Shown in pieces: positions 1 to 57,366 of a stretch of DNA of 57,366 bases. Within the stretch, counting starts at the first letter, position 1, and every line of letters begins with the position of its first letter. The notes below the pieces were generated by a model. The model saw nothing but the letters and a program-made list of their open reading frames with translations, was not told the DNA's origin and did no database searches. This stretch comes from Solirubrobacterales bacterium. Its GTDB lineage: Bacteria; Actinomycetota; Thermoleophilia; Solirubrobacterales; Solirubrobacteraceae. The stretch spans positions 1 to 57,366 of the forward strand of contig JAFAZV010000453.1 in the NCBI GenBank assembly GCA_019239445.1, given 5' to 3'. Position numbers and translations under genes: made by a program.

Positions 1-636
1 GAACATCGGGCAGACGTGGAGCCAGCGATCGGAAGGCTGGTGCCCGGTTGCGATCAGGTTATGGCGGGCGTTGGCGAGCAGGTTCTCGTGGCTGAGCATC
101 ACGCCCTTAGGTGCCCCTGTGGTTCCGCCCGTGTAACAGATCGCCGCCAGCTCCGGCTCGCTCGGCGCGAGCGCAGGCACATCTGGCCGATCGGAGAGGA
201 GCTCCTCGTAGCCGAAGCATTCTTGCGGCGGAGCGCCGGGCACGTCGGCGATCAGTGCCTCGAGGCTGGGACACCGCGAGCGCAGTGCGCGCCCGATCTC
301 GAGCTGGTGAAGATCAACGATCAGCACCGCCAGCTCGCAATCGTCGACGATGAAGGCCAGTTCGTCCTCGCTGAGACGGAAGTTCAGATCGACGAGTACC
401 CGACCTGCCGCCGGCACGCCGAGCCAGCACTCGAGGTGGGCCAGAGAGTTGACCCCCAGGAACCCGACTCGGTCGCCTGCTTCGAGCGAAAGCTCGTCCA
501 GCACAGATGCCAGGGCGGCGACCCGCTCGGCCAGCTCGGCATAGGTGAGCGTGCGCGATCCGTCGATGACCGCGACCGAATCTCGGTAGAGCCGCGCCGC
601 GCGGCGCAGCGGCCAGCCGAGATCACCCCCGCTCAC
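1..636 (-). CDS. Acyl-CoA ligase (AMP-forming), 3' end outside window
   Basis: Partial gene: 212 codons are visible and the C-terminal half runs off the left edge. It belongs to the ANL family of acyl/aryl-CoA ligases, which adenylate a carboxylic acid and transfer it to CoA. The translation has the family N-terminus (RRAARLYRDSVAVIDGSRTL, then TYAELAERVA) and the P-loop-like AMP motif YTGGTTGAPKGVMLSHENL around residue 165. The GTG start at 636 overlaps the stop of the upstream amidohydrolase as GTGA, which fixes the start and implies translational coupling. It is the last visible gene of a minus-strand operon headed by an IclR regulator. The substrate cannot be told from this fragment. Confidence 0.88.
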   Translation of the reverse strand, partial: MSGGDLGWPLRRAARLYRDSVAVIDGSRTLTYAELAERVAALASVLDELSLEAGDRVGFLGVNSLAHLECWLGVPAAGRVLVDLNFRLSEDELAFIVDDCELAVLIVDLHQLEIGRALRSRCPSLEALIADVPGAPPQECFGYEELLSDRPDVPALAPSEPELAAICYTGGTTGAPKGVMLSHENLLANARHNLIATGHQPSDRWLHVCPMF

Positions 637-1505
637 GCTCGGAGCCCCAGCAGGCGGGCGGCGTTCTCCTTGAGCACCAGCGGGCGCACCTCGTCTTTGA
701 TTGGGAGCTTCTCGAAGTCGGCGAGCCAGCGGTCGGGCGTTATGAGCGGATAGTCGGAGCCGAACAGCATCTTGTGGCGCAGCTGCGAATTGGTGTAGCG
801 GATCAGGTTCTCCGGGAAATACTTGGGCGACCAGCCGGACAGGTCGATGTACACGTTCGGCTTGTGCACGGCGATCGCCAGCGCCTCGTCCTGCCAGGGA
901 AACGAGGGATGGGCGAGGATGATCCTGAGCTCGGGGAAGTCGGCGGCCACGTCATCCACGAGCATCGGGTGTGAGTACTTCAGCCGGACGCCGCCTCCGC
1001 CGGGCATTCCGGCGCCGATACCGGTCGTGCCGGAGTGAAACAGGCAAATCAGTCCGGCTTCGGCGACCGGTGCGTAGAGCTGGTAATGCTCGCGCTCGTT
1101 GGGCCAGAAGGCCTGCGTGTTGGGGTGGAACTTGAACCCGCGCACGCCCGCCTCGATCAGCGTGGTGATTTCCCGCACGGCGAGTTTGCCCTTGTGCGGG
1201 TCAACGCTTCCGAAGGGGATTAGGACGTCTGGGTTCTCGCGCGCTGCCGCCAGCACCTCATCGTTGCCGAGCCGCCGCCGGCCCATGCCAGACTCGTCGT
1301 CGACGTTGAAGATCACCGCCAGCATCTTGCGCTCGCGGTAGTAGCCCGCCAACTCGCGGGCAGTCGGCTGCGGAGGGCTGCCGCCGAAGTAGCGCGCTGC
1401 AGCCTCGAGCACCTCCACCGTCACCGGATCCTGGGCCTGTCCCTCGTTGCGCTCGGCGTGGACATGCACGTCGATCGCCGTGAGTCGGTCGACATCGACG
1501 CTCAC
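633..1505 (-). CDS. Amidohydrolase family protein (COG2159 type)
   Basis: A 290-residue TIM-barrel metal-dependent hydrolase or decarboxylase, of the type that includes 2-amino-3-carboxymuconate semialdehyde and gamma-resorcylate decarboxylases. Visible marks are the N-terminal HxH metal motif in AIDVHVHAE, the strand GVRGFKFHPN, a conserved His in LICLFHSG, ILAHPSFPW, and the C-terminal metal Asp in MLFGSDYPL. The frame is open further upstream to 1712, but GTG at 1505 begins just before the conserved core and overlaps the IclR stop (GTGA), so I use it. It sits between the IclR regulator and the acyl-CoA ligase, which suggests a ring-cleavage or decarboxylation step on the same acid substrate. 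The exact reaction is unknown. Confidence 0.85.
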   Translation of the reverse strand: MSVDVDRLTAIDVHVHAERNEGQAQDPVTVEVLEAAARYFGGSPPQPTARELAGYYRERKMLAVIFNVDDESGMGRRRLGNDEVLAAARENPDVLIPFGSVDPHKGKLAVREITTLIEAGVRGFKFHPNTQAFWPNEREHYQLYAPVAEAGLICLFHSGTTGIGAGMPGGGGVRLKYSHPMLVDDVAADFPELRIILAHPSFPWQDEALAIAVHKPNVYIDLSGWSPKYFPENLIRYTNSQLRHKMLFGSDYPLITPDRWLADFEKLPIKDEVRPLVLKENAARLLGLRA

Positions 1506-2287
1506 GGCACTCGCCCTGCTGCCAGATCGGCCTCGATCGCGGCGGCCGCCTTGCGCAGTGGCGGCAGCAGCTCCCGCCGGATCCCGGCCGGCGTCCTGCG
1601 GCTGGCCTGAGTCGAGAGGTTCATCGCGGCCACGACGGCGCCAGTGGCGTCGTGGATGGGGACCGCAACTGAGCGCAGCCCATCTTCGAGCTCCTGGTCC
1701 ACGATCGCCCATCCTTGCCGGCGCACGCCGGCGATGACCTCGCGCAGGCGCCGCCGATCGGTCACGGTCGCTCTGGTTAGCGCGACCAGCTCGGCTCTTT
1801 GCAAGAACGCGTCGAGGTCGGGCTCCTCGAGTCCGGCCAGCAGCACTCGGCCCATCGAGGTCGCGTGGGCAGGAAAGCGCGTGCCTACCGAGATTGCCAC
1901 CGTCATGATCCGCTGGGTCGGTTCACGTGCCACGTATACGACATCTGGGCCGTCGAGGACCGAGACCGAGGAGGACTCGTGCACCCGCTCGACCAGCTCT
2001 CGCAGGTGCGGCTGGGCGATCTGCGGCAGCGTCAGGCTGGAGAGGAAGGCGTAGCCGAGCTCTAGGACGCGTGGCGTGAGGCTGAACCGGCGGTCATCTG
2101 AGCGGACATAGCCGAGCTGCTCGAGCGTGAGCAGGAAGCGCCGAGCTGACGCCCGAGTCAGCCGCGTCTCGCGTGCCACCTCGGCGAGCAGGCGTCCGGG
2201 CCCCGGCGCGCTCAGCGCGCGGATCACGTCGAGGCCACGCTCGAGGGACTGAACGAACTGCCTGTCACGCCTGCGAGTGACCGCCAA
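1502..2287 (-). CDS. IclR-family transcriptional regulator
   Basis: About 261 residues, normal for IclR proteins. The N-terminal winged helix-turn-helix (FVQSLERGLDVIRAL, then LAEVARETRLTRASARRFLL) is followed by the ligand-binding domain (HESSSVSVLDGPDVVYVAR, GTRFPAHATSMGRVLLA, and GWAIVDQELEDGLRSVAVPI). It resembles the PcaR/PcaU group that controls aromatic acid catabolism. The frame stays open to 2590, but the first 100 codons do not look conserved. TTG at 2287 gives a family-typical length, though its Shine-Dalgarno is not well placed, so the start is uncertain. The gene heads the minus-strand operon and is divergent from the ABC importer at 2692, so it may control both. Confidence 0.88.
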   Translation of the reverse strand: MAVTRRRDRQFVQSLERGLDVIRALSAPGPGRLLAEVARETRLTRASARRFLLTLEQLGYVRSDDRRFSLTPRVLELGYAFLSSLTLPQIAQPHLRELVERVHESSSVSVLDGPDVVYVAREPTQRIMTVAISVGTRFPAHATSMGRVLLAGLEEPDLDAFLQRAELVALTRATVTDRRRLREVIAGVRRQGWAIVDQELEDGLRSVAVPIHDATGAVVAAMNLSTQASRRTPAGIRRELLPPLRKAAAAIEADLAAGRVP

Positions 2288-2691
2288 CGCACGGCGAGGA
2301 ACGTCGCCTCCGCCGGCCCCGGATGTGGATGTCGAACGCGTGCTGAACCCCGGTGGCGCCGCTGCGGCCGAGGATATCCGCCGCAGGGTAAAGCGGGCGG
2401 CCCAGCGTTGTGCGCCATACGAACGCTTGACTGCGATGCGCACCGAGTATACGCTCGCGCCCGCTGCACAACAGCGGGCGATCAGGTGAATGGGAGGTTT
2501 GACATGTCGAGGTTGACGAGACCTACTCCCTCCTCGCGCGGTCAATGACTCTCTGCGGCAAACGCCGCAAAGCCGGTCGGTTGTTGACAAATCCGTTCAT
2601 CGTCGGGCGGCGCCATCGACGTCAGCTGAGTCGAGACGAACGTCGGGAGCTGCGAAGGCAGTAAATCCGACGTCACCACAGGGAGGGAGAT
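2288..2691. other. Divergent intergenic region, no gene seen
   Basis: 404 bases separate the IclR operon from the ABC importer. I see no convincing gene; the open IclR frame crossing it has no family similarity. It holds the palindrome at 2554-2569 and a TTGACA hexamer at 2584-2589 without a clear -10 partner. A strong Shine-Dalgarno (AGGGAGGGAG) lies just before the importer's ATG. Confidence 0.6.
2554..2569. promoter_or_regulatory. Candidate operator palindrome
   Basis: A perfect inverted repeat, TGCGGC-AAAC-GCCGCA, lies in the divergent gap between the IclR gene and the importer operon. IclR proteins commonly bind short palindromes in such gaps. That it is an IclR site is inference; it is a single copy in GC-rich DNA. 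Confidence 0.35.
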
Positions 2692-4014
2692 ATGCCGGAC
2701 AGCCAGCAAGATCTGTTTCCGCGGCGTGAATTCGTCAAGCGCGCCGGCGCCGGCGGGCTGCTGCTCAGTACGGGCGGCGCGCTCGCCGCCTGCGGAGTGA
2801 AGAAGAGCTCCTCCGGCGGGAGCGGGAACACGATCAAGGTGGGCTACGTGAGCCCGCTGACCGGCGAGGCGGCCTCGTTCGGCGAGCCGGACACCTACGT
2901 GCTCGGCCAGGTCCGCAAGGCGATCGCCGGTGGCATCACGGGCGCCGACGGAAAGCACTACACGGTCGAGATCCTCCAGAAGGACTCGCAATCGAGCCCG
3001 CAGACCGCCGCCTCGGTGGCCAACGCGCTCATCAACGGAAGCGCCGTCGACCTGATGCTGACCACCTCGACACCTGAGGTCGTGAACCCAGTGGCCGATG
3101 CCTGCGAGGCGGCGGGCACGCCCTGCATCTCGACCGTTGTCCCGTGGGAAGCCTGGTACTTCGGCCGCGGCGCGAAACCGGGGAACAAGGCGGCCTACAA
3201 GTACACCTACCACTTCTCGTTCGGTGTCGAGAACTTCGCTGCCACCTACATCTCGCAGTGGCACCTGCTCAAGACGAACAAGGTCGTCGGCGCGCTGTAC
3301 CCCAACGACGCCGACGGCAACGCCATCCGGGCGGGACTGATCCCGTTGCTCGAGAAGGGCGGCTTCAAAGTCGTGGACGCGGGGCCATACAACGACGGCC
3401 TGAACGACTTCACGACCCAGATCAACACGTTCAAGTCCCACAACTGCCAGATCCTCAACACGTTCCCGCTTCCTCCGGACTTCGCGACCTTCTGGCGCCA
3501 GGCGATCCAGCAGGGCTACAAGCCGATCATCGCTCAAATCGCCAAGACCGGCTTGTTCCCCTCCCAAGTCGAGGCTCTCGGCAGTCTCGGCCCGACGCTG
3601 GCCACCGGCGCGTACTGGCACCCGGTGTGGCCGTACAGCTCCTCGCTCACCGGTCTCAGCGGGGCGCAGATGCAGGCCGGCTACGAGGCAACGGGCAAGC
3701 AGTGGACGCAGCAGCTAGGCGCTGACTTCGCGCTCTGGGATGTCGGCATTGCCGCGCTCAAACACGCTCCCAATCCCAAGGACAAGGTCGGCTTGGCCAA
3801 CTCGGTCGCCACGCTCAAAGTCGACACGCCGATGGGCCACCTGGACTGGACGCAGGGACCGGTGAAGAATGTCGTCGACACGATCATCCCCGGCTGCCAG
3901 TGGTTCAAGTCAAAGCCCGGTTCGAAGTTCACGCTCGACCTGCTGATGACCGAGAACGCGCAGGATCGGAGCATCCCCATCCAGGCCAGGCTCGTGCCCT
4001 ACGGATCGGTTTGA
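2692..4014 (+). CDS. livK: ABC importer substrate-binding lipoprotein (LivK-like)
   Basis: A 440-residue type I periplasmic-binding-fold protein of the branched-chain amino acid/amide importer family. The N-terminus has a twin-arginine-like RREF, a hydrophobic stretch and a lipobox ending LAAC near residue 34, so it is probably exported and lipid-anchored. The family start of the mature domain is clear (IKVGYVSPLTGEAASFGEPD), followed by ILQKDSQSSPQTAASVANAL. It is the first gene of a five-gene importer operon and has a strong Shine-Dalgarno (AGGGAGGGAG). Its stop overlaps the TTG of the next gene. The ligand is unknown; the aromatic-acid genes around it make an aromatic or organic acid as plausible as an amino acid. 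Confidence 0.9.
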   Translation: MPDSQQDLFPRREFVKRAGAGGLLLSTGGALAACGVKKSSSGGSGNTIKVGYVSPLTGEAASFGEPDTYVLGQVRKAIAGGITGADGKHYTVEILQKDSQSSPQTAASVANALINGSAVDLMLTTSTPEVVNPVADACEAAGTPCISTVVPWEAWYFGRGAKPGNKAAYKYTYHFSFGVENFAATYISQWHLLKTNKVVGALYPNDADGNAIRAGLIPLLEKGGFKVVDAGPYNDGLNDFTTQINTFKSHNCQILNTFPLPPDFATFWRQAIQQGYKPIIAQIAKTGLFPSQVEALGSLGPTLATGAYWHPVWPYSSSLTGLSGAQMQAGYEATGKQWTQQLGADFALWDVGIAALKHAPNPKDKVGLANSVATLKVDTPMGHLDWTQGPVKNVVDTIIPGCQWFKSKPGSKFTLDLLMTENAQDRSIPIQARLVPYGSV

Positions 4015-4775
4015 CGGCGGCCGCACACCCGCCGGGGCACCCCTCAGGTCGCGGTGACCCCTTGCTCGCGGCGCGCGGGGTCTGGAAGCGCTTCGGAGCT
4101 CTGCAGGTTCTCGAGGACGTGACGCTGGAGGTGCAGCGAGGGGAGGCTGTGGGGATCGTCGGTCCGAACGGGGCAGGCAAGACCACGCTGCTCGACCTGG
4201 TGGCCGGGGCGGCGCGGGCCGATCGCGGTGCCGTGTTCCTCGGCGGGCGCGACGTCAGCTCGCTGGGTGCGGCTGCCCGCAGCCGCCTCGGCGTCGGCCG
4301 CACGCACCAGATCCCGCGACCGTTCGCTGGGATGACGGTGTTCGAGAACGCCCTCGTGGCGGCGACGATGGGAGGCGGACTGCGCAGCTCCGAGGCGCGG
4401 GGAAAGGCGCTCGAGGCGTTGGAGCAGACCGGCATGCTGGCGCTGGGCAACCGGCCGGCGGCCACGCTGGGATTGCTCGACCGAAAGCGCCTGGAGCTGG
4501 CTCGAGCCCTGGCTACGGCGCCTCGGCTCCTGCTGCTGGACGAGATCGCCGGGGGTCTGACCGAGCCCGAGGCGCTCGAGCTCGTCGAAGAGATCAGGCA
4601 GTTTCACGCCAGCGGCCTCGCGATCGTATGGATCGAGCACGTCGTCCACGCGCTCCTGCGTGTGGCCGAGCGCCTGATCTGCCTGGCCTTCGGCAAGGTC
4701 ATCGCCGACGGCGAGCCGCAGAGCGTGATGAGCGACCAGGCCGTGGTTGATGCCTACCTCGGCAGCGCAGCATGA
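4011..4775 (+). CDS. livG: ABC importer ATP-binding protein LivG-like
   Basis: A 254-residue cytoplasmic ATPase that energizes the importer. Visible are Walker A GPNGAGKTTLLDL, the LivG-type segment GVGRTHQIPRPFAGMTVFENALVA, Walker B LLLLDEIAGGL and the switch region IVWIEHVV. The canonical LSGGQ signature is replaced by TLGLLDRKRLELARALA, a form common in this subfamily. An ATG-initiated frame begins at 3900 inside the binding-protein gene, but TTG at 4011 overlaps the previous stop as TTGA and gives a normal length, so I prefer it. A second TTG about 15 codons later is possible. Confidence 0.88.
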   Translation: MTAAAHPPGHPSGRGDPLLAARGVWKRFGALQVLEDVTLEVQRGEAVGIVGPNGAGKTTLLDLVAGAARADRGAVFLGGRDVSSLGAAARSRLGVGRTHQIPRPFAGMTVFENALVAATMGGGLRSSEARGKALEALEQTGMLALGNRPAATLGLLDRKRLELARALATAPRLLLLDEIAGGLTEPEALELVEEIRQFHASGLAIVWIEHVVHALLRVAERLICLAFGKVIADGEPQSVMSDQAVVDAYLGSAA

Positions 4776-5524
4776 GCCTGCTCGAGGTGCGAGACCTCGA
4801 CGTCCGCCACGGCCTCCTGCAAGCCGTCCGGCACGTCAGTCTGGTCGTAGGGAGTGGCGAAACGGTGGCGCTGGTGGGGGCGAACGGCGCCGGCAAGTCG
4901 ACATTGCTGAGGACCATCGCCGGGGCTCACCGGCCGGTGGGCGGAAGCGTCCTCTTCGACGGCGGTGACATCACGCGTCTGCCCGCGCACAAGCGCGTAG
5001 GTCTGGGGCTGGGGCTCGTGCCGGAGGGACGTCATCTGTTCCTGAGCCTGACCGTGGAAGAGAACCTGCGCGTTGCCGCACGCCCCGGCTACTGGGACAT
5101 CGAGCGGGTCCTTGATGCGTTTCCGCTTCTGCGCGAGCGGCGGGGAAGCCGCGCCGTCAATCTCTCCGGCGGCGAGCGGCAGGCGACCGCGATCGGAAGA
5201 ACGCTGACAACCAACCCCAGGCTCCTGCTGCTCGACGAAGTCTCCCTGGGTTTGGCTCCGGTGGCAGTCGACGACCTCTATCGCTCGCTGCGCACCGTCA
5301 TCGATCAAGGGACGACAGTGCTGCTGGTCGAGCAGGACCTGGGGCGTGCGATGGCCGTCGCGCAGCGCGTGATCTGCATGCTGGAGGGCCGCCTGGTCCT
5401 GGAAGGGCGCGCCGATGAGCTCACGCGCGAACAGGTCACCGAGGCTTACTTCGGGCTCGGCCGGATCGGTACCGAGGCTCGATCAGCGAGTGCGCCGGCG
5501 ACTCCGGCGGGAGGAGCTGCGTGA
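4772..5524 (+). CDS. livF: ABC importer ATP-binding protein LivF-like
   Basis: A 250-residue second ATPase of the importer. It shows Walker A GANGAGKSTLLRTI, the LivF-typical GLGLVPEGRHLFLSLTVEENL, signature NLSGGERQATAIGRTL, Walker B LLLLDEVSLGLAP and the switch His region LVEQDLGRAM. ATG at 4772 overlaps the LivG stop (ATGA). LivG and LivF normally form the heterodimeric ATPase under the two permeases encoded next. The C-terminal extension (about 20 residues, Ala/Thr/Gly rich) is not conserved. Confidence 0.92.
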   Translation: MSLLEVRDLDVRHGLLQAVRHVSLVVGSGETVALVGANGAGKSTLLRTIAGAHRPVGGSVLFDGGDITRLPAHKRVGLGLGLVPEGRHLFLSLTVEENLRVAARPGYWDIERVLDAFPLLRERRGSRAVNLSGGERQATAIGRTLTTNPRLLLLDEVSLGLAPVAVDDLYRSLRTVIDQGTTVLLVEQDLGRAMAVAQRVICMLEGRLVLEGRADELTREQVTEAYFGLGRIGTEARSASAPATPAGGAA

Positions 5525-6396
5525 CCTGGGTCAACGCCGTCATCCAGGGCATCCTCCTGGGCGGCCTGTACGCCCTGTTCGCGTGCGGGCTGTCCTTGAT
5601 GTTCGGGGTCATGCGAGTCATCAATCTGGCGCACGGAGATCTCGCGCTGCTGGGCACGTTCATGGTCCTCGTCGTGTCCGAGCACGTCGGTCTCTCGCCT
5701 TTCGCCTCGTTGTTGATCGTGTTACCGGGGGCCGCGGTGGTGGGGTATGTCCTGCAGCATCTGCTGTTCGGTCCCAGCCTCCGCGGGGGTGAGTTGTCGC
5801 CGATGCTGGCGACCTTCGGCCTGTCGATCGTGATCGGCAACCTGTTGCTGCAGATCTTCTCGGCCGACACGCACTCCTTGGGCGCCGGCGCGCTGACCAC
5901 CGCGAGCTGGCATATCTCGAGCCAGATCTCGATCTCGGCGCTGAGCGTTGTGATCTTCGGCGTCGCCCTGCTCGTCCTCATCGGGCTGCAGCTGATGCTC
6001 TCCTACACGCAGCTGGGGAGGAAGATGCGAGCGACCGCTGATGACGCCGCCACCGCCGAGCTGGTGGGCATCAACGCCAAGCGCGTCTACGCGATCGCCG
6101 CTGCGATCGCTTTGACTACGGCCGCCCTGGCCGGAACGTTCTTCGGCATGCGTTCCTCCTTTGACCCGACGCTTGGGCCCTCGCAGCTGATCTTCGCCTT
6201 CGAAGCTGTGATCATCGGAGGTCTGGGGTCACTCTGGGGCACGCTCGTGGGTGGGATCGCGCTGGGCATCGCGCAGACGGTCGGTGCGCAGGCCTTCGGC
6301 GCCTCGTGGTCGATCTTCTGCGGCAACGTTTTGTTTCTGGCCGTGCTGGCCTTCCGCAGCGAGGGGATATTCGCGGCGCGGGAGGCGGCGGGATGA
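5521..6396 (+). CDS. livH: ABC importer permease LivH-like
   Basis: A 291-residue inner-membrane permease with about eight hydrophobic helices. The family N-terminus is GILLGGLYALFACGLSLMFG followed by MRVINLAHGDLALLG, and the C-terminal coupling region is AFEAVIIGGLGSLWGTLVGG. GTG at 5521 overlaps the LivF stop (GTGA). It pairs with the LivM-like protein encoded next to form the membrane channel. Confidence 0.92.
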   Translation: MTWVNAVIQGILLGGLYALFACGLSLMFGVMRVINLAHGDLALLGTFMVLVVSEHVGLSPFASLLIVLPGAAVVGYVLQHLLFGPSLRGGELSPMLATFGLSIVIGNLLLQIFSADTHSLGAGALTTASWHISSQISISALSVVIFGVALLVLIGLQLMLSYTQLGRKMRATADDAATAELVGINAKRVYAIAAAIALTTAALAGTFFGMRSSFDPTLGPSQLIFAFEAVIIGGLGSLWGTLVGGIALGIAQTVGAQAFGASWSIFCGNVLFLAVLAFRSEGIFAAREAAG

Positions 6397-7538
6397 CCGT
6401 CGCGACCCCGCCCGCCGCGGCTTCATCGGCACCGACGAGGGTCGAGCGCTGGACGCGGGTGTCGGTCGCGTTCGCCGCGGCGACGATCGCCCTGGTGGTG
6501 GTCCTGGCCCTATTGCCGTTCTGGTTCGGCCCCAATACGACCGAGAAGCTGACCGAGCTGTTCGTGCTCATCATCCTCGCCGCGATGTGGAACGCGCTGG
6601 CCGGTTACGCCGGGCTCGTGTCCATCGGTCAGCAGGCCTTCATCGGGATCGGCGCCTACGCCGTGATCGTCTTCAGCGACCACGGCATCAACGCTTACGT
6701 CGCCGTGCTTCTTGGCGCCCTCTTCTGCGGGCTGGTTTCTCTGCCCACGTCGTGGCTCGTCTTCCGCCTGAGGGGCGGGCAATTCGCCATCGGCATGTGG
6801 GTGGTGGCGGAGCTCTTCCGGTTGCTGGTGACCAACGACCAGTCAGTCGGTGGGGGCACCGGACGCTCGCTCGACGCCCTCAACGTCTACGCACCGGCGG
6901 ACCGTCAGGCCTATACCTACTGGGTGGCGCTGGCGGCGATGACGGCGTTGATCCTGATCGGCTTGATCCTGTTGCGCAGCCGGCTCGGTGCCTCGCTCCA
7001 GGCGATCCGGGACGACGAGCGGGCGGCGGAGTCGGTCGGCGTGCCTGTCGCTCGGGCCAAACGGGCCGTATTCCTGCTCGCCGCTGTCGGGTGCGGCGCG
7101 GCCGGGGCGATCACGATGACCAACACGCTGACGGTGACGCCCGCCTCGATCTTCGGCGTGCAGTGGAGCGCCTACATGATCTTCATGGTTCTGGTCGGAG
7201 GCCTCGGAACGTTCGAGGGGCCGGTTCTCGGTGCGCTCATCCTGTTCGGAATCCAGCAGGAGTTCCAGAACGACGGCAGCTGGTATCTCGTCGGCCTCGG
7301 AGCGGTGGCGATCGCCGTTACGCTGATCCTCCCCCGCGGGGTCTGGGGCTGGGTGGTTGGCCGCTTCCACCTGCGCCTCGTGCCGGTCGGCTATACGCTG
7401 CGCGGCCTGTCCACCTCACTCCTCGGCGCAGGCCGCGAGGCTGGCGGCGCGGGCCACCGAACCGGCACAGCGGGTGCGCCGCCGACGGCCAGCGGTGAGG
7501 CGGGCACAGTCGTGCCGGCGCCGAAGGAGCGCGGTTGA
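6393..7538 (+). CDS. livM: ABC importer permease LivM-like
   Basis: A 381-residue inner-membrane permease. Family marks are the N-terminal LFVLIILAAMWNALAGYAGL with VSIGQQAFIGIGAYA, LRSRLGASLQAIRDDERAAE, and the ending MVLVGGLGTFEGPVLGALIL. The frame is open from 6306, but ATG at 6393 overlaps the LivH stop (ATGA) and precedes the hydrophobic core. It is the last gene of the importer operon; the C-terminal 45 residues are low-complexity Gly/Ala. A 512-base gene-free region follows. Confidence 0.92.
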   Translation: MTVATPPAAASSAPTRVERWTRVSVAFAAATIALVVVLALLPFWFGPNTTEKLTELFVLIILAAMWNALAGYAGLVSIGQQAFIGIGAYAVIVFSDHGINAYVAVLLGALFCGLVSLPTSWLVFRLRGGQFAIGMWVVAELFRLLVTNDQSVGGGTGRSLDALNVYAPADRQAYTYWVALAAMTALILIGLILLRSRLGASLQAIRDDERAAESVGVPVARAKRAVFLLAAVGCGAAGAITMTNTLTVTPASIFGVQWSAYMIFMVLVGGLGTFEGPVLGALILFGIQQEFQNDGSWYLVGLGAVAIAVTLILPRGVWGWVVGRFHLRLVPVGYTLRGLSTSLLGAGREAGGAGHRTGTAGAPPTASGEAGTVVPAPKERG

Positions 7539-7577
7539 CCTTCCTCTGACCAGGAAGCCGCGCGCCCCGGCGCCGTC

Positions 7578-7631
7578 GGGATGACGCATGGGTCGGGGAT
7601 GACGCACGGGTCGGGGATGACGCACAACGTG
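7578..7631. repeat. 18-bp tandem repeat, three units
   Basis: Units start at 7578, 7596 and 7614, each beginning GGGATGACGCA. The first two differ by one base (GGGATGACGCATGGGTCG against GGGATGACGCACGGGTCG); the third keeps the first 12 bases. A further GGGGATGACGCG follows near 7648. Confidence 0.75.
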
Positions 7632-7708
7632 CGATGCCGCACGGCGGGGGATGACGCGTGGCGTCGTAGGGCCCGCGGCGCCTGGATCAACCGCCACCAG
7701 CGCGCGCA

Positions 7709-7796
7709 CGACCAAATCGCATGCAGTCGCCGGCGGATCGAGCCGCTTCCTCGCGCTCTGGCGAATAAATCGACCAAACGCATGCATTCGCCGGCG
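7709..7796. repeat. 27-bp imperfect direct repeat
   Basis: Two copies, 7709-7735 and 7771-7796, both read CGACCAAA, then (T)CGCATGCA, then one variable base and TCGCCGGCG. They differ by one inserted T and one substitution. The second copy supplies the left arm of the hairpin at 7775-7820. Confidence 0.7.
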
Positions 7797-7820
7797 TCGG
7801 CGCTCGAATGCATGCGTTTG
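7775..7820. repeat. 16-bp perfect inverted repeat (hairpin)
   Basis: Left arm CAAACGCATGCATTCG at 7775-7790 and right arm CGAATGCATGCGTTTG at 7805-7820, with a 14-base GC-rich loop. There is no T-run after it, so it is not a standard intrinsic terminator, though it lies in a convergent gap where a terminator is expected. Confidence 0.75.
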
Positions 7821-7859
7821 TCGCCGTCCGCGCGCTCAACCCCTGTGAAGCATCGCCGT

Positions 7860-7962
7860 AGCGTTCGAAAGCGGGGGCGAAGTTCCGAGCTTTCGAACAT
7901 GGCGGCGAAAAAAACGACGTGGCGTTCGCGAGCGACGATCGTGGCCAGCGCTTTCGAACGCT
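7860..7962. repeat. Inverted repeat family centred on TTCGAA
   Basis: AGCGTTCGAAAGCG at 7860-7873 is matched by its exact reverse complement CGCTTTCGAACGCT at 7949-7962. A third, shorter copy (GCTTTCGAAC, 7889-7898) sits between them and can also pair with the first. Three TTCGAA cores in about 100 bases of GC-rich DNA is unlikely by chance. Confidence 0.65.
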
Positions 7963-8050
7963 GCGGCGACCTGCGCAGAGGCGGGGCGGGGCGCGGTGCA
8001 AAGCGGGCGATCCGAGACCGCCGCACCACCGCTCCGGCGCGCCTCACGTG

Positions 8051-8560
8051 TCATCGATTCGGGGGCAGCTGCTGGTCCTCCGGCTGACGTCGCTCATCGG
8101 GCTCGAGGCGCGGGGGCATCTGGCTTGCCACCTGCGGAGGCGCCGCCTGTCCCGGTAGCGCGTCTGCCTCTTTGCGCCACAGATCGTTCAGCGATATCTG
8201 CAAGTAGGCAAAAAACCCGATCGAGATGAGCAGATAGAGGATCAGGGCGATCCACCCGTTTACTGGCTCCTGCCCCGCAACCTCAGCCGCCCCCTGAACG
8301 CGTTTGGTGCCGCGCCAATAGGTAATCAACGCCGGCACGATGATAATGCCACCGGGGAACAACGCCAGCACCGAGTTCGTCGGGTTTTGTCCCAGGTCGT
8401 AGCCTCGGGCACGCCCGAAGTCGCTTAGCTCGCGATTGATGCGGTACCACCAGACGAGGTGGTAGATGCCCAGGGTGATGATCGGGAGCAGCGCCACCGC
8501 CCAAGGGTTGCGGATCTTCACCCGCGCGTCAGTGCTCCTGATTTGCAACTCGTACGCCAT
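8051..8560 (-). CDS. DUF4234 domain membrane protein
   Basis: 169 residues. The DUF4234 signature is clear: KIRNPWAVALLPIITLGIYH, then LVWWYRINREL. Three hydrophobic segments follow (about residues 20-38, 62-82 and 104-122) and the C-terminal 45 residues are Pro/Gln rich and hydrophilic. The function of the family is unknown. A Shine-Dalgarno (GGAGAGAGG) lies just before the ATG at 8560. It is last in line behind the FMN split-barrel and UbiD genes on the minus strand, 156 bases away, so it may be separately transcribed. Confidence 0.85.
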   Translation of the reverse strand: MAYELQIRSTDARVKIRNPWAVALLPIITLGIYHLVWWYRINRELSDFGRARGYDLGQNPTNSVLALFPGGIIIVPALITYWRGTKRVQGAAEVAGQEPVNGWIALILYLLISIGFFAYLQISLNDLWRKEADALPGQAAPPQVASQMPPRLEPDERRQPEDQQLPPNR

Positions 8561-8716
8561 CGGGGCCCTCTCTCCACGTGACGGTTTATCGGGTGAGCCA
8601 ACGCTACCGCAGGCGCACGCTGTAGGCCAGCTCGGATGTCATTCTGTACGGGAGAGCGCGCGCCGGCCCAGCCCTTCGGGTCGGGCTACTTGCCGCCTGC
8701 CGCCGGGGCTTGCACG

Positions 8717-9241
8717 TCACGATGACGCGTCGTCAAGCGCTGCGAGCAGCCGCTTACTACGCTGCCAATCCTCTGCGCTTGTCAGGGCAGCCGTCGGGAG
8801 GAAGCGCGCAGGTTTCAGCGCAACGTCGACGGAGTCCCGCTTGACGGACGCGACCTGGAACTTCGCCGCCAGCGGTTGGCCGTCTTTGGCCTGTAGGCCT
8901 AGCACCTCCAGCTTGCAGTACCACGCCGCCGCCGGATCGATCACCATCAGCGTCGCGCGGCGGCTGCGCTTAATGTTTGCCGACGCAGTCTGGCTAGCGA
9001 TCACCCCACGTATCTCCGAAACACCGGCTTCGAGTTCCGCTCGTGACAGCAGGCATACGTGCGGGAAGCCTTCAGCGTCGACCGTCAGCATCGCAAACAT
9101 CTGCTCCCAGATTCCGACCTGAGGCCATCCGCGCAGGGCACGGCGTACCTCGTCGGGGACGCTGATTGGTGTGCTCCTCGTGGTTACCGGTTGACCGCGC
9201 GCCCCGGAGCGCACGTTGGACCCCCCGCGTTCCTTCCTCAC
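8717..9241 (-). CDS. Putative FMN-binding split-barrel (PNPOx-like) protein
   Basis: About 174 residues. The fold is suggested by the strand pattern FAMLTVDAEGFPHVCLLSRAEL near the N-terminus, then IKRSRRATLMVIDPAAAWYC and KLEVLGLQA, which matches pyridoxamine-phosphate-oxidase-like proteins. The similarity is moderate and the substrate unknown. The frame is open to 9337, overlapping UbiD. GTG at 9241 with GAGG six bases upstream is my preferred start; GTG at 9214 is also possible. It lies 65 bases downstream of ubiD on the same strand, so a flavin-linked role beside the UbiD/UbiX pair is plausible. Confidence 0.65.
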   Translation of the reverse strand: MRKERGGSNVRSGARGQPVTTRSTPISVPDEVRRALRGWPQVGIWEQMFAMLTVDAEGFPHVCLLSRAELEAGVSEIRGVIASQTASANIKRSRRATLMVIDPAAAWYCKLEVLGLQAKDGQPLAAKFQVASVKRDSVDVALKPARFLPTAALTSAEDWQRSKRLLAALDDASS

Positions 9242-9306
9242 CCCGATCCTCGGCGCGGTCGTTCGCGACGAGCTCGATGCCCTTCCTGTCACCGGAACGG
9301 CGTCCC

Positions 9307-10893
9307 CTACCTCGGCTGGCCGTCGATTAGACCCCACTTCTTGACGTTCGCCAGCACCTTCTCGCGGATCTCTGGTGGGTAGGTCGTGTCGAACCCGATC
9401 CGGACCGGAATATCAGCGCTGTTCCATTCGATTGGCCAGGTGCAATCGAAGAGGCAGTTCCCGCCGCCGTACAAAGCGTTCCAGAGCGGACCCTTCGGTA
9501 GGTAGGGCAGAATCGGACTGTTCCCGTACCCGGGGTAAATATAGATATCGCGGATCGGGTTGCACTTGGTGAACAGCGCGTGCAGCACTTGACCCGTGTT
9601 CGCCGGGTCGACATCGTCGTCGACGACGATCACGAACGAATAGAAGGAGCCCCAGTGTGTGCTCCACACCGTCGATGCGATCCGCTGCGGGATGCCGGCA
9701 TAGAGCACGCGGTTCGGCATGGTCGGATGAAACTCCTGTTCATGGGCACCCATGCTCCGTGGCTTCTCGACCCCTTTGGGCGTTGAGACGACGATCGTAC
9801 TGAGGCCCGCTTGCATCCAGACCGCCACCTTGCAGCCCGGAAGCCCCTGGGCCGCGAGCCTTTCCTTTACCTCGGGAGGTGCGTAGAGCGTTTGGATGAG
9901 CTCGTCGGAGCCCGGAATGCCTAGGCAGGTCCCGGGGAAGATCGGGTCCTCACGGTAGGTCACCGCCGAAACCTTGCAGACGGGTCGCTGTTGGACCTCC
10001 ATCGTCGCGTAGCCCGCATACTCGCCAAACGGTCCCTCATCGCGCGTCTCGTCCGGATACACCATGCCCTCCACCACGACCTCCGCATCGGCCGGGACAT
10101 AGAGGTCGACCGTCTTGCACTTGACGAGCTTGACCGGCTCTCCGCGGATCCCGCCGGCGACCTCGACCTCGGACACGCCATACGGGCACCCGCTGCCGGC
10201 GACGATGCTGTACACCGGGTCGCCGCCAAAGAACTGCACGTACTCCATGGTCTCTCCGCGCTCGGCATGCTTCTTCAAGATCATGCCGCCGTGGTTGGCC
10301 GGGTTCGCCCAGACGCCACACGTGCGCTCGTCGAATACCTGCGATCGATAGGTGCCCCAATTGACCCAGTCGCTATCGGGGTCCTTGGTTACGCAATTGG
10401 TCATCGTGCCGATGTAGCGGCCGCCGTCCACGGGAGTGAACTTGGGGATCGGAAACTTGAAGAGGTCAATCTCGTTACCGAGCATCACGTTCTGCTGACA
10501 AGCACCGGTGTCGACAACGGTCGGCTTGATGCGCCGCGCGGAGACCCCTCCGTAGAAATCGATGAGGTCGTGGTAGCTCGTCTCGGGCGGCAACCCCAGG
10601 ATCACGGCGATGCGTTCGTACGTTGCCCACAGCCCGCCGAGAAGGCTTGCGCCCTCCATCGCGCCTTTGATGCTGCTAAACAGTTGCGCGGGCGAGCCAT
10701 GCTCATTGGCGTAGCGCATCACCGCGCCGGCCTCGATGTCCCAGTCGACCGGGTCATCGATCTGCACCACCAGCCCGAGACCGCGCATCCGGTCGAGACA
10801 GGCGCGCAAGTCCATGCTCCCATGCCCGTTCTCGGCGCCGGTTTTAAACTCGGCTGTTCCTGGCGCACTCTTCGACCCAGTCGTGGCTGCCAT
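9307..10893 (-). CDS. ubiD: UbiD-family prenylated-FMN decarboxylase
   Basis: 528 residues. UbiD enzymes reversibly decarboxylate aromatic or alpha,beta-unsaturated acids using prenylated FMN made by UbiX, which is encoded immediately upstream. Visible family marks are LDRMRGLGLVVQIDDPVDWD at the N-terminus, the metal/cofactor region NWGTYRSQV, and DEGPFGEYAGY around residue 285, which carries the conserved Glu pair of the catalytic Glu-Arg-Glu set. The C-terminal WPIEWN is also present. The ATG at 10893 has a strong Shine-Dalgarno (AAGGAG). Substrate class is open; phenolic acid decarboxylase/carboxylase types are the closest by style. Confidence 0.93.
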   Translation of the reverse strand: MAATTGSKSAPGTAEFKTGAENGHGSMDLRACLDRMRGLGLVVQIDDPVDWDIEAGAVMRYANEHGSPAQLFSSIKGAMEGASLLGGLWATYERIAVILGLPPETSYHDLIDFYGGVSARRIKPTVVDTGACQQNVMLGNEIDLFKFPIPKFTPVDGGRYIGTMTNCVTKDPDSDWVNWGTYRSQVFDERTCGVWANPANHGGMILKKHAERGETMEYVQFFGGDPVYSIVAGSGCPYGVSEVEVAGGIRGEPVKLVKCKTVDLYVPADAEVVVEGMVYPDETRDEGPFGEYAGYATMEVQQRPVCKVSAVTYREDPIFPGTCLGIPGSDELIQTLYAPPEVKERLAAQGLPGCKVAVWMQAGLSTIVVSTPKGVEKPRSMGAHEQEFHPTMPNRVLYAGIPQRIASTVWSTHWGSFYSFVIVVDDDVDPANTGQVLHALFTKCNPIRDIYIYPGYGNSPILPYLPKGPLWNALYGGGNCLFDCTWPIEWNSADIPVRIGFDTTYPPEIREKVLANVKKWGLIDGQPR

Positions 10894-10964
10894 CGTTGCT
10901 CCTTAGCTTCGAAATGCGTTCGGCGCGCAGCGGGGCGGACCCGGCGCGAGCGCGTTGAACCCAG

Positions 10965-11657
10965 TCAGGGCTTTCCGTTGGGGACCATCGGTGCGATCGC
11001 TGGGTAATCGGCTGTCATGCTCGTTTGCTGAGGTGAGAGACTCGCAAGCCCGTTGGTCTGCGCAGCCGGCTGGTGCGGTGATGTCATGTTGGGACCTCGC
11101 CAGCGCAGAAACAGGTCGTCGCTGAGTTCGACATTCACGAGGTCCAGCGTGCGATTCACTGTCTGATCGACAATGTCACCGAGCGTTCGCGGACGCTGAT
11201 AGAACGCGGGGACGGGCGGCATCACAACCGCCCCCAGTTCGGCGACCTGCACAAGCAGCCGGAGATGACCAAGGTGTAATGGGGCCTCCCGTACCAGCAA
11301 CACGAGTTTCCGGCGCTCCTTGAGAGTCACGTCTGCGGCACGCATCAGAAGGTTGTCCGAAAAAGACGTCGCGATCCCGGACAGCGTCCTGATCGAACAA
11401 GGGGCCACGATCATCCCGTCCGTCCGGAACGAACCCGAGGAAATTGCCGCCGCGATATCGCCGGCTCGATACACGTGATCCGCCAGCGCGTTGACCTGTT
11501 CGACGGAACGATCGGTTTCCAGCTTGATCGTCTGTCTGGCTGCCGTGCTGAGGACCAGGTGCGTCTCGACATCCGCAACGCCACGCAGCACCTCCAAAAG
11601 GCGGATTCCATAGACGGCGCCGCTCGCCCCCGAGATGCCGATGATCAGCTGTTTCAA
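10965..11657 (-). CDS. ubiX: UbiX-family flavin prenyltransferase
   Basis: About 230 residues. UbiX transfers a dimethylallyl group to FMN to make the UbiD cofactor. Visible are the N-terminal flavin-binding LIIGISGASGAVYGIRLLEV, the conserved MIVAPCSIRTLSGIATSFSD, and the C-terminal LVREAPLHLGHLRLL and MPPVPAFY. The frame is open to 11732, but TTG at 11657 stands four bases after AAGGAG and begins exactly at the conserved core (LKQLIIG), so I chose it. A non-conserved tail of about 35 residues follows the domain. It is 71 bases ahead of ubiD. A copy of the 30-bp element (11754-11783) points into this gene. Confidence 0.9.
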   Translation of the reverse strand: MKQLIIGISGASGAVYGIRLLEVLRGVADVETHLVLSTAARQTIKLETDRSVEQVNALADHVYRAGDIAAAISSGSFRTDGMIVAPCSIRTLSGIATSFSDNLLMRAADVTLKERRKLVLLVREAPLHLGHLRLLVQVAELGAVVMPPVPAFYQRPRTLGDIVDQTVNRTLDLVNVELSDDLFLRWRGPNMTSPHQPAAQTNGLASLSPQQTSMTADYPAIAPMVPNGKP

Positions 11658-11753
11658 AGGTTCTCCTTGCATCCAGAGCTCAACGACTTGATCGACTCGC
11701 ATGGACGGTGCTCTGGCGTGGCCGTCACGCACCCCTAAGCTTGTTCTCGGCGG

Positions 11754-11783
11754 GGTGAGCCGTCGTCACGCACTTTGCGTGAT
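11754..11783 (-). promoter_or_regulatory. 30-bp element, copy 1 (toward ubiX)
   Basis: In the minus direction it reads ATCACGC-AAAGT-GCGTGA-CGACGGC-TCACC and points at ubiX about 110 bases downstream. TCACGC-N5-GCGTGA forms a perfect dyad. It is one of 13 indel-free copies in the window and lies in the divergent gap ubiX/MDR. Confidence 0.85.
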
Positions 11784-11921
11784 TCAGCGCCCGCGACCCT
11801 GCCAATGCAGTGGTGATGACGCGATGAGCCTTCGCGAGCAGCGAAACCGCGCGTTGAGATGAGCTATCTGGCATCTGTTAGCTCGCGCGATAGGCTGCGA
11901 CTCCGACTCGACGGGCTCCTG

Positions 11922-13058
11922 ATGACGTCCCCCGACCCGCCTCCCACTCGCGGCCGCAGCCTGCGATCCACCATCTTCTCCAGCGGCGAACTGAGGCTGG
12001 AGTTAGCCGAGCGCGACGTTCCAAAGCCTGACGGGAACGAGGTTGTCGTGGCTGTCCAGGCTTCGCCGATCAACCCCTCGGATCTCGGGGTGTTGCTGGG
12101 TGCGGTAGCACCTGGCACGCTTCGGGCGGACGGACTGGATCTCGTGGGCACCGTTCCAGAGGCGGTGCTGCCGCTGTATCGCGATCGACTGGACAAGCCG
12201 CTCCCGGTCGGCAACGAGGGCGCCGGAACCGTGATCGCAGCGGGCCCGGACGCAGCCACGCTGATCGGCCGACGCGTCGCGCTGTTCGGCGGCTCTATGT
12301 GGGCCGACTACCGCGTGGTCGACGCGGCCGCCGTCGTAGAGCTGCCCGGCGATGTCAGCATCGCCGAGGGCGCAGGGCTGTTCATCAACCCGCTCACCGC
12401 GCTATCGATGGTCGAGACGATGCGCGTCGAGGGCCACAAAGCCCTCGTTCATACCGCCGCGGCCTCCAATCTCGGGCAGATGCTCGTGCGGATTTGCGCC
12501 GCCGATGGCATCGGTCTAGTCAACATCGTGCGCCGTGCCGAACAGACCCAGGTGCTGCGCGACCTCGGCGCGATCTACGTCGTCGACTCCTCTCAGCCGG
12601 ACTTCGCCGACCGGCTCACTCAGTCCATCCGCGAAACCGGCGCCACCCTGGCCTTCGACGCCATCGGCGGCGGCTCATCGGCCGGCGAGATCCTCACCGC
12701 GATGGAACGCGCTCAGCCTCCACTTGCGGCGTACACGCCCTACGGAACCACGGTGCACAAGCAGGTCTACATCTACGGGTCGCTCGACGTCTCACCCACC
12801 GTCATCCAACGCAGCTTTGGCCTCACGTGGAGCGTCGGCGGATACCTCCTGACGACCGCGTTGGCCCGTCTCGGCGCCGAGGCCGTCGGCCGGATGCGCG
12901 CCCGCGTGCTGGCCGAGGCCAAGACAACGTTCGCCTCGGGCTACGCCCAGAGGATCGGACTGCGCGAGGTCCTGAGGCCTGAGGTCCTCGCCGTCTTCAC
13001 GCGCCGGAGCACAGGGACGAAGTACCTCATCGACCCATCAAGCGACCGTTCCACCTGA
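11922..13058 (+). CDS. Zinc-type/MDR alcohol dehydrogenase family oxidoreductase
   Basis: About 378 residues of the medium-chain dehydrogenase/reductase superfamily. The GroES-like N-terminal domain is seen (VVVAVQASPINPSDLGVLLG, PVGNEGAGTVIAAG) and the Rossmann part has HTAAASNLGQMLVRIC, an AxxxxxGxxxxR variant typical of quinone-reductase-like members. I see no cluster of structural-zinc cysteines, so an NADPH-dependent reductase of an enone or quinone is more likely than an alcohol dehydrogenase. An ATG at 11859 in frame would add 21 residues with no family match; neither start has a clear Shine-Dalgarno. It is convergent with the TetR gene. Confidence 0.85.
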   Translation: MTSPDPPPTRGRSLRSTIFSSGELRLELAERDVPKPDGNEVVVAVQASPINPSDLGVLLGAVAPGTLRADGLDLVGTVPEAVLPLYRDRLDKPLPVGNEGAGTVIAAGPDAATLIGRRVALFGGSMWADYRVVDAAAVVELPGDVSIAEGAGLFINPLTALSMVETMRVEGHKALVHTAAASNLGQMLVRICAADGIGLVNIVRRAEQTQVLRDLGAIYVVDSSQPDFADRLTQSIRETGATLAFDAIGGGSSAGEILTAMERAQPPLAAYTPYGTTVHKQVYIYGSLDVSPTVIQRSFGLTWSVGGYLLTTALARLGAEAVGRMRARVLAEAKTTFASGYAQRIGLREVLRPEVLAVFTRRSTGTKYLIDPSSDRST

Positions 13059-13109
13059 CCACCCGGCTGCGAACCACGGCCGCCGGTCAGTTCATTGTGC
13101 GACGCCGCG

Positions 13110-13139
13110 ATCACGCAAAGCGGATGACGCGGAATCACC
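13110..13139 (+). promoter_or_regulatory. 30-bp element, copy 2 (orphan orientation)
   Basis: Reads ATCACGC-AAAGC-GGATGA-CGCGGAA-TCACC on the plus strand. It lies between the convergent MDR and TetR genes and is the only copy not aimed at a nearby downstream gene start. It is less conserved in the variable middle. Confidence 0.75.
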
Positions 13140-13240
13140 CATGCAGATGACAGCGTCTGGGCGTTATGCCAGCCGGCTTGAGGCTCCACCGGGTTCGCCG
13201 TCCGTCTCGGAGTCTCGCGTGCTCTGATCTCTGCCGTGCC

Positions 13241-13918
13241 CTAGGCGGAGTCCTGCGCGCTCGTCCCGCCGACAGGAAGCGGGCGCCGCGCGATCTTCGC
13301 GGCATCGTCGGCGGACAGCCCGAAGAGCCGGAGAACTCCTTCAGCGTGGTAGATGTCGGCATCCTTGGGCGCCTGACCATCGAGGACGGCGCGCATCACG
13401 TAGAGGAGCGCGCCGCCGGCGGCGAACACGGCGAGGCCCTCGTGCGGCACGCTCAGGCGGCCGGCTCTTATGCCCGCGCGCAGATCGCGCCGTGCGTAGA
13501 AACCGAGCGAGGCGAGCACGACATTGTGCGAGACGTCGAGGCGCACGAGCAGCCACGCCCACGCAGGGTCGCGGCGAGCACGACGCACGAACGTGCGATG
13601 CGCTACGGAGATGATTTCCGCCGGATCGTCGAGCTGAGCCGTGAGAGCGTCGATCTCAGCGCCCTGAGCCGCGACGGTTTCGGCCAGAACCGCCTCGATG
13701 ATCGCCTCCTTGCTCTGGAAGTGGTTGTAGAACGACCCAAACCCGACGTCGGCCTCGTTGGTGATCTCCTGGATCCGAGTGTTGTCGACTCCTTGGCGTG
13801 CGAACAGCGATTTGGCGGCCTGGATCAGCTTTGTGCGCGTCGCTTCGCGGCGGCGGGTGTGCCGGTCGGGCTGCGTAGTCATCGTCGCGACGGTATCGGT
13901 CGTGGACTGGCGAGTCAT
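13241..13918 (-). CDS. TetR-family transcriptional regulator
   Basis: 225 residues. The N-terminal helix-turn-helix is textbook: TRTKLIQAAKSLFARQGVDN, then IQEITNEADVGFGSFYNHFQ and SKEAIIEAVL. The C-terminal two-thirds is the variable ligand-binding domain. The ATG at 13918 gives a 24-residue leader before the HTH; ATG at 13882 is an alternative. It is divergent from the eight-gene catabolic operon, with only 68 bases between start codons, so it very probably represses that operon and itself through the promoter at 13950-13979. The inducer is likely a pathway substrate or CoA thioester. Confidence 0.92.
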   Translation of the reverse strand: MTRQSTTDTVATMTTQPDRHTRRREATRTKLIQAAKSLFARQGVDNTRIQEITNEADVGFGSFYNHFQSKEAIIEAVLAETVAAQGAEIDALTAQLDDPAEIISVAHRTFVRRARRDPAWAWLLVRLDVSHNVVLASLGFYARRDLRAGIRAGRLSVPHEGLAVFAAGGALLYVMRAVLDGQAPKDADIYHAEGVLRLFGLSADDAAKIARRPLPVGGTSAQDSA

Positions 13919-13949
13919 CGGTCGTCGATAAGTGATGAGAATTTCATAC

Positions 13950-13979
13950 TTGACAATTTTATCAGTTATGGAGTAACCT
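13950..13979 (+). promoter_or_regulatory. Leaderless-type promoter of the catabolic operon
   Basis: A perfect TTGACA (13950-13955) and TAACCT (13974-13979, a TANNNT -10) are 18 bases apart. The -10 ends seven bases before the ATG at 13987, the distance seen for leaderless actinobacterial mRNAs that start at the A of ATG. There is no Shine-Dalgarno. An imperfect dyad, AAGT-N14-ACTT, at about 13930-13951 overlaps the -35 and is a candidate TetR operator. The stretch is markedly AT-rich for this genome. Confidence 0.7.
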
Positions 13980-13986
13980 GCCGCCC

Positions 13987-15621
13987 ATGAGCACTACAGA
14001 GGTCATCCACCCGTCCACGGAGAGCGACTTCGACGTCGCGATCGTCGGGTACGGGCCAGTCGGTCAGGCGCTCGCGGCCCTGCTGGGACGCGCCGGTCAT
14101 CGCGTGGCGGCGTTCGAGCGCTTCAAGGAGATCTACCGGATGCCGCGTGCCGTCCACCTCGATCACGAGATCATGCGGCTGCTGCAGGCGCTCGGGCTGG
14201 CCGACGTGCTGGCCAAGGAGATGGTCCCCGTCCGCGACTATCAGTGGCTGGGCGCTGACGGTGAGCCGCTGTTGCGGTTCGACCCTCAGAACCCGGCACC
14301 GTCCGGATGGGAAGGGTCCTACATGTTCTTCCAGCCAGAGCTCGAGACCTCGATCCATCGCGATGCGTGCCTCCCGGCGGACGTGACCGTGGAGCGCGGC
14401 TGGGTCGCCGAGGGGCTAGAGGACCTGGGCGACCGGGTCGAGCTGACGCTTCACCGGGTAAGCGAGGAGGAGCCGGGCCAGCTCACGAGCACCGGTGAGT
14501 ACCGCAGAGTGCGTGCCAGGTGGGTGGTCGGGGCGGACGGAGCAAACTCCTTCGTGCGCGAGACGTGCGGAATCAGCCGCCGCGACCTCGGCTTTCAGGA
14601 GCGATGGCTGGTGGTCGACGCCGAGCCCCATGACATGCGTGCGCTCGCTCACCTCCCGATCGCCAGCCAGCGGTGTGATCCCGCACGCCCGACCACGGTC
14701 GTGCAGAGCGGTCCCCGTCACCGGCGCTGGGAGTTCATGCTGCTCCCGCACGAGCAGCCGTCCGATTTCGAGGACCCTGAGCGGGTATGGGCCCTTCTCG
14801 AACCGTGGTACCGGCCGGAGGACGGGCCGCTGACGCGCAGCACCGTGTACGAGTTCCGGTCGAAGGTGGCCGAGCGGATGCGCACCGGTCGCATGCTGAT
14901 CGTCGGCGACGCGGCCCACCTGACGCCGCCGTTCCTGGGGCAGGGGCTCTGCAGTGGTCTGCGCGACGCCGCGAACGTGGCGTGGAAGCTTGACCTGGTG
15001 TTGCGCGGGCTCGCCTCCGAACGGCTGCTCGACACTGTCGAGCGCGAGCGACAGCCGCAGAACGAGGCCGTGATCCGGTTCGCCATCGAGTTGGGAAAGG
15101 TCCTGTGCCAGCTCGACCCGAAGGCCGCCGCCGAGCGTGACGTGATGCTGCGCGAAGCCGGTCCACCGCCACCGCTCGAGCTGGCGCCGTTGACCGCCGG
15201 TCTGCTCCATCAGCCGATCGGTGAACCCGATCCACTTGCCGGAACGCTGAGCGTCCAAGGGGTCGTGGAGCACGCGGGCCAAGAAGGGCGATTCGACGAT
15301 GTGGTCGGCCGTGGCTTTCAGCTGATCGTCGCAGACGGAGATCCGTTTGAGCATCTCTCGAGCCGCCACCGGACCCTGCTGGACATGCTCGGAGCGACGG
15401 TGACCTCACTTGATCCGGCCGCCCCCCGAGGCGTTCGCGATCGCGACGGGCGCCTCACAGCTTGGCTCTCCGCGCACAACGCCCACGCCGTCCTCATACG
15501 GCCTGATTTCTACGTGTTTGGCGGCGCCGCCTCGGCCGAGGCCGTCCCCGACCTGCTGGACGACCTCCACACCCAGCTGCAGATCAAGTTCACAGCCGCC
15601 ACCTCAGGAGCCCTCAGATGA
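13987..15621 (+). CDS. FAD-dependent aromatic hydroxylase (MhpA-like)
   Basis: 544 residues, the size of 3-(3-hydroxyphenyl)propionate hydroxylases (class A flavin monooxygenases, NAD(P)H-dependent ortho-hydroxylation of phenols). Visible are the Rossmann FAD motif VAIVGYGPVGQALAALLGRA, the mid-protein GADGANSFVRE, and the second FAD motif IVGDAAHLTPPFLGQGLCSG around residue 310. The C-terminal thioredoxin-like extension is also present. It is the first gene of the operon and its leaderless promoter lies directly upstream. Its stop overlaps the dioxygenase start (ATGA), consistent with hydroxylation followed by ring cleavage. Confidence 0.9.
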   Translation: MSTTEVIHPSTESDFDVAIVGYGPVGQALAALLGRAGHRVAAFERFKEIYRMPRAVHLDHEIMRLLQALGLADVLAKEMVPVRDYQWLGADGEPLLRFDPQNPAPSGWEGSYMFFQPELETSIHRDACLPADVTVERGWVAEGLEDLGDRVELTLHRVSEEEPGQLTSTGEYRRVRARWVVGADGANSFVRETCGISRRDLGFQERWLVVDAEPHDMRALAHLPIASQRCDPARPTTVVQSGPRHRRWEFMLLPHEQPSDFEDPERVWALLEPWYRPEDGPLTRSTVYEFRSKVAERMRTGRMLIVGDAAHLTPPFLGQGLCSGLRDAANVAWKLDLVLRGLASERLLDTVERERQPQNEAVIRFAIELGKVLCQLDPKAAAERDVMLREAGPPPPLELAPLTAGLLHQPIGEPDPLAGTLSVQGVVEHAGQEGRFDDVVGRGFQLIVADGDPFEHLSSRHRTLLDMLGATVTSLDPAAPRGVRDRDGRLTAWLSAHNAHAVLIRPDFYVFGGAASAEAVPDLLDDLHTQLQIKFTAATSGALR

Positions 15622-16211
15622 CCGATAACGGAGTGATCCACCCAAAGTTCCATCACGTCAACCTCAAGACGACCCGGCTGCGGGAGATGATCGACTTCTA
15701 CCGCGTGCTCGTCGGCGCCGAGGTGACCTTCCAAGACGACGCCGGTGCCTGGTTGTCAAACGACGAAGCCAATCACCGGATCGCGCTGCTCGCGTTCTCC
15801 AACTTCGTCGATGACCCTGACAAGGACACGCGCACCGGTATGCACCATTCCGCATTCGAGTACGAGACCTTTGAGGACCTGAACTCGACCTATCTGCGCC
15901 TCCAGGACGCCGGGATCAGCCCCGCGTTATGCCTCGACCACGGGATGACGCTCTCCTACTACTACGCCGACCCGGATGGAAACCACGTCGAGCTGCAGGT
16001 CGACTGCTTCGGCGACTGGGAGAAGTCGAAGGAGTGGATGCACCTGTCGGATGAGTTCAAGGCCAACCCGATCGGCCATTTCGTAGATCCCGAACGGATA
16101 GCTGGCGACTACGCCGACGGGAAGAGCTTCGCTGACATTCATGCCAAGGCAATGGCCGATGGGTATGCGCCCGAGCAGGCGCCCGTTGACGTCCCGGAGA
16201 TGAGCTCGTGA
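15618..16211 (+). CDS. VOC-family extradiol dioxygenase-like protein
   Basis: 197 residues, a single vicinal-oxygen-chelate unit. Type I extradiol dioxygenases cleave catechols next to the hydroxyls using Fe(II) held by His-His-Glu. Candidate ligands are visible: His in FHHVNLKTTRLREMIDFY, His in TGMHHSAFEYE, and Glu in PDGNHVELQVDCFGDW. Its position between the ring hydroxylase and an FAH-family hydrolase supports a ring-cleavage role. One-domain VOC proteins also include glyoxalases and epimerases, so the reaction is not proven. Start overlaps the previous stop. Confidence 0.85.
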   Translation: MTDNGVIHPKFHHVNLKTTRLREMIDFYRVLVGAEVTFQDDAGAWLSNDEANHRIALLAFSNFVDDPDKDTRTGMHHSAFEYETFEDLNSTYLRLQDAGISPALCLDHGMTLSYYYADPDGNHVELQVDCFGDWEKSKEWMHLSDEFKANPIGHFVDPERIAGDYADGKSFADIHAKAMADGYAPEQAPVDVPEMSS

Positions 16212-17029
16212 GACTCTGCCGATTCGATGCCGGTGACGGCGCCCAGTGCGGGATCGTCGACGACGGATACGTGGTCCACCGGGACAACATGGCCGAGCGG
16301 CATGCTGTCGCCGACGTCCGATTCCTGGCGCCTGTCCTGCCTCGCAAATTCCTTGCCATCGGGCTCAACTACGCGGACCACATTGCCGAGTCGGGCATGG
16401 AGGCACCGCAGTTCCCTGTGTTCTTCAACAAGCAGATCACGTGCGTCGTCGGTCCGGACGACGACGTGCACATGCCGGCCGTGTCGAACCTGCTCGACTA
16501 CGAGGGTGAGCTCGCGGTTGTGATCGGAACCCGCTGCCGCCACGTACCCGAGGAGCGCGCACACGAGGTGATCGCCGGCTACACCATCACCAACGACGTG
16601 TCCGTGCGCGACTGGCAGATACGCACACCAACGATGACTATGGGCAAGTCGTTCGACACCCACGGGCCGCTCGGCCCTTGGGTTGTGACCGCCGACGAGC
16701 TCGGCGATCCGCACGACCTGACGCTCCGGACGTTCGTGAACGGCGAGCTACGCCAGGACGGCAACACTGGCGAGATGATCTACAACTGCTACCAGCAGGT
16801 AGCTCACCTGTCCGAAGCCTTCACCCTCGAGCCTGGCGATGTCATCGCAACCGGCACGCCGGCCGGGATCGGGGCCGTGCGTCAACCATTCCCAGAAGGA
16901 TTGCTCAAGGTCGGCGACGTCATCAGGATCGAGATCGACGGCATCGGTGAGCTCTCCAATACGGTCGTCGAAGAGCCAGACGGGTTCGTCGTAGCGGCGA
17001 ATGAGGAGGCGCCGGCATGGGCCTCGTGA
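16208..17029 (+). CDS. Fumarylacetoacetate hydrolase family protein
   Basis: 273 residues. FAH-family enzymes hydrolyse C-C bonds of diketo acids or act as hydratases, decarboxylases or isomerases in meta-cleavage pathways. The core is well preserved: PRKFLAIGLNYADHIAESG, NKQITCVVGPDDDVHMP, LDYEGELAVVIG (metal ligands Glu-x-Glu), GYTITNDVSVRDWQ, GKSFDTHGPLGPWVV, and GDVIATGTPAGIGAV. GTG at 16208 overlaps the previous stop (GTGA). No separate MhpC-type alpha/beta hydrolase is adjacent, so this protein is the best candidate for processing the ring-fission product. Confidence 0.92.
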   Translation: MRLCRFDAGDGAQCGIVDDGYVVHRDNMAERHAVADVRFLAPVLPRKFLAIGLNYADHIAESGMEAPQFPVFFNKQITCVVGPDDDVHMPAVSNLLDYEGELAVVIGTRCRHVPEERAHEVIAGYTITNDVSVRDWQIRTPTMTMGKSFDTHGPLGPWVVTADELGDPHDLTLRTFVNGELRQDGNTGEMIYNCYQQVAHLSEAFTLEPGDVIATGTPAGIGAVRQPFPEGLLKVGDVIRIEIDGIGELSNTVVEEPDGFVVAANEEAPAWAS

Positions 17030-18909
17030 CCGACAAGCTGTGGCCCCAGCTGAGCGGTCCAACCGACCTAGGCGAGATCGAGCGCGTCGCTCTGAGCGAA
17101 CGCGGCCTGCCTGCGAGCACCTACGAGCTCGTGCGCCGAGCGGCAGAGGTGTGGCCTGACCGGCCGGCGACGTCGGTGCTAACCGAGGCGGAACGGTTCC
17201 TGGCCCCACGCGTTCGGACGTTCGCCGACCTCGCCGACGAGGTCCACCGGGCGGCGGACATCCTGTTTGGATTGGGCGTGAGGCGAGGCGATGCGGTGGC
17301 CGTGATATCGGTCAACTGCGCCCAGTTGCTGCCGCTCTTGCTCGCCGCCGAGTCCGTCGGCATCTATGCGCCGATCAACCCCGGCTTAGCGCCCGAGCAC
17401 GCCATCGAACTCGTACGTTTGTCCGGCGCCGCAGTGATCGTCGCGTCCGGGCCAGAGCTTGCCCCGGATGTCTGGCTGCACGCGCGCGCGATCGCGGAGA
17501 GCACCGGAGCGCGAGCGCTGCTGGCGCTGCGTCCCACGACAACCTCGCAAGCACCGCCGGCGCTGGAGCCGCTCGAAGACTTGGAGGTCGCTTATCTGGA
17601 TGAACGCATGGCCGACGCTGAAGCTGCGGCGCTGCCTGGACCTCCGCCGGCTTCCGACGACATCGCCAGTTATCTGCATACCGGCGGTACCACAGGCACC
17701 CCAAAGCTCGCTGCCCGCACACACGCGAACGAGGTCTCCAATGCCTGGATGATCGCGGCACGCGACATCCTCGACCAGGACAGCGTCATGTTCGCGGCGC
17801 TTCCGCTGTTTCACACCAACGCGCTGCTGGTGACAGTGCTGGCGCCGTTGCTCAAGGGTCAACATGTTGTCTGGGGCGGTCCGCTCGGCTACCGCGATCC
17901 CGGCCTGTTTAAGAACTTCTGGAAGATCGTCGAGCACTACCGGATCGCAGCGATGTCCGCGGTACCAACGGTCTACTCGGTCCTCGCGGAGGTGCCGCTC
18001 GACGGCGACATCTCCACCCTCAAGCTGCCGATCGTCGGGGCCGCACCACTTCCGCCGGCGGTGGCCAACGCATTCGAAGCTAGGACCGGCGTTCGGCTGT
18101 GCGAGGGGTACGGACTCACCGAGGGCACCTGTGCAAGCGCGTTCAGCTGGCCTGACACGCCGCGCCACAGCACGGTCGGCCAGCGCCTGCCCTACCAGGA
18201 GGCGCGCGCGGTAGGAATCGACGAAGCGACCGGCGAGTGGACGTTCCTGCCCGACGGTGAAGTGGGGACGCTTGTCATGCGCGGTCCGAACATATTCGCC
18301 GGCTACCTCGTCCGAGACGACGTCGGGACGCACCTGCGCCTCGACGGAAAGGTCAAGGAGGGCTGGCTTGACACTGGCGACCTGGCCGCCGTCGACGCTG
18401 ACGGCTTCATCCGACTCGCCGGGCGAGCTAAGGATCTGATCATCCGCGGCGGCCACAACATCGATCCAGCATGGATCGAAGATGCGCTGCTCGAGCACCC
18501 GGACGTCACTGCCGCCGCCGCCGTGGGCCGACCTGACGCTCACGCCGGCGAGGTGCCCGTGGCATTCGTCACCCTCACCGCCGGAAGCAGGCTCACGCCC
18601 GACGAGCTGGCGGCGTGGGCTACCCAGCACGTGCCCGAGCGTGCCGCCGCGCCAAGGCACGTCCAGATCATCGACGAGATCCCGCTCACCTCGGTCGGCA
18701 AGCAGTACAAGCCGGAGCTGCGCCGCCGAGCAGCCGAGCAGGCTGCGCGCGCGGCACTGACCGAGACGGGCCTGGCCGACGCCGTGCGGGCGGTTCTCAT
18801 CGACGGGGCGATCGAAATCCACGTCCCGCGCTCGGACTCGGACGAAGAGGTCCGGGCAGTGCTCTCGCAGTACGCCTGGACATGGAAGCTGACAGGCAGA
18901 GAGCGATGA
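17017..18909 (+). CDS. AMP-dependent acyl-CoA ligase
   Basis: 630 residues, ANL superfamily. The AMP/P-loop motif is HTGGTTGTPKLAARTH (around residue 228), followed by CEGYGLTEGTCASAF, the hinge region WLDTGDLAAVDADGFIRLAG with RAKDLIIRGGHNIDP, and the catalytic Lys region TSVGKQYKPELR. It activates a carboxylic acid to its CoA thioester. The ATG overlaps the FAH gene by 13 bases. Sitting directly upstream of YceI and an acyl-CoA dehydrogenase, it probably feeds a CoA-linked lower pathway. It is about 80 residues longer than average, with a long N-terminus and a C-terminal tail. Confidence 0.93.
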   Translation: MGLVTDKLWPQLSGPTDLGEIERVALSERGLPASTYELVRRAAEVWPDRPATSVLTEAERFLAPRVRTFADLADEVHRAADILFGLGVRRGDAVAVISVNCAQLLPLLLAAESVGIYAPINPGLAPEHAIELVRLSGAAVIVASGPELAPDVWLHARAIAESTGARALLALRPTTTSQAPPALEPLEDLEVAYLDERMADAEAAALPGPPPASDDIASYLHTGGTTGTPKLAARTHANEVSNAWMIAARDILDQDSVMFAALPLFHTNALLVTVLAPLLKGQHVVWGGPLGYRDPGLFKNFWKIVEHYRIAAMSAVPTVYSVLAEVPLDGDISTLKLPIVGAAPLPPAVANAFEARTGVRLCEGYGLTEGTCASAFSWPDTPRHSTVGQRLPYQEARAVGIDEATGEWTFLPDGEVGTLVMRGPNIFAGYLVRDDVGTHLRLDGKVKEGWLDTGDLAAVDADGFIRLAGRAKDLIIRGGHNIDPAWIEDALLEHPDVTAAAAVGRPDAHAGEVPVAFVTLTAGSRLTPDELAAWATQHVPERAAAPRHVQIIDEIPLTSVGKQYKPELRRRAAEQAARAALTETGLADAVRAVLIDGAIEIHVPRSDSDEEVRAVLSQYAWTWKLTGRER

Positions 18910-19442
18910 GCACGACCAGACCCAGCACGCCCGCACCGCGTACTCGCGATCTCGAGGCGTCGCGCTGGCGGGTGGATCCCGCGCGTTCGAGCGTCGCGTT
19001 CGAGACCCCGACCCTCTGGGGCCTGGTCACCGTCAAAGGCCGGTTTGAGCGCTACGACGGCACGCTGGATCTACGGCACGCGCCGGGGGTCGAGTTGACG
19101 ATCGAGGCAGCCAGCCTGAACACGCACAACCAGATCCGCGACAAGCACCTGCGATCGGCCAATTTCTTCGACGCGGAGAACCACCCGGAGGTCCGCTTCG
19201 TATCTGACAGCGCGACGCTGGACGGTGAGCAGCTCAAGCTCCGTGGCCGGCTCAGCGTAGCCGGGACCAGCATGCCGCTCGAGCTGCACGCCAGGTTACG
19301 TCGTGCGGGCGACGAGCTCGAGGTCGATGCCACGACGTTCGCCGACCACCGCGCGCTCGGAATGACGCACTCGACGCTCGGCATGATTCGTTCCCCCAGC
19401 AAGCTGATCGTCCATGGCCGGCTGGTTCGAGACCCTGACTAG
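18906..19442 (+). CDS. YceI family protein (polyisoprenoid-binding-like)
   Basis: 178 residues of the YceI lipocalin-like fold, whose known members bind polyisoprenoids or other long hydrophobic molecules. Visible are WRVDPARSSVAFETPTLWGL, VKGRFERYDGTLDL, the central IRDKHLRSANFFDAENHPEV and LRGRLSVAGTSMPLEL. There is no signal peptide, so it should be cytoplasmic, unlike E. coli YceI. ATG at 18906 overlaps the ligase stop (ATGA); the longer open frame upstream is not conserved. Its role in the operon is unknown; binding a hydrophobic substrate or polymer precursor is a guess. Confidence 0.9.
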   Translation: MSTTRPSTPAPRTRDLEASRWRVDPARSSVAFETPTLWGLVTVKGRFERYDGTLDLRHAPGVELTIEAASLNTHNQIRDKHLRSANFFDAENHPEVRFVSDSATLDGEQLKLRGRLSVAGTSMPLELHARLRRAGDELEVDATTFADHRALGMTHSTLGMIRSPSKLIVHGRLVRDPD

Positions 19443-19465
19443 CCAGAACGGAGCGATGTAGGACG

Positions 19466-20662
19466 ATGACGGCAATCACGGAAACCGATATAGGCCGCGG
19501 GCTTGGTACGGATTACCTCCTGCTGCGAGACGAGCTGACCCACCAGGAGTTGGATTACCTGGATCGGACGCGGCGGTTCGTGGACGACGAGGTGCTACCC
19601 GTCATGCCGGGGTACTGGGAGCGCGCTGAGCTGCCGCTCGACCTGATTCGCCGGCTTGGGGAGCTCGGCCTCGTTGGCGACGGGATCGACGGCTACGGCT
19701 GCCCGCCAATGACTCCCGTCGCAGCGGGATTAATCCAGATGGAGCTCAGTCGCGGAGACGGCAGTCTCGGGACGCTGCTGGGGGTCCAGGCCGGGTTGGC
19801 CATGCGCTCGATTGCGATGTTCGGCACAGAGGAGCAGAAGCAGCGGTGGCTGCCGGCGATGGCGCAGATGGAGGCGCTTGGAGCTTTTGCGCTGACCGAG
19901 CCGGAGCACGGTTCGGACTCAGTGGCGCTGGAGACAACCGCCCACCGCGAGGGCCGGGAGTACGTGATCGATGGGAGCAAACGCTGGATCGGCAACGGCT
20001 CGCTGGCCGACGTGGTCGTGGTGTGGGCACGCGACAGCGCTGATCGGCAAGTCAAGGGCTTCCTGGTAGAGCGCGGCACGCCCGGCTACAACGCTCAGGT
20101 GATCCAGGGCAAGGGCAGCGTCCGCTCGGTCTGGCAGGCCGATATCGAGCTTCGCGGTGTGCGCGTTCCCGAGAACGCCCGCCTCCCGGTGGCTGGCAGC
20201 TTCGCGGACGTGGGCCGAGTGCTGGCCTCGACACGCGTCACCTGCGCGTTCGCGGCGCTTGGCCACGCCCTCGGGGCTTACGACGCAGCATTGACTTACT
20301 GCCGCGAGCGCCGGCAGTTCGGCAAGCCGCTGGTCAGCTTCCAGATCGTGCAGGAACGGCTCGTGAAGATGCTCGCGGAGGTAACCGCAATGCAGCTGTA
20401 CTGCCTGCGTGTTGGTCGGCTGGCCGCGAACCATCACCTCCGCGACACGATCGCGGGGCTCGCCAAGATGAACAACACCACGCGCGCGCGGCAGGTGATC
20501 TCGCAAGCCCGCGACCTCCTCGGCGGCAATGGGATCCTGCTCGAGAACCACGTGATCCGCCACATGGCTGACATCGAGGCCATCCACACCTTCGAGGGGA
20601 CCGAGACGATCCAGACGCTGATCGTCGGGCGAGACATCACCGGCGTGAGCGCGTTCGTGTGA
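19466..20662 (+). CDS. Acyl-CoA dehydrogenase, glutaryl-CoA dehydrogenase-like
   Basis: 398 residues. FAD-dependent alpha,beta-oxidation of an acyl-CoA. Family marks are GAFALTEPEHGSDSVAL, YVIDGSKRWIGNGSLADVVV, CRERRQFGKPLVSFQ, ARDLLGGNGI and HTFEGTETIQTLIVGRDITG, where the Glu of FEGTE is the catalytic base. The C-terminal pattern (HVIRHMADIEAIHTFEGTE) is that of glutaryl-CoA dehydrogenases, which oxidise and decarboxylate glutaryl-CoA. This agrees with an aromatic or alicyclic pathway ending in a dicarboxyl-CoA, but the substrate-binding Arg cannot be verified here. It follows YceI by 23 bases. Confidence 0.9.
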   Translation: MTAITETDIGRGLGTDYLLLRDELTHQELDYLDRTRRFVDDEVLPVMPGYWERAELPLDLIRRLGELGLVGDGIDGYGCPPMTPVAAGLIQMELSRGDGSLGTLLGVQAGLAMRSIAMFGTEEQKQRWLPAMAQMEALGAFALTEPEHGSDSVALETTAHREGREYVIDGSKRWIGNGSLADVVVVWARDSADRQVKGFLVERGTPGYNAQVIQGKGSVRSVWQADIELRGVRVPENARLPVAGSFADVGRVLASTRVTCAFAALGHALGAYDAALTYCRERRQFGKPLVSFQIVQERLVKMLAEVTAMQLYCLRVGRLAANHHLRDTIAGLAKMNNTTRARQVISQARDLLGGNGILLENHVIRHMADIEAIHTFEGTETIQTLIVGRDITGVSAFV

Positions 20663-20679
20663 GGTGGACGGAGCAGACA

Positions 20680-22398
20680 ATGACACCGAACGACACAGAC
20701 GAGCGCTCACAGGTGGGGTTGCGGCCGGCGGCACGCGCCGGCCTCGACGTCATGCTCACAGATGCCGTGATGGGCAACGGCGGTGTCGGCAGGGTCCTCA
20801 AGCCCCGGGCCGCGGCGCGCACGATCGCAGGACTGGCGCGACATCCTCGGCGGGCTACACGCGACGCAGCCGGCCTGGGCGTGGAGCTGGCGCGCGTGGC
20901 GGCCGGACGCTCCGACGCCGCAGCGCCCAAGGGCGACCGGCGATTCGGCGACCGCGCGTGGCAGGACAACTGGCTTCTGCGCCGAGTGATGCAGGCCTAT
21001 CTCGCCACCTGCGACACGGTCGATCGGCTGATTTCGGACGCCGAGCTCGACTGGCGGACGGAGCGCCAGGCGCGGTTCGCGGCCGGCAACCTGCTCGACG
21101 CGCTCGCCCCGACCAACTTCCCGTGGTCGAACCCGGCCGTACTCAAGGAGAGTATCGACCAAGGCGGCGGCAACCTGGTCCGAGGCGGCCGTCGTTTCTT
21201 GCGCGACATGACGCAGTCGCCGCGCCTTCCGGCGAGCGTGGACGTAACCAAGTTCGAGGTCGGTGGGAACCTCGCCGTCACGCCCGGGTCGGTGGTGTGG
21301 CGGACGGAGGTGTTCGAGCTGATCCAGTACGGCCCGGTGACAGAGCGAGTCCACGAAGTGCCGCTGCTGTTCGTGCCGCCGACGATCAACAAGTACTACA
21401 TCCTCGACATCTCGCCGGGGCGGAGCATGGTGCAGTGGCTGCTCGAACAACAGCAGCAGGTGTTCACCATCTCCTGGCGCAACCCTGACGTACCCCAGGG
21501 CCACTTCGATCTAGATACCTACGCGCAGGCCGTGTTGGAGGCGCGGGACGTGGTGGCGGAGATCACCGGCCAGCGTGCGGTGAACGTCAACGCGGCGTGC
21601 TCGGGCGGGATCATCACTGCGTGCGCGGTCGGGCACCTAGCCGCGATCGGCGAGCAAGACAAGGTGGGGGCGCTGACGATGATGGTGTGCGCGCTCGACC
21701 AGGCACGGATGGGCACGGCGGGAGCATTCGCCAGCCGCGAGCTCGCGGCCGCCGCGGTGGCCGAGTCAGCGCGCAAGGGCTACATCGACGGCCGGGCACT
21801 CGAGGGAGTGTTCGCCTGGCTGCGTCCCAACGACCTCGTCTGGAACTACTTCGTCAACAACTATCTGCTCGGCAACGACCCGCCGGCGTTCGACATCCTG
21901 TACTGGAACCAGGACACGGTGAGGCTGGCTGCCGGCCTGCACCGCGACTTCATCCACGCTGCGCTCGATAACGCGCTCACGCGCCGCGGGGCGGTCGAAA
22001 CGCTCGGCACCCCCATCGATCTCGGGGCCATCGAGCTGGACAGCTACAGCGTCGCCGGGCTGCGCGATCACATCGTGCCTTGGGAGAACGCCTACCGCAG
22101 CGCGCAGCTGCTTGGGGGCACCAAGCGGTTCGTGCTCTCGACCAGCGGCCATATCCAGGCGTTGGTCAATCCGCCGAGTGCGGAAAGCCGCGCCAGCTAT
22201 CGCGTCACGGACGATCCTGCAGGCGAACCGGAGGCGTGGGTCGAGACAGCCGATGTAAAGCGGGGGAGCTGGTGGCCGGACTATCGCGAGTGGCTTAGCG
22301 AGCGCGCGGGGGAGCTGATGCCGGCTCCGAAGACCCTGGGGAGCCGGGAGCACAAGGCCACCGCGAAGGCGCCAGGCAGCTACGTGCATGCGAGCTGA
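20680..22398 (+). CDS. PHA synthase-like alpha/beta-hydrolase
   Basis: About 572 residues, similar to class I/II polyhydroxyalkanoate synthases (PhaC), which polymerise 3-hydroxyacyl-CoA. Visible are LLFVPPTINKYYILDISPGR, VFTISWRNPD, the nucleophile region NVNAACSGGIITACA, the acid GLRDHIVPWENAYRSAQLLG, and the His in FVLSTSGHIQALVNPP, so Cys, Asp and His are all in place. The lipase-like box starts with Ala instead of Gly (AACSG). GTG at 20659 overlaps the previous stop, but ATG at 20680 has GGAG eight bases upstream and I prefer it. No PhaA/B, PhaE or phasin gene is adjacent. Confidence 0.85.
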   Translation: MTPNDTDERSQVGLRPAARAGLDVMLTDAVMGNGGVGRVLKPRAAARTIAGLARHPRRATRDAAGLGVELARVAAGRSDAAAPKGDRRFGDRAWQDNWLLRRVMQAYLATCDTVDRLISDAELDWRTERQARFAAGNLLDALAPTNFPWSNPAVLKESIDQGGGNLVRGGRRFLRDMTQSPRLPASVDVTKFEVGGNLAVTPGSVVWRTEVFELIQYGPVTERVHEVPLLFVPPTINKYYILDISPGRSMVQWLLEQQQQVFTISWRNPDVPQGHFDLDTYAQAVLEARDVVAEITGQRAVNVNAACSGGIITACAVGHLAAIGEQDKVGALTMMVCALDQARMGTAGAFASRELAAAAVAESARKGYIDGRALEGVFAWLRPNDLVWNYFVNNYLLGNDPPAFDILYWNQDTVRLAAGLHRDFIHAALDNALTRRGAVETLGTPIDLGAIELDSYSVAGLRDHIVPWENAYRSAQLLGGTKRFVLSTSGHIQALVNPPSAESRASYRVTDDPAGEPEAWVETADVKRGSWWPDYREWLSERAGELMPAPKTLGSREHKATAKAPGSYVHAS

Positions 22399-23233
22399 GG
22401 GCTCGCACGCACCGGCGCCCGCGAGCAAGGCCGGGAGCTCGGAATACGAGGATGGCGAGCGCTTCGTCTTCGGCGCGGAGCCAATCCGCGAGCGCTGGTG
22501 GGGCCGGCCGCTGGCAGAGACGCGCGGCGGGCTCGAGCTTGCGCGCCTGCTCACCGACCCGGTGTGGCGTGGCGCCGGCGTGCCGCGCGGCGACGGCCGT
22601 CCGATCGTATTGATGCCCGGGTTCCTGGCCGGCGACCAGACGCTCACCGTGATGGCGGCGTGGTTGCGGCGGCTTGGCTACCGTCCGCGATTCTGCGGGT
22701 TCTTCGCCAACACCGGCTGCTCGGACCGCACGCTCGACCGCGTGGAGCGAAGAGTCGAAGGCCTGTGGCGCCAGTACGGCCGCCGCGTCGCGTTGCTCGG
22801 CCATAGCCGCGGCGGCCACTTCGCCCGTGCCCTCGCCGCCCGGCGGCCAGATCGCGTCTCCCACGCGATCTCGATGGGCGCCGACCTCCAGGGAATGTTC
22901 GGCGCCAGCGCCCCGACGCTGTTCGCGGTCCGCGTCGCTCGCCGCGTGGTCCACGCCACCGGACGAGCGCGCCGAGAGGCTTGTCTGTCCGCCCACTGCG
23001 GCTGCCCGTTTAGCCACGACTTCGCCCGGCGGTTCCCGTTCCAGCACGTGCGGCTCACGAGCATCTACTCCAAGGGAGACGGCGTCGTCCACTGGCAATC
23101 CCAGGTGATCCCAAACGCCGACTGCATCGAGGTGACCGGCAGCCACATCGGGCTGATCTTCAACCGCAAGGCCTACCGGGCGCTCGCCGGTGCCCTCGCG
23201 CTTCCTGAGCTGTCGCCGGCTACGGCTGCTTGA
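22388..23233 (+). CDS. Alpha/beta hydrolase (lipase/esterase-like)
   Basis: 281 residues. The oxyanion-hole region PIVLMPGFLAGDQTL, the nucleophile elbow LLGHSRGGHFARALA (GHSRG, catalytic Ser), a late Asp in YSKGDGVVHW and a final His in VTGSHIGLIF form a complete triad. No signal peptide is evident. The ATG overlaps the PHA-synthase-like gene by 11 bases, so it is the last gene of the operon. Next to a PhaC-like protein, an intracellular polymer depolymerase or thioesterase role is possible but unproven. Confidence 0.85.
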   Translation: MRAEGSHAPAPASKAGSSEYEDGERFVFGAEPIRERWWGRPLAETRGGLELARLLTDPVWRGAGVPRGDGRPIVLMPGFLAGDQTLTVMAAWLRRLGYRPRFCGFFANTGCSDRTLDRVERRVEGLWRQYGRRVALLGHSRGGHFARALAARRPDRVSHAISMGADLQGMFGASAPTLFAVRVARRVVHATGRARREACLSAHCGCPFSHDFARRFPFQHVRLTSIYSKGDGVVHWQSQVIPNADCIEVTGSHIGLIFNRKAYRALAGALALPELSPATAA

Positions 23234-23260
23234 GGCGTCTCAAGCCGTCGACCGGGCGAA

Positions 23261-23290
23261 ATCACGCAGAACGCGTGATGACGGCTCATC
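23261..23290 (+). promoter_or_regulatory. 30-bp element, copy 3 (toward micro-ORF and PAP2-DGK)
   Basis: Reads ATCACGC-AGAAC-GCGTGA-TGACGGC-TCATC on the plus strand, about 60 bases before the micro-ORF at 23337. It contains a 7-bp perfect stem (ATCACGC/GCGTGAT) with a five-base loop. Confidence 0.85.
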
Positions 23291-23336
23291 CGACCAGGAG
23301 GTGAGCTACAGCGAGGGCAACCGAGAGGGAGAGGTC

Positions 23337-23399
23337 GTGACCCAGCCGGATAAGTTGAGCGAGGCAACTAGGCGCGCCGAGAAAGCGTCCGCCCGGTGA
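23337..23399 (+). CDS. Micro-ORF with PDK motif, coupled to PAP2-DGK gene
   Basis: 20 codons: VTQPDKLSEATRRAEKASAR. A purine-rich Shine-Dalgarno (GGGAGAGG) stands just before the GTG, and the stop overlaps the next gene's GTG as GTGA. The peptide is charged and helix-prone. A second short ORF with the same x-PDK-x beginning lies in front of the GH15 gene at 26847. It may be a real small protein or a coupling leader; no function is known to me. Confidence 0.5.
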   Translation: MTQPDKLSEATRRAEKASAR

Positions 23400-24853
23400 C
23401 ACGTCGTCTCGCGGGCGCAGCCGATCGCCGGCTGATGCAGCGGTGGACGCGGCGGCGGCCGCAGCCCACCGACGAGCTGCTGCTGATGATCAGCCAAGCG
23501 GCTGATCGCTCGCTGCTGTGGCTGGCGATCGCCGCGACAGGGTCCGCGTTTGGAGGCAAGCGCGGCAGGCGCGCTGCCGAGCGCGGCGTGCTCGCGCTCG
23601 CGGTGGCGTCCGCGACCGTCAACGGGCCGTTCAAGCTGTTGGTCGGCCGCCGTCGGCCGGCCCCGATCCGTCGACTTCGTCGCGTCCCGCGTTCCTCGTC
23701 GTTTCCATCAGGACATTCCGCGTCCGCGTTCGCGTTCGCGGTAGCAGCCACCAGGGAGCTGCCGCAAGCTGGCGTGTTGCTGTTGCCACTCGCTGCGAGC
23801 GTCGCGTACTCGAGGGTTTATCTGGGGCTGCATCACCCAAGCGACGTGGCGGCGGGGGCTGCGTTCGGCGCCGCCGTCGGAACAGCGGCACGCGCGGCCG
23901 CCGGAAGGCTCGGCCTCGGCGAGAACGGGTTGGCGCAGAGCACCGCAGCCTCGTTGCCTTCAGAGACGGTGCTCGTCGTGAGCCCACGTGCAGGCAGCAG
24001 CCGCGGGCTCGCGCGTGCCCGTCGCGCGCTGGTCGAACACGGGATCGAGGTCACTGAGGAGCTCAACATCGAACATCTCAATCGACTGCCCGGGCTGCTG
24101 CGGACGGCGGCCGGGGAACCCCGTCTGGTGATCGCGGCCGGCGGTGATGGCACTGTCGGCTCGGTGGCAGGTCACCTGGCGCGCGCGGACAACGTGCTCG
24201 GCATCCTGCCGCTTGGGACCGGCAACGACTTCGCCCGCTCGCTTGATATTCCGATGAACCCGGCGCGGGCCGCCGCCCTGCTCGCCACCGGCCAAATCTC
24301 GAGCGTTGACCTCGGTCGCCTCACACGTGCTGGTCAGCCGCCGTCGTACTTCGCGCACGCCGCTACGGTCGGACTGAACGTCGACTTCGCAAAGCTGGCC
24401 ACTCGCGCTTCGGCTCGCGCTCGTCTTGGTCGCCTCACCTACCTGGCCGCAGCCGTCTACGCGGTTCGTGAGCGGGCCACGTTCCAGTGCACGCTGGAAC
24501 TCGACGGCGTTGTCGATAAATTGACCCTGCTTCAGCTCTCGGTGATCAGCGCACGCGTCATCGGCGGTGCGCTCGGGCTGAACCTGAAGGGCCCTCATCC
24601 AGACGACCACCTGCTCGACGTCCTCGCCGTGGAAGACGTCCCGCCTCCGAAGATGCTCCGCGCTGGGTTGTTTCTGCTGCTTGGGATCAAGCGGCCCGTG
24701 CCAGGCGTCCGCGCCCTTCACGTCAAACGTGTCTACGTAGAAAGCGAGCTTCCGCTCGAGCTGACCATCGACGGTGAGCTCGACGGGGCCCTCCCCGGGC
24801 AGTTCGACGCGGTCGCTGGGGCCATCCGTGTCATCACGCCTCGCGACTCGTAG
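23396..24853 (+). CDS. PAP2 phosphatase - diacylglycerol kinase fusion
   Basis: 485 residues in two domains. Residues about 20-165 are a membrane PAP2 phosphatase: LLVGRRRPAPIRRL supplies the KxxxxxxRP-like motif, SSSFPSGHSASAFAFA the PSGH motif, and SRVYLGLHHPSDVAAG the SRxxxxxHxxxD motif. Residues about 190-480 are a diacylglycerol/lipid kinase catalytic domain with LVIAAGGDGTVGSVAGHL (GGDGT) and ILPLGTGNDFARSLDI. The pairing of opposite activities (lipid phosphate removal and addition) in one chain is seen in actinobacteria and suggests membrane lipid turnover. GTG at 23396 overlaps the micro-ORF stop. Confidence 0.92.
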   Translation: MTRRLAGAADRRLMQRWTRRRPQPTDELLLMISQAADRSLLWLAIAATGSAFGGKRGRRAAERGVLALAVASATVNGPFKLLVGRRRPAPIRRLRRVPRSSSFPSGHSASAFAFAVAATRELPQAGVLLLPLAASVAYSRVYLGLHHPSDVAAGAAFGAAVGTAARAAAGRLGLGENGLAQSTAASLPSETVLVVSPRAGSSRGLARARRALVEHGIEVTEELNIEHLNRLPGLLRTAAGEPRLVIAAGGDGTVGSVAGHLARADNVLGILPLGTGNDFARSLDIPMNPARAAALLATGQISSVDLGRLTRAGQPPSYFAHAATVGLNVDFAKLATRASARARLGRLTYLAAAVYAVRERATFQCTLELDGVVDKLTLLQLSVISARVIGGALGLNLKGPHPDDHLLDVLAVEDVPPPKMLRAGLFLLLGIKRPVPGVRALHVKRVYVESELPLELTIDGELDGALPGQFDAVAGAIRVITPRDS

Positions 24854-24862
24854 CGAATGAGA

Positions 24863-26815
24863 TCAGCCGGCGACTTCCGCCAGGCTCTCTGCCACGATGA
24901 TGCGTGCGGCGGCCTCCACGAGCGCGAGGTGGGAGAAGGCCTGCGGAAAGTTGCCGAGGTGTCTGCCGCTTTCGACGTCGTACTCCTCGGCGTACAGTCC
25001 AAGCGGGGACGCAGCCTTGACGAGTCGCTCCATCAGGGCTCTCGCCCGTTGCATTTCGCCGACGATCGCCAGCGCCGAGACCAGCCAGAAGGAGCAGATC
25101 ATGAAACTGCCCTCCTTTCCCGAGAGGCCGTCGTCGGTCTGCTCGGTGCGGTATCGCAGCACGAATCCATGCTCGCTCAGCTCGTCTGCGACCGCGAGGA
25201 CCGTGGCGCGCAGCCGTGAGTCCTCGCCCGGCAGGAACCCGAAGATGGCGGCCAGGAGCGTAGAGGCGTCAAGCGCATCGGTCTCGTAGTGCTGGCGCAG
25301 CACCCCACGCTGGTCGACCCCGTGCTCGAGGATGTCCGACTTGATCTCGGCGGCGGTGTCTGCCCAGCTGGCAGCACGCTCCATGTCGCCTCGTATGTTC
25401 GCCAGTTGCGCCGCGCGGTCGAGCGCCACCCAGCACATCAGCTTTGACGAGACGTAGTGCCGCGGCTTGCCGCGCGCCTCCCAGATGCCCTGGTCGGGTT
25501 GACGCCACACCGCTTTGGCGCACTCGGCCTGGGCTTGGACGACCGGCCATAGGCGCCGTGGGAGGCGTTGGCTATGCCGGCTGTGCAAGAGGATCGAGTC
25601 CAGCGCAGCGCCGAAGACGTCGTTCTGCCGCTGGTCGAACGCGCCGTTGCCGACACGGACCGGACGCGATCCTCCGTAGCCGGATAACTCGTCTCGCACT
25701 GATTCGGCCAGATCTCGGCGACCGTCGATCCCGTACATGATCTGCAGTGCGCCGTCGTCGTCGCGGGTGAGGTCGGCGATGAACTGCATGAACTCATCCG
25801 CCTCCCAATCCAGGAGCAGGTAGTGCAATGCCCGCAGGAGGAAGGTCGAATCGCGGATCCAGGTGTATCGGTAATCCCAATTCCGCTCCCCGCCTGGCGT
25901 TTCTGGCAGCGAGGTGGTCAGCGCCGCCACCGTGGACCCGGTCGGCATGTACGTGAGGCCCTTGATCGCGAGTGCGGAGCGCTGGATCAGCGGCCCGAGC
26001 TCGTGGTCGGGAATCATGGCGCGCCCGAGCCAGTCACGCCAGAACATCGTGGTGGCCTCGAGCTGCTCGAAGGCCTCTTCGGCGGTGGTCGGGACACGTG
26101 CTTCTTCGCTCCATGTCAGCGCGCAGAACGCCGTCTCGCCGGCGCGGAGGACGTGGCGAGCGCGAGCCCGCCCCGCCTCGATGCCGAGCGGCATGTCGGT
26201 CTGCAGCCGGAGCACCTGGTCGGCTCCGGTCGCCTCGGCTCGGTGCTCATCCGCGCTCAGCGTCCACTTGGCGGGGATGCGGCCGTAGTCGAAGGCTGGC
26301 TCGCATACGAGGTCGATCTCGACCCTCCCGCCGATGCACCTGGCCGTACGCACCAGCGCGTGGTCGGCATCCTCGTCGGCTGGTGGTCGCGTATGGGGTG
26401 TGACCATATCCCGGCCGCGGCGCGGGCCCATCGTCAGCGCGTCGCGCACGACCACCCAGCCCGTGGGCGTCTTCCACGACGTCACTAGCGAGTTGGTCCC
26501 AGGCTCATAGATCCTGTCACTGGGGACGTTGATCCCGAAGGGACCGAACCGGAAGCTGCCTGCGCCACGGTCGAGCAGGGCGCCGAAAGCGCTTGGAGAG
26601 TCAAAGCGCGGGACACACAGCCAGTCGACCGTTCCGTCGGGCGCGACCAGGGCACCGGTGTGGCAGTTGGAAAGGAAGCCATAGCTCGCGATTGGACTGA
26701 ACGGCGATGGTGCCGCTGGGGCTTGCGACATCGTCGGCCTCGAGGTCGCAGCCGCGGTCCGAGGACTGGCCTCGGAGGAGTCTCGTGCGGCGCGGTCGTT
26801 CGCGGCGACGCTCAT
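24863..26815 (-). CDS. Glycoside hydrolase family 15 protein (trehalase/glucoamylase-like)
   Basis: About 650 residues. The N-terminal GH15-associated domain begins SPIASYGFLSNCHTGALVAP, then DGTVDWLCVPRFDSPSAFG. The catalytic (alpha/alpha)6 barrel has the family signature ERNWDYRYTWIRDSTFLLRA, a C-terminal Glu region (EEYDVESGRHLGNFPQAFSH) and FRYRTEQTDDGL-like segments. Actinobacterial members of this architecture include inverting trehalases. No signal peptide is seen, so it is likely intracellular, consistent with trehalose or glycogen metabolism under stress. ATG at 26815 overlaps the stop of a micro-ORF (ATGA), which fixes the start despite an open frame to 26884. Confidence 0.92.
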   Translation of the reverse strand: MSVAANDRAARDSSEASPRTAAATSRPTMSQAPAAPSPFSPIASYGFLSNCHTGALVAPDGTVDWLCVPRFDSPSAFGALLDRGAGSFRFGPFGINVPSDRIYEPGTNSLVTSWKTPTGWVVVRDALTMGPRRGRDMVTPHTRPPADEDADHALVRTARCIGGRVEIDLVCEPAFDYGRIPAKWTLSADEHRAEATGADQVLRLQTDMPLGIEAGRARARHVLRAGETAFCALTWSEEARVPTTAEEAFEQLEATTMFWRDWLGRAMIPDHELGPLIQRSALAIKGLTYMPTGSTVAALTTSLPETPGGERNWDYRYTWIRDSTFLLRALHYLLLDWEADEFMQFIADLTRDDDGALQIMYGIDGRRDLAESVRDELSGYGGSRPVRVGNGAFDQRQNDVFGAALDSILLHSRHSQRLPRRLWPVVQAQAECAKAVWRQPDQGIWEARGKPRHYVSSKLMCWVALDRAAQLANIRGDMERAASWADTAAEIKSDILEHGVDQRGVLRQHYETDALDASTLLAAIFGFLPGEDSRLRATVLAVADELSEHGFVLRYRTEQTDDGLSGKEGSFMICSFWLVSALAIVGEMQRARALMERLVKAASPLGLYAEEYDVESGRHLGNFPQAFSHLALVEAAARIIVAESLAEVAG

Positions 26816-26847
26816 CCCGCCGTCTTTTGCTTGTCTGGCCGAGCCAT
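26812..26847 (-). CDS. Micro-ORF MARPDKQKTAG coupled to GH15 gene
   Basis: 11 codons with an excellent Shine-Dalgarno (AAAGGAG, about six bases before ATG). Its TGA overlaps the GH15 ATG as ATGA, so ribosomes finishing it would start the GH15 gene, which has no strong site of its own. The PDK motif at residues 4-6 matches the micro-ORF at 23337. Both follow a copy of the 30-bp element by about 60 bases. Confidence 0.5.
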   Translation of the reverse strand: MARPDKQKTAG

Positions 26848-26896
26848 TGCCTCTCCTTTGATGCGTTGCGAGTCGCGCCAGCACATCGCGGGATGG

Positions 26897-26926
26897 GGTG
26901 AGCCGTCATCACGCGTTCTGCGTGAT
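26897..26926 (-). promoter_or_regulatory. 30-bp element, copy 4 (toward GH15)
   Basis: In the minus direction it reads ATCACGC-AGAAC-GCGTGA-TGACGGC-TCACC, identical to copy 3 except for one base. It lies 65 bases before the micro-ORF start and just past the end of the LuxR regulator gene. Confidence 0.87.
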
Positions 26927-26956
26927 TCGTGCGGTTTCTCAGGCGCGTTCCGGCTC

Positions 26957-29900
26957 CTAGCGCGTGCGCTGCGACGGCGCGAGCAGTCCGAGCTGCCGCG
27001 CACGAGCCACCGCCTCGGCGCGACCATGGACGTCCAGTTTGGTGTAGATGTGGCGGAGATGCGTCCTGATCGTGTTCGTCGAGACGCAGAGTTCGGTGGC
27101 GATCTCAGGTGCGCGGAGGTTGCTGGGCAGGTAGCGGACGACGCGCAGCTCCGCCTCACTAAGGTCCTCGAGCAGCCCGCTACGGTGTCCCCGCTGGTCG
27201 GGCGCGGAACCGGCGATGACGTCGAGGATGGTTTGCCGCAGCGTGGCGTGCGCCGTATGGTGGCGAGATAACCGTTGGAGGATCTCCTGCGTCTGCGCGA
27301 GGACGAATGGCAGGATGATCCCCTGCGGCTCGGCCAACGCCAAGGCTTTTTCCATCGATGCTTCCGCCCCGCGCGAGTCGCCGAGCTGCTCGTGAGCAGC
27401 AGCGTCAAGTACCTGCGCCTCGGTGATCGCGGATGAACGGTGCATCGCTGGAGCGGATCCTTCGATCACAGGAGCCAGTACGCGACGCGCGTGCTCGGGC
27501 TCCGCATCGGCCAGGTGGATGATGGCTGCGGCCACGCGCATCTCTGAGGTGCCACGATCGCCATCGCCGATGTCGGCGATCGCCGCTCGCGCTGTGGGCA
27601 GCTGCCCCATACGTACCAGGGTCTGGAGCAAGCGCGGCAGTGTGCGCAGCGCGAATGGGTGCTTGTCGGCGAGGAACGTCTGCATACGCTGCGCCGCGCG
27701 GAACGACTCGAGAGCATCACCAAGCCGGTGTCCCACAAGAGACAGCAGGCCGCAAGCGTGGTGCACGATCAGCTCGGTACCGGGTTCACCGTCGGGTCGC
27801 AGGGTGCGCTCAGCGCGCTCGAGGGACTGCTCCGCGTCATCAAATCGTCCGAGCCACAGCTGGGCTATCGCTCCCGTCGCCAAGGCGGTGACGAGCATTG
27901 GATCCTCGGCCCAGCCGTGCGCCTCGGCGATGTTGACGGCCTCCTCGGTGAGCTCAAGGCCCGCGGAGAACGAGAGCCCAGTCCACGGGCGCGCGATCCC
28001 GAGGTGACCAAGGCAGCTGATCTCGAGCCAGGGCCGCTGGGCCCGCCGGGCAAGAGCCAAGGCCTGTTCGAGGTCGCGACGCGCGTCCTCGAACCGCGAG
28101 GACCATAGTTCTGCAACCCCTAGATTCAGCAGCGCGACGGCTCTGAACGCTTCACTGAGTGCGCGCTCGGCTGCCGGCTGCGCGGCGAGCGCCGCCTCCA
28201 CCAACGGCTTCGCCTCGAGCACGGTCTCGAGGTCGCCACGCCAGCGCGCGAGCACGAGCTTGAGCTCGGCCAACAGAATCTCGAAGCGCCGCCTGCGCTC
28301 ATGCGGCACTTCCTCGGCGAGTTCCTGCGCAAGATCCAGGTATGCCGCACTCTCCTCGTGCTCGCCGTGCAAGAGGCGGGCGGTGGCGAATACGAGAGCC
28401 AATTCCGCGTCGGCCGCCGCCACCTCGGCCGGAAACGCCCGTAGCAGCTCGCACACCGCGTCCGACCGTCCGTCGAAGGTCAGATCGACGTGGTTGTCCG
28501 CGAGCAGTCGCGACGCAAGCGGCCAGTCGCGCGCGGCCTGTGCGTGACGGATCGCCTCAACGATATGCCCCTCGGATTCGTGCCACCCGGCTGCCGCTCG
28601 GTGAAGTGAGCCGACCATCGCTGGCGAAGCTCGCCGCAGCTCGAGCTGCAGGAGGTCGGCGAACAGGTGGTGGTAGCGAAACCAGGACCGCCCGGCGTCG
28701 ATTGAGGTCACGAACGCGTTTGCGTCCTCCAACTCCTGCAAGATGCGCTCTGATCCCGAGCCGCCAGTGAGATGGTCGGCCAGCGGTCCACTCACCCGCT
28801 CGAGTACTGAGGTACGCAACAGCAGTTCGCGCACTTCAGCCGGCTGGCGCTCCAGTACCTCCGCCAGCAGATATCCCGCCACTGTGCGTTCGCTGCCCGA
28901 GAACTCGGTCACGAACCGCTCAGGATCAGGATGTTCGGCGAGCGAGATGGCGGCCAAGCGCAGCCCGGCCGCCCATCCCTCGGTGCGCTCGTAGAGCAGT
29001 GCGATCCCGCCATCAGAGAGCCGGATCCCCGAGGCGTGAAGCAACTCCTCCGTCTCCTCGAGCGAAAAGCGGAGATCCGACGCCCGAAGCTCGTTCAGCT
29101 CGCCGGCCAACCGCAGGCGGTGAAGGCCCAGCCGGGGATCCTCGCGCGTCGTGAGCACCAAGCGCAGACTCCGCGGCACCCCAGCCACGAAGCGCTCGAG
29201 CCACGCAAGCGCATCGGCCGAACGCAGCTCGTGCAGATCATCGATGACCAGCACCAGCGGCGCGCCCGCCGCTCCAAGCTGCTCCAACAGCCGCTTGATC
29301 ACCAGCTCGGCCCGAAAATCCGGCGTGGGACCGACCGGCTCGACGACGTCTTCCAGTCGGGACAGGGCATCGATTACCGACAGCCAAAAGCGCTGACCGT
29401 CCCGCTCCCCGAGCTCGACTGAGACCCACGCTACTCGGTCGCGCAGCTCGTCGGACTCTGCCCACGAGCGCAGCAGTACGGACTTGCCGCTTCCTGCCGG
29501 AGCGCAGACCAGCGCTACCCCGCCGGCCGCCGTCGCCGAGAGGCGGCGGAATAGCGCCTGCCGCCCGACCACCCCCCGTCGGGAGCTCCCACGCCCGGTA
29601 CCCACTCGGCGATCGGTGATCTCAGGCCGGGGCGCCACGGCCGGCGACCCGAACGATTTCTGCTTCAGATCGAACCATGTGTGCATCTCCGCGACGCCTC
29701 GCTCGAGCTCCGCGTGCGCCGCCTGGACGCGCGGCCCGCGTTCGAGCCGCTCCTCTTTGGACGCGGACCGGCCCTCGCCGAGTCGCTGGCTCAACACGTT
29801 CCGGCGCCGTCTAAGTTCGCTGATCATGGTCTCGGCCTGCTCGCGGAAGCTTCCGGCGGCGGCGGCTCTCACCTGCAGTCGCTCGAGCTGTAGGTCCCAG

Positions 29901-29977
29901 TCACGCAGCTCCGCCGGCACGGTGCCGTCGAACCTCCGCGCGTCGTGGCCAACGTTGGTGGCGGCTGAATGAGGCAT
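26957..29977 (-). CDS. Large MalT-type LuxR regulator (STAND ATPase, TPR)
   Basis: About 1006 residues. After a charged, coiled-coil-prone N-terminus of roughly 110 residues comes a STAND NTPase: Walker A CAPAGSGKSVLLRSW and Walker B LVLVIDDLHELRSADA. A winged-helix and a long TPR-like helical region follow. The C-terminus is a LuxR HTH (LSEAELRVVRYLPSNLRAPE, then IATELCVSTNTIRTHLRHIY). Such proteins are signal-gated transcription activators. The frame is open to 30127; ATG at 29977 is a reasonable start but has no clear Shine-Dalgarno. It precedes the GH15 gene on the same strand, so control of carbohydrate use is conceivable. Confidence 0.9.
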   Translation of the reverse strand: MPHSAATNVGHDARRFDGTVPAELRDWDLQLERLQVRAAAAGSFREQAETMISELRRRRNVLSQRLGEGRSASKEERLERGPRVQAAHAELERGVAEMHTWFDLKQKSFGSPAVAPRPEITDRRVGTGRGSSRRGVVGRQALFRRLSATAAGGVALVCAPAGSGKSVLLRSWAESDELRDRVAWVSVELGERDGQRFWLSVIDALSRLEDVVEPVGPTPDFRAELVIKRLLEQLGAAGAPLVLVIDDLHELRSADALAWLERFVAGVPRSLRLVLTTREDPRLGLHRLRLAGELNELRASDLRFSLEETEELLHASGIRLSDGGIALLYERTEGWAAGLRLAAISLAEHPDPERFVTEFSGSERTVAGYLLAEVLERQPAEVRELLLRTSVLERVSGPLADHLTGGSGSERILQELEDANAFVTSIDAGRSWFRYHHLFADLLQLELRRASPAMVGSLHRAAAGWHESEGHIVEAIRHAQAARDWPLASRLLADNHVDLTFDGRSDAVCELLRAFPAEVAAADAELALVFATARLLHGEHEESAAYLDLAQELAEEVPHERRRRFEILLAELKLVLARWRGDLETVLEAKPLVEAALAAQPAAERALSEAFRAVALLNLGVAELWSSRFEDARRDLEQALALARRAQRPWLEISCLGHLGIARPWTGLSFSAGLELTEEAVNIAEAHGWAEDPMLVTALATGAIAQLWLGRFDDAEQSLERAERTLRPDGEPGTELIVHHACGLLSLVGHRLGDALESFRAAQRMQTFLADKHPFALRTLPRLLQTLVRMGQLPTARAAIADIGDGDRGTSEMRVAAAIIHLADAEPEHARRVLAPVIEGSAPAMHRSSAITEAQVLDAAAHEQLGDSRGAEASMEKALALAEPQGIILPFVLAQTQEILQRLSRHHTAHATLRQTILDVIAGSAPDQRGHRSGLLEDLSEAELRVVRYLPSNLRAPEIATELCVSTNTIRTHLRHIYTKLDVHGRAEAVARARQLGLLAPSQRTR

Positions 29978-30151
29978 GGGACCGATCGCCTTTCGGTTCC
30001 GGCGCGGACTCTCGGCGACCCCGATCCGTCTCTCGTTGGTTTTGGTTATCACGCTCTCGCCAATCGGTCGAACCGGTCTCGTGAGCGGATGGGAGCTTCG
30101 CAGGCGCCGCTGCCACGGCGCTGCCACGGGAGCCGCAGCGGCTGCCGCCGA

Positions 30152-33076
30152 TTAGGCGAGCGCCAGCCCGGCGCGGGCCCGCAGCTCGGCTGCGGCCTTC
30201 GCGTCGCCACGGTCGTCGGCGAGCTCGGCGAGGCCATGCAGCGCAGCAGTAGCCGGGATACCGGCAAGCATCACGAAGAGGCTCTCGCGAGCTTGATGCG
30301 GCCGCGGCCGCTCCGACCAATCCAATGCCGCTCGGTACAGCCGCTCAGCGCTCTCGGCGTCGCCGGCCGCTGCGAGCATGCGGCCGAGTTGTATGCGGGC
30401 GTAGGCGGTAACCCACGGGGCACGGGCCGCGTCGGCGGCGGCGAGCGCACGCCGGAAGAGCTCCTCGGCCTGACGCCGATCACCGCCGGCGAGGGCGTTG
30501 CAGCCGAGCCTAGCCAAAGCAAATGCCGCATGGTCGGCAAAGCGCGTCTCATTCGCAAGCTCGAACACGCGTCGGTAGCTCTCGGCGACGGCGTCGCTGT
30601 CGCCGTACTGCTCGGCGACCCACGCTTGGAGCACGGTCGCGGGCAGGAGGGTCGCCAGATATTCGATCGCCTCGGAGTGCCGGATGGCATCGGCGCTCAG
30701 CGCGTCAACAGTGGCCACGTCGCCCGCGACTGCCGCGGCCTCAGCGCCGACGATGCTTGCCACCGCGGCTCCCCAGCGGTCTCCGGCAGCCTCGGCATCC
30801 CGTCTCGCCTCCTCTGCAAGCCTCGCGGCCCGCTCCTGCTCACCGGATTGGGCCAGCGGGATCGAGAGCAGCGCTCGCACCTCGGTCGTCTCTGGCTTTT
30901 CAGCAGCCTTCGCAGCGAGCGCAAGAGCCCGTTCGCCCGATTCGATCCCGGCGTCCCGATCGAGCTCCTCCGTAGCGAGGAAGCACAGCGATGCAAGCAG
31001 CCGTATCCACAGCTCGACCGGCGCGTCGTCGGACGCAGTCGCACGAGCGAGCTCGAGGAACTGACGCCCCTCCGAGACACGCTCCGAGAACGAGAAGTAC
31101 CAGCCGAGGGATGCCCCGAGCCGGATGGCGACTTCGGGGTCGGGCGCGTCACGTGCGTAGGTGAGCGCGGCCCAGAGGTTGTCATGCTCGAGCGAGAGCC
31201 GCATCGTCCAGGCCTGCCAGCCCGGTCCCAGGAGCGCGGGGCGCCCCGCCTCGGCCAGCATGGCGAAGTATTCGGCGTGTGCGCGGCGGGCGGCGGCAAG
31301 ACCGGCGCTTTCCGAGAGACGCTCGATAGCGTAGTCGCGGACGGTGTCGAGCAGGTCGTAGCGAGACTCACCGGCCGGGAACGACGCCAGCACGATCGAC
31401 TTGTCGACGAGGGCTCCAAGCAGGTAGATCACAGTCGCCTCGTCGAGTCCATGCCTCGAACCGGCGGCGACCAGCGACGGCAACGGCGCACCTCCACGAT
31501 GTACGGCAAGCTGGTGGAGCAAAGTCTTCTCGTCCCCGTGGAGGAGGTCGTAGCTCCACTCCACGAGCCCGCGCAGCGCGGAGCGGACGGGATCAGAGGG
31601 CGGCTGATCATGTAGTAGCGCGGAGCCCTCGACCGCCGAAAGCAGCTCGCGCAGCCCGAGCACGTTGACCCGTGCGGCGGCCAGCTCTATCGCAAGCGGC
31701 AGCCCATCGAGGCGACGGGCGATTTCGGCGGCGAGCGGGGCTACTGCGGCGGTGAGCTCGAATCCGGCCCGGGCTGCGCGCGCCCGAGCGGAGAACAGTT
31801 GCACCGCCGGCGAGGCCTCCGCGCCGGGCGATGCCGGCTCCGGCAACGGGAGCGGTTCAAGGCTGAACCGGACCTCGCCCGCGGCGTGGAGAACCTCCCG
31901 GCTGGTTGCGAGCACCCGCAACCGGGGGCAGTCAGCCAAGACGGCCGAGGCAACGCGTGCCGCTTCCCGGAGCGCGTGCTCGCACGCGTCTACAAGCAGG
32001 ATGGCGTCGCAATCTCGTAGCCGGGTGATGACGCTGGCAAGCGGGTCAGCACCATGAGCGTCGACGGCTCGCGCCACTAGCCAGCCGACGTCTGCCGCCT
32101 CCCCCGCGCGCGCAAGTTCGACTAGCCATCCGCCGTCGCGAATCTCGCTCCCGAGCGCCCGCACCACCTCGAGGGCCAGCCGGCTCTTGCCGACCCCCGG
32201 CGGCCCGGTTACTGTGACCAGACGGTGCTGGCGCAGCAGATCGACCAGCTCGGCGAGCTCCCGCTCGCGGTCTACGAAGGATGTCGTCGGCGTCGGCAGA
32301 TTGCCGCGGCGCTGCGGGTCCGCCGGCACCACGGCGATTGCCGGGTCGTGCGCGAGAATTGCCGCCTGGAGCCGGCGAAGCTCAGGCCCCGGCTCGAGAC
32401 CTGTCTCCTCCGATAGAGCTCGCCGCGCCTCCTGGAACGCCTCGAGCGCGTCCGCCTGCCGACCGCTGCGGTAGAGCGCCAGCATCAACTGACCCCAGAG
32501 CCGCTCGCGCACGGGGCTGTCCTCGAGCGCGATCTGCAGTGCGGACAGGATCTCCCGATGCTGACCGAGGGCCAGCGCGGCTTCGAACTGCTCCTCGAGC
32601 GCATCGACCCGCAGCGTTTGGAGCCGCCGCCCCTCAACGTCCAGCCACGGCATGTCAGTGAGACCGTGGAGGGGAGGACCACGCCATAGGTCCAATGCGC
32701 GTGAAACGGCGTCTGCACCGGAGCGCGCATCCCCCTCCCGCAACGACACGCGCGCGGCCGCGAGCAACTCCTCAAACTGCAGTGCGTCGACCGCAGCGCC
32801 CTTCAGCGCGTAGCCGTCGGCGAAGGCAACAATCGCCTCGGGCCCGAGTGCGGCGCGCAACCGCGCAACGTGGTGCTGGACCGCATTCCGTGGCCCGGCA
32901 GGCAATTCCTGCCCCCAAAGCGCATCGATGACCTCGTCGACGCCGACCACGCGGCCACGGCACAGCGCAAGCAGCGCAAGTAGGCCCTGGCGCTTGCTCC
33001 CGTTGACCTGCACCGCCCGTCCGCCGAGCTCGACCTCGAGCGGTCCGAGCAGCCGGATCACCAGTGAACCGTTCAT
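30152..33076 (-). CDS. SARP/AfsR-type regulator with BTAD, ATPase and TPRs
   Basis: About 974 residues. The N-terminus is an OmpR-like winged helix (VIRLLGPLEVELGGRAVQVN, then GSKRQGLLALLALCRGRVV) followed by the bacterial transcriptional activation domain (SREGDARSG through QADALEAFQEARRALSEETG). The middle is an NB-ARC-like ATPase (Walker A VTGPPGVGKSRLALEVV, near LLVDACEHAL), and the C-terminal 400 residues are TPR-like. AfsR-type proteins activate secondary metabolism or stress genes. The open frame continues to 33190 but the domain starts right at ATG 33076. It lies 174 bases upstream of the MalT-type regulator on the same strand. Confidence 0.9.
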   Translation of the reverse strand: MNGSLVIRLLGPLEVELGGRAVQVNGSKRQGLLALLALCRGRVVGVDEVIDALWGQELPAGPRNAVQHHVARLRAALGPEAIVAFADGYALKGAAVDALQFEELLAAARVSLREGDARSGADAVSRALDLWRGPPLHGLTDMPWLDVEGRRLQTLRVDALEEQFEAALALGQHREILSALQIALEDSPVRERLWGQLMLALYRSGRQADALEAFQEARRALSEETGLEPGPELRRLQAAILAHDPAIAVVPADPQRRGNLPTPTTSFVDRERELAELVDLLRQHRLVTVTGPPGVGKSRLALEVVRALGSEIRDGGWLVELARAGEAADVGWLVARAVDAHGADPLASVITRLRDCDAILLVDACEHALREAARVASAVLADCPRLRVLATSREVLHAAGEVRFSLEPLPLPEPASPGAEASPAVQLFSARARAARAGFELTAAVAPLAAEIARRLDGLPLAIELAAARVNVLGLRELLSAVEGSALLHDQPPSDPVRSALRGLVEWSYDLLHGDEKTLLHQLAVHRGGAPLPSLVAAGSRHGLDEATVIYLLGALVDKSIVLASFPAGESRYDLLDTVRDYAIERLSESAGLAAARRAHAEYFAMLAEAGRPALLGPGWQAWTMRLSLEHDNLWAALTYARDAPDPEVAIRLGASLGWYFSFSERVSEGRQFLELARATASDDAPVELWIRLLASLCFLATEELDRDAGIESGERALALAAKAAEKPETTEVRALLSIPLAQSGEQERAARLAEEARRDAEAAGDRWGAAVASIVGAEAAAVAGDVATVDALSADAIRHSEAIEYLATLLPATVLQAWVAEQYGDSDAVAESYRRVFELANETRFADHAAFALARLGCNALAGGDRRQAEELFRRALAAADAARAPWVTAYARIQLGRMLAAAGDAESAERLYRAALDWSERPRPHQARESLFVMLAGIPATAALHGLAELADDRGDAKAAAELRARAGLALA

Positions 33077-33322
33077 TCGAGCAGAGCCCGCCTGAAAAGC
33101 AGGCTGGCCGTGACCGGCGGCCTCTCGCCCTCCGGCCGCTCGACCGTGGCCAGGCGCCCGTTTCGGCGGCCTTCGATCATGGCCCGGCATCTGAGAGCTC
33201 CGACGTTGATTAGCAACGTTTGCGTAAGCCTCTCACAGAACCGTGGCGCGCGCCAGCGCTCTGCCACCCGCTCGCGGCGCCTGCCGAGGGCGTCGTCTCC
33301 GACGTCTACCGCACCCGACGCA

Positions 33323-33760
33323 TCAGGCTTGAGGTGTTCGACCCCCGTCGATGTAGTTCACGGCGGTGACGCGTTCGACGGTTATCGTCAGGACCACCCT
33401 CCCCGCCTCCGCCAGCGCCTCATCGCTCATTGGCTCCGGTGGGTCGGGGCTCTGCGCGATGCGCTGCATGATCTTCGCCGTCGGGGGTCCGATGTTCTCG
33501 GTGATGATCTCGGCCGGGCCAGAAAAGCTCGCGGACGGAAAGGGCGACTCGTGCGCCATCACGCACAGCGATGCCCAACCGCTGCGTCTCACGTCTTGAG
33601 CCTTGAGCCGGTCATCAAGCGTCGAGATCAGCAGGCGTTCGCCGTCGCGCGCAAAGTAGACGAGTGACTGGCGCGGCTTTCTGCTCGGCGTCGTGGTCGC
33701 GAGAACTCCAACCGGGTTCGTGTCGAGGAACTCGCTCAAGGCTTGGGTCAGCGTGTTCAT
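33323..33760 (-). CDS. Pyridoxamine 5'-phosphate oxidase family protein
   Basis: 145 residues of the FMN/F420-binding split-barrel fold. Visible are FLDTNPVGVLATTTPSRKPR, QSLVYFARDGERLLISTLDD, LKAQDVRRSGWASLCVMAH and a C-terminal VLTITVERVTAVNYI. This pattern matches the F420-dependent or PPOX-class enzymes common in actinobacteria; the substrate is unknown. It stands alone between the SARP gene and the universal stress protein, all on the minus strand. Confidence 0.88.
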   Translation of the reverse strand: MNTLTQALSEFLDTNPVGVLATTTPSRKPRQSLVYFARDGERLLISTLDDRLKAQDVRRSGWASLCVMAHESPFPSASFSGPAEIITENIGPPTAKIMQRIAQSPDPPEPMSDEALAEAGRVVLTITVERVTAVNYIDGGRTPQA

Positions 33761-33845
33761 GCTCCCTCTGGCCTGGCCGGCTCGTACATCGTCATTCTCT
33801 GCGCACGAACGGCGCTGACGGCCGCACGAGTTCGTCGCACTCCCT

Positions 33846-34667
33846 TCACGCGGCGGCCGAGAGCACGAGCAGCGGCGCCGACGGGTTGTCAGCCAGCCGC
33901 TGAGCCGTGCTCGATTGCAGGAGGCGATCGATTCGACGGTATTTGTGCGAGCCGATCACCAGCAGGTCCACCGACTGCTCGTAGCGGCTGAGCTCGTCGA
34001 CTTGATCGCCGAACCTAGCCTGCGCGTCTAGGTCGCGTAACGCCGCTAGGCGCTGCCGTGCCTCCTCGACTGGCGCCTCGAATTGCTCCCTGACATCCCA
34101 CGAGTTGTGGACGTACACGGGCGAGCCGACGGCTTCGAAGGCCGATACGTCGGCATCGCGCTCGGCGGCCAGGCTCCTGGCCAACCTGAGCGCCTGCTTG
34201 CTTTCAGCTGAGCCATCGTAGGCGACGCCGATCGTCGTCATGGCGTCGACACGCGCGCCATAGCCGGACGGCGCAATCGCCACCGGGCACGGCGCGTCTT
34301 CCAGCACCTGCCGCACGTTGTCACTGATGAAGTCACGACCGAGCTCATCTCGATGGCTCGCGCTGACTACGAGCAGGTCGGCCCGTCGGCGGGAGCTGAA
34401 TTCGTGCAGGCCACGCCGTATCGACCGCGCCTCGACGCACGACACGTGAGCCGTGATCAGCGACGCGCGTGCCAGCGCTGTCAGTCGCGCGACTGCGTAG
34501 CGGCACTTTTCCGCGTTCCTGGCTGACACGGCGTCAGGTGCGCTCGGGACGACGTGCACGTGAACCAAGATCAGCTCTCCCTCCGGAGAAACCAACTGCT
34601 TGGCGAGCGCCATCGCGTCCCGGCCGGCACACTCACTCCGGACGCCGACTACAACGTTGTCGAACAT
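33846..34667 (-). CDS. Tandem universal stress protein
   Basis: About 273 residues with two USP domains. The first begins MFDNVVVGVRSECAGRDAMA and ends LLVVSASH...CPVAIAP; the second begins TTIGVAYDGSAESKQALRLA and ends with the ATP-type LVIGSHKYRRIDRLLQSSTA. Tandem USPs are typical stress and dormancy proteins in actinobacteria. ATG at 34667 fits the domain but lacks a Shine-Dalgarno. An in-frame ATG at 34706, inside the 30-bp element, would add 13 residues (MTTAHPARAHAAL) and could be the true, possibly leaderless, start. Confidence 0.92.
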   Translation of the reverse strand: MFDNVVVGVRSECAGRDAMALAKQLVSPEGELILVHVHVVPSAPDAVSARNAEKCRYAVARLTALARASLITAHVSCVEARSIRRGLHEFSSRRRADLLVVSASHRDELGRDFISDNVRQVLEDAPCPVAIAPSGYGARVDAMTTIGVAYDGSAESKQALRLARSLAAERDADVSAFEAVGSPVYVHNSWDVREQFEAPVEEARQRLAALRDLDAQARFGDQVDELSRYEQSVDLLVIGSHKYRRIDRLLQSSTAQRLADNPSAPLLVLSAAA

Positions 34668-34690
34668 GAGCGCAGCGTGCGCGCGAGCCG

Positions 34691-34720
34691 GGTGAGCTGT
34701 CGTCATCCGGTTTGCGTGAT
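34691..34720 (-). promoter_or_regulatory. 30-bp element, copy 5 (toward universal stress protein)
   Basis: In the minus direction it reads ATCACGC-AAACC-GGATGA-CGACAGC-TCACC. The ATG inside it is in frame with the universal stress protein. Together with copy 6 it forms a 78-base near-palindrome spanning 34691-34768. Confidence 0.85.
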
Positions 34721-34738
34721 TCGGGAGACACCGGGCAA

Positions 34739-34768
34739 ATCACGCTAAATGCGTGACGACAGCTCACC
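34739..34768 (+). promoter_or_regulatory. 30-bp element, copy 6 (toward rhomboid)
   Basis: Reads ATCACGC-TAAAT-GCGTGA-CGACAGC-TCACC on the plus strand, 18 bases from copy 5 and pointing away from it. It is about 220 bases before the rhomboid gene, the longest distance in the set. The rest of the gap (34769-34972) shows no gene. Confidence 0.85.
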
Positions 34769-34972
34769 GGCGAAGGCCCACGCTGTCAGTCATCCGCTCC
34801 GCTGCTCCTCCCAGCCGCGTCCGGGCGCGAGCTCATGCAGACGCGTCCCCCTTCTCACGCCCTATTCAGATAGGCGTCGGGGTTAGGCGCGGCCGCGGAG
34901 CACTCGGGAACACGCGCGCCACAGCCGCGCGCGGAGTCTCATGTCCATTGATGGTCGTACCGCTGCAGCCCG

Positions 34973-35677
34973 ATGCTGCCGCTATCTGACGGCATTCGCG
35001 CTCTGCGGTTCCCGATCGTCAATGTGACGATCATCATCGCGAACTTCTGCGTGTGGATCTTCTACGAGCTCCCGCACCTGAATTCCGCCGTCTACCACGC
35101 CTCCTTCTATGCGTGTACGGTGACCGGCGCATGTCACGGACCTGAGCCGTGGGAACTGAGCTGGTTCACCGCGATGTTCATGCACGGCAGCTGGGACCAC
35201 ATCCTCGGAAACATGCTCTTCCTGGCCATCTTTGGCAAGAATGTCGAAGACACGTTCGGCCACCTGCGCTACTTCGTCTTCTACGTCGTGGGAGGTTTCG
35301 TCGCCACCATGGCCCAAGCCGCCGTCACGCTCGCGGCCGGCTCGGCCGCATCCGGGCGGGTGCCGAATCTCGGGGCCAGCGGGGCGATCGCTGCCGTTCT
35401 GGGCGCATACTTCGTGCTGTATCCGAACTCGCGTGTACTGACGCTGGTGCTCGTATTCCCGGTCAGGATTCCCGCCTGGATTTACCTCGGCCTGTGGTTC
35501 CTCTACCAGCTGATCGAGGGCAACTTTGGCCTCACCTCGGCCCATGCGAACGGCGGCGGCGTAGCGTTCTTTGCGCACGTCGGCGGCTTCCTGTTCGGGG
35601 TACTCATGGCTCGGGTGTTCCTCAATGCTCGCGAGCGTAGCCTTGCCCGTGGTGACCCTTTGCCCGTGCGCTTCTGA
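34973..35677 (+). CDS. Rhomboid family intramembrane serine protease
   Basis: 234 residues with about six hydrophobic segments. The rhomboid core is visible: FTAMFMHGSWDHILGNMLFL (H-x6-9-H-x3-N type), the catalytic Ser in NLGASGAIAAVLGAYFVLYP (GASG) and the catalytic His in VAFFAHVGGFLFGVL. Rhomboids cleave membrane proteins within the bilayer. ATG at 34973 begins just before the first helix; no strong Shine-Dalgarno precedes it. It is divergent from the universal stress protein and preceded by a 30-bp element. Confidence 0.93.
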   Translation: MLPLSDGIRALRFPIVNVTIIIANFCVWIFYELPHLNSAVYHASFYACTVTGACHGPEPWELSWFTAMFMHGSWDHILGNMLFLAIFGKNVEDTFGHLRYFVFYVVGGFVATMAQAAVTLAAGSAASGRVPNLGASGAIAAVLGAYFVLYPNSRVLTLVLVFPVRIPAWIYLGLWFLYQLIEGNFGLTSAHANGGGVAFFAHVGGFLFGVLMARVFLNARERSLARGDPLPVRF

Positions 35678-35739
35678 TCTATACCTTGCCCACGATGAGG
35701 TTCCGGTCGAGACGGGCACCCGGTCGTTGCTACGGACGC

Positions 35740-36186
35740 CTACCTGACCTTGATCTGATCGCTGACTCCGACAACTCCGGCGAGGCTCGCAACATCTTCC
35801 ACGGCGGCGGCGCTTTCCGATCGACCCCTTACGTAGCCGGTCAGCACGACCCGTCCTCGGGACACCTTGACGTGGATGTGGTTGGAACGAATCCTGGAGT
35901 CCCAAATGATTTGCTGCTGGGCCTGGGCGCGGATCTCATCGTCAGGACGGTGGTGTCCGATGGGCGGATGAACCTTCAGCCGGTCGATCATCACCTCGAA
36001 GACCCCCTCGACCTGTCGGGCGTCGTGGGCCGCCGCGCGACGCTCAGGCAGGCTCTCGACCGTTCCGTCGAGCACAACCGTGCCGATTTCGTCGGCCGAG
36101 ATGGCAATCAGCTCTGGATGTCTGATCCGCGGATCGCCCTCAAGAGCGGCGCGCACCGCATTTTCAATCCGGGTGTCGGTGTACAC
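35740..36186 (-). CDS. Double BON-domain protein
   Basis: 148 residues with two BON repeats: RIENAVRAALEGDPRIRHPE with GTVVLDGTVESLPERRAAAH, and EIRAQAQQQIIWDSRIRSNH with GRVVLTGYVRGRSESAAAVE. BON domains bind phospholipid or are found in osmotic-shock and envelope proteins. No signal peptide is seen. The start is a GTG at 36186. A second, similar protein is encoded at 40382, divergent from ftsH. It is the last gene of a minus-strand run that includes ftsH, an HdeD protein and an AI-2E-type exporter. Confidence 0.9.
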   Translation of the reverse strand: MYTDTRIENAVRAALEGDPRIRHPELIAISADEIGTVVLDGTVESLPERRAAAHDARQVEGVFEVMIDRLKVHPPIGHHRPDDEIRAQAQQQIIWDSRIRSNHIHVKVSRGRVVLTGYVRGRSESAAAVEDVASLAGVVGVSDQIKVR

Positions 36187-36242
36187 AAGAACGGTATCCC
36201 GTCAGGCTCTGGGTGCGTAGACATCAGTCTGAAACCGAGTCG

Positions 36243-36272
36243 AGTGACCGCTCATCACTCGGTTTGTGTGAT
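36243..36272 (-). promoter_or_regulatory. 30-bp element, copy 7 (toward BON protein)
   Basis: In the minus direction it reads ATCACAC-AAACC-GAGTGA-TGAGCGG-TCACT, one of the more divergent copies. It is about 70 bases before the BON gene. It also opens a short frame, MSGHSTRFQTDVYAPRA, that ends at 36202, 15 bases before the GTG. Confidence 0.7.
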
Positions 36273-36298
36273 TTCGCCGATGGCACGGATCCCGGGCT

Positions 36299-37453
36299 TC
36301 ACCGCTCCTCCTCGGCACCGGCGGAGCTGTCCGTCGGGATCGTGCCGGCCCCAAGCGCCGAAAACCAGTAACGCAGGATGATCTGGATCGCGGCGGCGGC
36401 GGGGATCGCGAGTAGCACACCCAGTATTCCCAGGAGCTCGGCACCCGCGAGCAAACTGACGATGGTGACGAGCGGATTCATGTTCATCGTCTGGCCGTAC
36501 ACCCGTGGTTGGATGACGTAGTCCTCAATCCGCTGCCAGACGATGATGAACGCGACCCACACGATCATGGCCGTAGGGAAGTTCACGGGCAGAGTGGCGA
36601 ACGCAACCACGATCGAGCCGAGCGTGGCGCCGATCAGCGGGATGAAGTGGAAGAAGCCGACCAGAAGTCCGAGCGCGAGCGCGTACGGTACGCCGAGAAT
36701 CGAGAGCACGATCCAGGTCACGATCGTCGAGGTACCTCCGATGATGATGTTGCCCAGCGTGTACTGGGCGGCCGAGTCCTTGATGTCGATCAACACCTGT
36801 CGGTAGCGCGCCCGGCGCTCACCCGTCAGCGCGAGGGCCATTTCGGCATAGCGCCGGCCGTGCAGGACGAGCAGAAACGTGATCGACAGGACCGCGAGCA
36901 ATTGAGTGATGAATGACGCCGCTCCGATGGTGACGTCCTTCAACGGACCGGCCAGCCTGGCCAGCTCCTCGGGCAGGTGCTGGGCGTCGCGCACGAGCTT
37001 CGGCGTGATGTGGTAACGATCGTCGAAGCGCCTGATCGTCGCGTTGTGGCGAAGTTGTGCCGCGTAATACGGTGCGTTGCGGGAGAGCCGATGAACCTCG
37101 GTGACGAGGCTAGGGATCACCACGTACGCGATCAGTGTGACCAGCATCGCCAGGATCAGGTAAACGGCAAGGATCACGAGGGCCCGGCGCGCGCGGGTCC
37201 TTACTGCCACTGCGTCCACCACCGGGAACAGCGCGAAGGCAAAGAACAGGGCAATGGCGAGCAGCTGGATGACACCCCGTAGCCTCCAGACGAGGTACAG
37301 GCCGAACCCGATGGCGATCAGGATGAAGGTGATCCGGACGACGCCGCTGATCGGCGGCGCGGCGAGACGAACCCGCAGCCCGCTAGCGCCGTCGTCTCGG
37401 ACCGGATTGGTCCCGCGGAGCCGGGTCGAGTTAGCCGAGTCGTTGGCGCTCAT
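36299..37453 (-). CDS. AI-2E transporter family (PerM/UPF0118) membrane protein
   Basis: 384 residues with seven to eight hydrophobic helices. Typical family segments are FILIAIGFGLYLVWRLRGVI, LLAIALFFAFALFPVVDAV, ALLVGFFHFIPLIGATLGSI and the C-terminal NPLVTIVSLLAGAELLGILG. Members export autoinducer-2 or act as permeases/ion antiporters; the role here is unknown. It follows the HdeD gene by 34 bases in a run starting with ftsH, so co-transcription is likely. Confidence 0.92.
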   Translation of the reverse strand: MSANDSANSTRLRGTNPVRDDGASGLRVRLAAPPISGVVRITFILIAIGFGLYLVWRLRGVIQLLAIALFFAFALFPVVDAVAVRTRARRALVILAVYLILAMLVTLIAYVVIPSLVTEVHRLSRNAPYYAAQLRHNATIRRFDDRYHITPKLVRDAQHLPEELARLAGPLKDVTIGAASFITQLLAVLSITFLLVLHGRRYAEMALALTGERRARYRQVLIDIKDSAAQYTLGNIIIGGTSTIVTWIVLSILGVPYALALGLLVGFFHFIPLIGATLGSIVVAFATLPVNFPTAMIVWVAFIIVWQRIEDYVIQPRVYGQTMNMNPLVTIVSLLAGAELLGILGVLLAIPAAAAIQIILRYWFSALGAGTIPTDSSAGAEEER

Positions 37454-37487
37454 TTAGTCAGCGACTCGACCCGCCGAGGCGAACAGG

Positions 37488-38189
37488 CTAGGGAGAGAGC
37501 GGCCGCGTCAAGCTGTGAGCGAACTCGCGGATCTGGAAAGCTCGCACGATGGCGATGACGCCATTGGTCATTGCCCACACCCCGGCGAAGATCAGCAGCG
37601 TGTAAGCACGCTCGATGAACAGCTTGTCACTGACCCAGAACGCCAGCACCGTCATCAGGATGCCGCTGATCAGGGTCATCCACCAAAGGCTGTTGATTGG
37701 CCGCTCGGCGAACGCCTGCACCATCCACTGCACGCCGATGACGAGGAAGATGAAGCCGATGATGTCGGCGAAGCCGGCGAATGTACTCGTCGGATGTATC
37801 AGCGCAAGTATCCCGCCGGCTGTGAGCAGCAGGCCGAAAGCCACCCACAGCCACCTGGCGCTGCGATCGAGGGACGCGAGCAGGAAGTCCTCGGCGGCGA
37901 ACACGAGGAACATCAGGCCGACGAGGATCCCGACCGTGGTGACCGAGGCGTGGTTGAACTTCAGGACCACAAGGGCAATCGCGACCCACGCGACGCCGAT
38001 TAGCAGTTCGATCCACCAGTAGGAGGCGACCCGCTCGAGCATCGGCTCGAGGCCGAAGTTGGTGGCTGTGTGGCTGCTAGGCGGCCTCCGCGGGTTGCGA
38101 AAGACATGTGCGCGCTCGTCGCGCAGTTCAGCCCCGTCCTTGGCCTTGTCGCGTACGCCGAGTGAGGTCTGGTCCTGGGGGGACGGCAT
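37488..38189 (-). CDS. HdeD family (DUF308) membrane protein
   Basis: About 233 residues with six hydrophobic helices in the DUF308 pattern (WWIELLIGVAWVAIALVVLK, GILVGLMFLVFAAEDFLLAS, VAFGLLLTAGGILALIHPTS, GFIFLVIGVQWMVQAF). HdeD is an acid-resistance-associated membrane protein in E. coli. A 40-residue charged N-terminus precedes the first helix. ATG at 38189 lies after an AAGGAA-like Shine-Dalgarno; the frame opens further up, to 38222. It sits between ftsH and the AI-2E-type gene, separated by about 33 bases on each side. A second HdeD protein is at 43160. Confidence 0.9.
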   Translation of the reverse strand: MPSPQDQTSLGVRDKAKDGAELRDERAHVFRNPRRPPSSHTATNFGLEPMLERVASYWWIELLIGVAWVAIALVVLKFNHASVTTVGILVGLMFLVFAAEDFLLASLDRSARWLWVAFGLLLTAGGILALIHPTSTFAGFADIIGFIFLVIGVQWMVQAFAERPINSLWWMTLISGILMTVLAFWVSDKLFIERAYTLLIFAGVWAMTNGVIAIVRAFQIREFAHSLTRPLSP

Positions 38190-38221
38190 TGCGGTTCCTT
38201 TCTCTTCGGTGGATGCGATCA

Positions 38222-40279
38222 CTAGGCGGGCGCGGCGACTGGCTGGCGCTCCATTGTGGACGGGCTGGGGATGCCCGCGACGGCGTAGGCGTCGGCCTCC
38301 TCCAGGGTCTCCCGTTCGAGCAGCGCCTGGGCGAGGCTGTCCAGCTGGTCGCGGTGCTCAGCCAGCAGGCGCTTGGCCTCCTCCGCGCACTCGCTGATGA
38401 TCCGCTTGACCTCTTCGTCGATCAGCTCGAGCGTCTGCTGGGAGAGTTCGCCGGCTGGCATGTAGTTATCGCCACTGGAGCGGGGGAAGGCCGAGATCGC
38501 GCCCACCTCCTCGGACATGCCCCAGCGACCGACCATCTGGCGGGCGATCGAGGTCGCCTGTTCGAGATCGTTCTCGGGTCCGGTGGTGCTTTCGCCGTAG
38601 ACGAGGATCTCGGCTGCCCTGCCGCCGAGGATCCCGACCAGTCGGCCTCGGAGGTAGCTTTCGCCATAGCCGTAGCGGTCACTATCAGGACTCTGATAGG
38701 TGACGCCGAGGGCTTGGCCGCGTGGGATGATCGTGATCTTGCGCACGGGATCGGCCCCAGGCTCGAGCATCCCCAGGAGCGCGTGGCCAGATTCGTGGTA
38801 GGCGGTGCGGCGGCGCTCCTCGTCGGAGATGACGATGCGCCGCGCGGCGCCCAGGGTGACGCGCTCGAGCGCGCCGCTCCAGTCCTCGCGGGAGACGCTT
38901 TGCTCCCCGCGGCGTGCCGCGCCGAGTGCTGCTTCGTTAACGAGGTTTTTCAGGTCCGCCCCCGCCATCCCGGCCGTACTGGCGGCCATCACCTCGAGGT
39001 CGGACGGGTCCTGGAGCGGGACGCTGCGTGTATGCACCTGGAGGATCTTCAGCCTGCCTTCCTGGTCAGGCGCATTGACGGTGATCCGGCGATCGAAGCG
39101 ACCCGGGCGCAGCAATGCCGAATCGAGTACCTCGGGCCGGTTGGTCGCCGCCAGCACGATCACGCCTTCGCTGCCGGTGAAGCCGTCCATCTCCGTGAGG
39201 ATCTGGTTCAGCGTCTGCTCACGCTCGTCGTTGGCGCCGCTCGTGTTTCCGGCGCTTCGTGAGCGTCCGATCGCGTCGAGCTCGTCGATGAAGATGATCG
39301 ACGGGGCGTCGGCCTTGGCCTGGTCGAACAGGTCGCGTACACGGCTCGCCCCCACCCCAACGATCATCTCAACGAACTCCGACGCGGAGATCGAGTAGAA
39401 CGGCACGTCCGCTTGGCCGGCGACCGCTCGCGCGAGGAGAGTCTTGCCCGTCCCCGGTTGCCCGGTCAGTAGCACGCCTCGAGGGATCTGGGCCCCGAGC
39501 TTGGTGTAGCGACTCGGGTGCTTGAGAAAGTCGACCACCTCCTCGAGCTCATCCTTGGCCTCGTCGATCCCGGCGACGTCCGCGAACGTCGTCCGCTGCT
39601 TGGTCGCCTCGTACTTGCGGGCCTTCGACTGACCCATGCCGAACATCCCGCCAGCACCGCCCATCTGGCCCCAGGATCGCTTGATGATCCACGCCCAGAG
39701 CCCGAGCAGCAGAACCGTTGGCAGGACCCCGCCGAGGAACGTCAAGAGCGGATCCGACCCGGACTGCACCGGCTTTGCGGTGACCACAGCGCCCTCCTTC
39801 TCCAGCGCGCTGAGCAGCTGGTCATCGGCGAACGTCGGCCGGTTCGTCGAAAAGTAGGCAGTGGTCGTCATGTCCTTCGCGCTCGAGGTCGTCCCGTTCG
39901 GCGAACCCGGCGTCGTTCCGTTCTGGACCGGATAGGTGACGGCATGACGGAACGTCCCCTGGATGGCGGACCCCTGAGCGGTCACCGTAGCCACGTTGCC
40001 CGCTTGAATCTGCTGTGTGAAGTACGTGTAGGGCACCGTCACCCGGGTCGCGCTCGACGGCTGAAAAGCCAGTACCAGAATCCAGTCGAGCACGAGCAAC
40101 AGGAAGAGGAACGCCCAGATGCTTGGGCGCTGGGGCGGCAGGCGACCGCTGGTCTTTCCCTGCGGTGAGCGAGCGCCCTCGACTCGCCAAAGCGGGCGGT
40201 TGTCGTCCGCAGTCCGTTTTGCAGCCGTTGAGTCGCTCGGCTCAGATCGGCGTGCGGCGTCACTCGTGGTCTGCGCCAT
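38222..40279 (-). CDS. ftsH: ATP-dependent zinc metalloprotease FtsH
   Basis: About 685 residues. A charged 50-residue N-terminus is followed by TM1 ([19 protein letters not shown]), an extracytoplasmic domain, TM2 ([16 protein letters not shown]), then the AAA+ module: Walker [17 protein letters not shown], Walker [16 protein letters not shown], second region [20 protein letters not shown]. The protease has HESGHALLG (HEXXH zinc site) and [10 protein letters not shown] with the third ligand. It degrades membrane and regulatory proteins. ATG at 40279 has GGAGG just upstream. The frame extends to 40588 through the 30-bp element but I see no reason to use it. Confidence 0.96.
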
Positions 40280-40323
40280 CTCATTCCTCCGTCGTAGTGC
40301 CGGCAGAGGATGTACGTCATCCA

Positions 40324-40353
40324 AGTGAGTCGTCGTCACACATTTCGCGTGAT
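40324..40353 (-). promoter_or_regulatory. 30-bp element, copy 8 (toward ftsH)
   Basis: In the minus direction it reads ATCACGC-GAAAT-GTGTGA-CGACGAC-TCACT, 60 bases before the ftsH ATG. Its internal GTG is in frame with ftsH. It is paired back to back with copy 9, eleven bases away. Confidence 0.83.
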
Positions 40354-40364
40354 TGCTGCTCGCG

Positions 40365-40394
40365 ATCACGCGAAACACGTGATGACGCCTCACC
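40365..40394 (+). promoter_or_regulatory. 30-bp element, copy 9 (toward BON protein)
   Basis: Reads ATCACGC-GAAAC-ACGTGA-TGACGCC-TCACC on the plus strand. Its internal GTG/ATG (40379/40382) is the only in-frame start I see for the BON protein that follows. Confidence 0.83.
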
Positions 40395-40900
40395 CCAGGC
40401 GCGGCGATCCTGCTTGCCCCGCGACGGAACGCCGCGAGGAACTCATTCATGGCAACGACGACGCGATCATCGACGAAATCCGCGCCGCACTCGAGCGGGA
40501 TGCGCGGCTGCCCCACGCGGCTGCGGTCGCGGTCTCGGAGCGGTCGGGCACCGTGACCTTGCGAGGCAGCCTCGCCAGCATCAGGCAACGTCGCGTGGCG
40601 GTTCAGACCGCCGGGGCGCTACCGGGAGTCCGCGATGTCGAGGATGAGCTCGGGATCGATTCACGGGATCGCTTTATCGACGATCAGATCCGTGGCGTCG
40701 CGCTTCAGGCGCTCATCTCGGACCCCGCGGCGCCAGACGAACGCATCGACGCCACGGTTGCGGACGCCTGGCTGACCCTGAAGGGTGAGGTCGAGCGCCA
40801 GCAGGAGAGCACCGCGGCGTTCGAAGCGGTTTCACGCGTGCACGGTGTAGGGGGTGTAACGAACAAGATCACCGTCATCAGCGCCGGCGTCGACGGGTGA
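40382..40900 (+). CDS. BON-domain protein
   Basis: About 172 residues. Two BON-like units: IIDEIRAALERDARLPHAAA with GTVTLRGSLASIRQRRVAVQ, and QIRGVALQALISDPAAPDER with AWLTLKGEVERQQESTAAFE, ending GVGGVTNKITVI. It resembles the protein at 35740. The start is unusual: the only in-frame start codons before the domain (GTG 40379, ATG 40382) lie within a copy of the 30-bp element, giving a leader MTPHPRRGDPACPA of no known function. An ATG at about 40450 looks attractive but is out of frame. It is divergent from ftsH. Confidence 0.8.
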   Translation: MTPHPRRGDPACPATERREELIHGNDDAIIDEIRAALERDARLPHAAAVAVSERSGTVTLRGSLASIRQRRVAVQTAGALPGVRDVEDELGIDSRDRFIDDQIRGVALQALISDPAAPDERIDATVADAWLTLKGEVERQQESTAAFEAVSRVHGVGGVTNKITVISAGVDG

Positions 40901-40912
40901 TCGCGCGATCAC
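40897..40912. repeat. 16-bp perfect palindrome over BON stop codon
   Basis: GTGATCGCGCGATCAC, fully self-complementary; its TGA is the stop codon of the BON gene. It has no loop or T-run, so a protein-binding site is more likely than a terminator. Confidence 0.5.
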
Positions 40913-40986
40913 GGCTGGGACAGCTGTGCTTCGGCCGAGCGCGTGACCGACCCGGCAAGCCGCGTTGCGTGTGACGCCGGCTGACA

Positions 40987-41016
40987 ATCATCCGAAATGC
41001 GTGACGACCAGTAATC
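40987..41016 (+). promoter_or_regulatory. 30-bp element, copy 10 (toward DUF1269 gene)
   Basis: Reads ATCATCC-GAAAT-GCGTGA-CGACCAG-TAATC on the plus strand; the last block is degenerate. Its GTG opens the frame VTTSNQAAGQAARHE, whose TGA overlaps the DUF1269 start (ATGAGTGA). Confidence 0.72.
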
Positions 41017-41040
41017 AGGCCGCCGGTCAGGCTGCCCGTC

Positions 41041-41703
41041 ATGAGTGATCAACCTTCAACCAACAACGAAGTGCTCGCTGAGGGATCTACCTACAGCGTG
41101 ATTGCGGTCTCGTTCGAAGATGACCGCAACGCCTACAACGCCCTGACCGTGCTCAAAGAGCTTGACGAGCAGCGGCGGGTCGGTGTGCAGGAGGGCATCG
41201 TCGTCGTGCGAGGCAAGGACGGGCAGGTGGTCGAAAAGGATAGGGCCGAGTCGATGTTCCTCCCCAACACTGCCGGCGGAGGACTTCTGGGCCTGCTGAT
41301 CGGGATCATTGGCGGACCGCTCGGCATGCTGATCGGATCAGCAAGCGGGCTGATGTTAGGTTCGCTATTTGATCTGAGTGACATCGACGAGACGGAGTCG
41401 GCGTTGGGCGCGATTTCGAGCAGCGTCGAGGTCGGTCGCACCTCACTGCTGGCCGTGGTCACCGAGCAGAGCCCCGAGGTGATCGACGCGGCTATGACGG
41501 AGCTAGGCGGAACCGTGCTGCGCCGACCCGTCGCCGACGTCGAGGCTGAGCTCGCCGCGGCGCAGGACGCGGAGCGAAAGGCCAAATGGGAAGCGCGCAA
41601 GGAGCTGGCTCGGAGCCACCACGAGCACGACAAAGCCGCCGTCAACGCCAAGCTCGACGAGCTCAAAACCAAGCTCAGCGGCGGCCAGAAGGCCCCAGCG
41701 TAA
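41041..41703 (+). CDS. DUF1269 domain protein
   Basis: 220 residues. The DUF1269 pattern is clear: VIAVSFEDDRNAYNALTVLK, EGIVVVRGKDGQVVEKD, then the glycine-rich hydrophobic hairpin GGGLLGLLIGIIGGPLGMLI and GSASGLMLGSLFDL, and LLAVVTEQSPEVIDAAMTEL. The C-terminus is a charged helix (about residues 180-215). Function is unknown; the domain is recurrent near stress genes. ATG at 41041 lies within the stop codon region of a short ORF opened by the 30-bp element. Its 3' end overlaps the convergent pgk gene by 29 bases. Confidence 0.88.
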   Translation: MSDQPSTNNEVLAEGSTYSVIAVSFEDDRNAYNALTVLKELDEQRRVGVQEGIVVVRGKDGQVVEKDRAESMFLPNTAGGGLLGLLIGIIGGPLGMLIGSASGLMLGSLFDLSDIDETESALGAISSSVEVGRTSLLAVVTEQSPEVIDAAMTELGGTVLRRPVADVEAELAAAQDAERKAKWEARKELARSHHEHDKAAVNAKLDELKTKLSGGQKAPA

Positions 41704-42940
41704 GCGACCGACCGGGACGAGGGGCACCGGCCGCCGGCACCTCGCAGCGCAAAACCTCCACCCCCGGCAGCTCGTGCCCCTCCAGCAGTTCGCGCATGGC
41801 TCGACCGCCCGTCGAGAGGTGGCTCACGCTTCCCTCGAGGCGGAGTTGATGGACCGCTTCGGCCGTCTCTCCGCCTCCAACGACGGCCGTTGCAGACGTT
41901 GAAGCGACCGCTTCGGCCACCGCGCGTGTTCCGGCGGCGAACTGTGGAAGCTCAAAGCGACCCATCGGACCATTCCAAAACACGGTGGCCGCCGCCGATA
42001 CCGCCTCAGCAAATCGAGCGGCAGTTCGCCCGCCGATGTCGAGCCCCATCCAGCCGTCGGGCACATCGACTCGGTCGGATGATTCCGCCATCCCTCCTTC
42101 GTCGCCGCCCCACTGGGCCAGCTGCAGGTCTTCAGGCAGCAAGAGCCGAGCCCTCCCATCAGCCGCAACGAGTGCCGTCCTCGCCCGGCGCACATCGTCG
42201 TGTGGACAGAGCGAATGGCCGACGCTGTGGCCCAGCGCGGCGAGAAACGGAAAGCACATCCCGCCGCCGATGCACACGACGTCGGCGAGCTCGAGAAAGC
42301 GCGTTACGAGGCCGATCTTGTGCCGAAGCGTGGCGCCCCCGAGAACCGCGACCAACGGTCGGGACGGCTGATCCACGACTGCGCTGAGTGCGTTCACCTC
42401 GCGTTCCATCAGACGTCCGGCCGCGCTCGGGAGCAGGCGGGCTACCCCCGTCGTGCTGGCGTCGCGTTCGTAGGCGCTGGCGAACGCGTCGTCGACATAG
42501 AGATCCGCGAGGTCGGCCAGGGCCGACGCGAGCGTCGGGTCATCGCGTGTCTCGCCCGCCTCGAAGCGCACGTTCTCCAGCATCAGCATCTGGCCTGGTG
42601 CAAGGCTGTGCGTCCGCTCGCGCACCTCCGCCCCGACGACCGCCGGCGCTAGCCGCACCGGGGTCCCCGTGAGCCTTCCCAGGCGGTTGGCCACCGGCTG
42701 CATTGACCAGGCCGGATCGGGACCCTGAGGCCGGCCCAGATGCGAGACCACCACGAGCCGGGCGCCGCGTCGGCGGAGTTCGTCGATCGTCGGCAGCGCG
42801 GCGCGGATCCGCGCGTCATTGGCCACAGCGAGCGGCGGCCCGGCGGAGCCCGGCGTCAGTGGCACGTTGAGATCGGCGCGTAACAGGACGCGCCGCCCTT
42901 CGACGTCCATGTCATCGATTGTCCGGAGCTCGCTGGCCAT
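41675..42940 (-). CDS. pgk: Divergent phosphoglycerate kinase
   Basis: 421 residues, the usual PGK length. The N-terminal domain is recognisable: RRVLLRADLNVPL, ARLVVVSHLGRPQGPDPAWS, MLMLENVRFEAGE, LYVDDAFASAYERDASTTGV. The C-terminal nucleotide domain departs from the housekeeping form: VLGGATLRHKIG replaces the usual LGGAKVSDKI, GGGMCFPFL replaces GGGMAFTF, and STGGRAMRELLEG replaces STGGGASLE. WNGPMGRFE and VVGGGETAEAV remain. The catalytic-loop Lys of GGAKV is missing, so activity is uncertain. It is separate from any glycolytic cluster (no gap or tpi beside it), so it is probably a second copy with a special role. Confidence 0.9.
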   Translation of the reverse strand: MASELRTIDDMDVEGRRVLLRADLNVPLTPGSAGPPLAVANDARIRAALPTIDELRRRGARLVVVSHLGRPQGPDPAWSMQPVANRLGRLTGTPVRLAPAVVGAEVRERTHSLAPGQMLMLENVRFEAGETRDDPTLASALADLADLYVDDAFASAYERDASTTGVARLLPSAAGRLMEREVNALSAVVDQPSRPLVAVLGGATLRHKIGLVTRFLELADVVCIGGGMCFPFLAALGHSVGHSLCPHDDVRRARTALVAADGRARLLLPEDLQLAQWGGDEGGMAESSDRVDVPDGWMGLDIGGRTAARFAEAVSAAATVFWNGPMGRFELPQFAAGTRAVAEAVASTSATAVVGGGETAEAVHQLRLEGSVSHLSTGGRAMRELLEGHELPGVEVLRCEVPAAGAPRPGRSLTLGPSGRR

Positions 42941-42970
42941 CGGCGTCTGCGGCAGCCTGGCGTGCAGCCT

Positions 42971-43000
42971 GGTGATCCGTCGTCACGCGCTTTGGATGAT
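42971..43000 (-). promoter_or_regulatory. 30-bp element, copy 11 (toward pgk)
   Basis: In the minus direction it reads ATCATCC-AAAGC-GCGTGA-CGACGGA-TCACC, 46 bases before the pgk ATG, in the divergent gap with the HdeD gene. pgk has no obvious Shine-Dalgarno. Confidence 0.8.
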
Positions 43001-43159
43001 TACGGCGCGTCCGGCCTCCGCTCTCGGATTGTCGGGATCGCTGGAGGGTGCTCATAGGACTGTCAAGTTGTTAGATGCGACCCATAAGGCGTCGACGTAC
43101 CTTGGCCAGGACATTCCGAGTCGTCGTTGCTCGGATCACCTCCAACCGAAGGAGTCTCG

Positions 43160-43726
43160 ATGCTCACCTCCCTGCTACGGAAAACATCCTCGCCCGGCCA
43201 CCTCGCGTTCCTCGGGCTGCTGGCCGCCGCTGTCGGTATCGCGGCGATCGTCTGGCCCGGCGTGACCATCGGTGTTGCCGTCGCGCTATTTGCCGTCTAT
43301 TGCTTCGTCAACGCCGTCGGCCAGGTCTTCGCGATGCTGACCATCGAGAGGTCAGTTGGCCGCGACCTCCTGCGGCTCCTGCTGGCGGTCATCGACGTGG
43401 CGGCAGGTGTCGTGGCTCTGGCCTATCCCGGCATGACAGCCGAGGTTCTCACTATCGTCGTCGGCTTCTGGGCGATCCTTGGCGGCTCGATCGAGCTCAC
43501 CGGCGCGTTCACGGTCCGAGACGGATGGCTGGGAATCGCAGGGTTGCTGACGGTTGTGGCTGGCGTCGTGCTGATTGCCTCACCGGGAATCGGAGCCGTC
43601 TCGCTCGCGCTGATCTTGGGGATCTACCTGCTCGCCTACGGGATCACGTTGCTCGTGTCGGCGGCGCAGGCGGCGGGCCGCCCGAGCTTCGCCTCGAAGC
43701 TGCACGAGCGCTCCGCAGCCGCCTGA
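43160..43726 (+). CDS. HdeD family (DUF308) membrane protein
   Basis: 188 residues with six hydrophobic helices: LAFLGLLAAAVGIAAIVWPG, VAVALFAVYCFVNAVGQVFA, LLAVIDVAAGVVALAYPGMT, ILTIVVGFWAILGGSIELTG-like, GLLTVVAGVVLIASPGIGAV and ALILGIYLLAYGITLLVSAA. The arrangement is that of HdeD. The ATG at 43160 is preceded by GAAGGAG, a good Shine-Dalgarno, which selects it over the open frame from 43127. It is shorter than the copy at 37488, lacking the charged N-terminus. It is divergent from pgk and convergent with a LuxR regulator seven bases away. Confidence 0.9.
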   Translation: MLTSLLRKTSSPGHLAFLGLLAAAVGIAAIVWPGVTIGVAVALFAVYCFVNAVGQVFAMLTIERSVGRDLLRLLLAVIDVAAGVVALAYPGMTAEVLTIVVGFWAILGGSIELTGAFTVRDGWLGIAGLLTVVAGVVLIASPGIGAVSLALILGIYLLAYGITLLVSAAQAAGRPSFASKLHERSAAA

Positions 43727-43733
43727 GCTGAAG

Positions 43734-46517
43734 CTAGTTTTCGACCATCGCTGGCGCCGCCCGCGGCTCGAGGCCGTAGGGCGGCGCCGGCACGAGGGGA
43801 TCGCCCAGCGCCCGCGAGAGCTGATTGCGCGAGGTCACCTCAAGCTTTCCGAACACCTTGTGCAAGTGGTAGGCGACGGTGTGCGGACTGATGAACAGCC
43901 GGGCCGCGATCTGAGCGTTGGATTCACCCTCGGCGGCAAGCCGGGCAATCTGCTGTTCCTGCGCCGTAAGCTGGTCGCGGGCGTCGGGCGCTCGTACCCG
44001 AGCTTGTTCACCCGTAGCGAGCAGCTCGACCCGCGCGCGCCGCGCGAACGCGGCCGCTCCCATGGCCTCGAACATCTGGTGGGCGGCGCGCAGGTGTACG
44101 CGCGCGTCGCGGCGCCGACGCAGTCGCCGCAGCCATTCGCCGTAGAGCAGGTGCGTGCGCGCCAGCTCGGTCGCCAGGCCGGCGTGCCCGAGGTGCTCGA
44201 GCGATCGGCCGTAGAGCCTGTCGGCCACCTCCTCGGAGGCGACCAGCGCATCGACACGCGCGAGCAGCCCGAGCGCCCACGGCGTCCCGGTTGCCTGTGC
44301 GCGTTCGCGTAGCCGCTCCCGCGCGGCCGCCGCGGCCTCCAGGTCGTCGCTTCGCACCGCAGCCTCAACCACGTCGGCGAGGGCGTATGTCCCGAACCAG
44401 AGAGCGTCCTCGTCGAAGACCGCCAGCGCATGCAGACGCGCCTCCTCGTAGCGCCCAAGGCCTAGTTCTAGGACCGTGAGTAGGTAATCGGCGATGGTCA
44501 TTCCAAGCCCTTGGCCACGCGCGAGCGCCTCAGCCGCGACGGCATCGGCGATGAGCCTGGCCTCGTGCTCTTCGCCGCGCCAGCAGAGGATCCCCAGCTT
44601 GAGGATCTCGCTCGCGCCGGGAGTTGCCGGTGCTCCGGTCGCCCCGGCAATCTCCTCCGCCTCCGCGAAGAGGAGCTCGGCAGCTTCAATTCGCGCGGCG
44701 AGCACCTCGCACCATGCGAGCGCGCTCAGGGCGCCCGGGAGCGTTGCCAGCGCGCCCTGCTCGCGCGCGACCCGGACCCAGGCCCGCGCTGTTGCATAGT
44801 GGGCCTCGAAGTCGAGCAGCTCCCCGGTGGCGTTCCAGACCAGCCCGTCCCACTTCAGCTCAGGCGCACCGCGACCCTCGTCCACGTGGGCGGCGATCGC
44901 GCGCCGCCATTCCTCGACCGCGCTCGCGTAGCGATCGGTGAGCCGGAGCGTATAAGCGGTCAGGAGCAGGCTCCCGACATGATCGTCTCCCTCGGGAGCG
45001 GGTATCCGCCGGGCGGCTTCAGCGACCGCAAGCGGCGTGGTGCCGGTGGTCAGGCGGCCGGCCCACATCGCTGCCTCGAACGCTTCCATCAGAACCTCGC
45101 GGGCGAGCCGGGGGTCAGTGTCCATCAGACTCATCCCGGCTCCGAACAGCAGCGAAGGCGTCTCGCCGCCGCGGCCATCGACGAACCTGATCGCACCCTG
45201 CACTCGCATCGCCTGAGCGCGCAGCGGTGCGCCGCCGAGGTTTGGCAGGCTCTGGTCCAACAGCGACTGCGCTTGGCCGGTGGCCCCCGCGACCAGCTGA
45301 GCATAAGCGGCGAGCAACAATCGCAGCGCCTTGCGCTGCGGGTCAGGCGTGAGCGCCGCGGAACGCTCGAGCAGAGCCGCGGCTGCGGCACGACCGCCTC
45401 GTTGCTGTGCCCTGCCGGCTGAGCGTTCAAGCTCCTCGGCGACGTCCTCGTCCGGTCCGGCGGCGGCCTCGGCGCGGTGCCAGGCGCGATGGTCTGGGTC
45501 GGCCTCGGGGTCGGTCGCCTCTGCCAGCGCGAGATGGACGCGCCGGCGCTGCTCCGCGCTCGCCGCGTGAGACACCGCCGAGCGCACCAGCGGATGGCGG
45601 AATTGGAGGTTCGCCTCTAGGAGGCCCGCCGCGACCGCAGGCGCCGGCGCGCCCGCGCCGAGATCGAGAAGCTCGCCCGCTCGCCTCACTCGCTCCGCTT
45701 CGCCGAGAGGCGCAAGTGCTGCGATCAGCAATAGACCTTGGGTCTCCTGCGGCAGCTCATCGATCCGCTGCCGGTAGTGATCCTCGATCCGTGCGGAGAG
45801 CGGCAGGGCGTCGTGCACTCCAAATCCGAGCGCCAACTCTGCCGGCGTTCGGCCCCGCGGCAGCTCGAGCAGCGCGAGCGGATTCCCGCGCGTCTCGGCC
45901 ACGATCCGGGCGCGCACCCGCTCATCGACAGGCCCACGTATCACCGACGCCAGTAGCGCCCGCGCGGCGTCGCCGTCGAGACCGTGCAGCGACAGCTCCG
46001 GAAGCCCCGCCAGCTCCTGTCTCGGGCCTCGCGCCGCGAACAGGACGGCGGTTGGGTCGGCCAGCAACCTACGCGCCACGAACGCAAGCGCCTGCGCCGA
46101 GCCCTGATCGAGCCACTGTGCGTCGTCGATCACGCACAGCACTGGCTGTTCCCGCGAGGCATCAGCGAGCAGGCTCAAGGCCGCGAGTCCTACCAGCAGT
46201 TGCTCGGGCGGCGCCCCGCTGGTCAAGCCGAACGCAGTGCCGAGCGCTACGCGCTGCGGCTCAGGCAGCCGGTCGAGCCGATCGAGCATCGGCGCACACA
46301 GGGTCTGAAGCGCTCCGAATGGCAGCTCCATCTCGGCCTCCACGCCGAAAGCCCGCGTGATACGGAAGTCAGCTGCCGCGTCGAGCACATGCTCCAGCAG
46401 CGCCGTCTTGCCGGCCCCGGGCTCGCCGCGCAGTACGAGCACGCGACTGTGCCCACCTCGGACCTGGTTCAAGAGTTCGTCGAGAGCTGCGCACTCACCG
46501 GCTCGGCCAAGCAGCAT
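43734..46517 (-). CDS. LuxR-family LAL regulator with AAA ATPase
   Basis: About 927 residues. The N-terminus is an AAA_16-type ATPase: LLGRAGECAALDELLNQVRG, Walker A LRGEPGAGKTALLEHVL, Walker B LCVIDDAQWLDQGSAQ. A long alpha-helical TPR-like middle follows, and the C-terminus is a LuxR HTH (LTAQEQQIARLAAEGESNAQ, then IAARLFISPHTVAYHLHKVF). This is the LAL class of large ATP-dependent regulators. ATG at 46517 starts right at the domain; ATG at 46553 would add 12 residues. It stands alone between an HdeD gene and ndh. Its signal is unknown. Confidence 0.92.
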   Translation of the reverse strand: MLLGRAGECAALDELLNQVRGGHSRVLVLRGEPGAGKTALLEHVLDAAADFRITRAFGVEAEMELPFGALQTLCAPMLDRLDRLPEPQRVALGTAFGLTSGAPPEQLLVGLAALSLLADASREQPVLCVIDDAQWLDQGSAQALAFVARRLLADPTAVLFAARGPRQELAGLPELSLHGLDGDAARALLASVIRGPVDERVRARIVAETRGNPLALLELPRGRTPAELALGFGVHDALPLSARIEDHYRQRIDELPQETQGLLLIAALAPLGEAERVRRAGELLDLGAGAPAPAVAAGLLEANLQFRHPLVRSAVSHAASAEQRRRVHLALAEATDPEADPDHRAWHRAEAAAGPDEDVAEELERSAGRAQQRGGRAAAAALLERSAALTPDPQRKALRLLLAAYAQLVAGATGQAQSLLDQSLPNLGGAPLRAQAMRVQGAIRFVDGRGGETPSLLFGAGMSLMDTDPRLAREVLMEAFEAAMWAGRLTTGTTPLAVAEAARRIPAPEGDDHVGSLLLTAYTLRLTDRYASAVEEWRRAIAAHVDEGRGAPELKWDGLVWNATGELLDFEAHYATARAWVRVAREQGALATLPGALSALAWCEVLAARIEAAELLFAEAEEIAGATGAPATPGASEILKLGILCWRGEEHEARLIADAVAAEALARGQGLGMTIADYLLTVLELGLGRYEEARLHALAVFDEDALWFGTYALADVVEAAVRSDDLEAAAAARERLRERAQATGTPWALGLLARVDALVASEEVADRLYGRSLEHLGHAGLATELARTHLLYGEWLRRLRRRRDARVHLRAAHQMFEAMGAAAFARRARVELLATGEQARVRAPDARDQLTAQEQQIARLAAEGESNAQIAARLFISPHTVAYHLHKVFGKLEVTSRNQLSRALGDPLVPAPPYGLEPRAAPAMVEN

Positions 46518-46734
46518 CGAGCCCGCCCTTGTTCGGCGATTGACCGGCCGCATCCTAGAGCCGGGTCCGCGACCCGGCAAGGCGCCGATTCTCACCCCTG
46601 AAGACGCGAGACTGCGCTGATGGCATCACCTGCACCCTGACCATTGGCGGCTGCTGCTCTTGTGTGTTGAGCCCGATGCGGGTGTCATCGCCGGCCTGCC
46701 AGGTCGAGGTCATCGATCGCCCGTAGCTGCCTGT

Positions 46735-48057
46735 TCATCGAGCTTGTTCGTAGCGGAGACTGCGTGCTCGGGCAAAGACCTGCTGCTCAGTAATCGTGCG
46801 TTCTGGCCGCCCGCGGCCGAGGAACGCGACGGTCCAGCGGGCGAGCGTGGCCACCCGGTTCTTGAAGCCCGTGAGGAATGCCAGGTGTATGACGAGCCAG
46901 AGCAGCCAGGCCGCAGGCCCACCGAGGCGGACTGGGCCAAACCAGGCGACCGCGCGGAAGCGGGAGATCGTCGCCATGGTTCCGAGATTCCGGTAGCGGA
47001 ATGGGTGCGCCGTGCCCTCGCCACGAAGCCGGCGCACGACCGAGCGTGCCGCGTGCCGCCCGGACTGCATCGCGACCTCAGCCACGCCGGGGAGCTGGTC
47101 CAGGTTCATCAGGTCGCCGATGACGAACACCTCCGGATGCCCCGGCAACGTGCAATCCGGGCGCACGGCCACGCGGCCTGAGCGATCGACGGCGGCGCCG
47201 CTCAACTCGGCGAGGCGCACGCCAAGCGCTGAGGCCTTCACGCCCGCGGCCCACACCTTGGTGCGCGCCGCGATCCGTCCGACCGATCCGTCGGAGCGGA
47301 CGACGTCGAGTCCATTCTCATCGACGCGTGTGACTTTGGTTGTCAGCTCGATCTCGATCCCCAGACGCTCCAGGTCGCGATGCGCGCGCCGTCGGAGCGA
47401 CGCTGGAAAAGACGGCAGGACCGTATCGGCGGCGTCGAGCAGGATGACGTGCGCCTGCGTCGGGTCAAACCTGCGGAAGTTGCGCTTGAGGGCCCGGCGA
47501 GAGAGCTCGGCGATCTGACCGGCGAGTTCGACGCCGGTCGCCCCCGCTCCGACCACGGCGATCGTGAGCCACGGAACGCGTTCGCTTTCCTCTCGCTCCA
47601 GCTCGGCCAGCTCGAAAGCGCCGAAGATCCGTCCGCGTAGCTCGAGCGCGTCGTCGATCGTCTTCATGCCCGGGGCATGCAGGCCGAATTCATCGTGGCC
47701 GAGGTACGACTGCTCGGCCCCCGCGGCGACGATCAGGCTGTCGTAGGCGATGCGGGTGTTCCTTCCAATCGTCTCCAGAGTCACCTCCCGGGCGTCGAGG
47801 TCGACATCGACCACTTCGCCAAGCAGCACGCTCGTATTAGCGTGGTGGCGGAGGATGTCCCGGGTCGGTGGGGCGATGTCACCCTCGGCTATGACGCCGG
47901 TCGCCATCTGGTAGAGCAGCGGCTGGAACAAGTGATGGTTGGTGCGGTCGATCACGGTCACGTCCACCGGGGCACGCCGCAGAGCTTTAGCGGCGGCCAG
48001 CCCGCCGAAGCCGGAGCCGACTATCACGACTCGGTGCCTCGAGATAGATGAACTCAT
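46735..48057 (-). CDS. ndh: Type II NADH dehydrogenase (NDH-2)
   Basis: 440 residues. NDH-2 passes electrons from NADH to quinone without pumping protons. Two Rossmann motifs are present: HRVVIVGSGFGGLAAAKALR for FAD and TIAVVGAGATGVELAGQIAE for NADH. Other family marks are NHHLFQPLLYQMATGVIAEG, VAAGAEQSYLGHDEF, VFVIGDLMNLDQLPGVAEVA and a C-terminal amphipathic/hydrophobic region (AWLLWLVIHLAFLTGFKNRV) for membrane attachment. The ATG has GGAGG about six bases upstream. It is divergent from the APC permease, with two 30-bp elements between them. Confidence 0.94.
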   Translation of the reverse strand: MSSSISRHRVVIVGSGFGGLAAAKALRRAPVDVTVIDRTNHHLFQPLLYQMATGVIAEGDIAPPTRDILRHHANTSVLLGEVVDVDLDAREVTLETIGRNTRIAYDSLIVAAGAEQSYLGHDEFGLHAPGMKTIDDALELRGRIFGAFELAELEREESERVPWLTIAVVGAGATGVELAGQIAELSRRALKRNFRRFDPTQAHVILLDAADTVLPSFPASLRRRAHRDLERLGIEIELTTKVTRVDENGLDVVRSDGSVGRIAARTKVWAAGVKASALGVRLAELSGAAVDRSGRVAVRPDCTLPGHPEVFVIGDLMNLDQLPGVAEVAMQSGRHAARSVVRRLRGEGTAHPFRYRNLGTMATISRFRAVAWFGPVRLGGPAAWLLWLVIHLAFLTGFKNRVATLARWTVAFLGRGRPERTITEQQVFARARSLRYEQAR

Positions 48058-48090
48058 CCGGATCCTCCGCGCCAGGGTGACGCGCGGCCG

Positions 48091-48120
48091 AGTGAGCAGT
48101 AATCACGCATTCGGGGTGAT
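48091..48120 (-). promoter_or_regulatory. 30-bp element, copy 12 (toward ndh)
   Basis: In the minus direction it reads ATCACCC-CGAAT-GCGTGA-TTACTGC-TCACT, 49 bases before the ndh ATG. It is paired back to back with copy 13. Confidence 0.78.
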
Positions 48121-48167
48121 TGTCGGTGGCCACCTCTGCGCGGCTGGGATCCCAACCGCGCGAAGCA

Positions 48168-48197
48168 ATCACGCAAACCGCGTGACGACGAGTCACC
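48168..48197 (+). promoter_or_regulatory. 30-bp element, copy 13 (toward APC permease)
   Basis: Reads ATCACGC-AAACC-GCGTGA-CGACGAG-TCACC on the plus strand. Its GTG at 48182 is the nearest standard in-frame start I can find for the permease. Confidence 0.85.
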
Positions 48198-50422
48198 AGG
48201 GCGCCCGCCAGCCTGCCGGCCATCGTTCAACCCTGCCAAGTAGACAAGCGATCCCACTCACGCAACGAGGTGCAGACAATCGGCTCGATGACGATGTCGA
48301 TGCGAACGCGTCGCCCCTAGGCGCGAACCCTCCTCCGAGCCCGGACGCGGTCCTTCCAGCACTCGATCCTCGGCAGCTCGAGGACCTGCAGGAGGCGGGC
48401 GCCGAATGGGGGACCGCTTTCGACGTAGACCCGGCTCGGCTGCCAGTCGATCCATCGCTCGGCGGCCACGCCGAGCTGAGCCCGGCGACTCGGCGGGGCC
48501 GCCTCGTCCAGGTCGAGCCGGCCGGCGCGTCATCAGGCGATCTCGAGGCGACGATCGAGGACGAAGGCCGAGCGCTCGACCTCCGGACGGGCGGCCGTCA
48601 GATCCGACGCGCGGTACTCGGGCCCCCACTCAAGAGCACGGCGATCGTCCAGGAACGGATGCGCAAGTTGATCGCGCTGCCCGTGCTTTCGGCGGACGCC
48701 CTTTCGTCGGTGGCCTATGGCCCTGAGTCGATGCTCGCCGTTCTCGTGCTCGCGGGCGGTTCCGGACTTGGTTGGTCGTTGCCCGTTTCGGCCGCAATCG
48801 CCTTCCTCATGCTGGCCGTGGGACTGTCCTACCGGCAGACGATCCGCGCCTATCCCCACGGCGGCGGCTCATACATCGTGGCCGGCAGGAACCTCGGTCG
48901 GGTCCCCGGTTTGGTTGCCGCTGGAGGTCTGATCACGGATTACGTGCTAACCGTGGCGGTGTCGATCTCCTCTGGTCTGGCCGCCGTGACATCGGCAATC
49001 CCGTCACTGCGCTCGGCGGTCGTGCCGATCGGACTCGCGCTCATCGCGTTCCTGCTAGCCGCCAATCTGCGCGGCGTGCGCCAGGCCGGCGCGTTGTTCG
49101 CCGCGCCGACCTACGCGTTCATCGTGGCGATCGCGCTGCTTGTGACCGTCGGCCTCATCGACGCGGGCGCACGCGGGTTTCGTGCGCTCCCGGCGCCGGC
49201 GCTCCACGCCTCCAGCGCCGTCACGGTGTTGCTCGTGCTGCGCGCCTTTGCGTCGGGGTCGACCGCCATGACTGGCATCGAGGCGATCTCCAACGCGGTG
49301 CCGGCGTTTAAGCCGGTGGAGTGGCGGAATGCGCGCACGACCCTGACCTGGATGATCGGGCTGCTGATCGCGATGTTCACCGGCATCGTCGTCCTGGTCC
49401 ATGTCGATGGCATCGTGCCCGAATCGAGTCAGACCACGCTTTCGCAGCTGGCGCATCTCGACTTCGGCAGCGGCCCGCTCTACGTCTACACGCAGGCCGC
49501 GACGGCGCTGGTACTCCTGCTGGCGGCCGACACGGCGTACAACGACTTCCCGCGCGTGATGTTCCTGCTCGCACGCGATCGCTTCGCGCCCAGGCCCTTT
49601 CTCAGGATGGGCGATCGGCTCGCCTTCAACAACGGGATCGTCGTCCTGTCGGTCGTGGCAAGCCTGGTGTTCGTCGCGTTTGGCGGGAACACGAGCTCGC
49701 TGATCCCGCTCTATGCGGTCGGCGTGTTCCTCGCCTTCACGCTGTCCCAGGCGGGGATGGTCGTCCACTGGTGGCGCGTGCGGGGCGCGCGCTGGCGCAC
49801 GAGCATGGCCATCGGCGCGATTGGATGCGCCATGTCAGCAACGGTGTTCCTCATCGCCGGCATCACGAAATTCACCGCTGGAGCCTGGGTATCACTGCTG
49901 ATCGTGCTCGTCTTCACTACGGTCGCTCTCCTCACCCGACGGCACTTCGATCGAGTCGATCGCGCCACTGGCCTGGGCGCCCCAGCGAGCCGAGACGGCG
50001 AGAGCGAGCAGACGCCGTCGCAGCTCTCCAACCTGGTTATCGTGCCGATCCCTCGTCTTGACCGGGTGAGCGTCCGGGCACTCGCCTACGCCGTCTCGCT
50101 GCGCCAGCCGGTGTTGGCGCTGCACGTGAGCCCGACCGCGGAAGAGGCCAGGCGGTTCCGCGACTACTGGCACGCGTGGGGCGATCACGTGCCCCTCGAG
50201 CTCATCGAGTCGCCGTACCGTGCTGTTATCCCGCCGGTCGTGGCGTATGTCGAATCGCTCCACACGCAGCGGCCCGAGCTCACCATCACGGTGATCGTTC
50301 CTGACCTGGCCGTCGGTCACTTGTGGCAGCGCCCGCTACACGACGATACTGGGGCCCGGCTACGCCATGCGCTCGCGCCGCTGTCGAAGGTTGTCGTTGC
50401 GAGCGTGCGGTTCCACGTCTAG
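48182..50422 (+). CDS. APC family amino acid permease with long cytoplasmic ends
   Basis: About 746 residues if GTG 48182 is used. The transport core starts KLIALPVLSADALSSVAYGP, the family signature of large actinobacterial APC permeases, and continues with about twelve helices (for example LPVSAAIAFLMLAVGLSYRQ, GGGSYIVAGRNLGRVPGLVA, STAMTGIEAISNAVPAFKPV). A C-terminal soluble domain of about 150 residues (LVIVPIPRLDRVSVRALAYA, then ELTITVIVPDLAVGHLWQ) looks like a universal-stress-type fold. The N-terminal 150 residues are hydrophilic and unlike typical homologues, and I find no ATG/GTG/TTG in frame between 48182 and the core. Substrate unknown. Confidence 0.85.
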   Translation: MTTSHQGARQPAGHRSTLPSRQAIPLTQRGADNRLDDDVDANASPLGANPPPSPDAVLPALDPRQLEDLQEAGAEWGTAFDVDPARLPVDPSLGGHAELSPATRRGRLVQVEPAGASSGDLEATIEDEGRALDLRTGGRQIRRAVLGPPLKSTAIVQERMRKLIALPVLSADALSSVAYGPESMLAVLVLAGGSGLGWSLPVSAAIAFLMLAVGLSYRQTIRAYPHGGGSYIVAGRNLGRVPGLVAAGGLITDYVLTVAVSISSGLAAVTSAIPSLRSAVVPIGLALIAFLLAANLRGVRQAGALFAAPTYAFIVAIALLVTVGLIDAGARGFRALPAPALHASSAVTVLLVLRAFASGSTAMTGIEAISNAVPAFKPVEWRNARTTLTWMIGLLIAMFTGIVVLVHVDGIVPESSQTTLSQLAHLDFGSGPLYVYTQAATALVLLLAADTAYNDFPRVMFLLARDRFAPRPFLRMGDRLAFNNGIVVLSVVASLVFVAFGGNTSSLIPLYAVGVFLAFTLSQAGMVVHWWRVRGARWRTSMAIGAIGCAMSATVFLIAGITKFTAGAWVSLLIVLVFTTVALLTRRHFDRVDRATGLGAPASRDGESEQTPSQLSNLVIVPIPRLDRVSVRALAYAVSLRQPVLALHVSPTAEEARRFRDYWHAWGDHVPLELIESPYRAVIPPVVAYVESLHTQRPELTITVIVPDLAVGHLWQRPLHDDTGARLRHALAPLSKVVVASVRFHV

Positions 50423-50612
50423 AGCAACGAGCTCTCACTTGCTCGAGCGGCGCGAAGGACCGAATGGACACTGCTTCCCAACTAGCGGCCATCGTTCGTC
50501 CCCTCCTTCGACGAATCCCTCTGACCGTGGCGAAGAATGCTCCGACTCTGGCAGCCGCCGCGAGCTGTCTCGCTACGGCACCGACAACTATCAGCCCCGC
50601 CGTCGACCGGGG

Positions 50613-51836
50613 CTACCGAGCTACAGGGGCGCAGTCATGAGCGATGACATCTTGGGCGTTCTTGTCGATCGCGGCAGCAGTGACACAGAAGGGCCCGTGA
50701 ACCCGGCTGGGGACACGCAAGCGCACGTGCACAGTATGCGTCCGGCCACTCTGCAGCGTTGGAACCAGAACGCGCCGCACCAAACGACCAGCACTGGTAA
50801 TGACGATTTCGACGTTCTTGGCCGCCTGAGCACGCGCGTGGCGCAGCGGAACGTCACTCACCGTGACCCGATAAATAGCGAACTTGCCGGCAGCTACGCT
50901 GCGAGGTCCGGCGGCCGCAAGCCGGAGCTTGAAGAGGACAGCGGGCGCGGTCAAGCCAATCGGCGGCGACACCGCCACCCCCGATAGGTCGCCGGCGCCA
51001 GTGATGAAGTTCTGATTGACGCCGGTGCCGTCAAGGTTCGCCCGCCCAATCGAGTGCGAGCCGCCGTTGGCCCAGTACACGTGCTGCCCGTCGACCGCTA
51101 CCGCTTTCGGCTCGTTCAGGCCGGTGACGAGGCTCGGGTTGACGCTGCTGCCGTCAAGGCTCGCTCTCCCGATTGTGGCCGAGACGTCGTTGGCCCAGTA
51201 GATGTACTGGCTGTTGACGGCAATCGCGGTGGGGTTGGAGGCATTGACGAAGTAGTTCGACGCGTCGCTGCCGTCCAGGTTCGCCGTCCCAATCTGACCC
51301 GAGTCGTAGTCGCTCCAGTAGATATGTTGGCCTTCTACCGCCACTCCGGTTACCTCGTCGTGGCCGGTGATGAAGTTCTGATTCACGCTCATGCCGTTGA
51401 GGTTTGCCCTTCCGACTATGCCCGGACCCCCGGCGCTCCCAAATCCGTCCGCCCAGTAAACGTGCTGAGCGTCGACCGCCACCCCGTTCAGATTGTTACC
51501 GAGGCCCGTGACGAAGTTGTTGTTGACGCCCGTCCCGTCGAGCTTCGCGCTCCCGATCGCACCGGGTGTCGCCCAATACATGTGCTGCCCGTCGACGGCA
51601 ACCTCGAACGGCAGGGCCCCAGTAATGGCGAAACTCGGATTCGCGCCGGTGCCGTCGATGTTCGCCCTACCGATCGAGGACGCGAATGTGTTAGCCCAGT
51701 AGATGTGCGGCGCAGGGGCGGCCGCCACTGCCAAGGTCGGCCACGCTAAGCAGAGCGTCACCACCACGATCGTCACGCGCGTCAGGAGCGCGCTCGCGCG
51801 CGACCCGATCAGCCCAAAAACGACAGATGCACTCAT
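50613..51836 (-). CDS. Secreted six-bladed beta-propeller (YWTD-like repeat) protein
   Basis: About 407 residues. A signal peptide is clear (ALLTRVTIVVVTLCLAWPTL followed by AVAAAPAP). Then come six repeats of about 40 residues, each beginning (H/Y)xYWAN or YWAD/YWSD and containing IGRANLDGTGVNxxFITG and xxAVDGQ, the pattern of low-density-lipoprotein-receptor-type propellers. The C-terminal 110 residues look like an Ig-like beta domain (YRVTVSDVPL...VHVRLRVPSR). No membrane anchor is seen, so it is likely released. ATG at 51836 is preferred over 51884 because it directly precedes the signal sequence. Ligand unknown. Confidence 0.85.
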   Translation of the reverse strand: MSASVVFGLIGSRASALLTRVTIVVVTLCLAWPTLAVAAAPAPHIYWANTFASSIGRANIDGTGANPSFAITGALPFEVAVDGQHMYWATPGAIGSAKLDGTGVNNNFVTGLGNNLNGVAVDAQHVYWADGFGSAGGPGIVGRANLNGMSVNQNFITGHDEVTGVAVEGQHIYWSDYDSGQIGTANLDGSDASNYFVNASNPTAIAVNSQYIYWANDVSATIGRASLDGSSVNPSLVTGLNEPKAVAVDGQHVYWANGGSHSIGRANLDGTGVNQNFITGAGDLSGVAVSPPIGLTAPAVLFKLRLAAAGPRSVAAGKFAIYRVTVSDVPLRHARAQAAKNVEIVITSAGRLVRRVLVPTLQSGRTHTVHVRLRVPSRVHGPFCVTAAAIDKNAQDVIAHDCAPVAR

Positions 51837-52141
51837 CCCCGCCTCCCTCGTCTCCTCCGTGGCGCCTGACGGCGCCACCCTCACCTACAACGGCTGCGTC
51901 CGCGAACGCTACGGATCTTCGCGCACGGCCACCCATCTCAACCAGACAATCTGCCCTTCGAGATTTCGCCACTATACCGCGGGCCGGACCTCGTACGGAC
52001 TCATTCGCGACAGGTCCTGCGGCTCTGGCTCAGGCGCTTCCGGGCGGTGTAGAACACCTCAAGTAGTTGACGCCCAGCCGCAGCGGGGAGAGCACCGCCT
52101 TGGTATCGCTCGCGTCATCGTCCGCGGGTATCGTCTCGTCA
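51837..52141. other. Divergent intergenic region, nothing recognised
   Basis: 305 bases between the propeller gene and the glutamine-synthetase-like gene. I see no gene, no copy of the 30-bp element and no strong promoter hexamers. Confidence 0.5.
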
Positions 52142-53485
52142 ATGACCGCCGAGGAGATCGTCATGCTCGCTGACGAGCTCGGACTGCGGCTGGTTCGCTT
52201 CCTGTGGTGTGGCAACGACGGGACGATCCGGGCGAAGGCCTCGGGACGCCACGGCCTGATGGGACGGCTTCAAGGGGGAATCGGTCTGACCGTTGCGATG
52301 CAGGCTATGAACGGTCTCGACCAGCTGCAAACCGTCGATGGGATGGGCCCCGTGGGCGAGGTGCGCATCGTTCCCGACCTCGAAACTTTCCGCGCGCTCC
52401 CGTACGCGCCGCGAGCCGGCGCGGTGTTGACCGACCACATGGGGCTCGACGGGAACCCGGCCCCAGTATGTCAGCGCTCGTGTCTGAAGCGGATGGCCGA
52501 CCGCCTTGCCGAGCGGGATCTCGTCCTCCGAGCGGCGTTCGAGAACGAGTTCTCGCTCGCTCGAGCCGTCGACGGCTCTTACGAGCCGGTCGATTCCGCG
52601 CTCTGCTTCTCGACGATCGGGATGACCACCTCGCAGGACTATGTCGACGAGCTCGTCTCGTCGCTGGCCGAACAGGGGATCGCAGTCGAGCAGTACTACG
52701 CCGAGCAAGGGCACGGGCAGCAGGAGATCTCGGCGCCGCACGCCCCGGCTGTCCAGGCCGCTGACGAGCAGCTGCTGGTGCGTGAGACGATCCGCGGTGT
52801 CGCCGCGCGGCAGGGGTTGACCGCGTCACTGGCTCCAAAGCCGTGGCCGGACATCGCAGGCAACGGTTGCCACATTCACTTCTCGCTCTGGGAGGACGAA
52901 CGCAATCGGTTCTTCGACGCGTCCGGCGAAGGCGGTTTGTCGGCCGAGGCACGGTCATTCCTGGCCGGGGTGCTGCACCATCTTCCCGGCCTCTGCGCGC
53001 TCACTGCCCCGAGCTTCAACTCGTACCACCGGCTTGTGCCTCAAGCATGGGCCGGTGCGTTCCGCTGCTGGGGCTACGACAACCGAGAGGCACCACTGCG
53101 GGTCGCCTCAGTGCTGCGCGGCGCAGAGGAGCACTCGACCAACGCCGAGTTGAAGGCGGCCGATGCCAGCTGTAATCCCTACCTAGCACTTGCCGGCGTA
53201 ATCGCCGCCGGCCTGGACGGTGTCGACCAGGGCCGCGAGTTGCCTGCGCCGATAGCAGCCGATCCGGCCACCATGTCAGAGGGTGAGCGGGCAAGCCGCG
53301 GGATCGTGCGGCTGCCGACGACTCAGAACGAGGCGCTGGACGCCCTGAGCGAGGACGATGCATTACGAGATGCGCTTGGGTCGGTGCTTACCGAGGCCTA
53401 CCTGGCGGTGCGGCGGTCTGAGTGGACGGTGTATTCCCGAGGAGACGCGGCATTCGAGCTTCAGGGGCATTTCGCGAAGTACTGA
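52142..53485 (+). CDS. Glutamine synthetase-like protein (gamma-glutamyl amide ligase type)
   Basis: About 447 residues. GS-fold ATP-dependent ligase: the N-terminal beta-grasp has VRFLWCGNDGTIRAKASGRH; the catalytic domain has RAAFENEFSLAR (metal Glu), VEQYYAEQGHGQQEISAPHA, AGNGCHIHFSLWED, and FNSYHRLVPQAWAGAFRCWG with YDNREAPLRV. The regulatory adenylylation loop and several housekeeping-GS motifs are absent, so it is not GlnA; FluG, PuuA and aniline/amine gamma-glutamylation enzymes are the nearest types. ATG at 52142 is preferred over 52067. Its 3' end overlaps an amidohydrolase gene by 64 bases, a pairing that supports gamma-glutamylation of an amine followed by hydrolysis. Confidence 0.9.
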   Translation: MTAEEIVMLADELGLRLVRFLWCGNDGTIRAKASGRHGLMGRLQGGIGLTVAMQAMNGLDQLQTVDGMGPVGEVRIVPDLETFRALPYAPRAGAVLTDHMGLDGNPAPVCQRSCLKRMADRLAERDLVLRAAFENEFSLARAVDGSYEPVDSALCFSTIGMTTSQDYVDELVSSLAEQGIAVEQYYAEQGHGQQEISAPHAPAVQAADEQLLVRETIRGVAARQGLTASLAPKPWPDIAGNGCHIHFSLWEDERNRFFDASGEGGLSAEARSFLAGVLHHLPGLCALTAPSFNSYHRLVPQAWAGAFRCWGYDNREAPLRVASVLRGAEEHSTNAELKAADASCNPYLALAGVIAAGLDGVDQGRELPAPIAADPATMSEGERASRGIVRLPTTQNEALDALSEDDALRDALGSVLTEAYLAVRRSEWTVYSRGDAAFELQGHFAKY

Positions 53486-54456
53486 ACGCGACCTCGCTGG
53501 TCGACCAGCACGCACACAGCATCCTGCGTCTACCCCCCCGGACACTGAACGAATTCCGCGGGCTGTTCTCGGAAAGCGAGGATCCCCGGCAGTGGCCTCA
53601 TGTCGCCAACAGCGTCACGTACCGCCGCGCAACCCGCATTCTGGCCGCCGAGCTCGACTGCGAGAACCATGAGCAGTCGGTGTTCGAACGGCGCGTGGGC
53701 ACCGACCCCGGCGACTATGCGGCCGCCCTGCTACGGGCGACAAATACCGAGCTCCTGCTCGTCGATGATGGTTTCCCGCCCGCGGCGACGAGCTTTGCGT
53801 TAGCGGAGCTCGGTGAGCTGGCTGGGTGTCGCGCTCTGCCGGTACTGCGGCTGGAAACACGCGGCGAGGATGCGGCGGTCGAGACGATTGCCGCGCGCGG
53901 CCGCGGCTACGTCGCGCTGAAGACGATCGCCGCATATCGCGGCGGGCTCGATCGGGTCACCGGTGAGGTGTTAGCGGCGCTCGACGCCAACCAGGCGACG
54001 GGTGATCCGCTTGCGGTCCAGGTGCATTGCGGGTTCGGCGACGCCGACCTGCACTTGTGGCGTGCCGACCCGACTTACTTGAAGCCGCTCGTCGAGCGCT
54101 TTCCGACCACGCCTTTCGTCTTGCTTCATTGCTATCCGTTCGTGCGGGAGGCGGGATGGCTCGCGCATACCTATGCCAACGTCTTTCTGGATTTGTCGTT
54201 GACGATCCCGCACGTCAGCCGACCCCACGTAGCGGTCGCCGAAGCCCTCGAGCTGGCGCCGATCTCGAAGCTGCTCTACGCGTCGGACGCCGCGCGGACG
54301 CCTGAGCTCTACTTTCTAGCGGCGCTCTGGTGGCGCGATGCTCTGGCAGCGGTGCTGCCCGAGCTGCTGGCTCCGGGCGATCTTGACGAGGCGGCGCGCA
54401 TGATTCTGCGCGAGAACGCGCTAGCCGTCTACGGTCTCGACCATACGGCGAGCTGA
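53422..54456 (+). CDS. Amidohydrolase family protein (FluG N-terminal-like)
   Basis: About 344 residues from GTG 53422; the domain itself starts at LVDQHAHSILRLPPRTLNEF (HxH). Other metal-site candidates are VQVHCGFGDADLHLW, FVLLHCYPFVREAGWLAHTY and LLYASDAARTPELYFLAALW (final Asp). In fungal FluG and some bacterial proteins this amidohydrolase is fused in front of a GS-like domain; here it is a separate gene downstream of the GS-like partner. The exact start is unclear: GTG 53422 lies inside the GS gene, and the only later candidate, CTG at 53482, overlaps the GS stop. Probable substrate is the gamma-glutamylated product or a related amide. Confidence 0.82.
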   Translation: MDGVFPRRRGIRASGAFREVLNATSLVDQHAHSILRLPPRTLNEFRGLFSESEDPRQWPHVANSVTYRRATRILAAELDCENHEQSVFERRVGTDPGDYAAALLRATNTELLLVDDGFPPAATSFALAELGELAGCRALPVLRLETRGEDAAVETIAARGRGYVALKTIAAYRGGLDRVTGEVLAALDANQATGDPLAVQVHCGFGDADLHLWRADPTYLKPLVERFPTTPFVLLHCYPFVREAGWLAHTYANVFLDLSLTIPHVSRPHVAVAEALELAPISKLLYASDAARTPELYFLAALWWRDALAAVLPELLAPGDLDEAARMILRENALAVYGLDHTAS

Positions 54457-54577
54457 CGAGGAGTAGTCGAGCCTGCGCGATCAAGAAGCCGCTCGGCCGG
54501 CGTGCGTGCGAGTGCGGCCCCGCAACGCCAGAACGCACCGGCGTGGCCGGTTGGGCGACGATAGGCAGCGGCCCAGA

Positions 54578-55736
54578 CTATGTCCGCAGCGCGGCGGCCA
54601 TCTGGGTCACGGCCTGTATCAGATGCTCGGGCCCGGTTGCGAAGTTCAGGCGCACGTGTCCGGCTCCGGGGTGTCCGTAGTCGAGCCCCGGACCGAGTGC
54701 GACGCGGCCTCGCTGCAGGAACAGGTTGCCCGGCTCGCCCTCGAGGTCGAGGCCGCGGCAGTCGAGCCAGGCCAGATAGGTCGCCTCGGGCGGCTGCCAG
54801 CGGACCTCCGGCAGTTTCTCTCCCAGCTCGGCAGCCAGTCTGTCGCGGTTGCCGGCGAGCTGGGCGAGAACCGCGTCGAGCCACGCGTCCCCATCGCGGA
54901 AAGCGACCTCGGCAGCGATCTCGCCGAGCAAGCTCACGTGATCATGCTGTTGGCCGATGCGCTCGAGCAAGCTCCGCGCCGAGGCTCGGCGGTGACCGCA
55001 AACGCCGTCTTCAGCGCCGCCAGGTTAAACGCCTTCGACGCTGAGGTAAGCGCGATTCCCCACTGACGGGACGCATCGGACACCTCCAGCCACGGGACAT
55101 GGGCCGCGCCAGAGAGCACCAGCGGGGCGTGGACCTCGTCAGCCAGCACCCAAACCTCGTGCGCGGCGCAGCGCTCCGCGATCGCCTCAAGCTCAGCCCG
55201 CGGCAGCACCCGGCCCGTCGGGTTGTGAGGGTTACAAAGGACAAACGCCCGGATGCCCGCCTGCAACGCCGCGTCCAGCTCGCGCATGTCGATCGACCCG
55301 TCCGCGGCGAGACCGACCGGGACCGTATCCAGGCCCGCCAGCGCCGGCTCGCGAAAGAACGGCGGATATGCGGGCGTCGCGAACCCAATGGCTCCGCCGG
55401 ACCCGGCGATTACTCGGTACAGCTCCAGGATCGCCAGCATCACATCGGGCATCACCGTCACCTGATCGGCGTCCAGCCGCCAGCCCAGCCGACGCTCGGC
55501 GAACCCGGCGAGGGCCTCGCGCAGGCTGCGCGGCGCGGGCACCCCGTACCCCAGGTCACCGCGCTCGATCGTTGCGGTCAGGGCGTGGCGGACCTCCGCC
55601 AAAACCGGGAAGTCCATCTCGGCGACGGTCAGGCTGAGCACATCGGGCTCAACAGTGCCCACTTCTCGCTGCGCCGCTGTCGCAACTCGGCGAGCGGCGG
55701 CACCGTGAGATCAATCGCCGACGCACCCACTGGCAC
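54578..55736 (-). pseudogene. MalY/PatB-type C-S lyase (class I/II aminotransferase), two frameshifts
   Basis: Three frames together give one PLP enzyme of the MalY/PatB cystathionine beta-lyase type. Fragment 1 (from GTG about 55736) has LTVPPLAELRQRRSEKW; fragment 2 (55662-54934) has DVLSLTVAEMDFPVLAEVRH, LCNPHNPTGRVLPRAEL, VLADEVHAPLVLSG and the PLP-Lys region SASKAFNLAALKTAF; fragment 3 (to 54578) has RIGQQHDHVSLLGEIAAEVA and ends HVRLNFATGPEHLIQAVTQM. Each junction is repaired by adding one base, the first next to a GGG run at about 55665, the second near 54980. It may be a recent pseudogene or carry two sequencing errors. Confidence 0.8.
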
Positions 55737-55996
55737 GACAGACTACGGCGACGCTCCCTCCTAAGACAGCCGCCTGCCCCGGTCCTCCAGCGCCCTACCT
55801 CCGCCGCCGACCCTCAGCGAACGCGCCGCCGGCCTGACCGCATGTCGCGAGACCTCCCCACGGGGCACGGGAACGCAAATGCTCCCTGGCCGGGCCTGGT
55901 CGCCACCGGTGTGATCCGCGTCGGCCCATCGCGGGGCTGGGGCCGAGCGGAGCGTTGGCAAAGCGGGTAAGGAGCAACCAGCAGCTGGCGCCGATC
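55737..55996. other. Divergent intergenic region, nothing recognised
   Basis: 260 bases between the broken lyase and the DUF3253 gene. I see no gene, element copy or strong promoter. Confidence 0.4.
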
Positions 55997-56278
55997 ATGA
56001 CCGAGCCTCGTCGCATACTTCCCGTCCCTGATCAACAGACTCGGCTCCGCGCCGTGATTCTGGAGCTGCTCGAGCGGCGCGCACCCGGCAAGACGATCTG
56101 TCCCTCTGACGCCGCGCGCGCGTTGGCAGGCCGTGACTTCCGTCGACTCATGCCCACCGTTCGTGCCGCCGCGGCTGACCTTGTGGCGGCCGGCCAGATC
56201 GAAGTGACCCAGAGAGGCGCGGTCGTGGACATCGCGCAGGCGCGGGGTCCGATTCGCCTTCGACGCCGCACCGGCTAG
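55997..56278 (+). CDS. DUF3253 domain protein
   Basis: About 93 residues. The domain is well preserved: RLRAVILELLERRAPGKTIC, PSDAARALAGRDFRRLMPTV, RAAAADLVAAGQIEVTQRGA and the end ARGPIRLRRR. The fold is predicted winged-helix-like, so nucleic-acid binding is possible; function unknown. ATG at 55997 fits the domain; an in-frame ATG at 55955 would add 14 residues. Confidence 0.88.
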   Translation: MTEPRRILPVPDQQTRLRAVILELLERRAPGKTICPSDAARALAGRDFRRLMPTVRAAAADLVAAGQIEVTQRGAVVDIAQARGPIRLRRRTG

Positions 56279-56601
56279 GCGGGCTTTGGTGGCTCACGTC
56301 GAGAACACTGAGCCTCGCTCGTCTCGCGCCGTGGCGCGTCACCGCGCATCGAACTCGATGCCTTGGCTTGCCCCTCCACGGCCCTGATCGCGAGTTCCTC
56401 CGGTCTCGCCTGGAGGGCACATGCGGTTTGTTGCGATGGGCTGCGGACCTGCCCCGACCATGACCACGCGCCCACGGCGCGATCACGCCGGCCTGACCAC
56501 TCGGCCGCCGTACCAGCAGATCCCACGCCTCCCCGCGCAAGGCGGTAGCTCAACATCGCGCTGGGGATCCTCGTCTTCACAATTAAGCAAAGCTGGCAAT
56601 C
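56279..56601. other. Convergent intergenic region, nothing recognised
   Basis: 323 bases between the DUF3253 gene and the secreted protein gene. Several open frames cross it, but they show no family similarity and look like random GC-rich open frames. Confidence 0.45.
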
Positions 56602-57264
56602 TCAGTGGACGAGACCAGGCGGCGTTGAATCCGCCGCAGCAGGTTGAGTTGTGCCGCTACCAGCCGTGGGATTCAGACCGCCACCAGCCGGGGGATTCGT
56701 GCCGGTACCAGCCGGGGGATTCATGTCGTGACCAGCCGGCGGATTCGATCCCGTCCCGGCAGGCGGGTTCGAATGGTCGGGAGGGGAGATTGTGATGGTC
56801 TCCGATTGATCGGCGTGCGCTCCGCTTGCTCCCTGTGCCCTCACATTCAGCACGAACGTGCCCGACCCGATGGGCGTACCGGACAGCTCTCCACCGACTG
56901 ATAGCGAAAGCCCCGGCACGCCGCCGCCCGTGACCGAGTACCTGATTCCACTGTCACCTTTTGCCGTGAACACGAAGGGCCCATAGGCCTGACGCACAAT
57001 GCCATCGGGCGGCACGCCCGATGTGAACGAGACGGTGACCGGGCCAGCGGGAGGCGGAGAGGTCGTGCCCTTGGAAGAAGAGCTGCTCGTCATCGACGTA
57101 GTCGAAGTCGTGGAGGGTGACGAGGTGACCGTAGTGGACGAAGGTGAGCTTGCGATCATCGAACCGCTGTCTCGTCCCCCGCCACTGAGAAGCGCTGCGG
57201 CGCTGCCGCCACCGGCGAGGAGGATCGCGAGGGTCATGACCACGAGCAGTGAGCGGCGCATCAT
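56602..57264 (-). CDS. Secreted Ser/Thr- and Pro-rich protein with Ig-like domain
   Basis: 220 residues. A signal peptide or N-terminal anchor (MMRRSLLVVMTLAILLAGGG) is followed by a Ser/Thr-rich linker of about 40 residues. Then comes a putative Ig (He_PIG-like) domain (SFTSGVPPDGIVRQAYGPFV, VPGLSLSVGGELSGTPIGSG) and a C-terminal tail of repeated NPPAG units. It is probably on the cell surface or released. No catalytic residues are evident. The frame is open upstream to the window edge, but the Met-Met-Arg-Arg start directly before the hydrophobic stretch is convincing. Confidence 0.75.
   Translation of the reverse strand: MMRRSLLVVMTLAILLAGGGSAAALLSGGGRDSGSMIASSPSSTTVTSSPSTTSTTSMTSSSSSKGTTSPPPAGPVTVSFTSGVPPDGIVRQAYGPFVFTAKGDSGIRYSVTGGGVPGLSLSVGGELSGTPIGSGTFVLNVRAQGASGAHADQSETITISPPDHSNPPAGTGSNPPAGHDMNPPAGTGTNPPAGGGLNPTAGSGTTQPAAADSTPPGLVH
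56660..56779. repeat. 24-bp tandem repeat, five units, in coding tail
   Basis: Units start at 56660, 56684, 56708, 56732 and 56756, each beginning CCAGCCG(G/T)GGGATTC or a close variant. On the minus strand they encode the eight-residue repeat NPPAGxxx of the secreted protein. Such repeats can change length by slippage without breaking the frame. Confidence 0.75.
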
Positions 57265-57366
57265 CTGGCGCGGCTGTACGAGGCGGCGTTCGCTGACGAG
57301 ATCCTGAAGCAGTCGGCAGAGAGCTCTGAGGTTGTGATCGGTAGCCGCGATTCCCAGGCCGTCGCC

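What the first reader, a model, noticed from the sequence alone, without database searches (positions are those of the whole stretch)
13987..23233. Eight-gene operon joining ring cleavage to CoA chemistry and a PHA-synthase-like enzyme
Gene order is ring hydroxylase, extradiol-type dioxygenase, FAH hydrolase, CoA ligase, YceI, glutaryl-CoA-dehydrogenase-like enzyme, PhaC-like protein, alpha/beta hydrolase, mostly with overlapping ends. Known meta-cleavage operons use MhpC/D/E/F-type genes, all missing here. The presence of a hydrophobe-binding YceI and a polymerase-like protein is unusual and may mean a lipophilic substrate (steroid-, terpene- or phenyl-alkyl-like acid) or storage of the product as polyester.
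Basis: partly seen in the sequence, partly recalled or inferred. Interest (0 to 1): 0.5.

Follow-up and report, generated by a model that had tools for sequence, protein, structure and literature searches.

The report
Phenol-ring cleavage operon with polyester synthase
A soil bacterium carries an eight-gene operon that probably opens an oily phenolic ring, loads the released acid onto coenzyme A, and sits in one transcription unit with an intact-looking bacterial polyester synthase, a pairing shared by only its close relatives among the genomes examined here.

Summary
The nearest named relatives are Solirubrobacterales MAGs.

The operon is two modules. (1) Flavin hydroxylase, one-domain dioxygenase, FAH hydrolase and PRK07529-type CoA ligase. 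Relatives of this set recur: in 6 of 6 Solirubrobacterales loci with a close ligase, and dioxygenase-type VOC plus FAH beside a related ligase in 11 of 13 plasmid loci examined. It does not need MhpC/D/E/F if the FAH protein is a C-C hydrolase. (2) An acyl-CoA dehydrogenase / PhaC / alpha-beta-hydrolase module, whose parts occur elsewhere without the aromatic genes.

The two are joined in 3 of 21 PhaC loci; those three PhaC form one branch (88/85), with dN/dS 0.12 and Cys-Asp-His intact.

Best reading: catabolism of a lipophilic phenol, probably resorcinol- or hydroquinone-type, to pyruvate plus an acyl-CoA; polymerisation of the acyl part is inferred only. The 'glutaryl-CoA dehydrogenase' lacks the expected arginine. 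Substrate unknown. New variant of a known kind.

The parts
13241..13918 (-). TetR-family regulator, divergent from the operon (68-bp intergenic region 13919-13986)
   Evidence: TetR_N 51.0 bits, TetR_C_40 120.7 bits; relatives at 55-65% identity beside the related clusters in G218, G275, G285
13987..15621 (+). A: MhpA-like single-component FAD aromatic hydroxylase, 544 aa
   Evidence: FAD_binding_3; NCBIfam PRK06183.1-3, 564 bits over cut-off 390
15618..16211 (+). B: one-domain VOC protein, probable ring-cleavage dioxygenase, 197 aa, predicted metal ligands His13, His77, Glu125, with His108 and Tyr115
   Evidence: Glyoxalase 52.3 bits; positions; conservation in 24 homologues; nearest solved relative 9u42
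16208..17029 (+). C: FAH-family hydrolase, 273 aa, with His58-x-x-Glu61 dyad, ExE, Asp and Lys kept
   Evidence: FAA_hydrolase 245.3 bits; motifs; alignments to HpaG and L-2,4-diketo-3-deoxyrhamnonate hydrolase
17017..18909 (+). D: AMP-forming acyl-CoA ligase of subfamily PRK07529, 630 aa
   Evidence: PRK07529.1 707.3 bits over cut-off 632; tree of 21 ligases
18906..19442 (+). E: YceI-like protein, 178 aa
   Evidence: YceI 96.8 bits for this start; ATG 18906 in the 4-bp overlap with D
19466..20662 (+). F: acyl-CoA dehydrogenase of the GCDH/ACX4 clade, not a glutaryl-CoA dehydrogenase by its substrate-site residue; absent from the operons of G009 and G016
   Evidence: Pfam; PDB alignments; absence next to the operon
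20659..22398 (+). G: PhaC polyester synthase, scoring best with the class II model but under the cut-offs of classes I and II; predicted Cys314-Asp470-His498
   Evidence: PhaC_N 188.7 bits; TIGR01839 578.8 and TIGR01838 482.4 bits; triad in 22 of 22 aligned rows, one a duplicate of the window; PDB PhaC matches
22388..23233 (+). H: alpha/beta hydrolase of unknown substrate (PhaZ-like or thioesterase-like role possible), predicted Ser140-Asp231-His253
   Evidence: Abhydrolase_1 30.9 bits; alignments; homologues near PhaC in other loci
9307..10893 (-). UbiD-family decarboxylase; upstream neighbour, not in the operon, possibly feeds it
   Evidence: UbiD 224.0 bits, TIGR00148 256.6 bits over cut-off 244.85
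10965..11732 (-). UbiX-family flavin prenyltransferase, likely partner of the UbiD gene
   Evidence: Flavoprotein 140.1 bits, PRK06029.1 273.1 bits over cut-off 188

Best explanation
A TetR-controlled catabolic operon for a lipophilic phenol, most likely a ring with 1,3- or 1,4-placed hydroxyls carrying an alkyl or acyl chain. Step 1 (inferred): hydroxylase A adds a hydroxyl to the phenol. Step 2 (inferred): dioxygenase B opens the ring beside a hydroxylated carbon. Because the ring carries a further hydroxyl, the product tautomerises to a 2,4-dioxo acid rather than a 2-hydroxymuconate. Step 3 (inferred): hydrolase C cleaves that acylpyruvate-like bond, giving pyruvate plus a carboxylic acid that keeps the side chain (for a 5-alkylresorcinol, a 3-oxo fatty acid), so MhpC/D/E/F are not needed. 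Step 4 (inferred): ligase D makes the CoA thioester. Step 5 (inferred, weaker): the acyl-CoA meets a fatty-acyl module, dehydrogenase F for saturated acyl-CoA, PhaC G to polymerise (R)-3-hydroxyacyl-CoA, and hydrolase H for turnover. YceI E may hold or shuttle a hydrophobic intermediate. What is shown is anatomy, conservation and intact catalytic residues; no reaction, and not even TetR control, is shown.
For: A-B-C-D-E-G-H in the same order in G009 and G016. Ligase, FAH, extradiol-type VOC and hydroxylase together in 6 of 6 Solirubrobacterales loci with a ligase of about 62% identity or more, the window included. Among plasmid records with a related ligase, 11 of the 13 examined (of 15 listed, 34 found) have both a VOC and an FAH gene within 7-8 kb, and 7 of 13 also a whole or partial hydroxylase match. 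As a control, in the seven PhaC loci with a different AMP-binding ligase match nearby (L038, L085, L086, L088, L090, L098, L099) no VOC or FAH homologue was found. Metal-ligand spacing of B (64 and 48) nearly equals that published for IppB (His29, His92, Glu140; 63 and 48; passages, PMC12442392); the ipp cluster also puts an FAH-like gene and an acetoacetyl-CoA-synthetase-like gene after the dioxygenase, and two Rhodococcus plasmids have VOC, FAH and acetoacetate-CoA ligase genes side by side. No MhpE over cut-off in the genome. PhaC triad intact and under purifying selection.
Against: No substrate or activity is shown. The window's dioxygenase differs in type from the ligase-side one of G218/G275/G285 and of the plasmid clusters (two-domain or split VOC), so a shared substrate is an assumption. 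Of 13 other loci with a relative of B (45-68% identity), 8 have an FAH and/or hydroxylase homologue nearby, 5 have neither, and none has D or PhaC. In ipp the cleaved ring is a hydroquinone, and the authors' pathway has a dehydrogenation and a reduction and, in the passages I saw, does not use the FAH gene, so step 3 may be wrong. In the fold comparison the five best matches are FosA structures; 9u42 is sixth with a poor superposition (rmsd 11.7), and no other characterised dioxygenase is named among the 50 shown. F is missing from the operons of G009 and G016. No phasin by two families. No 3-oxoacyl-CoA reductase gene lies in the operon.
Confidence: 0.55

Rival explanations
1. Ordinary aromatic operon whose PhaC module is a passenger: the F-G-H lipid/polyester genes were placed downstream by chance and serve general fatty-acid or PHA metabolism under a shared promoter, with no metabolic hand-over from the ring fragments. 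(Compatible with the aromatic half of the best explanation; odds here are not exclusive.)
For: F and/or H homologues accompany PhaC without A-E in several genomes, for example F-G in G021 at 86 and 83% identity; ligase clusters without a PhaC match in G218, G275, G285 and in the 13 plasmid stretches examined; the genome has a second PhaC on C140.
Against: In G009 and G016 E and G overlap by 4 bp and G and H by 11 bp, as G and H do in the window; the three linked PhaC form one branch; PhaC has the lowest dN/dS of the genes shared with G009 and G016.
Confidence: 0.3
2. Hydroquinone / homogentisate-like route: A hydroxylates para, B cleaves a hydroquinone, C acts as a fumarylacetoacetate-type hydrolase or a decarboxylase/isomerase, D activates the branched or beta-keto acid formed.
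For: Nearest solved relative of B is 9u42, titled homogentisate 1,2-dioxygenase from Acinetobacter; IppB cleaves 2-isopropylhydroquinone (passages, PMC12442392).
Against: A is most like MhpA, which hydroxylates ortho (recalled); BphC2, 84% identical to IppB, cleaves a 1,2-diol according to the same paper (passage).
Confidence: 0.25
3. Flavonoid or stilbenoid A-ring degradation of the fde/ifc type: the ring is the resorcinol/phloroglucinol part of a flavonoid and the released acid is a phenylpropanoid that D activates.
For: fde and ifc clusters pair an FAD hydroxylase with a glyoxalase-like ring-cleaving enzyme (passages, PMC11069340); a Variovorax plasmid has hydroxylase and VOC genes next to each other with an FAH gene downstream.
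Against: An aromatic acid as product would not explain PhaC or F; FdeE/FdeC/IfcA/IfcB sequences were not compared here.
Confidence: 0.15
4. Steroid, terpene or phenyl-alkyl acid degradation.
For: Possible hydrophobic binding (YceI) and CoA chemistry; A bears the NCBIfam name of a 3-(3-hydroxyphenyl)propionate hydroxylase.
Against: In the rows shown the eight genes match no steroid-ring-cleavage or MhpC/D/E/F model; no MhpE over cut-off in the genome. Steroid genes were not searched genome-wide.
Confidence: 0.06

Closest known systems
ipp gene cluster of Rhodococcus sp. D-6 (2-isopropylphenol; PMC12442392, passages seen)
   Same: One-domain VOC dioxygenase followed by an FAH-like gene and a CoA-ligase-like gene; HHE metal site with the same spacing within one residue
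   Different: ipp uses a two-component monooxygenase and an acetoacetyl-CoA-synthetase-like ligase; the part of its gene table that I saw lists no PhaC or YceI
fde (Herbaspirillum) and ifc (Variovorax) flavonoid A-ring pathways (PMC11069340, passages seen)
   Same: FAD hydroxylase plus glyoxalase-like ring-cleaving enzyme
   Different: In ifc an alpha/beta hydrolase and cupin proteins are reported beside them; sequences not compared here
Orcinol pathway of Pseudomonas (recalled, no call)
   Same: Hydroxylase, extradiol cleavage to a trioxo acid, hydrolysis to pyruvate
   Different: Genes and CoA step not compared; no PhaC recalled
mhp operon for 3-hydroxyphenylpropionate
   Same: Hydroxylase A belongs to the MhpA subfamily model
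   Different: No MhpC/D/E/F model among the rows shown; dioxygenase is VOC type rather than LigB type (the latter recalled)
pha operon for medium-chain polyesters of Pseudomonas (recalled)
   Same: PhaC with alpha/beta hydrolases beside it
   Different: PhaC scores below both class I and class II cut-offs; no phasin found; joined to ring cleavage

Membership tests
MhpA-type flavin hydroxylase | Passes NCBIfam PRK06183.1-3 | tested here: met
   564 bits, cut-off 390
mhp operon / classical meta-cleavage pathway | MhpC, MhpD, MhpE, MhpF genes | tested here: not met
   None matched among the eight genes in the rows shown; MhpE model under cut-off in the draft genome; C, D and F not searched genome-wide
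One-domain VOC extradiol-type dioxygenase (BphC2/IppB kind) | 2-His-1-Glu metal site at IppB-like spacing | tested here: met
   His13, His77, Glu125; His77 and Glu125 invariant, His13 at least 90% in 24 rows
One-domain VOC extradiol-type dioxygenase (BphC2/IppB kind) | A second-shell His, absent in FosB | tested here: met
   His108 is at least 90% conserved and aligns with His in 9u42, with no His in FosB; Tyr115 is invariant but FosB has a Tyr there too
One-domain VOC extradiol-type dioxygenase (BphC2/IppB kind) | Ring-cleavage activity | not testable with these tools
   Needs enzyme assay
FAH superfamily C-C hydrolase | PF01557 domain, His-x-x-Glu dyad, ExE, Asp, Lys (roles recalled) | tested here: met
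   245.3 bits; residues
HpaG (OPET decarboxylase/isomerase) equivalog | TIGR02303 over cut-off | tested here: not met
   210.7 of 276.4 bits
Glutaryl-CoA dehydrogenase | Model cut-off and carboxylate-binding Arg (its role recalled) | tested here: not met
   174.2 of 470 bits; the Arg of 1sir, 3sf6 and 2eba is Gly in F
PHA synthase | PhaC_N domain and Cys-Asp-His triad | tested here: met
   188.7 bits, cut-off 23.7; triad 22 of 22 rows, one a duplicate of the window; the box is AACSGG, with Ala for the first Gly, as in 8 of those 22 rows
PHA synthase class I or II | TIGR01838 / TIGR01839 over cut-off | tested here: not met
   482.4 of 622.65; 578.8 of 855.4 bits
PHA-storing system | Phasin genes | tested here: inconclusive
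   No hit for PF09361 or PF05597 in a 92.5% complete draft; other granule proteins not tested
ipp cluster | Two-component monooxygenase and AACS-type ligase | tested here: not met
   Single-component FMO and PRK07529-type ligase
fde/ifc flavonoid pathway | Sequence relation to FdeE/FdeC or IfcA/IfcB | not tested
   I did not fetch those sequences

The most novel reading that the evidence does not exclude
A ring-to-plastic operon: the ring-cleavage route delivers a 3-oxo fatty acid that ligase D turns into 3-oxoacyl-CoA; one reduction gives (R)-3-hydroxyacyl-CoA, which the co-translated PhaC polymerises. A phenolic lipid would thus be converted directly to polyester, by-passing beta-oxidation, as a dedicated and selected arrangement in Solirubrobacterales.
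Probability: 0.17. Interest if true: 0.65.

Novelty: new variant of a known kind. Interest (0 to 1): 0.45.

Why it matters
If right, a hydroxylase / VOC dioxygenase / FAH hydrolase / PRK07529 ligase set seen here in Actinobacteria and Proteobacteria is a general way to strip lipophilic phenols without the classical meta-cleavage enzymes. Its junction with a polyester synthase would be a natural one-operon link from aromatic breakdown to carbon storage, of use for bioplastics from phenolic waste. It also gives a testable function to a ligase subfamily that has only a generic name in NCBIfam.

Tried and rejected
Ten literature searches showed, in the rows listed, no description of this gene set: alkylresorcinol (8 papers), orcinol/resorcinol extradiol (none), naringenin/fde, orcinol/FAH (15 of 19 listed), Solirubrobacter PHA, acylpyruvate hydrolase (15 of 33 listed), sorgoleone (12 of 3,355 listed), ligase/FAH/extradiol/PHA, alkylresorcinol/olivetol/orcinol catabolism and PHA synthase with ring cleavage. 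The library holds only open-licence papers and I saw titles and starts of abstracts, so this is weak evidence of absence; I saw passages of two papers only.

Fold comparison of the dioxygenase model (mean pLDDT 77.9) gave FosA first and 9u42 at rank 6; it shows the VOC fold but does not decide function. The model of hydrolase H was poor (mean pLDDT 39.2) and was not used. A promoter scan found no site and no more terminator-like sites than shuffles, and my own palindrome scan of the TetR-A gap printed no hit. I considered that F makes the operon a glutaryl-CoA route; rejected on the missing arginine and its absence in G009 and G016. I considered that the operon is an mhp operon; rejected. A query named L053_FMO_b proved to be a frame-mixed ORF; its C-terminal hits are an NmrA-like gene and I do not use it as a hydroxylase.
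Full report
1. What is there. The window lies in a 4.32-Mb draft genome of 462 contigs, 92.5% complete with 6.9% contamination. Eight + strand genes run from 13987 to 23233: A hydroxylase, B VOC protein, C FAH hydrolase, D CoA ligase, E YceI, F acyl-CoA dehydrogenase, G PhaC, H alpha/beta hydrolase. Pfam confirms every name. Overlaps are 4 (A/B), 4 (B/C), 13 (C/D), 4 (D/E), 4 (F/G) and 11 bp (G/H); E/F has a 23-bp gap. A TetR gene is divergent at 13241-13918. Upstream, outside the operon, are a UbiD/UbiX pair, a branched-chain-type ABC transporter, an IclR regulator and an Amidohydro_2 gene.

2. Conservation of the operon. In G009 (L028) and G016 (L030) the order A-B-C-D-E-G-H is kept at 68-84% identity and F is missing. 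Of the window's flanking genes used as queries, only the downstream PAP2/kinase gene was found again, elsewhere on the same contig in G016. In both genomes E and G overlap by 4 bp and G and H by 11 bp. Synonymous divergence of the shared genes is similar (dS 0.63-0.97) and dN/dS lies between 0.12 and 0.31; PhaC is the lowest (0.124 and 0.117). The genes have therefore been kept together and kept functional. F has a 69% relative elsewhere in G009 and only a 43% one in G016.

3. The aromatic module. With ligase D as the probe, 5 of 299 class-level genomes match at E <= 1e-190: the window, G009, G218, G275 and G285; G016 came from the search of relatives. All 6 of these loci hold a hydroxylase, an extradiol-type VOC protein and an FAH hydrolase beside the ligase. 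In G218, G275 and G285 a TetR related to the window's is present at 55-65% identity; G009 has a TetR_N protein that is not similar enough to be found with the window's, and no family was found for the corresponding G016 ORF. The dioxygenase beside the ligase in those three is two-domain (for G218; HpaD-like at 136.7 bits in G275, under cut-off; its relative in G285 by tblastn); G218 has the window's one-domain type (64%) in addition. A P450 gene follows the ligase in G275 and G285. In plasmids, 34 records match the ligase at E <= 1e-60; of the 15 listed I examined 13. Eleven of 13 have both a VOC and an FAH gene within 7-8 kb, and 7 of 13 also a hydroxylase match, whole or partial; in the Caulobacter and P. 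aeruginosa stretches none was found. Proteins of three of these stretches (L110, L111, L112, annotated) served as probes for the unannotated ones. Three rhizobial stretches, close relatives of each other, add a FadL/TodX-type porin gene; it was probed with one porin sequence only, so divergent porins would be missed. The ligase tree puts the six Solirubrobacterales rows on one branch (99/98), next to Rhodococcus and Streptomyces.

4. Other relatives of B. Relatives at E <= 1e-30 are rare: 6 of 299 class-level and 4 of 396 phylum-level genomes, window included in each. Leaving out the window, G009, G016's operon and G218, I have 13 unannotated loci with a relative of B (L027, L032-L037, L052, L054-L058). 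An FAH and/or hydroxylase homologue is nearby in 8 of 13 (L032, L033, L034, L052, L054, L056, L057, L058), neither in 5 (L027, L035, L036, L037, L055), and D or PhaC in none. Some of these contigs are short. Among annotated plasmids, two Rhodococcus records have VOC, FAH and acetoacetate-CoA ligase genes side by side with an FAD monooxygenase, and a lichen isolate of Paraburkholderia has VOC-FAH with a monooxygenase nearby, while the Priestia and Agrobacterium tumefaciens relatives lack this company. B is thus often, not always, in such a set.

5. Catalytic residues. In B, His13, His77 and Glu125 are spaced 64 and 48 residues; the published IppB ligands His29, His92 and Glu140 are spaced 63 and 48. 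In 24 homologues His77, Glu125 and Tyr115 are invariant and His13 and His108 at least 90% conserved. His108 aligns with a His in 9u42 and not in FosB; Tyr115 has a counterpart in both. C keeps the His-x-x-Glu dyad, the ExE and Asp positions and the Lys, and aligns over most of its length with a 2,4-diketo-acid hydrolase and with HpaG. F keeps the glutamate of the T-[FY]-E-G-T stretch but has Gly where 1sir, 3sf6 and 2eba have Arg, so it is better seen as a dehydrogenase of non-dicarboxylic acyl-CoA; the roles of that Glu and Arg are recalled. G keeps Cys314, Asp470 and His498, as do all 22 aligned rows, one a duplicate of the window. H keeps Ser140, with Asp231 and His253 as likely partners.

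6. The PhaC module. A search of 146 family genomes found 16 with a PhaC at E <= 1e-150, 21 loci in all. Three of 21 carry A-E. F homologues of 66% or more lie beside PhaC in the window, G021, G022, G023 and G742, before PhaC in the first two and after it in the others, and a C-terminal F fragment lies near H in G001; H homologues of about 53% or more lie in the fetched stretch of ten loci including the three linked ones. Several stretches are short contigs, so these counts are lower bounds. In G021 no A-E gene was found in the 1.3 kb before F, where the contig ends. The three linked PhaC form one branch (88/85) with G021 as sister. The simplest history is a single joining of a PhaC module to an aromatic module, with F lost, or gained in the window, later.

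7. How it most likely works. The hydroxylase is of the MhpA subfamily, so the substrate is probably a phenol. The classical follow-up enzymes are not in the operon, and an MhpE model finds nothing over cut-off in the draft genome. An FAH-type hydrolase can act if the ring-fission product is a 2,4-dioxo acid, which follows when the ring carries a further hydroxyl, as in resorcinol-type rings; this is chemical inference, with the orcinol pathway as a recalled precedent and fde/ifc as partial precedents for the first two steps (passages). The products would be pyruvate and an acid bearing the side chain, which D activates. With an alkyl chain the acid is a 3-oxo fatty acid, one reduction away from a PhaC substrate. 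Eight MaoC-like domain matches in the genome could supply enoyl-CoA hydration instead. Against polymer storage: no phasin by two families and a PhaC below both class cut-offs.

8. Verdict. The set A-B-C-D is a recurring alternative to MhpC/D/E/F operons and not an oddity. The real oddity is the conserved junction with PhaC, found in 3 of 21 PhaC loci and in 3 of the 6 Solirubrobacterales ligase loci, and in none of the 13 plasmid stretches. It is a new variant of a known kind, with the substrate open.

Noticed in passing
window 23396-24853 (+): A PAP2 phosphatase domain fused to a diacylglycerol-kinase-type domain with YegS_C lies downstream of the operon; a 73% relative is on the same contig as the operon in G016 (L031).
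   Followed up: no
window 633-7538: Amidohydro_2 gene, IclR regulator and branched-chain-type ABC transporter genes upstream; Amidohydro_2 genes also stand in related clusters, three in a row between VOC and hydroxylase in L034 and one after the VOC genes in L112, perhaps decarboxylases of resorcylic-type acids.
   Followed up: partly
L038 (own genome, contig C140): A second PhaC (54% identical) lies with two AMP-binding ligases, an acyl-CoA dehydrogenase match and an HMG-CoA reductase.
   Followed up: no
L028 13113-14933 (-): G009 has a second FAD ring hydroxylase of another subfamily (606 aa, Rng_hyd_C) whose end overlaps the start of A by 4 bp, so its substrate may need two hydroxylations.
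   Followed up: partly
L088 509-667: A C-terminal fragment of F (residues 346-398, 91% identical) sits next to an H homologue in G001, a possible remnant.
   Followed up: no
window 20659-22398: The nucleophile box of the linked PhaC reads AACSGG, with Ala for the first Gly, shared by 8 of 22 aligned rows, one a duplicate of the window.
   Followed up: partly
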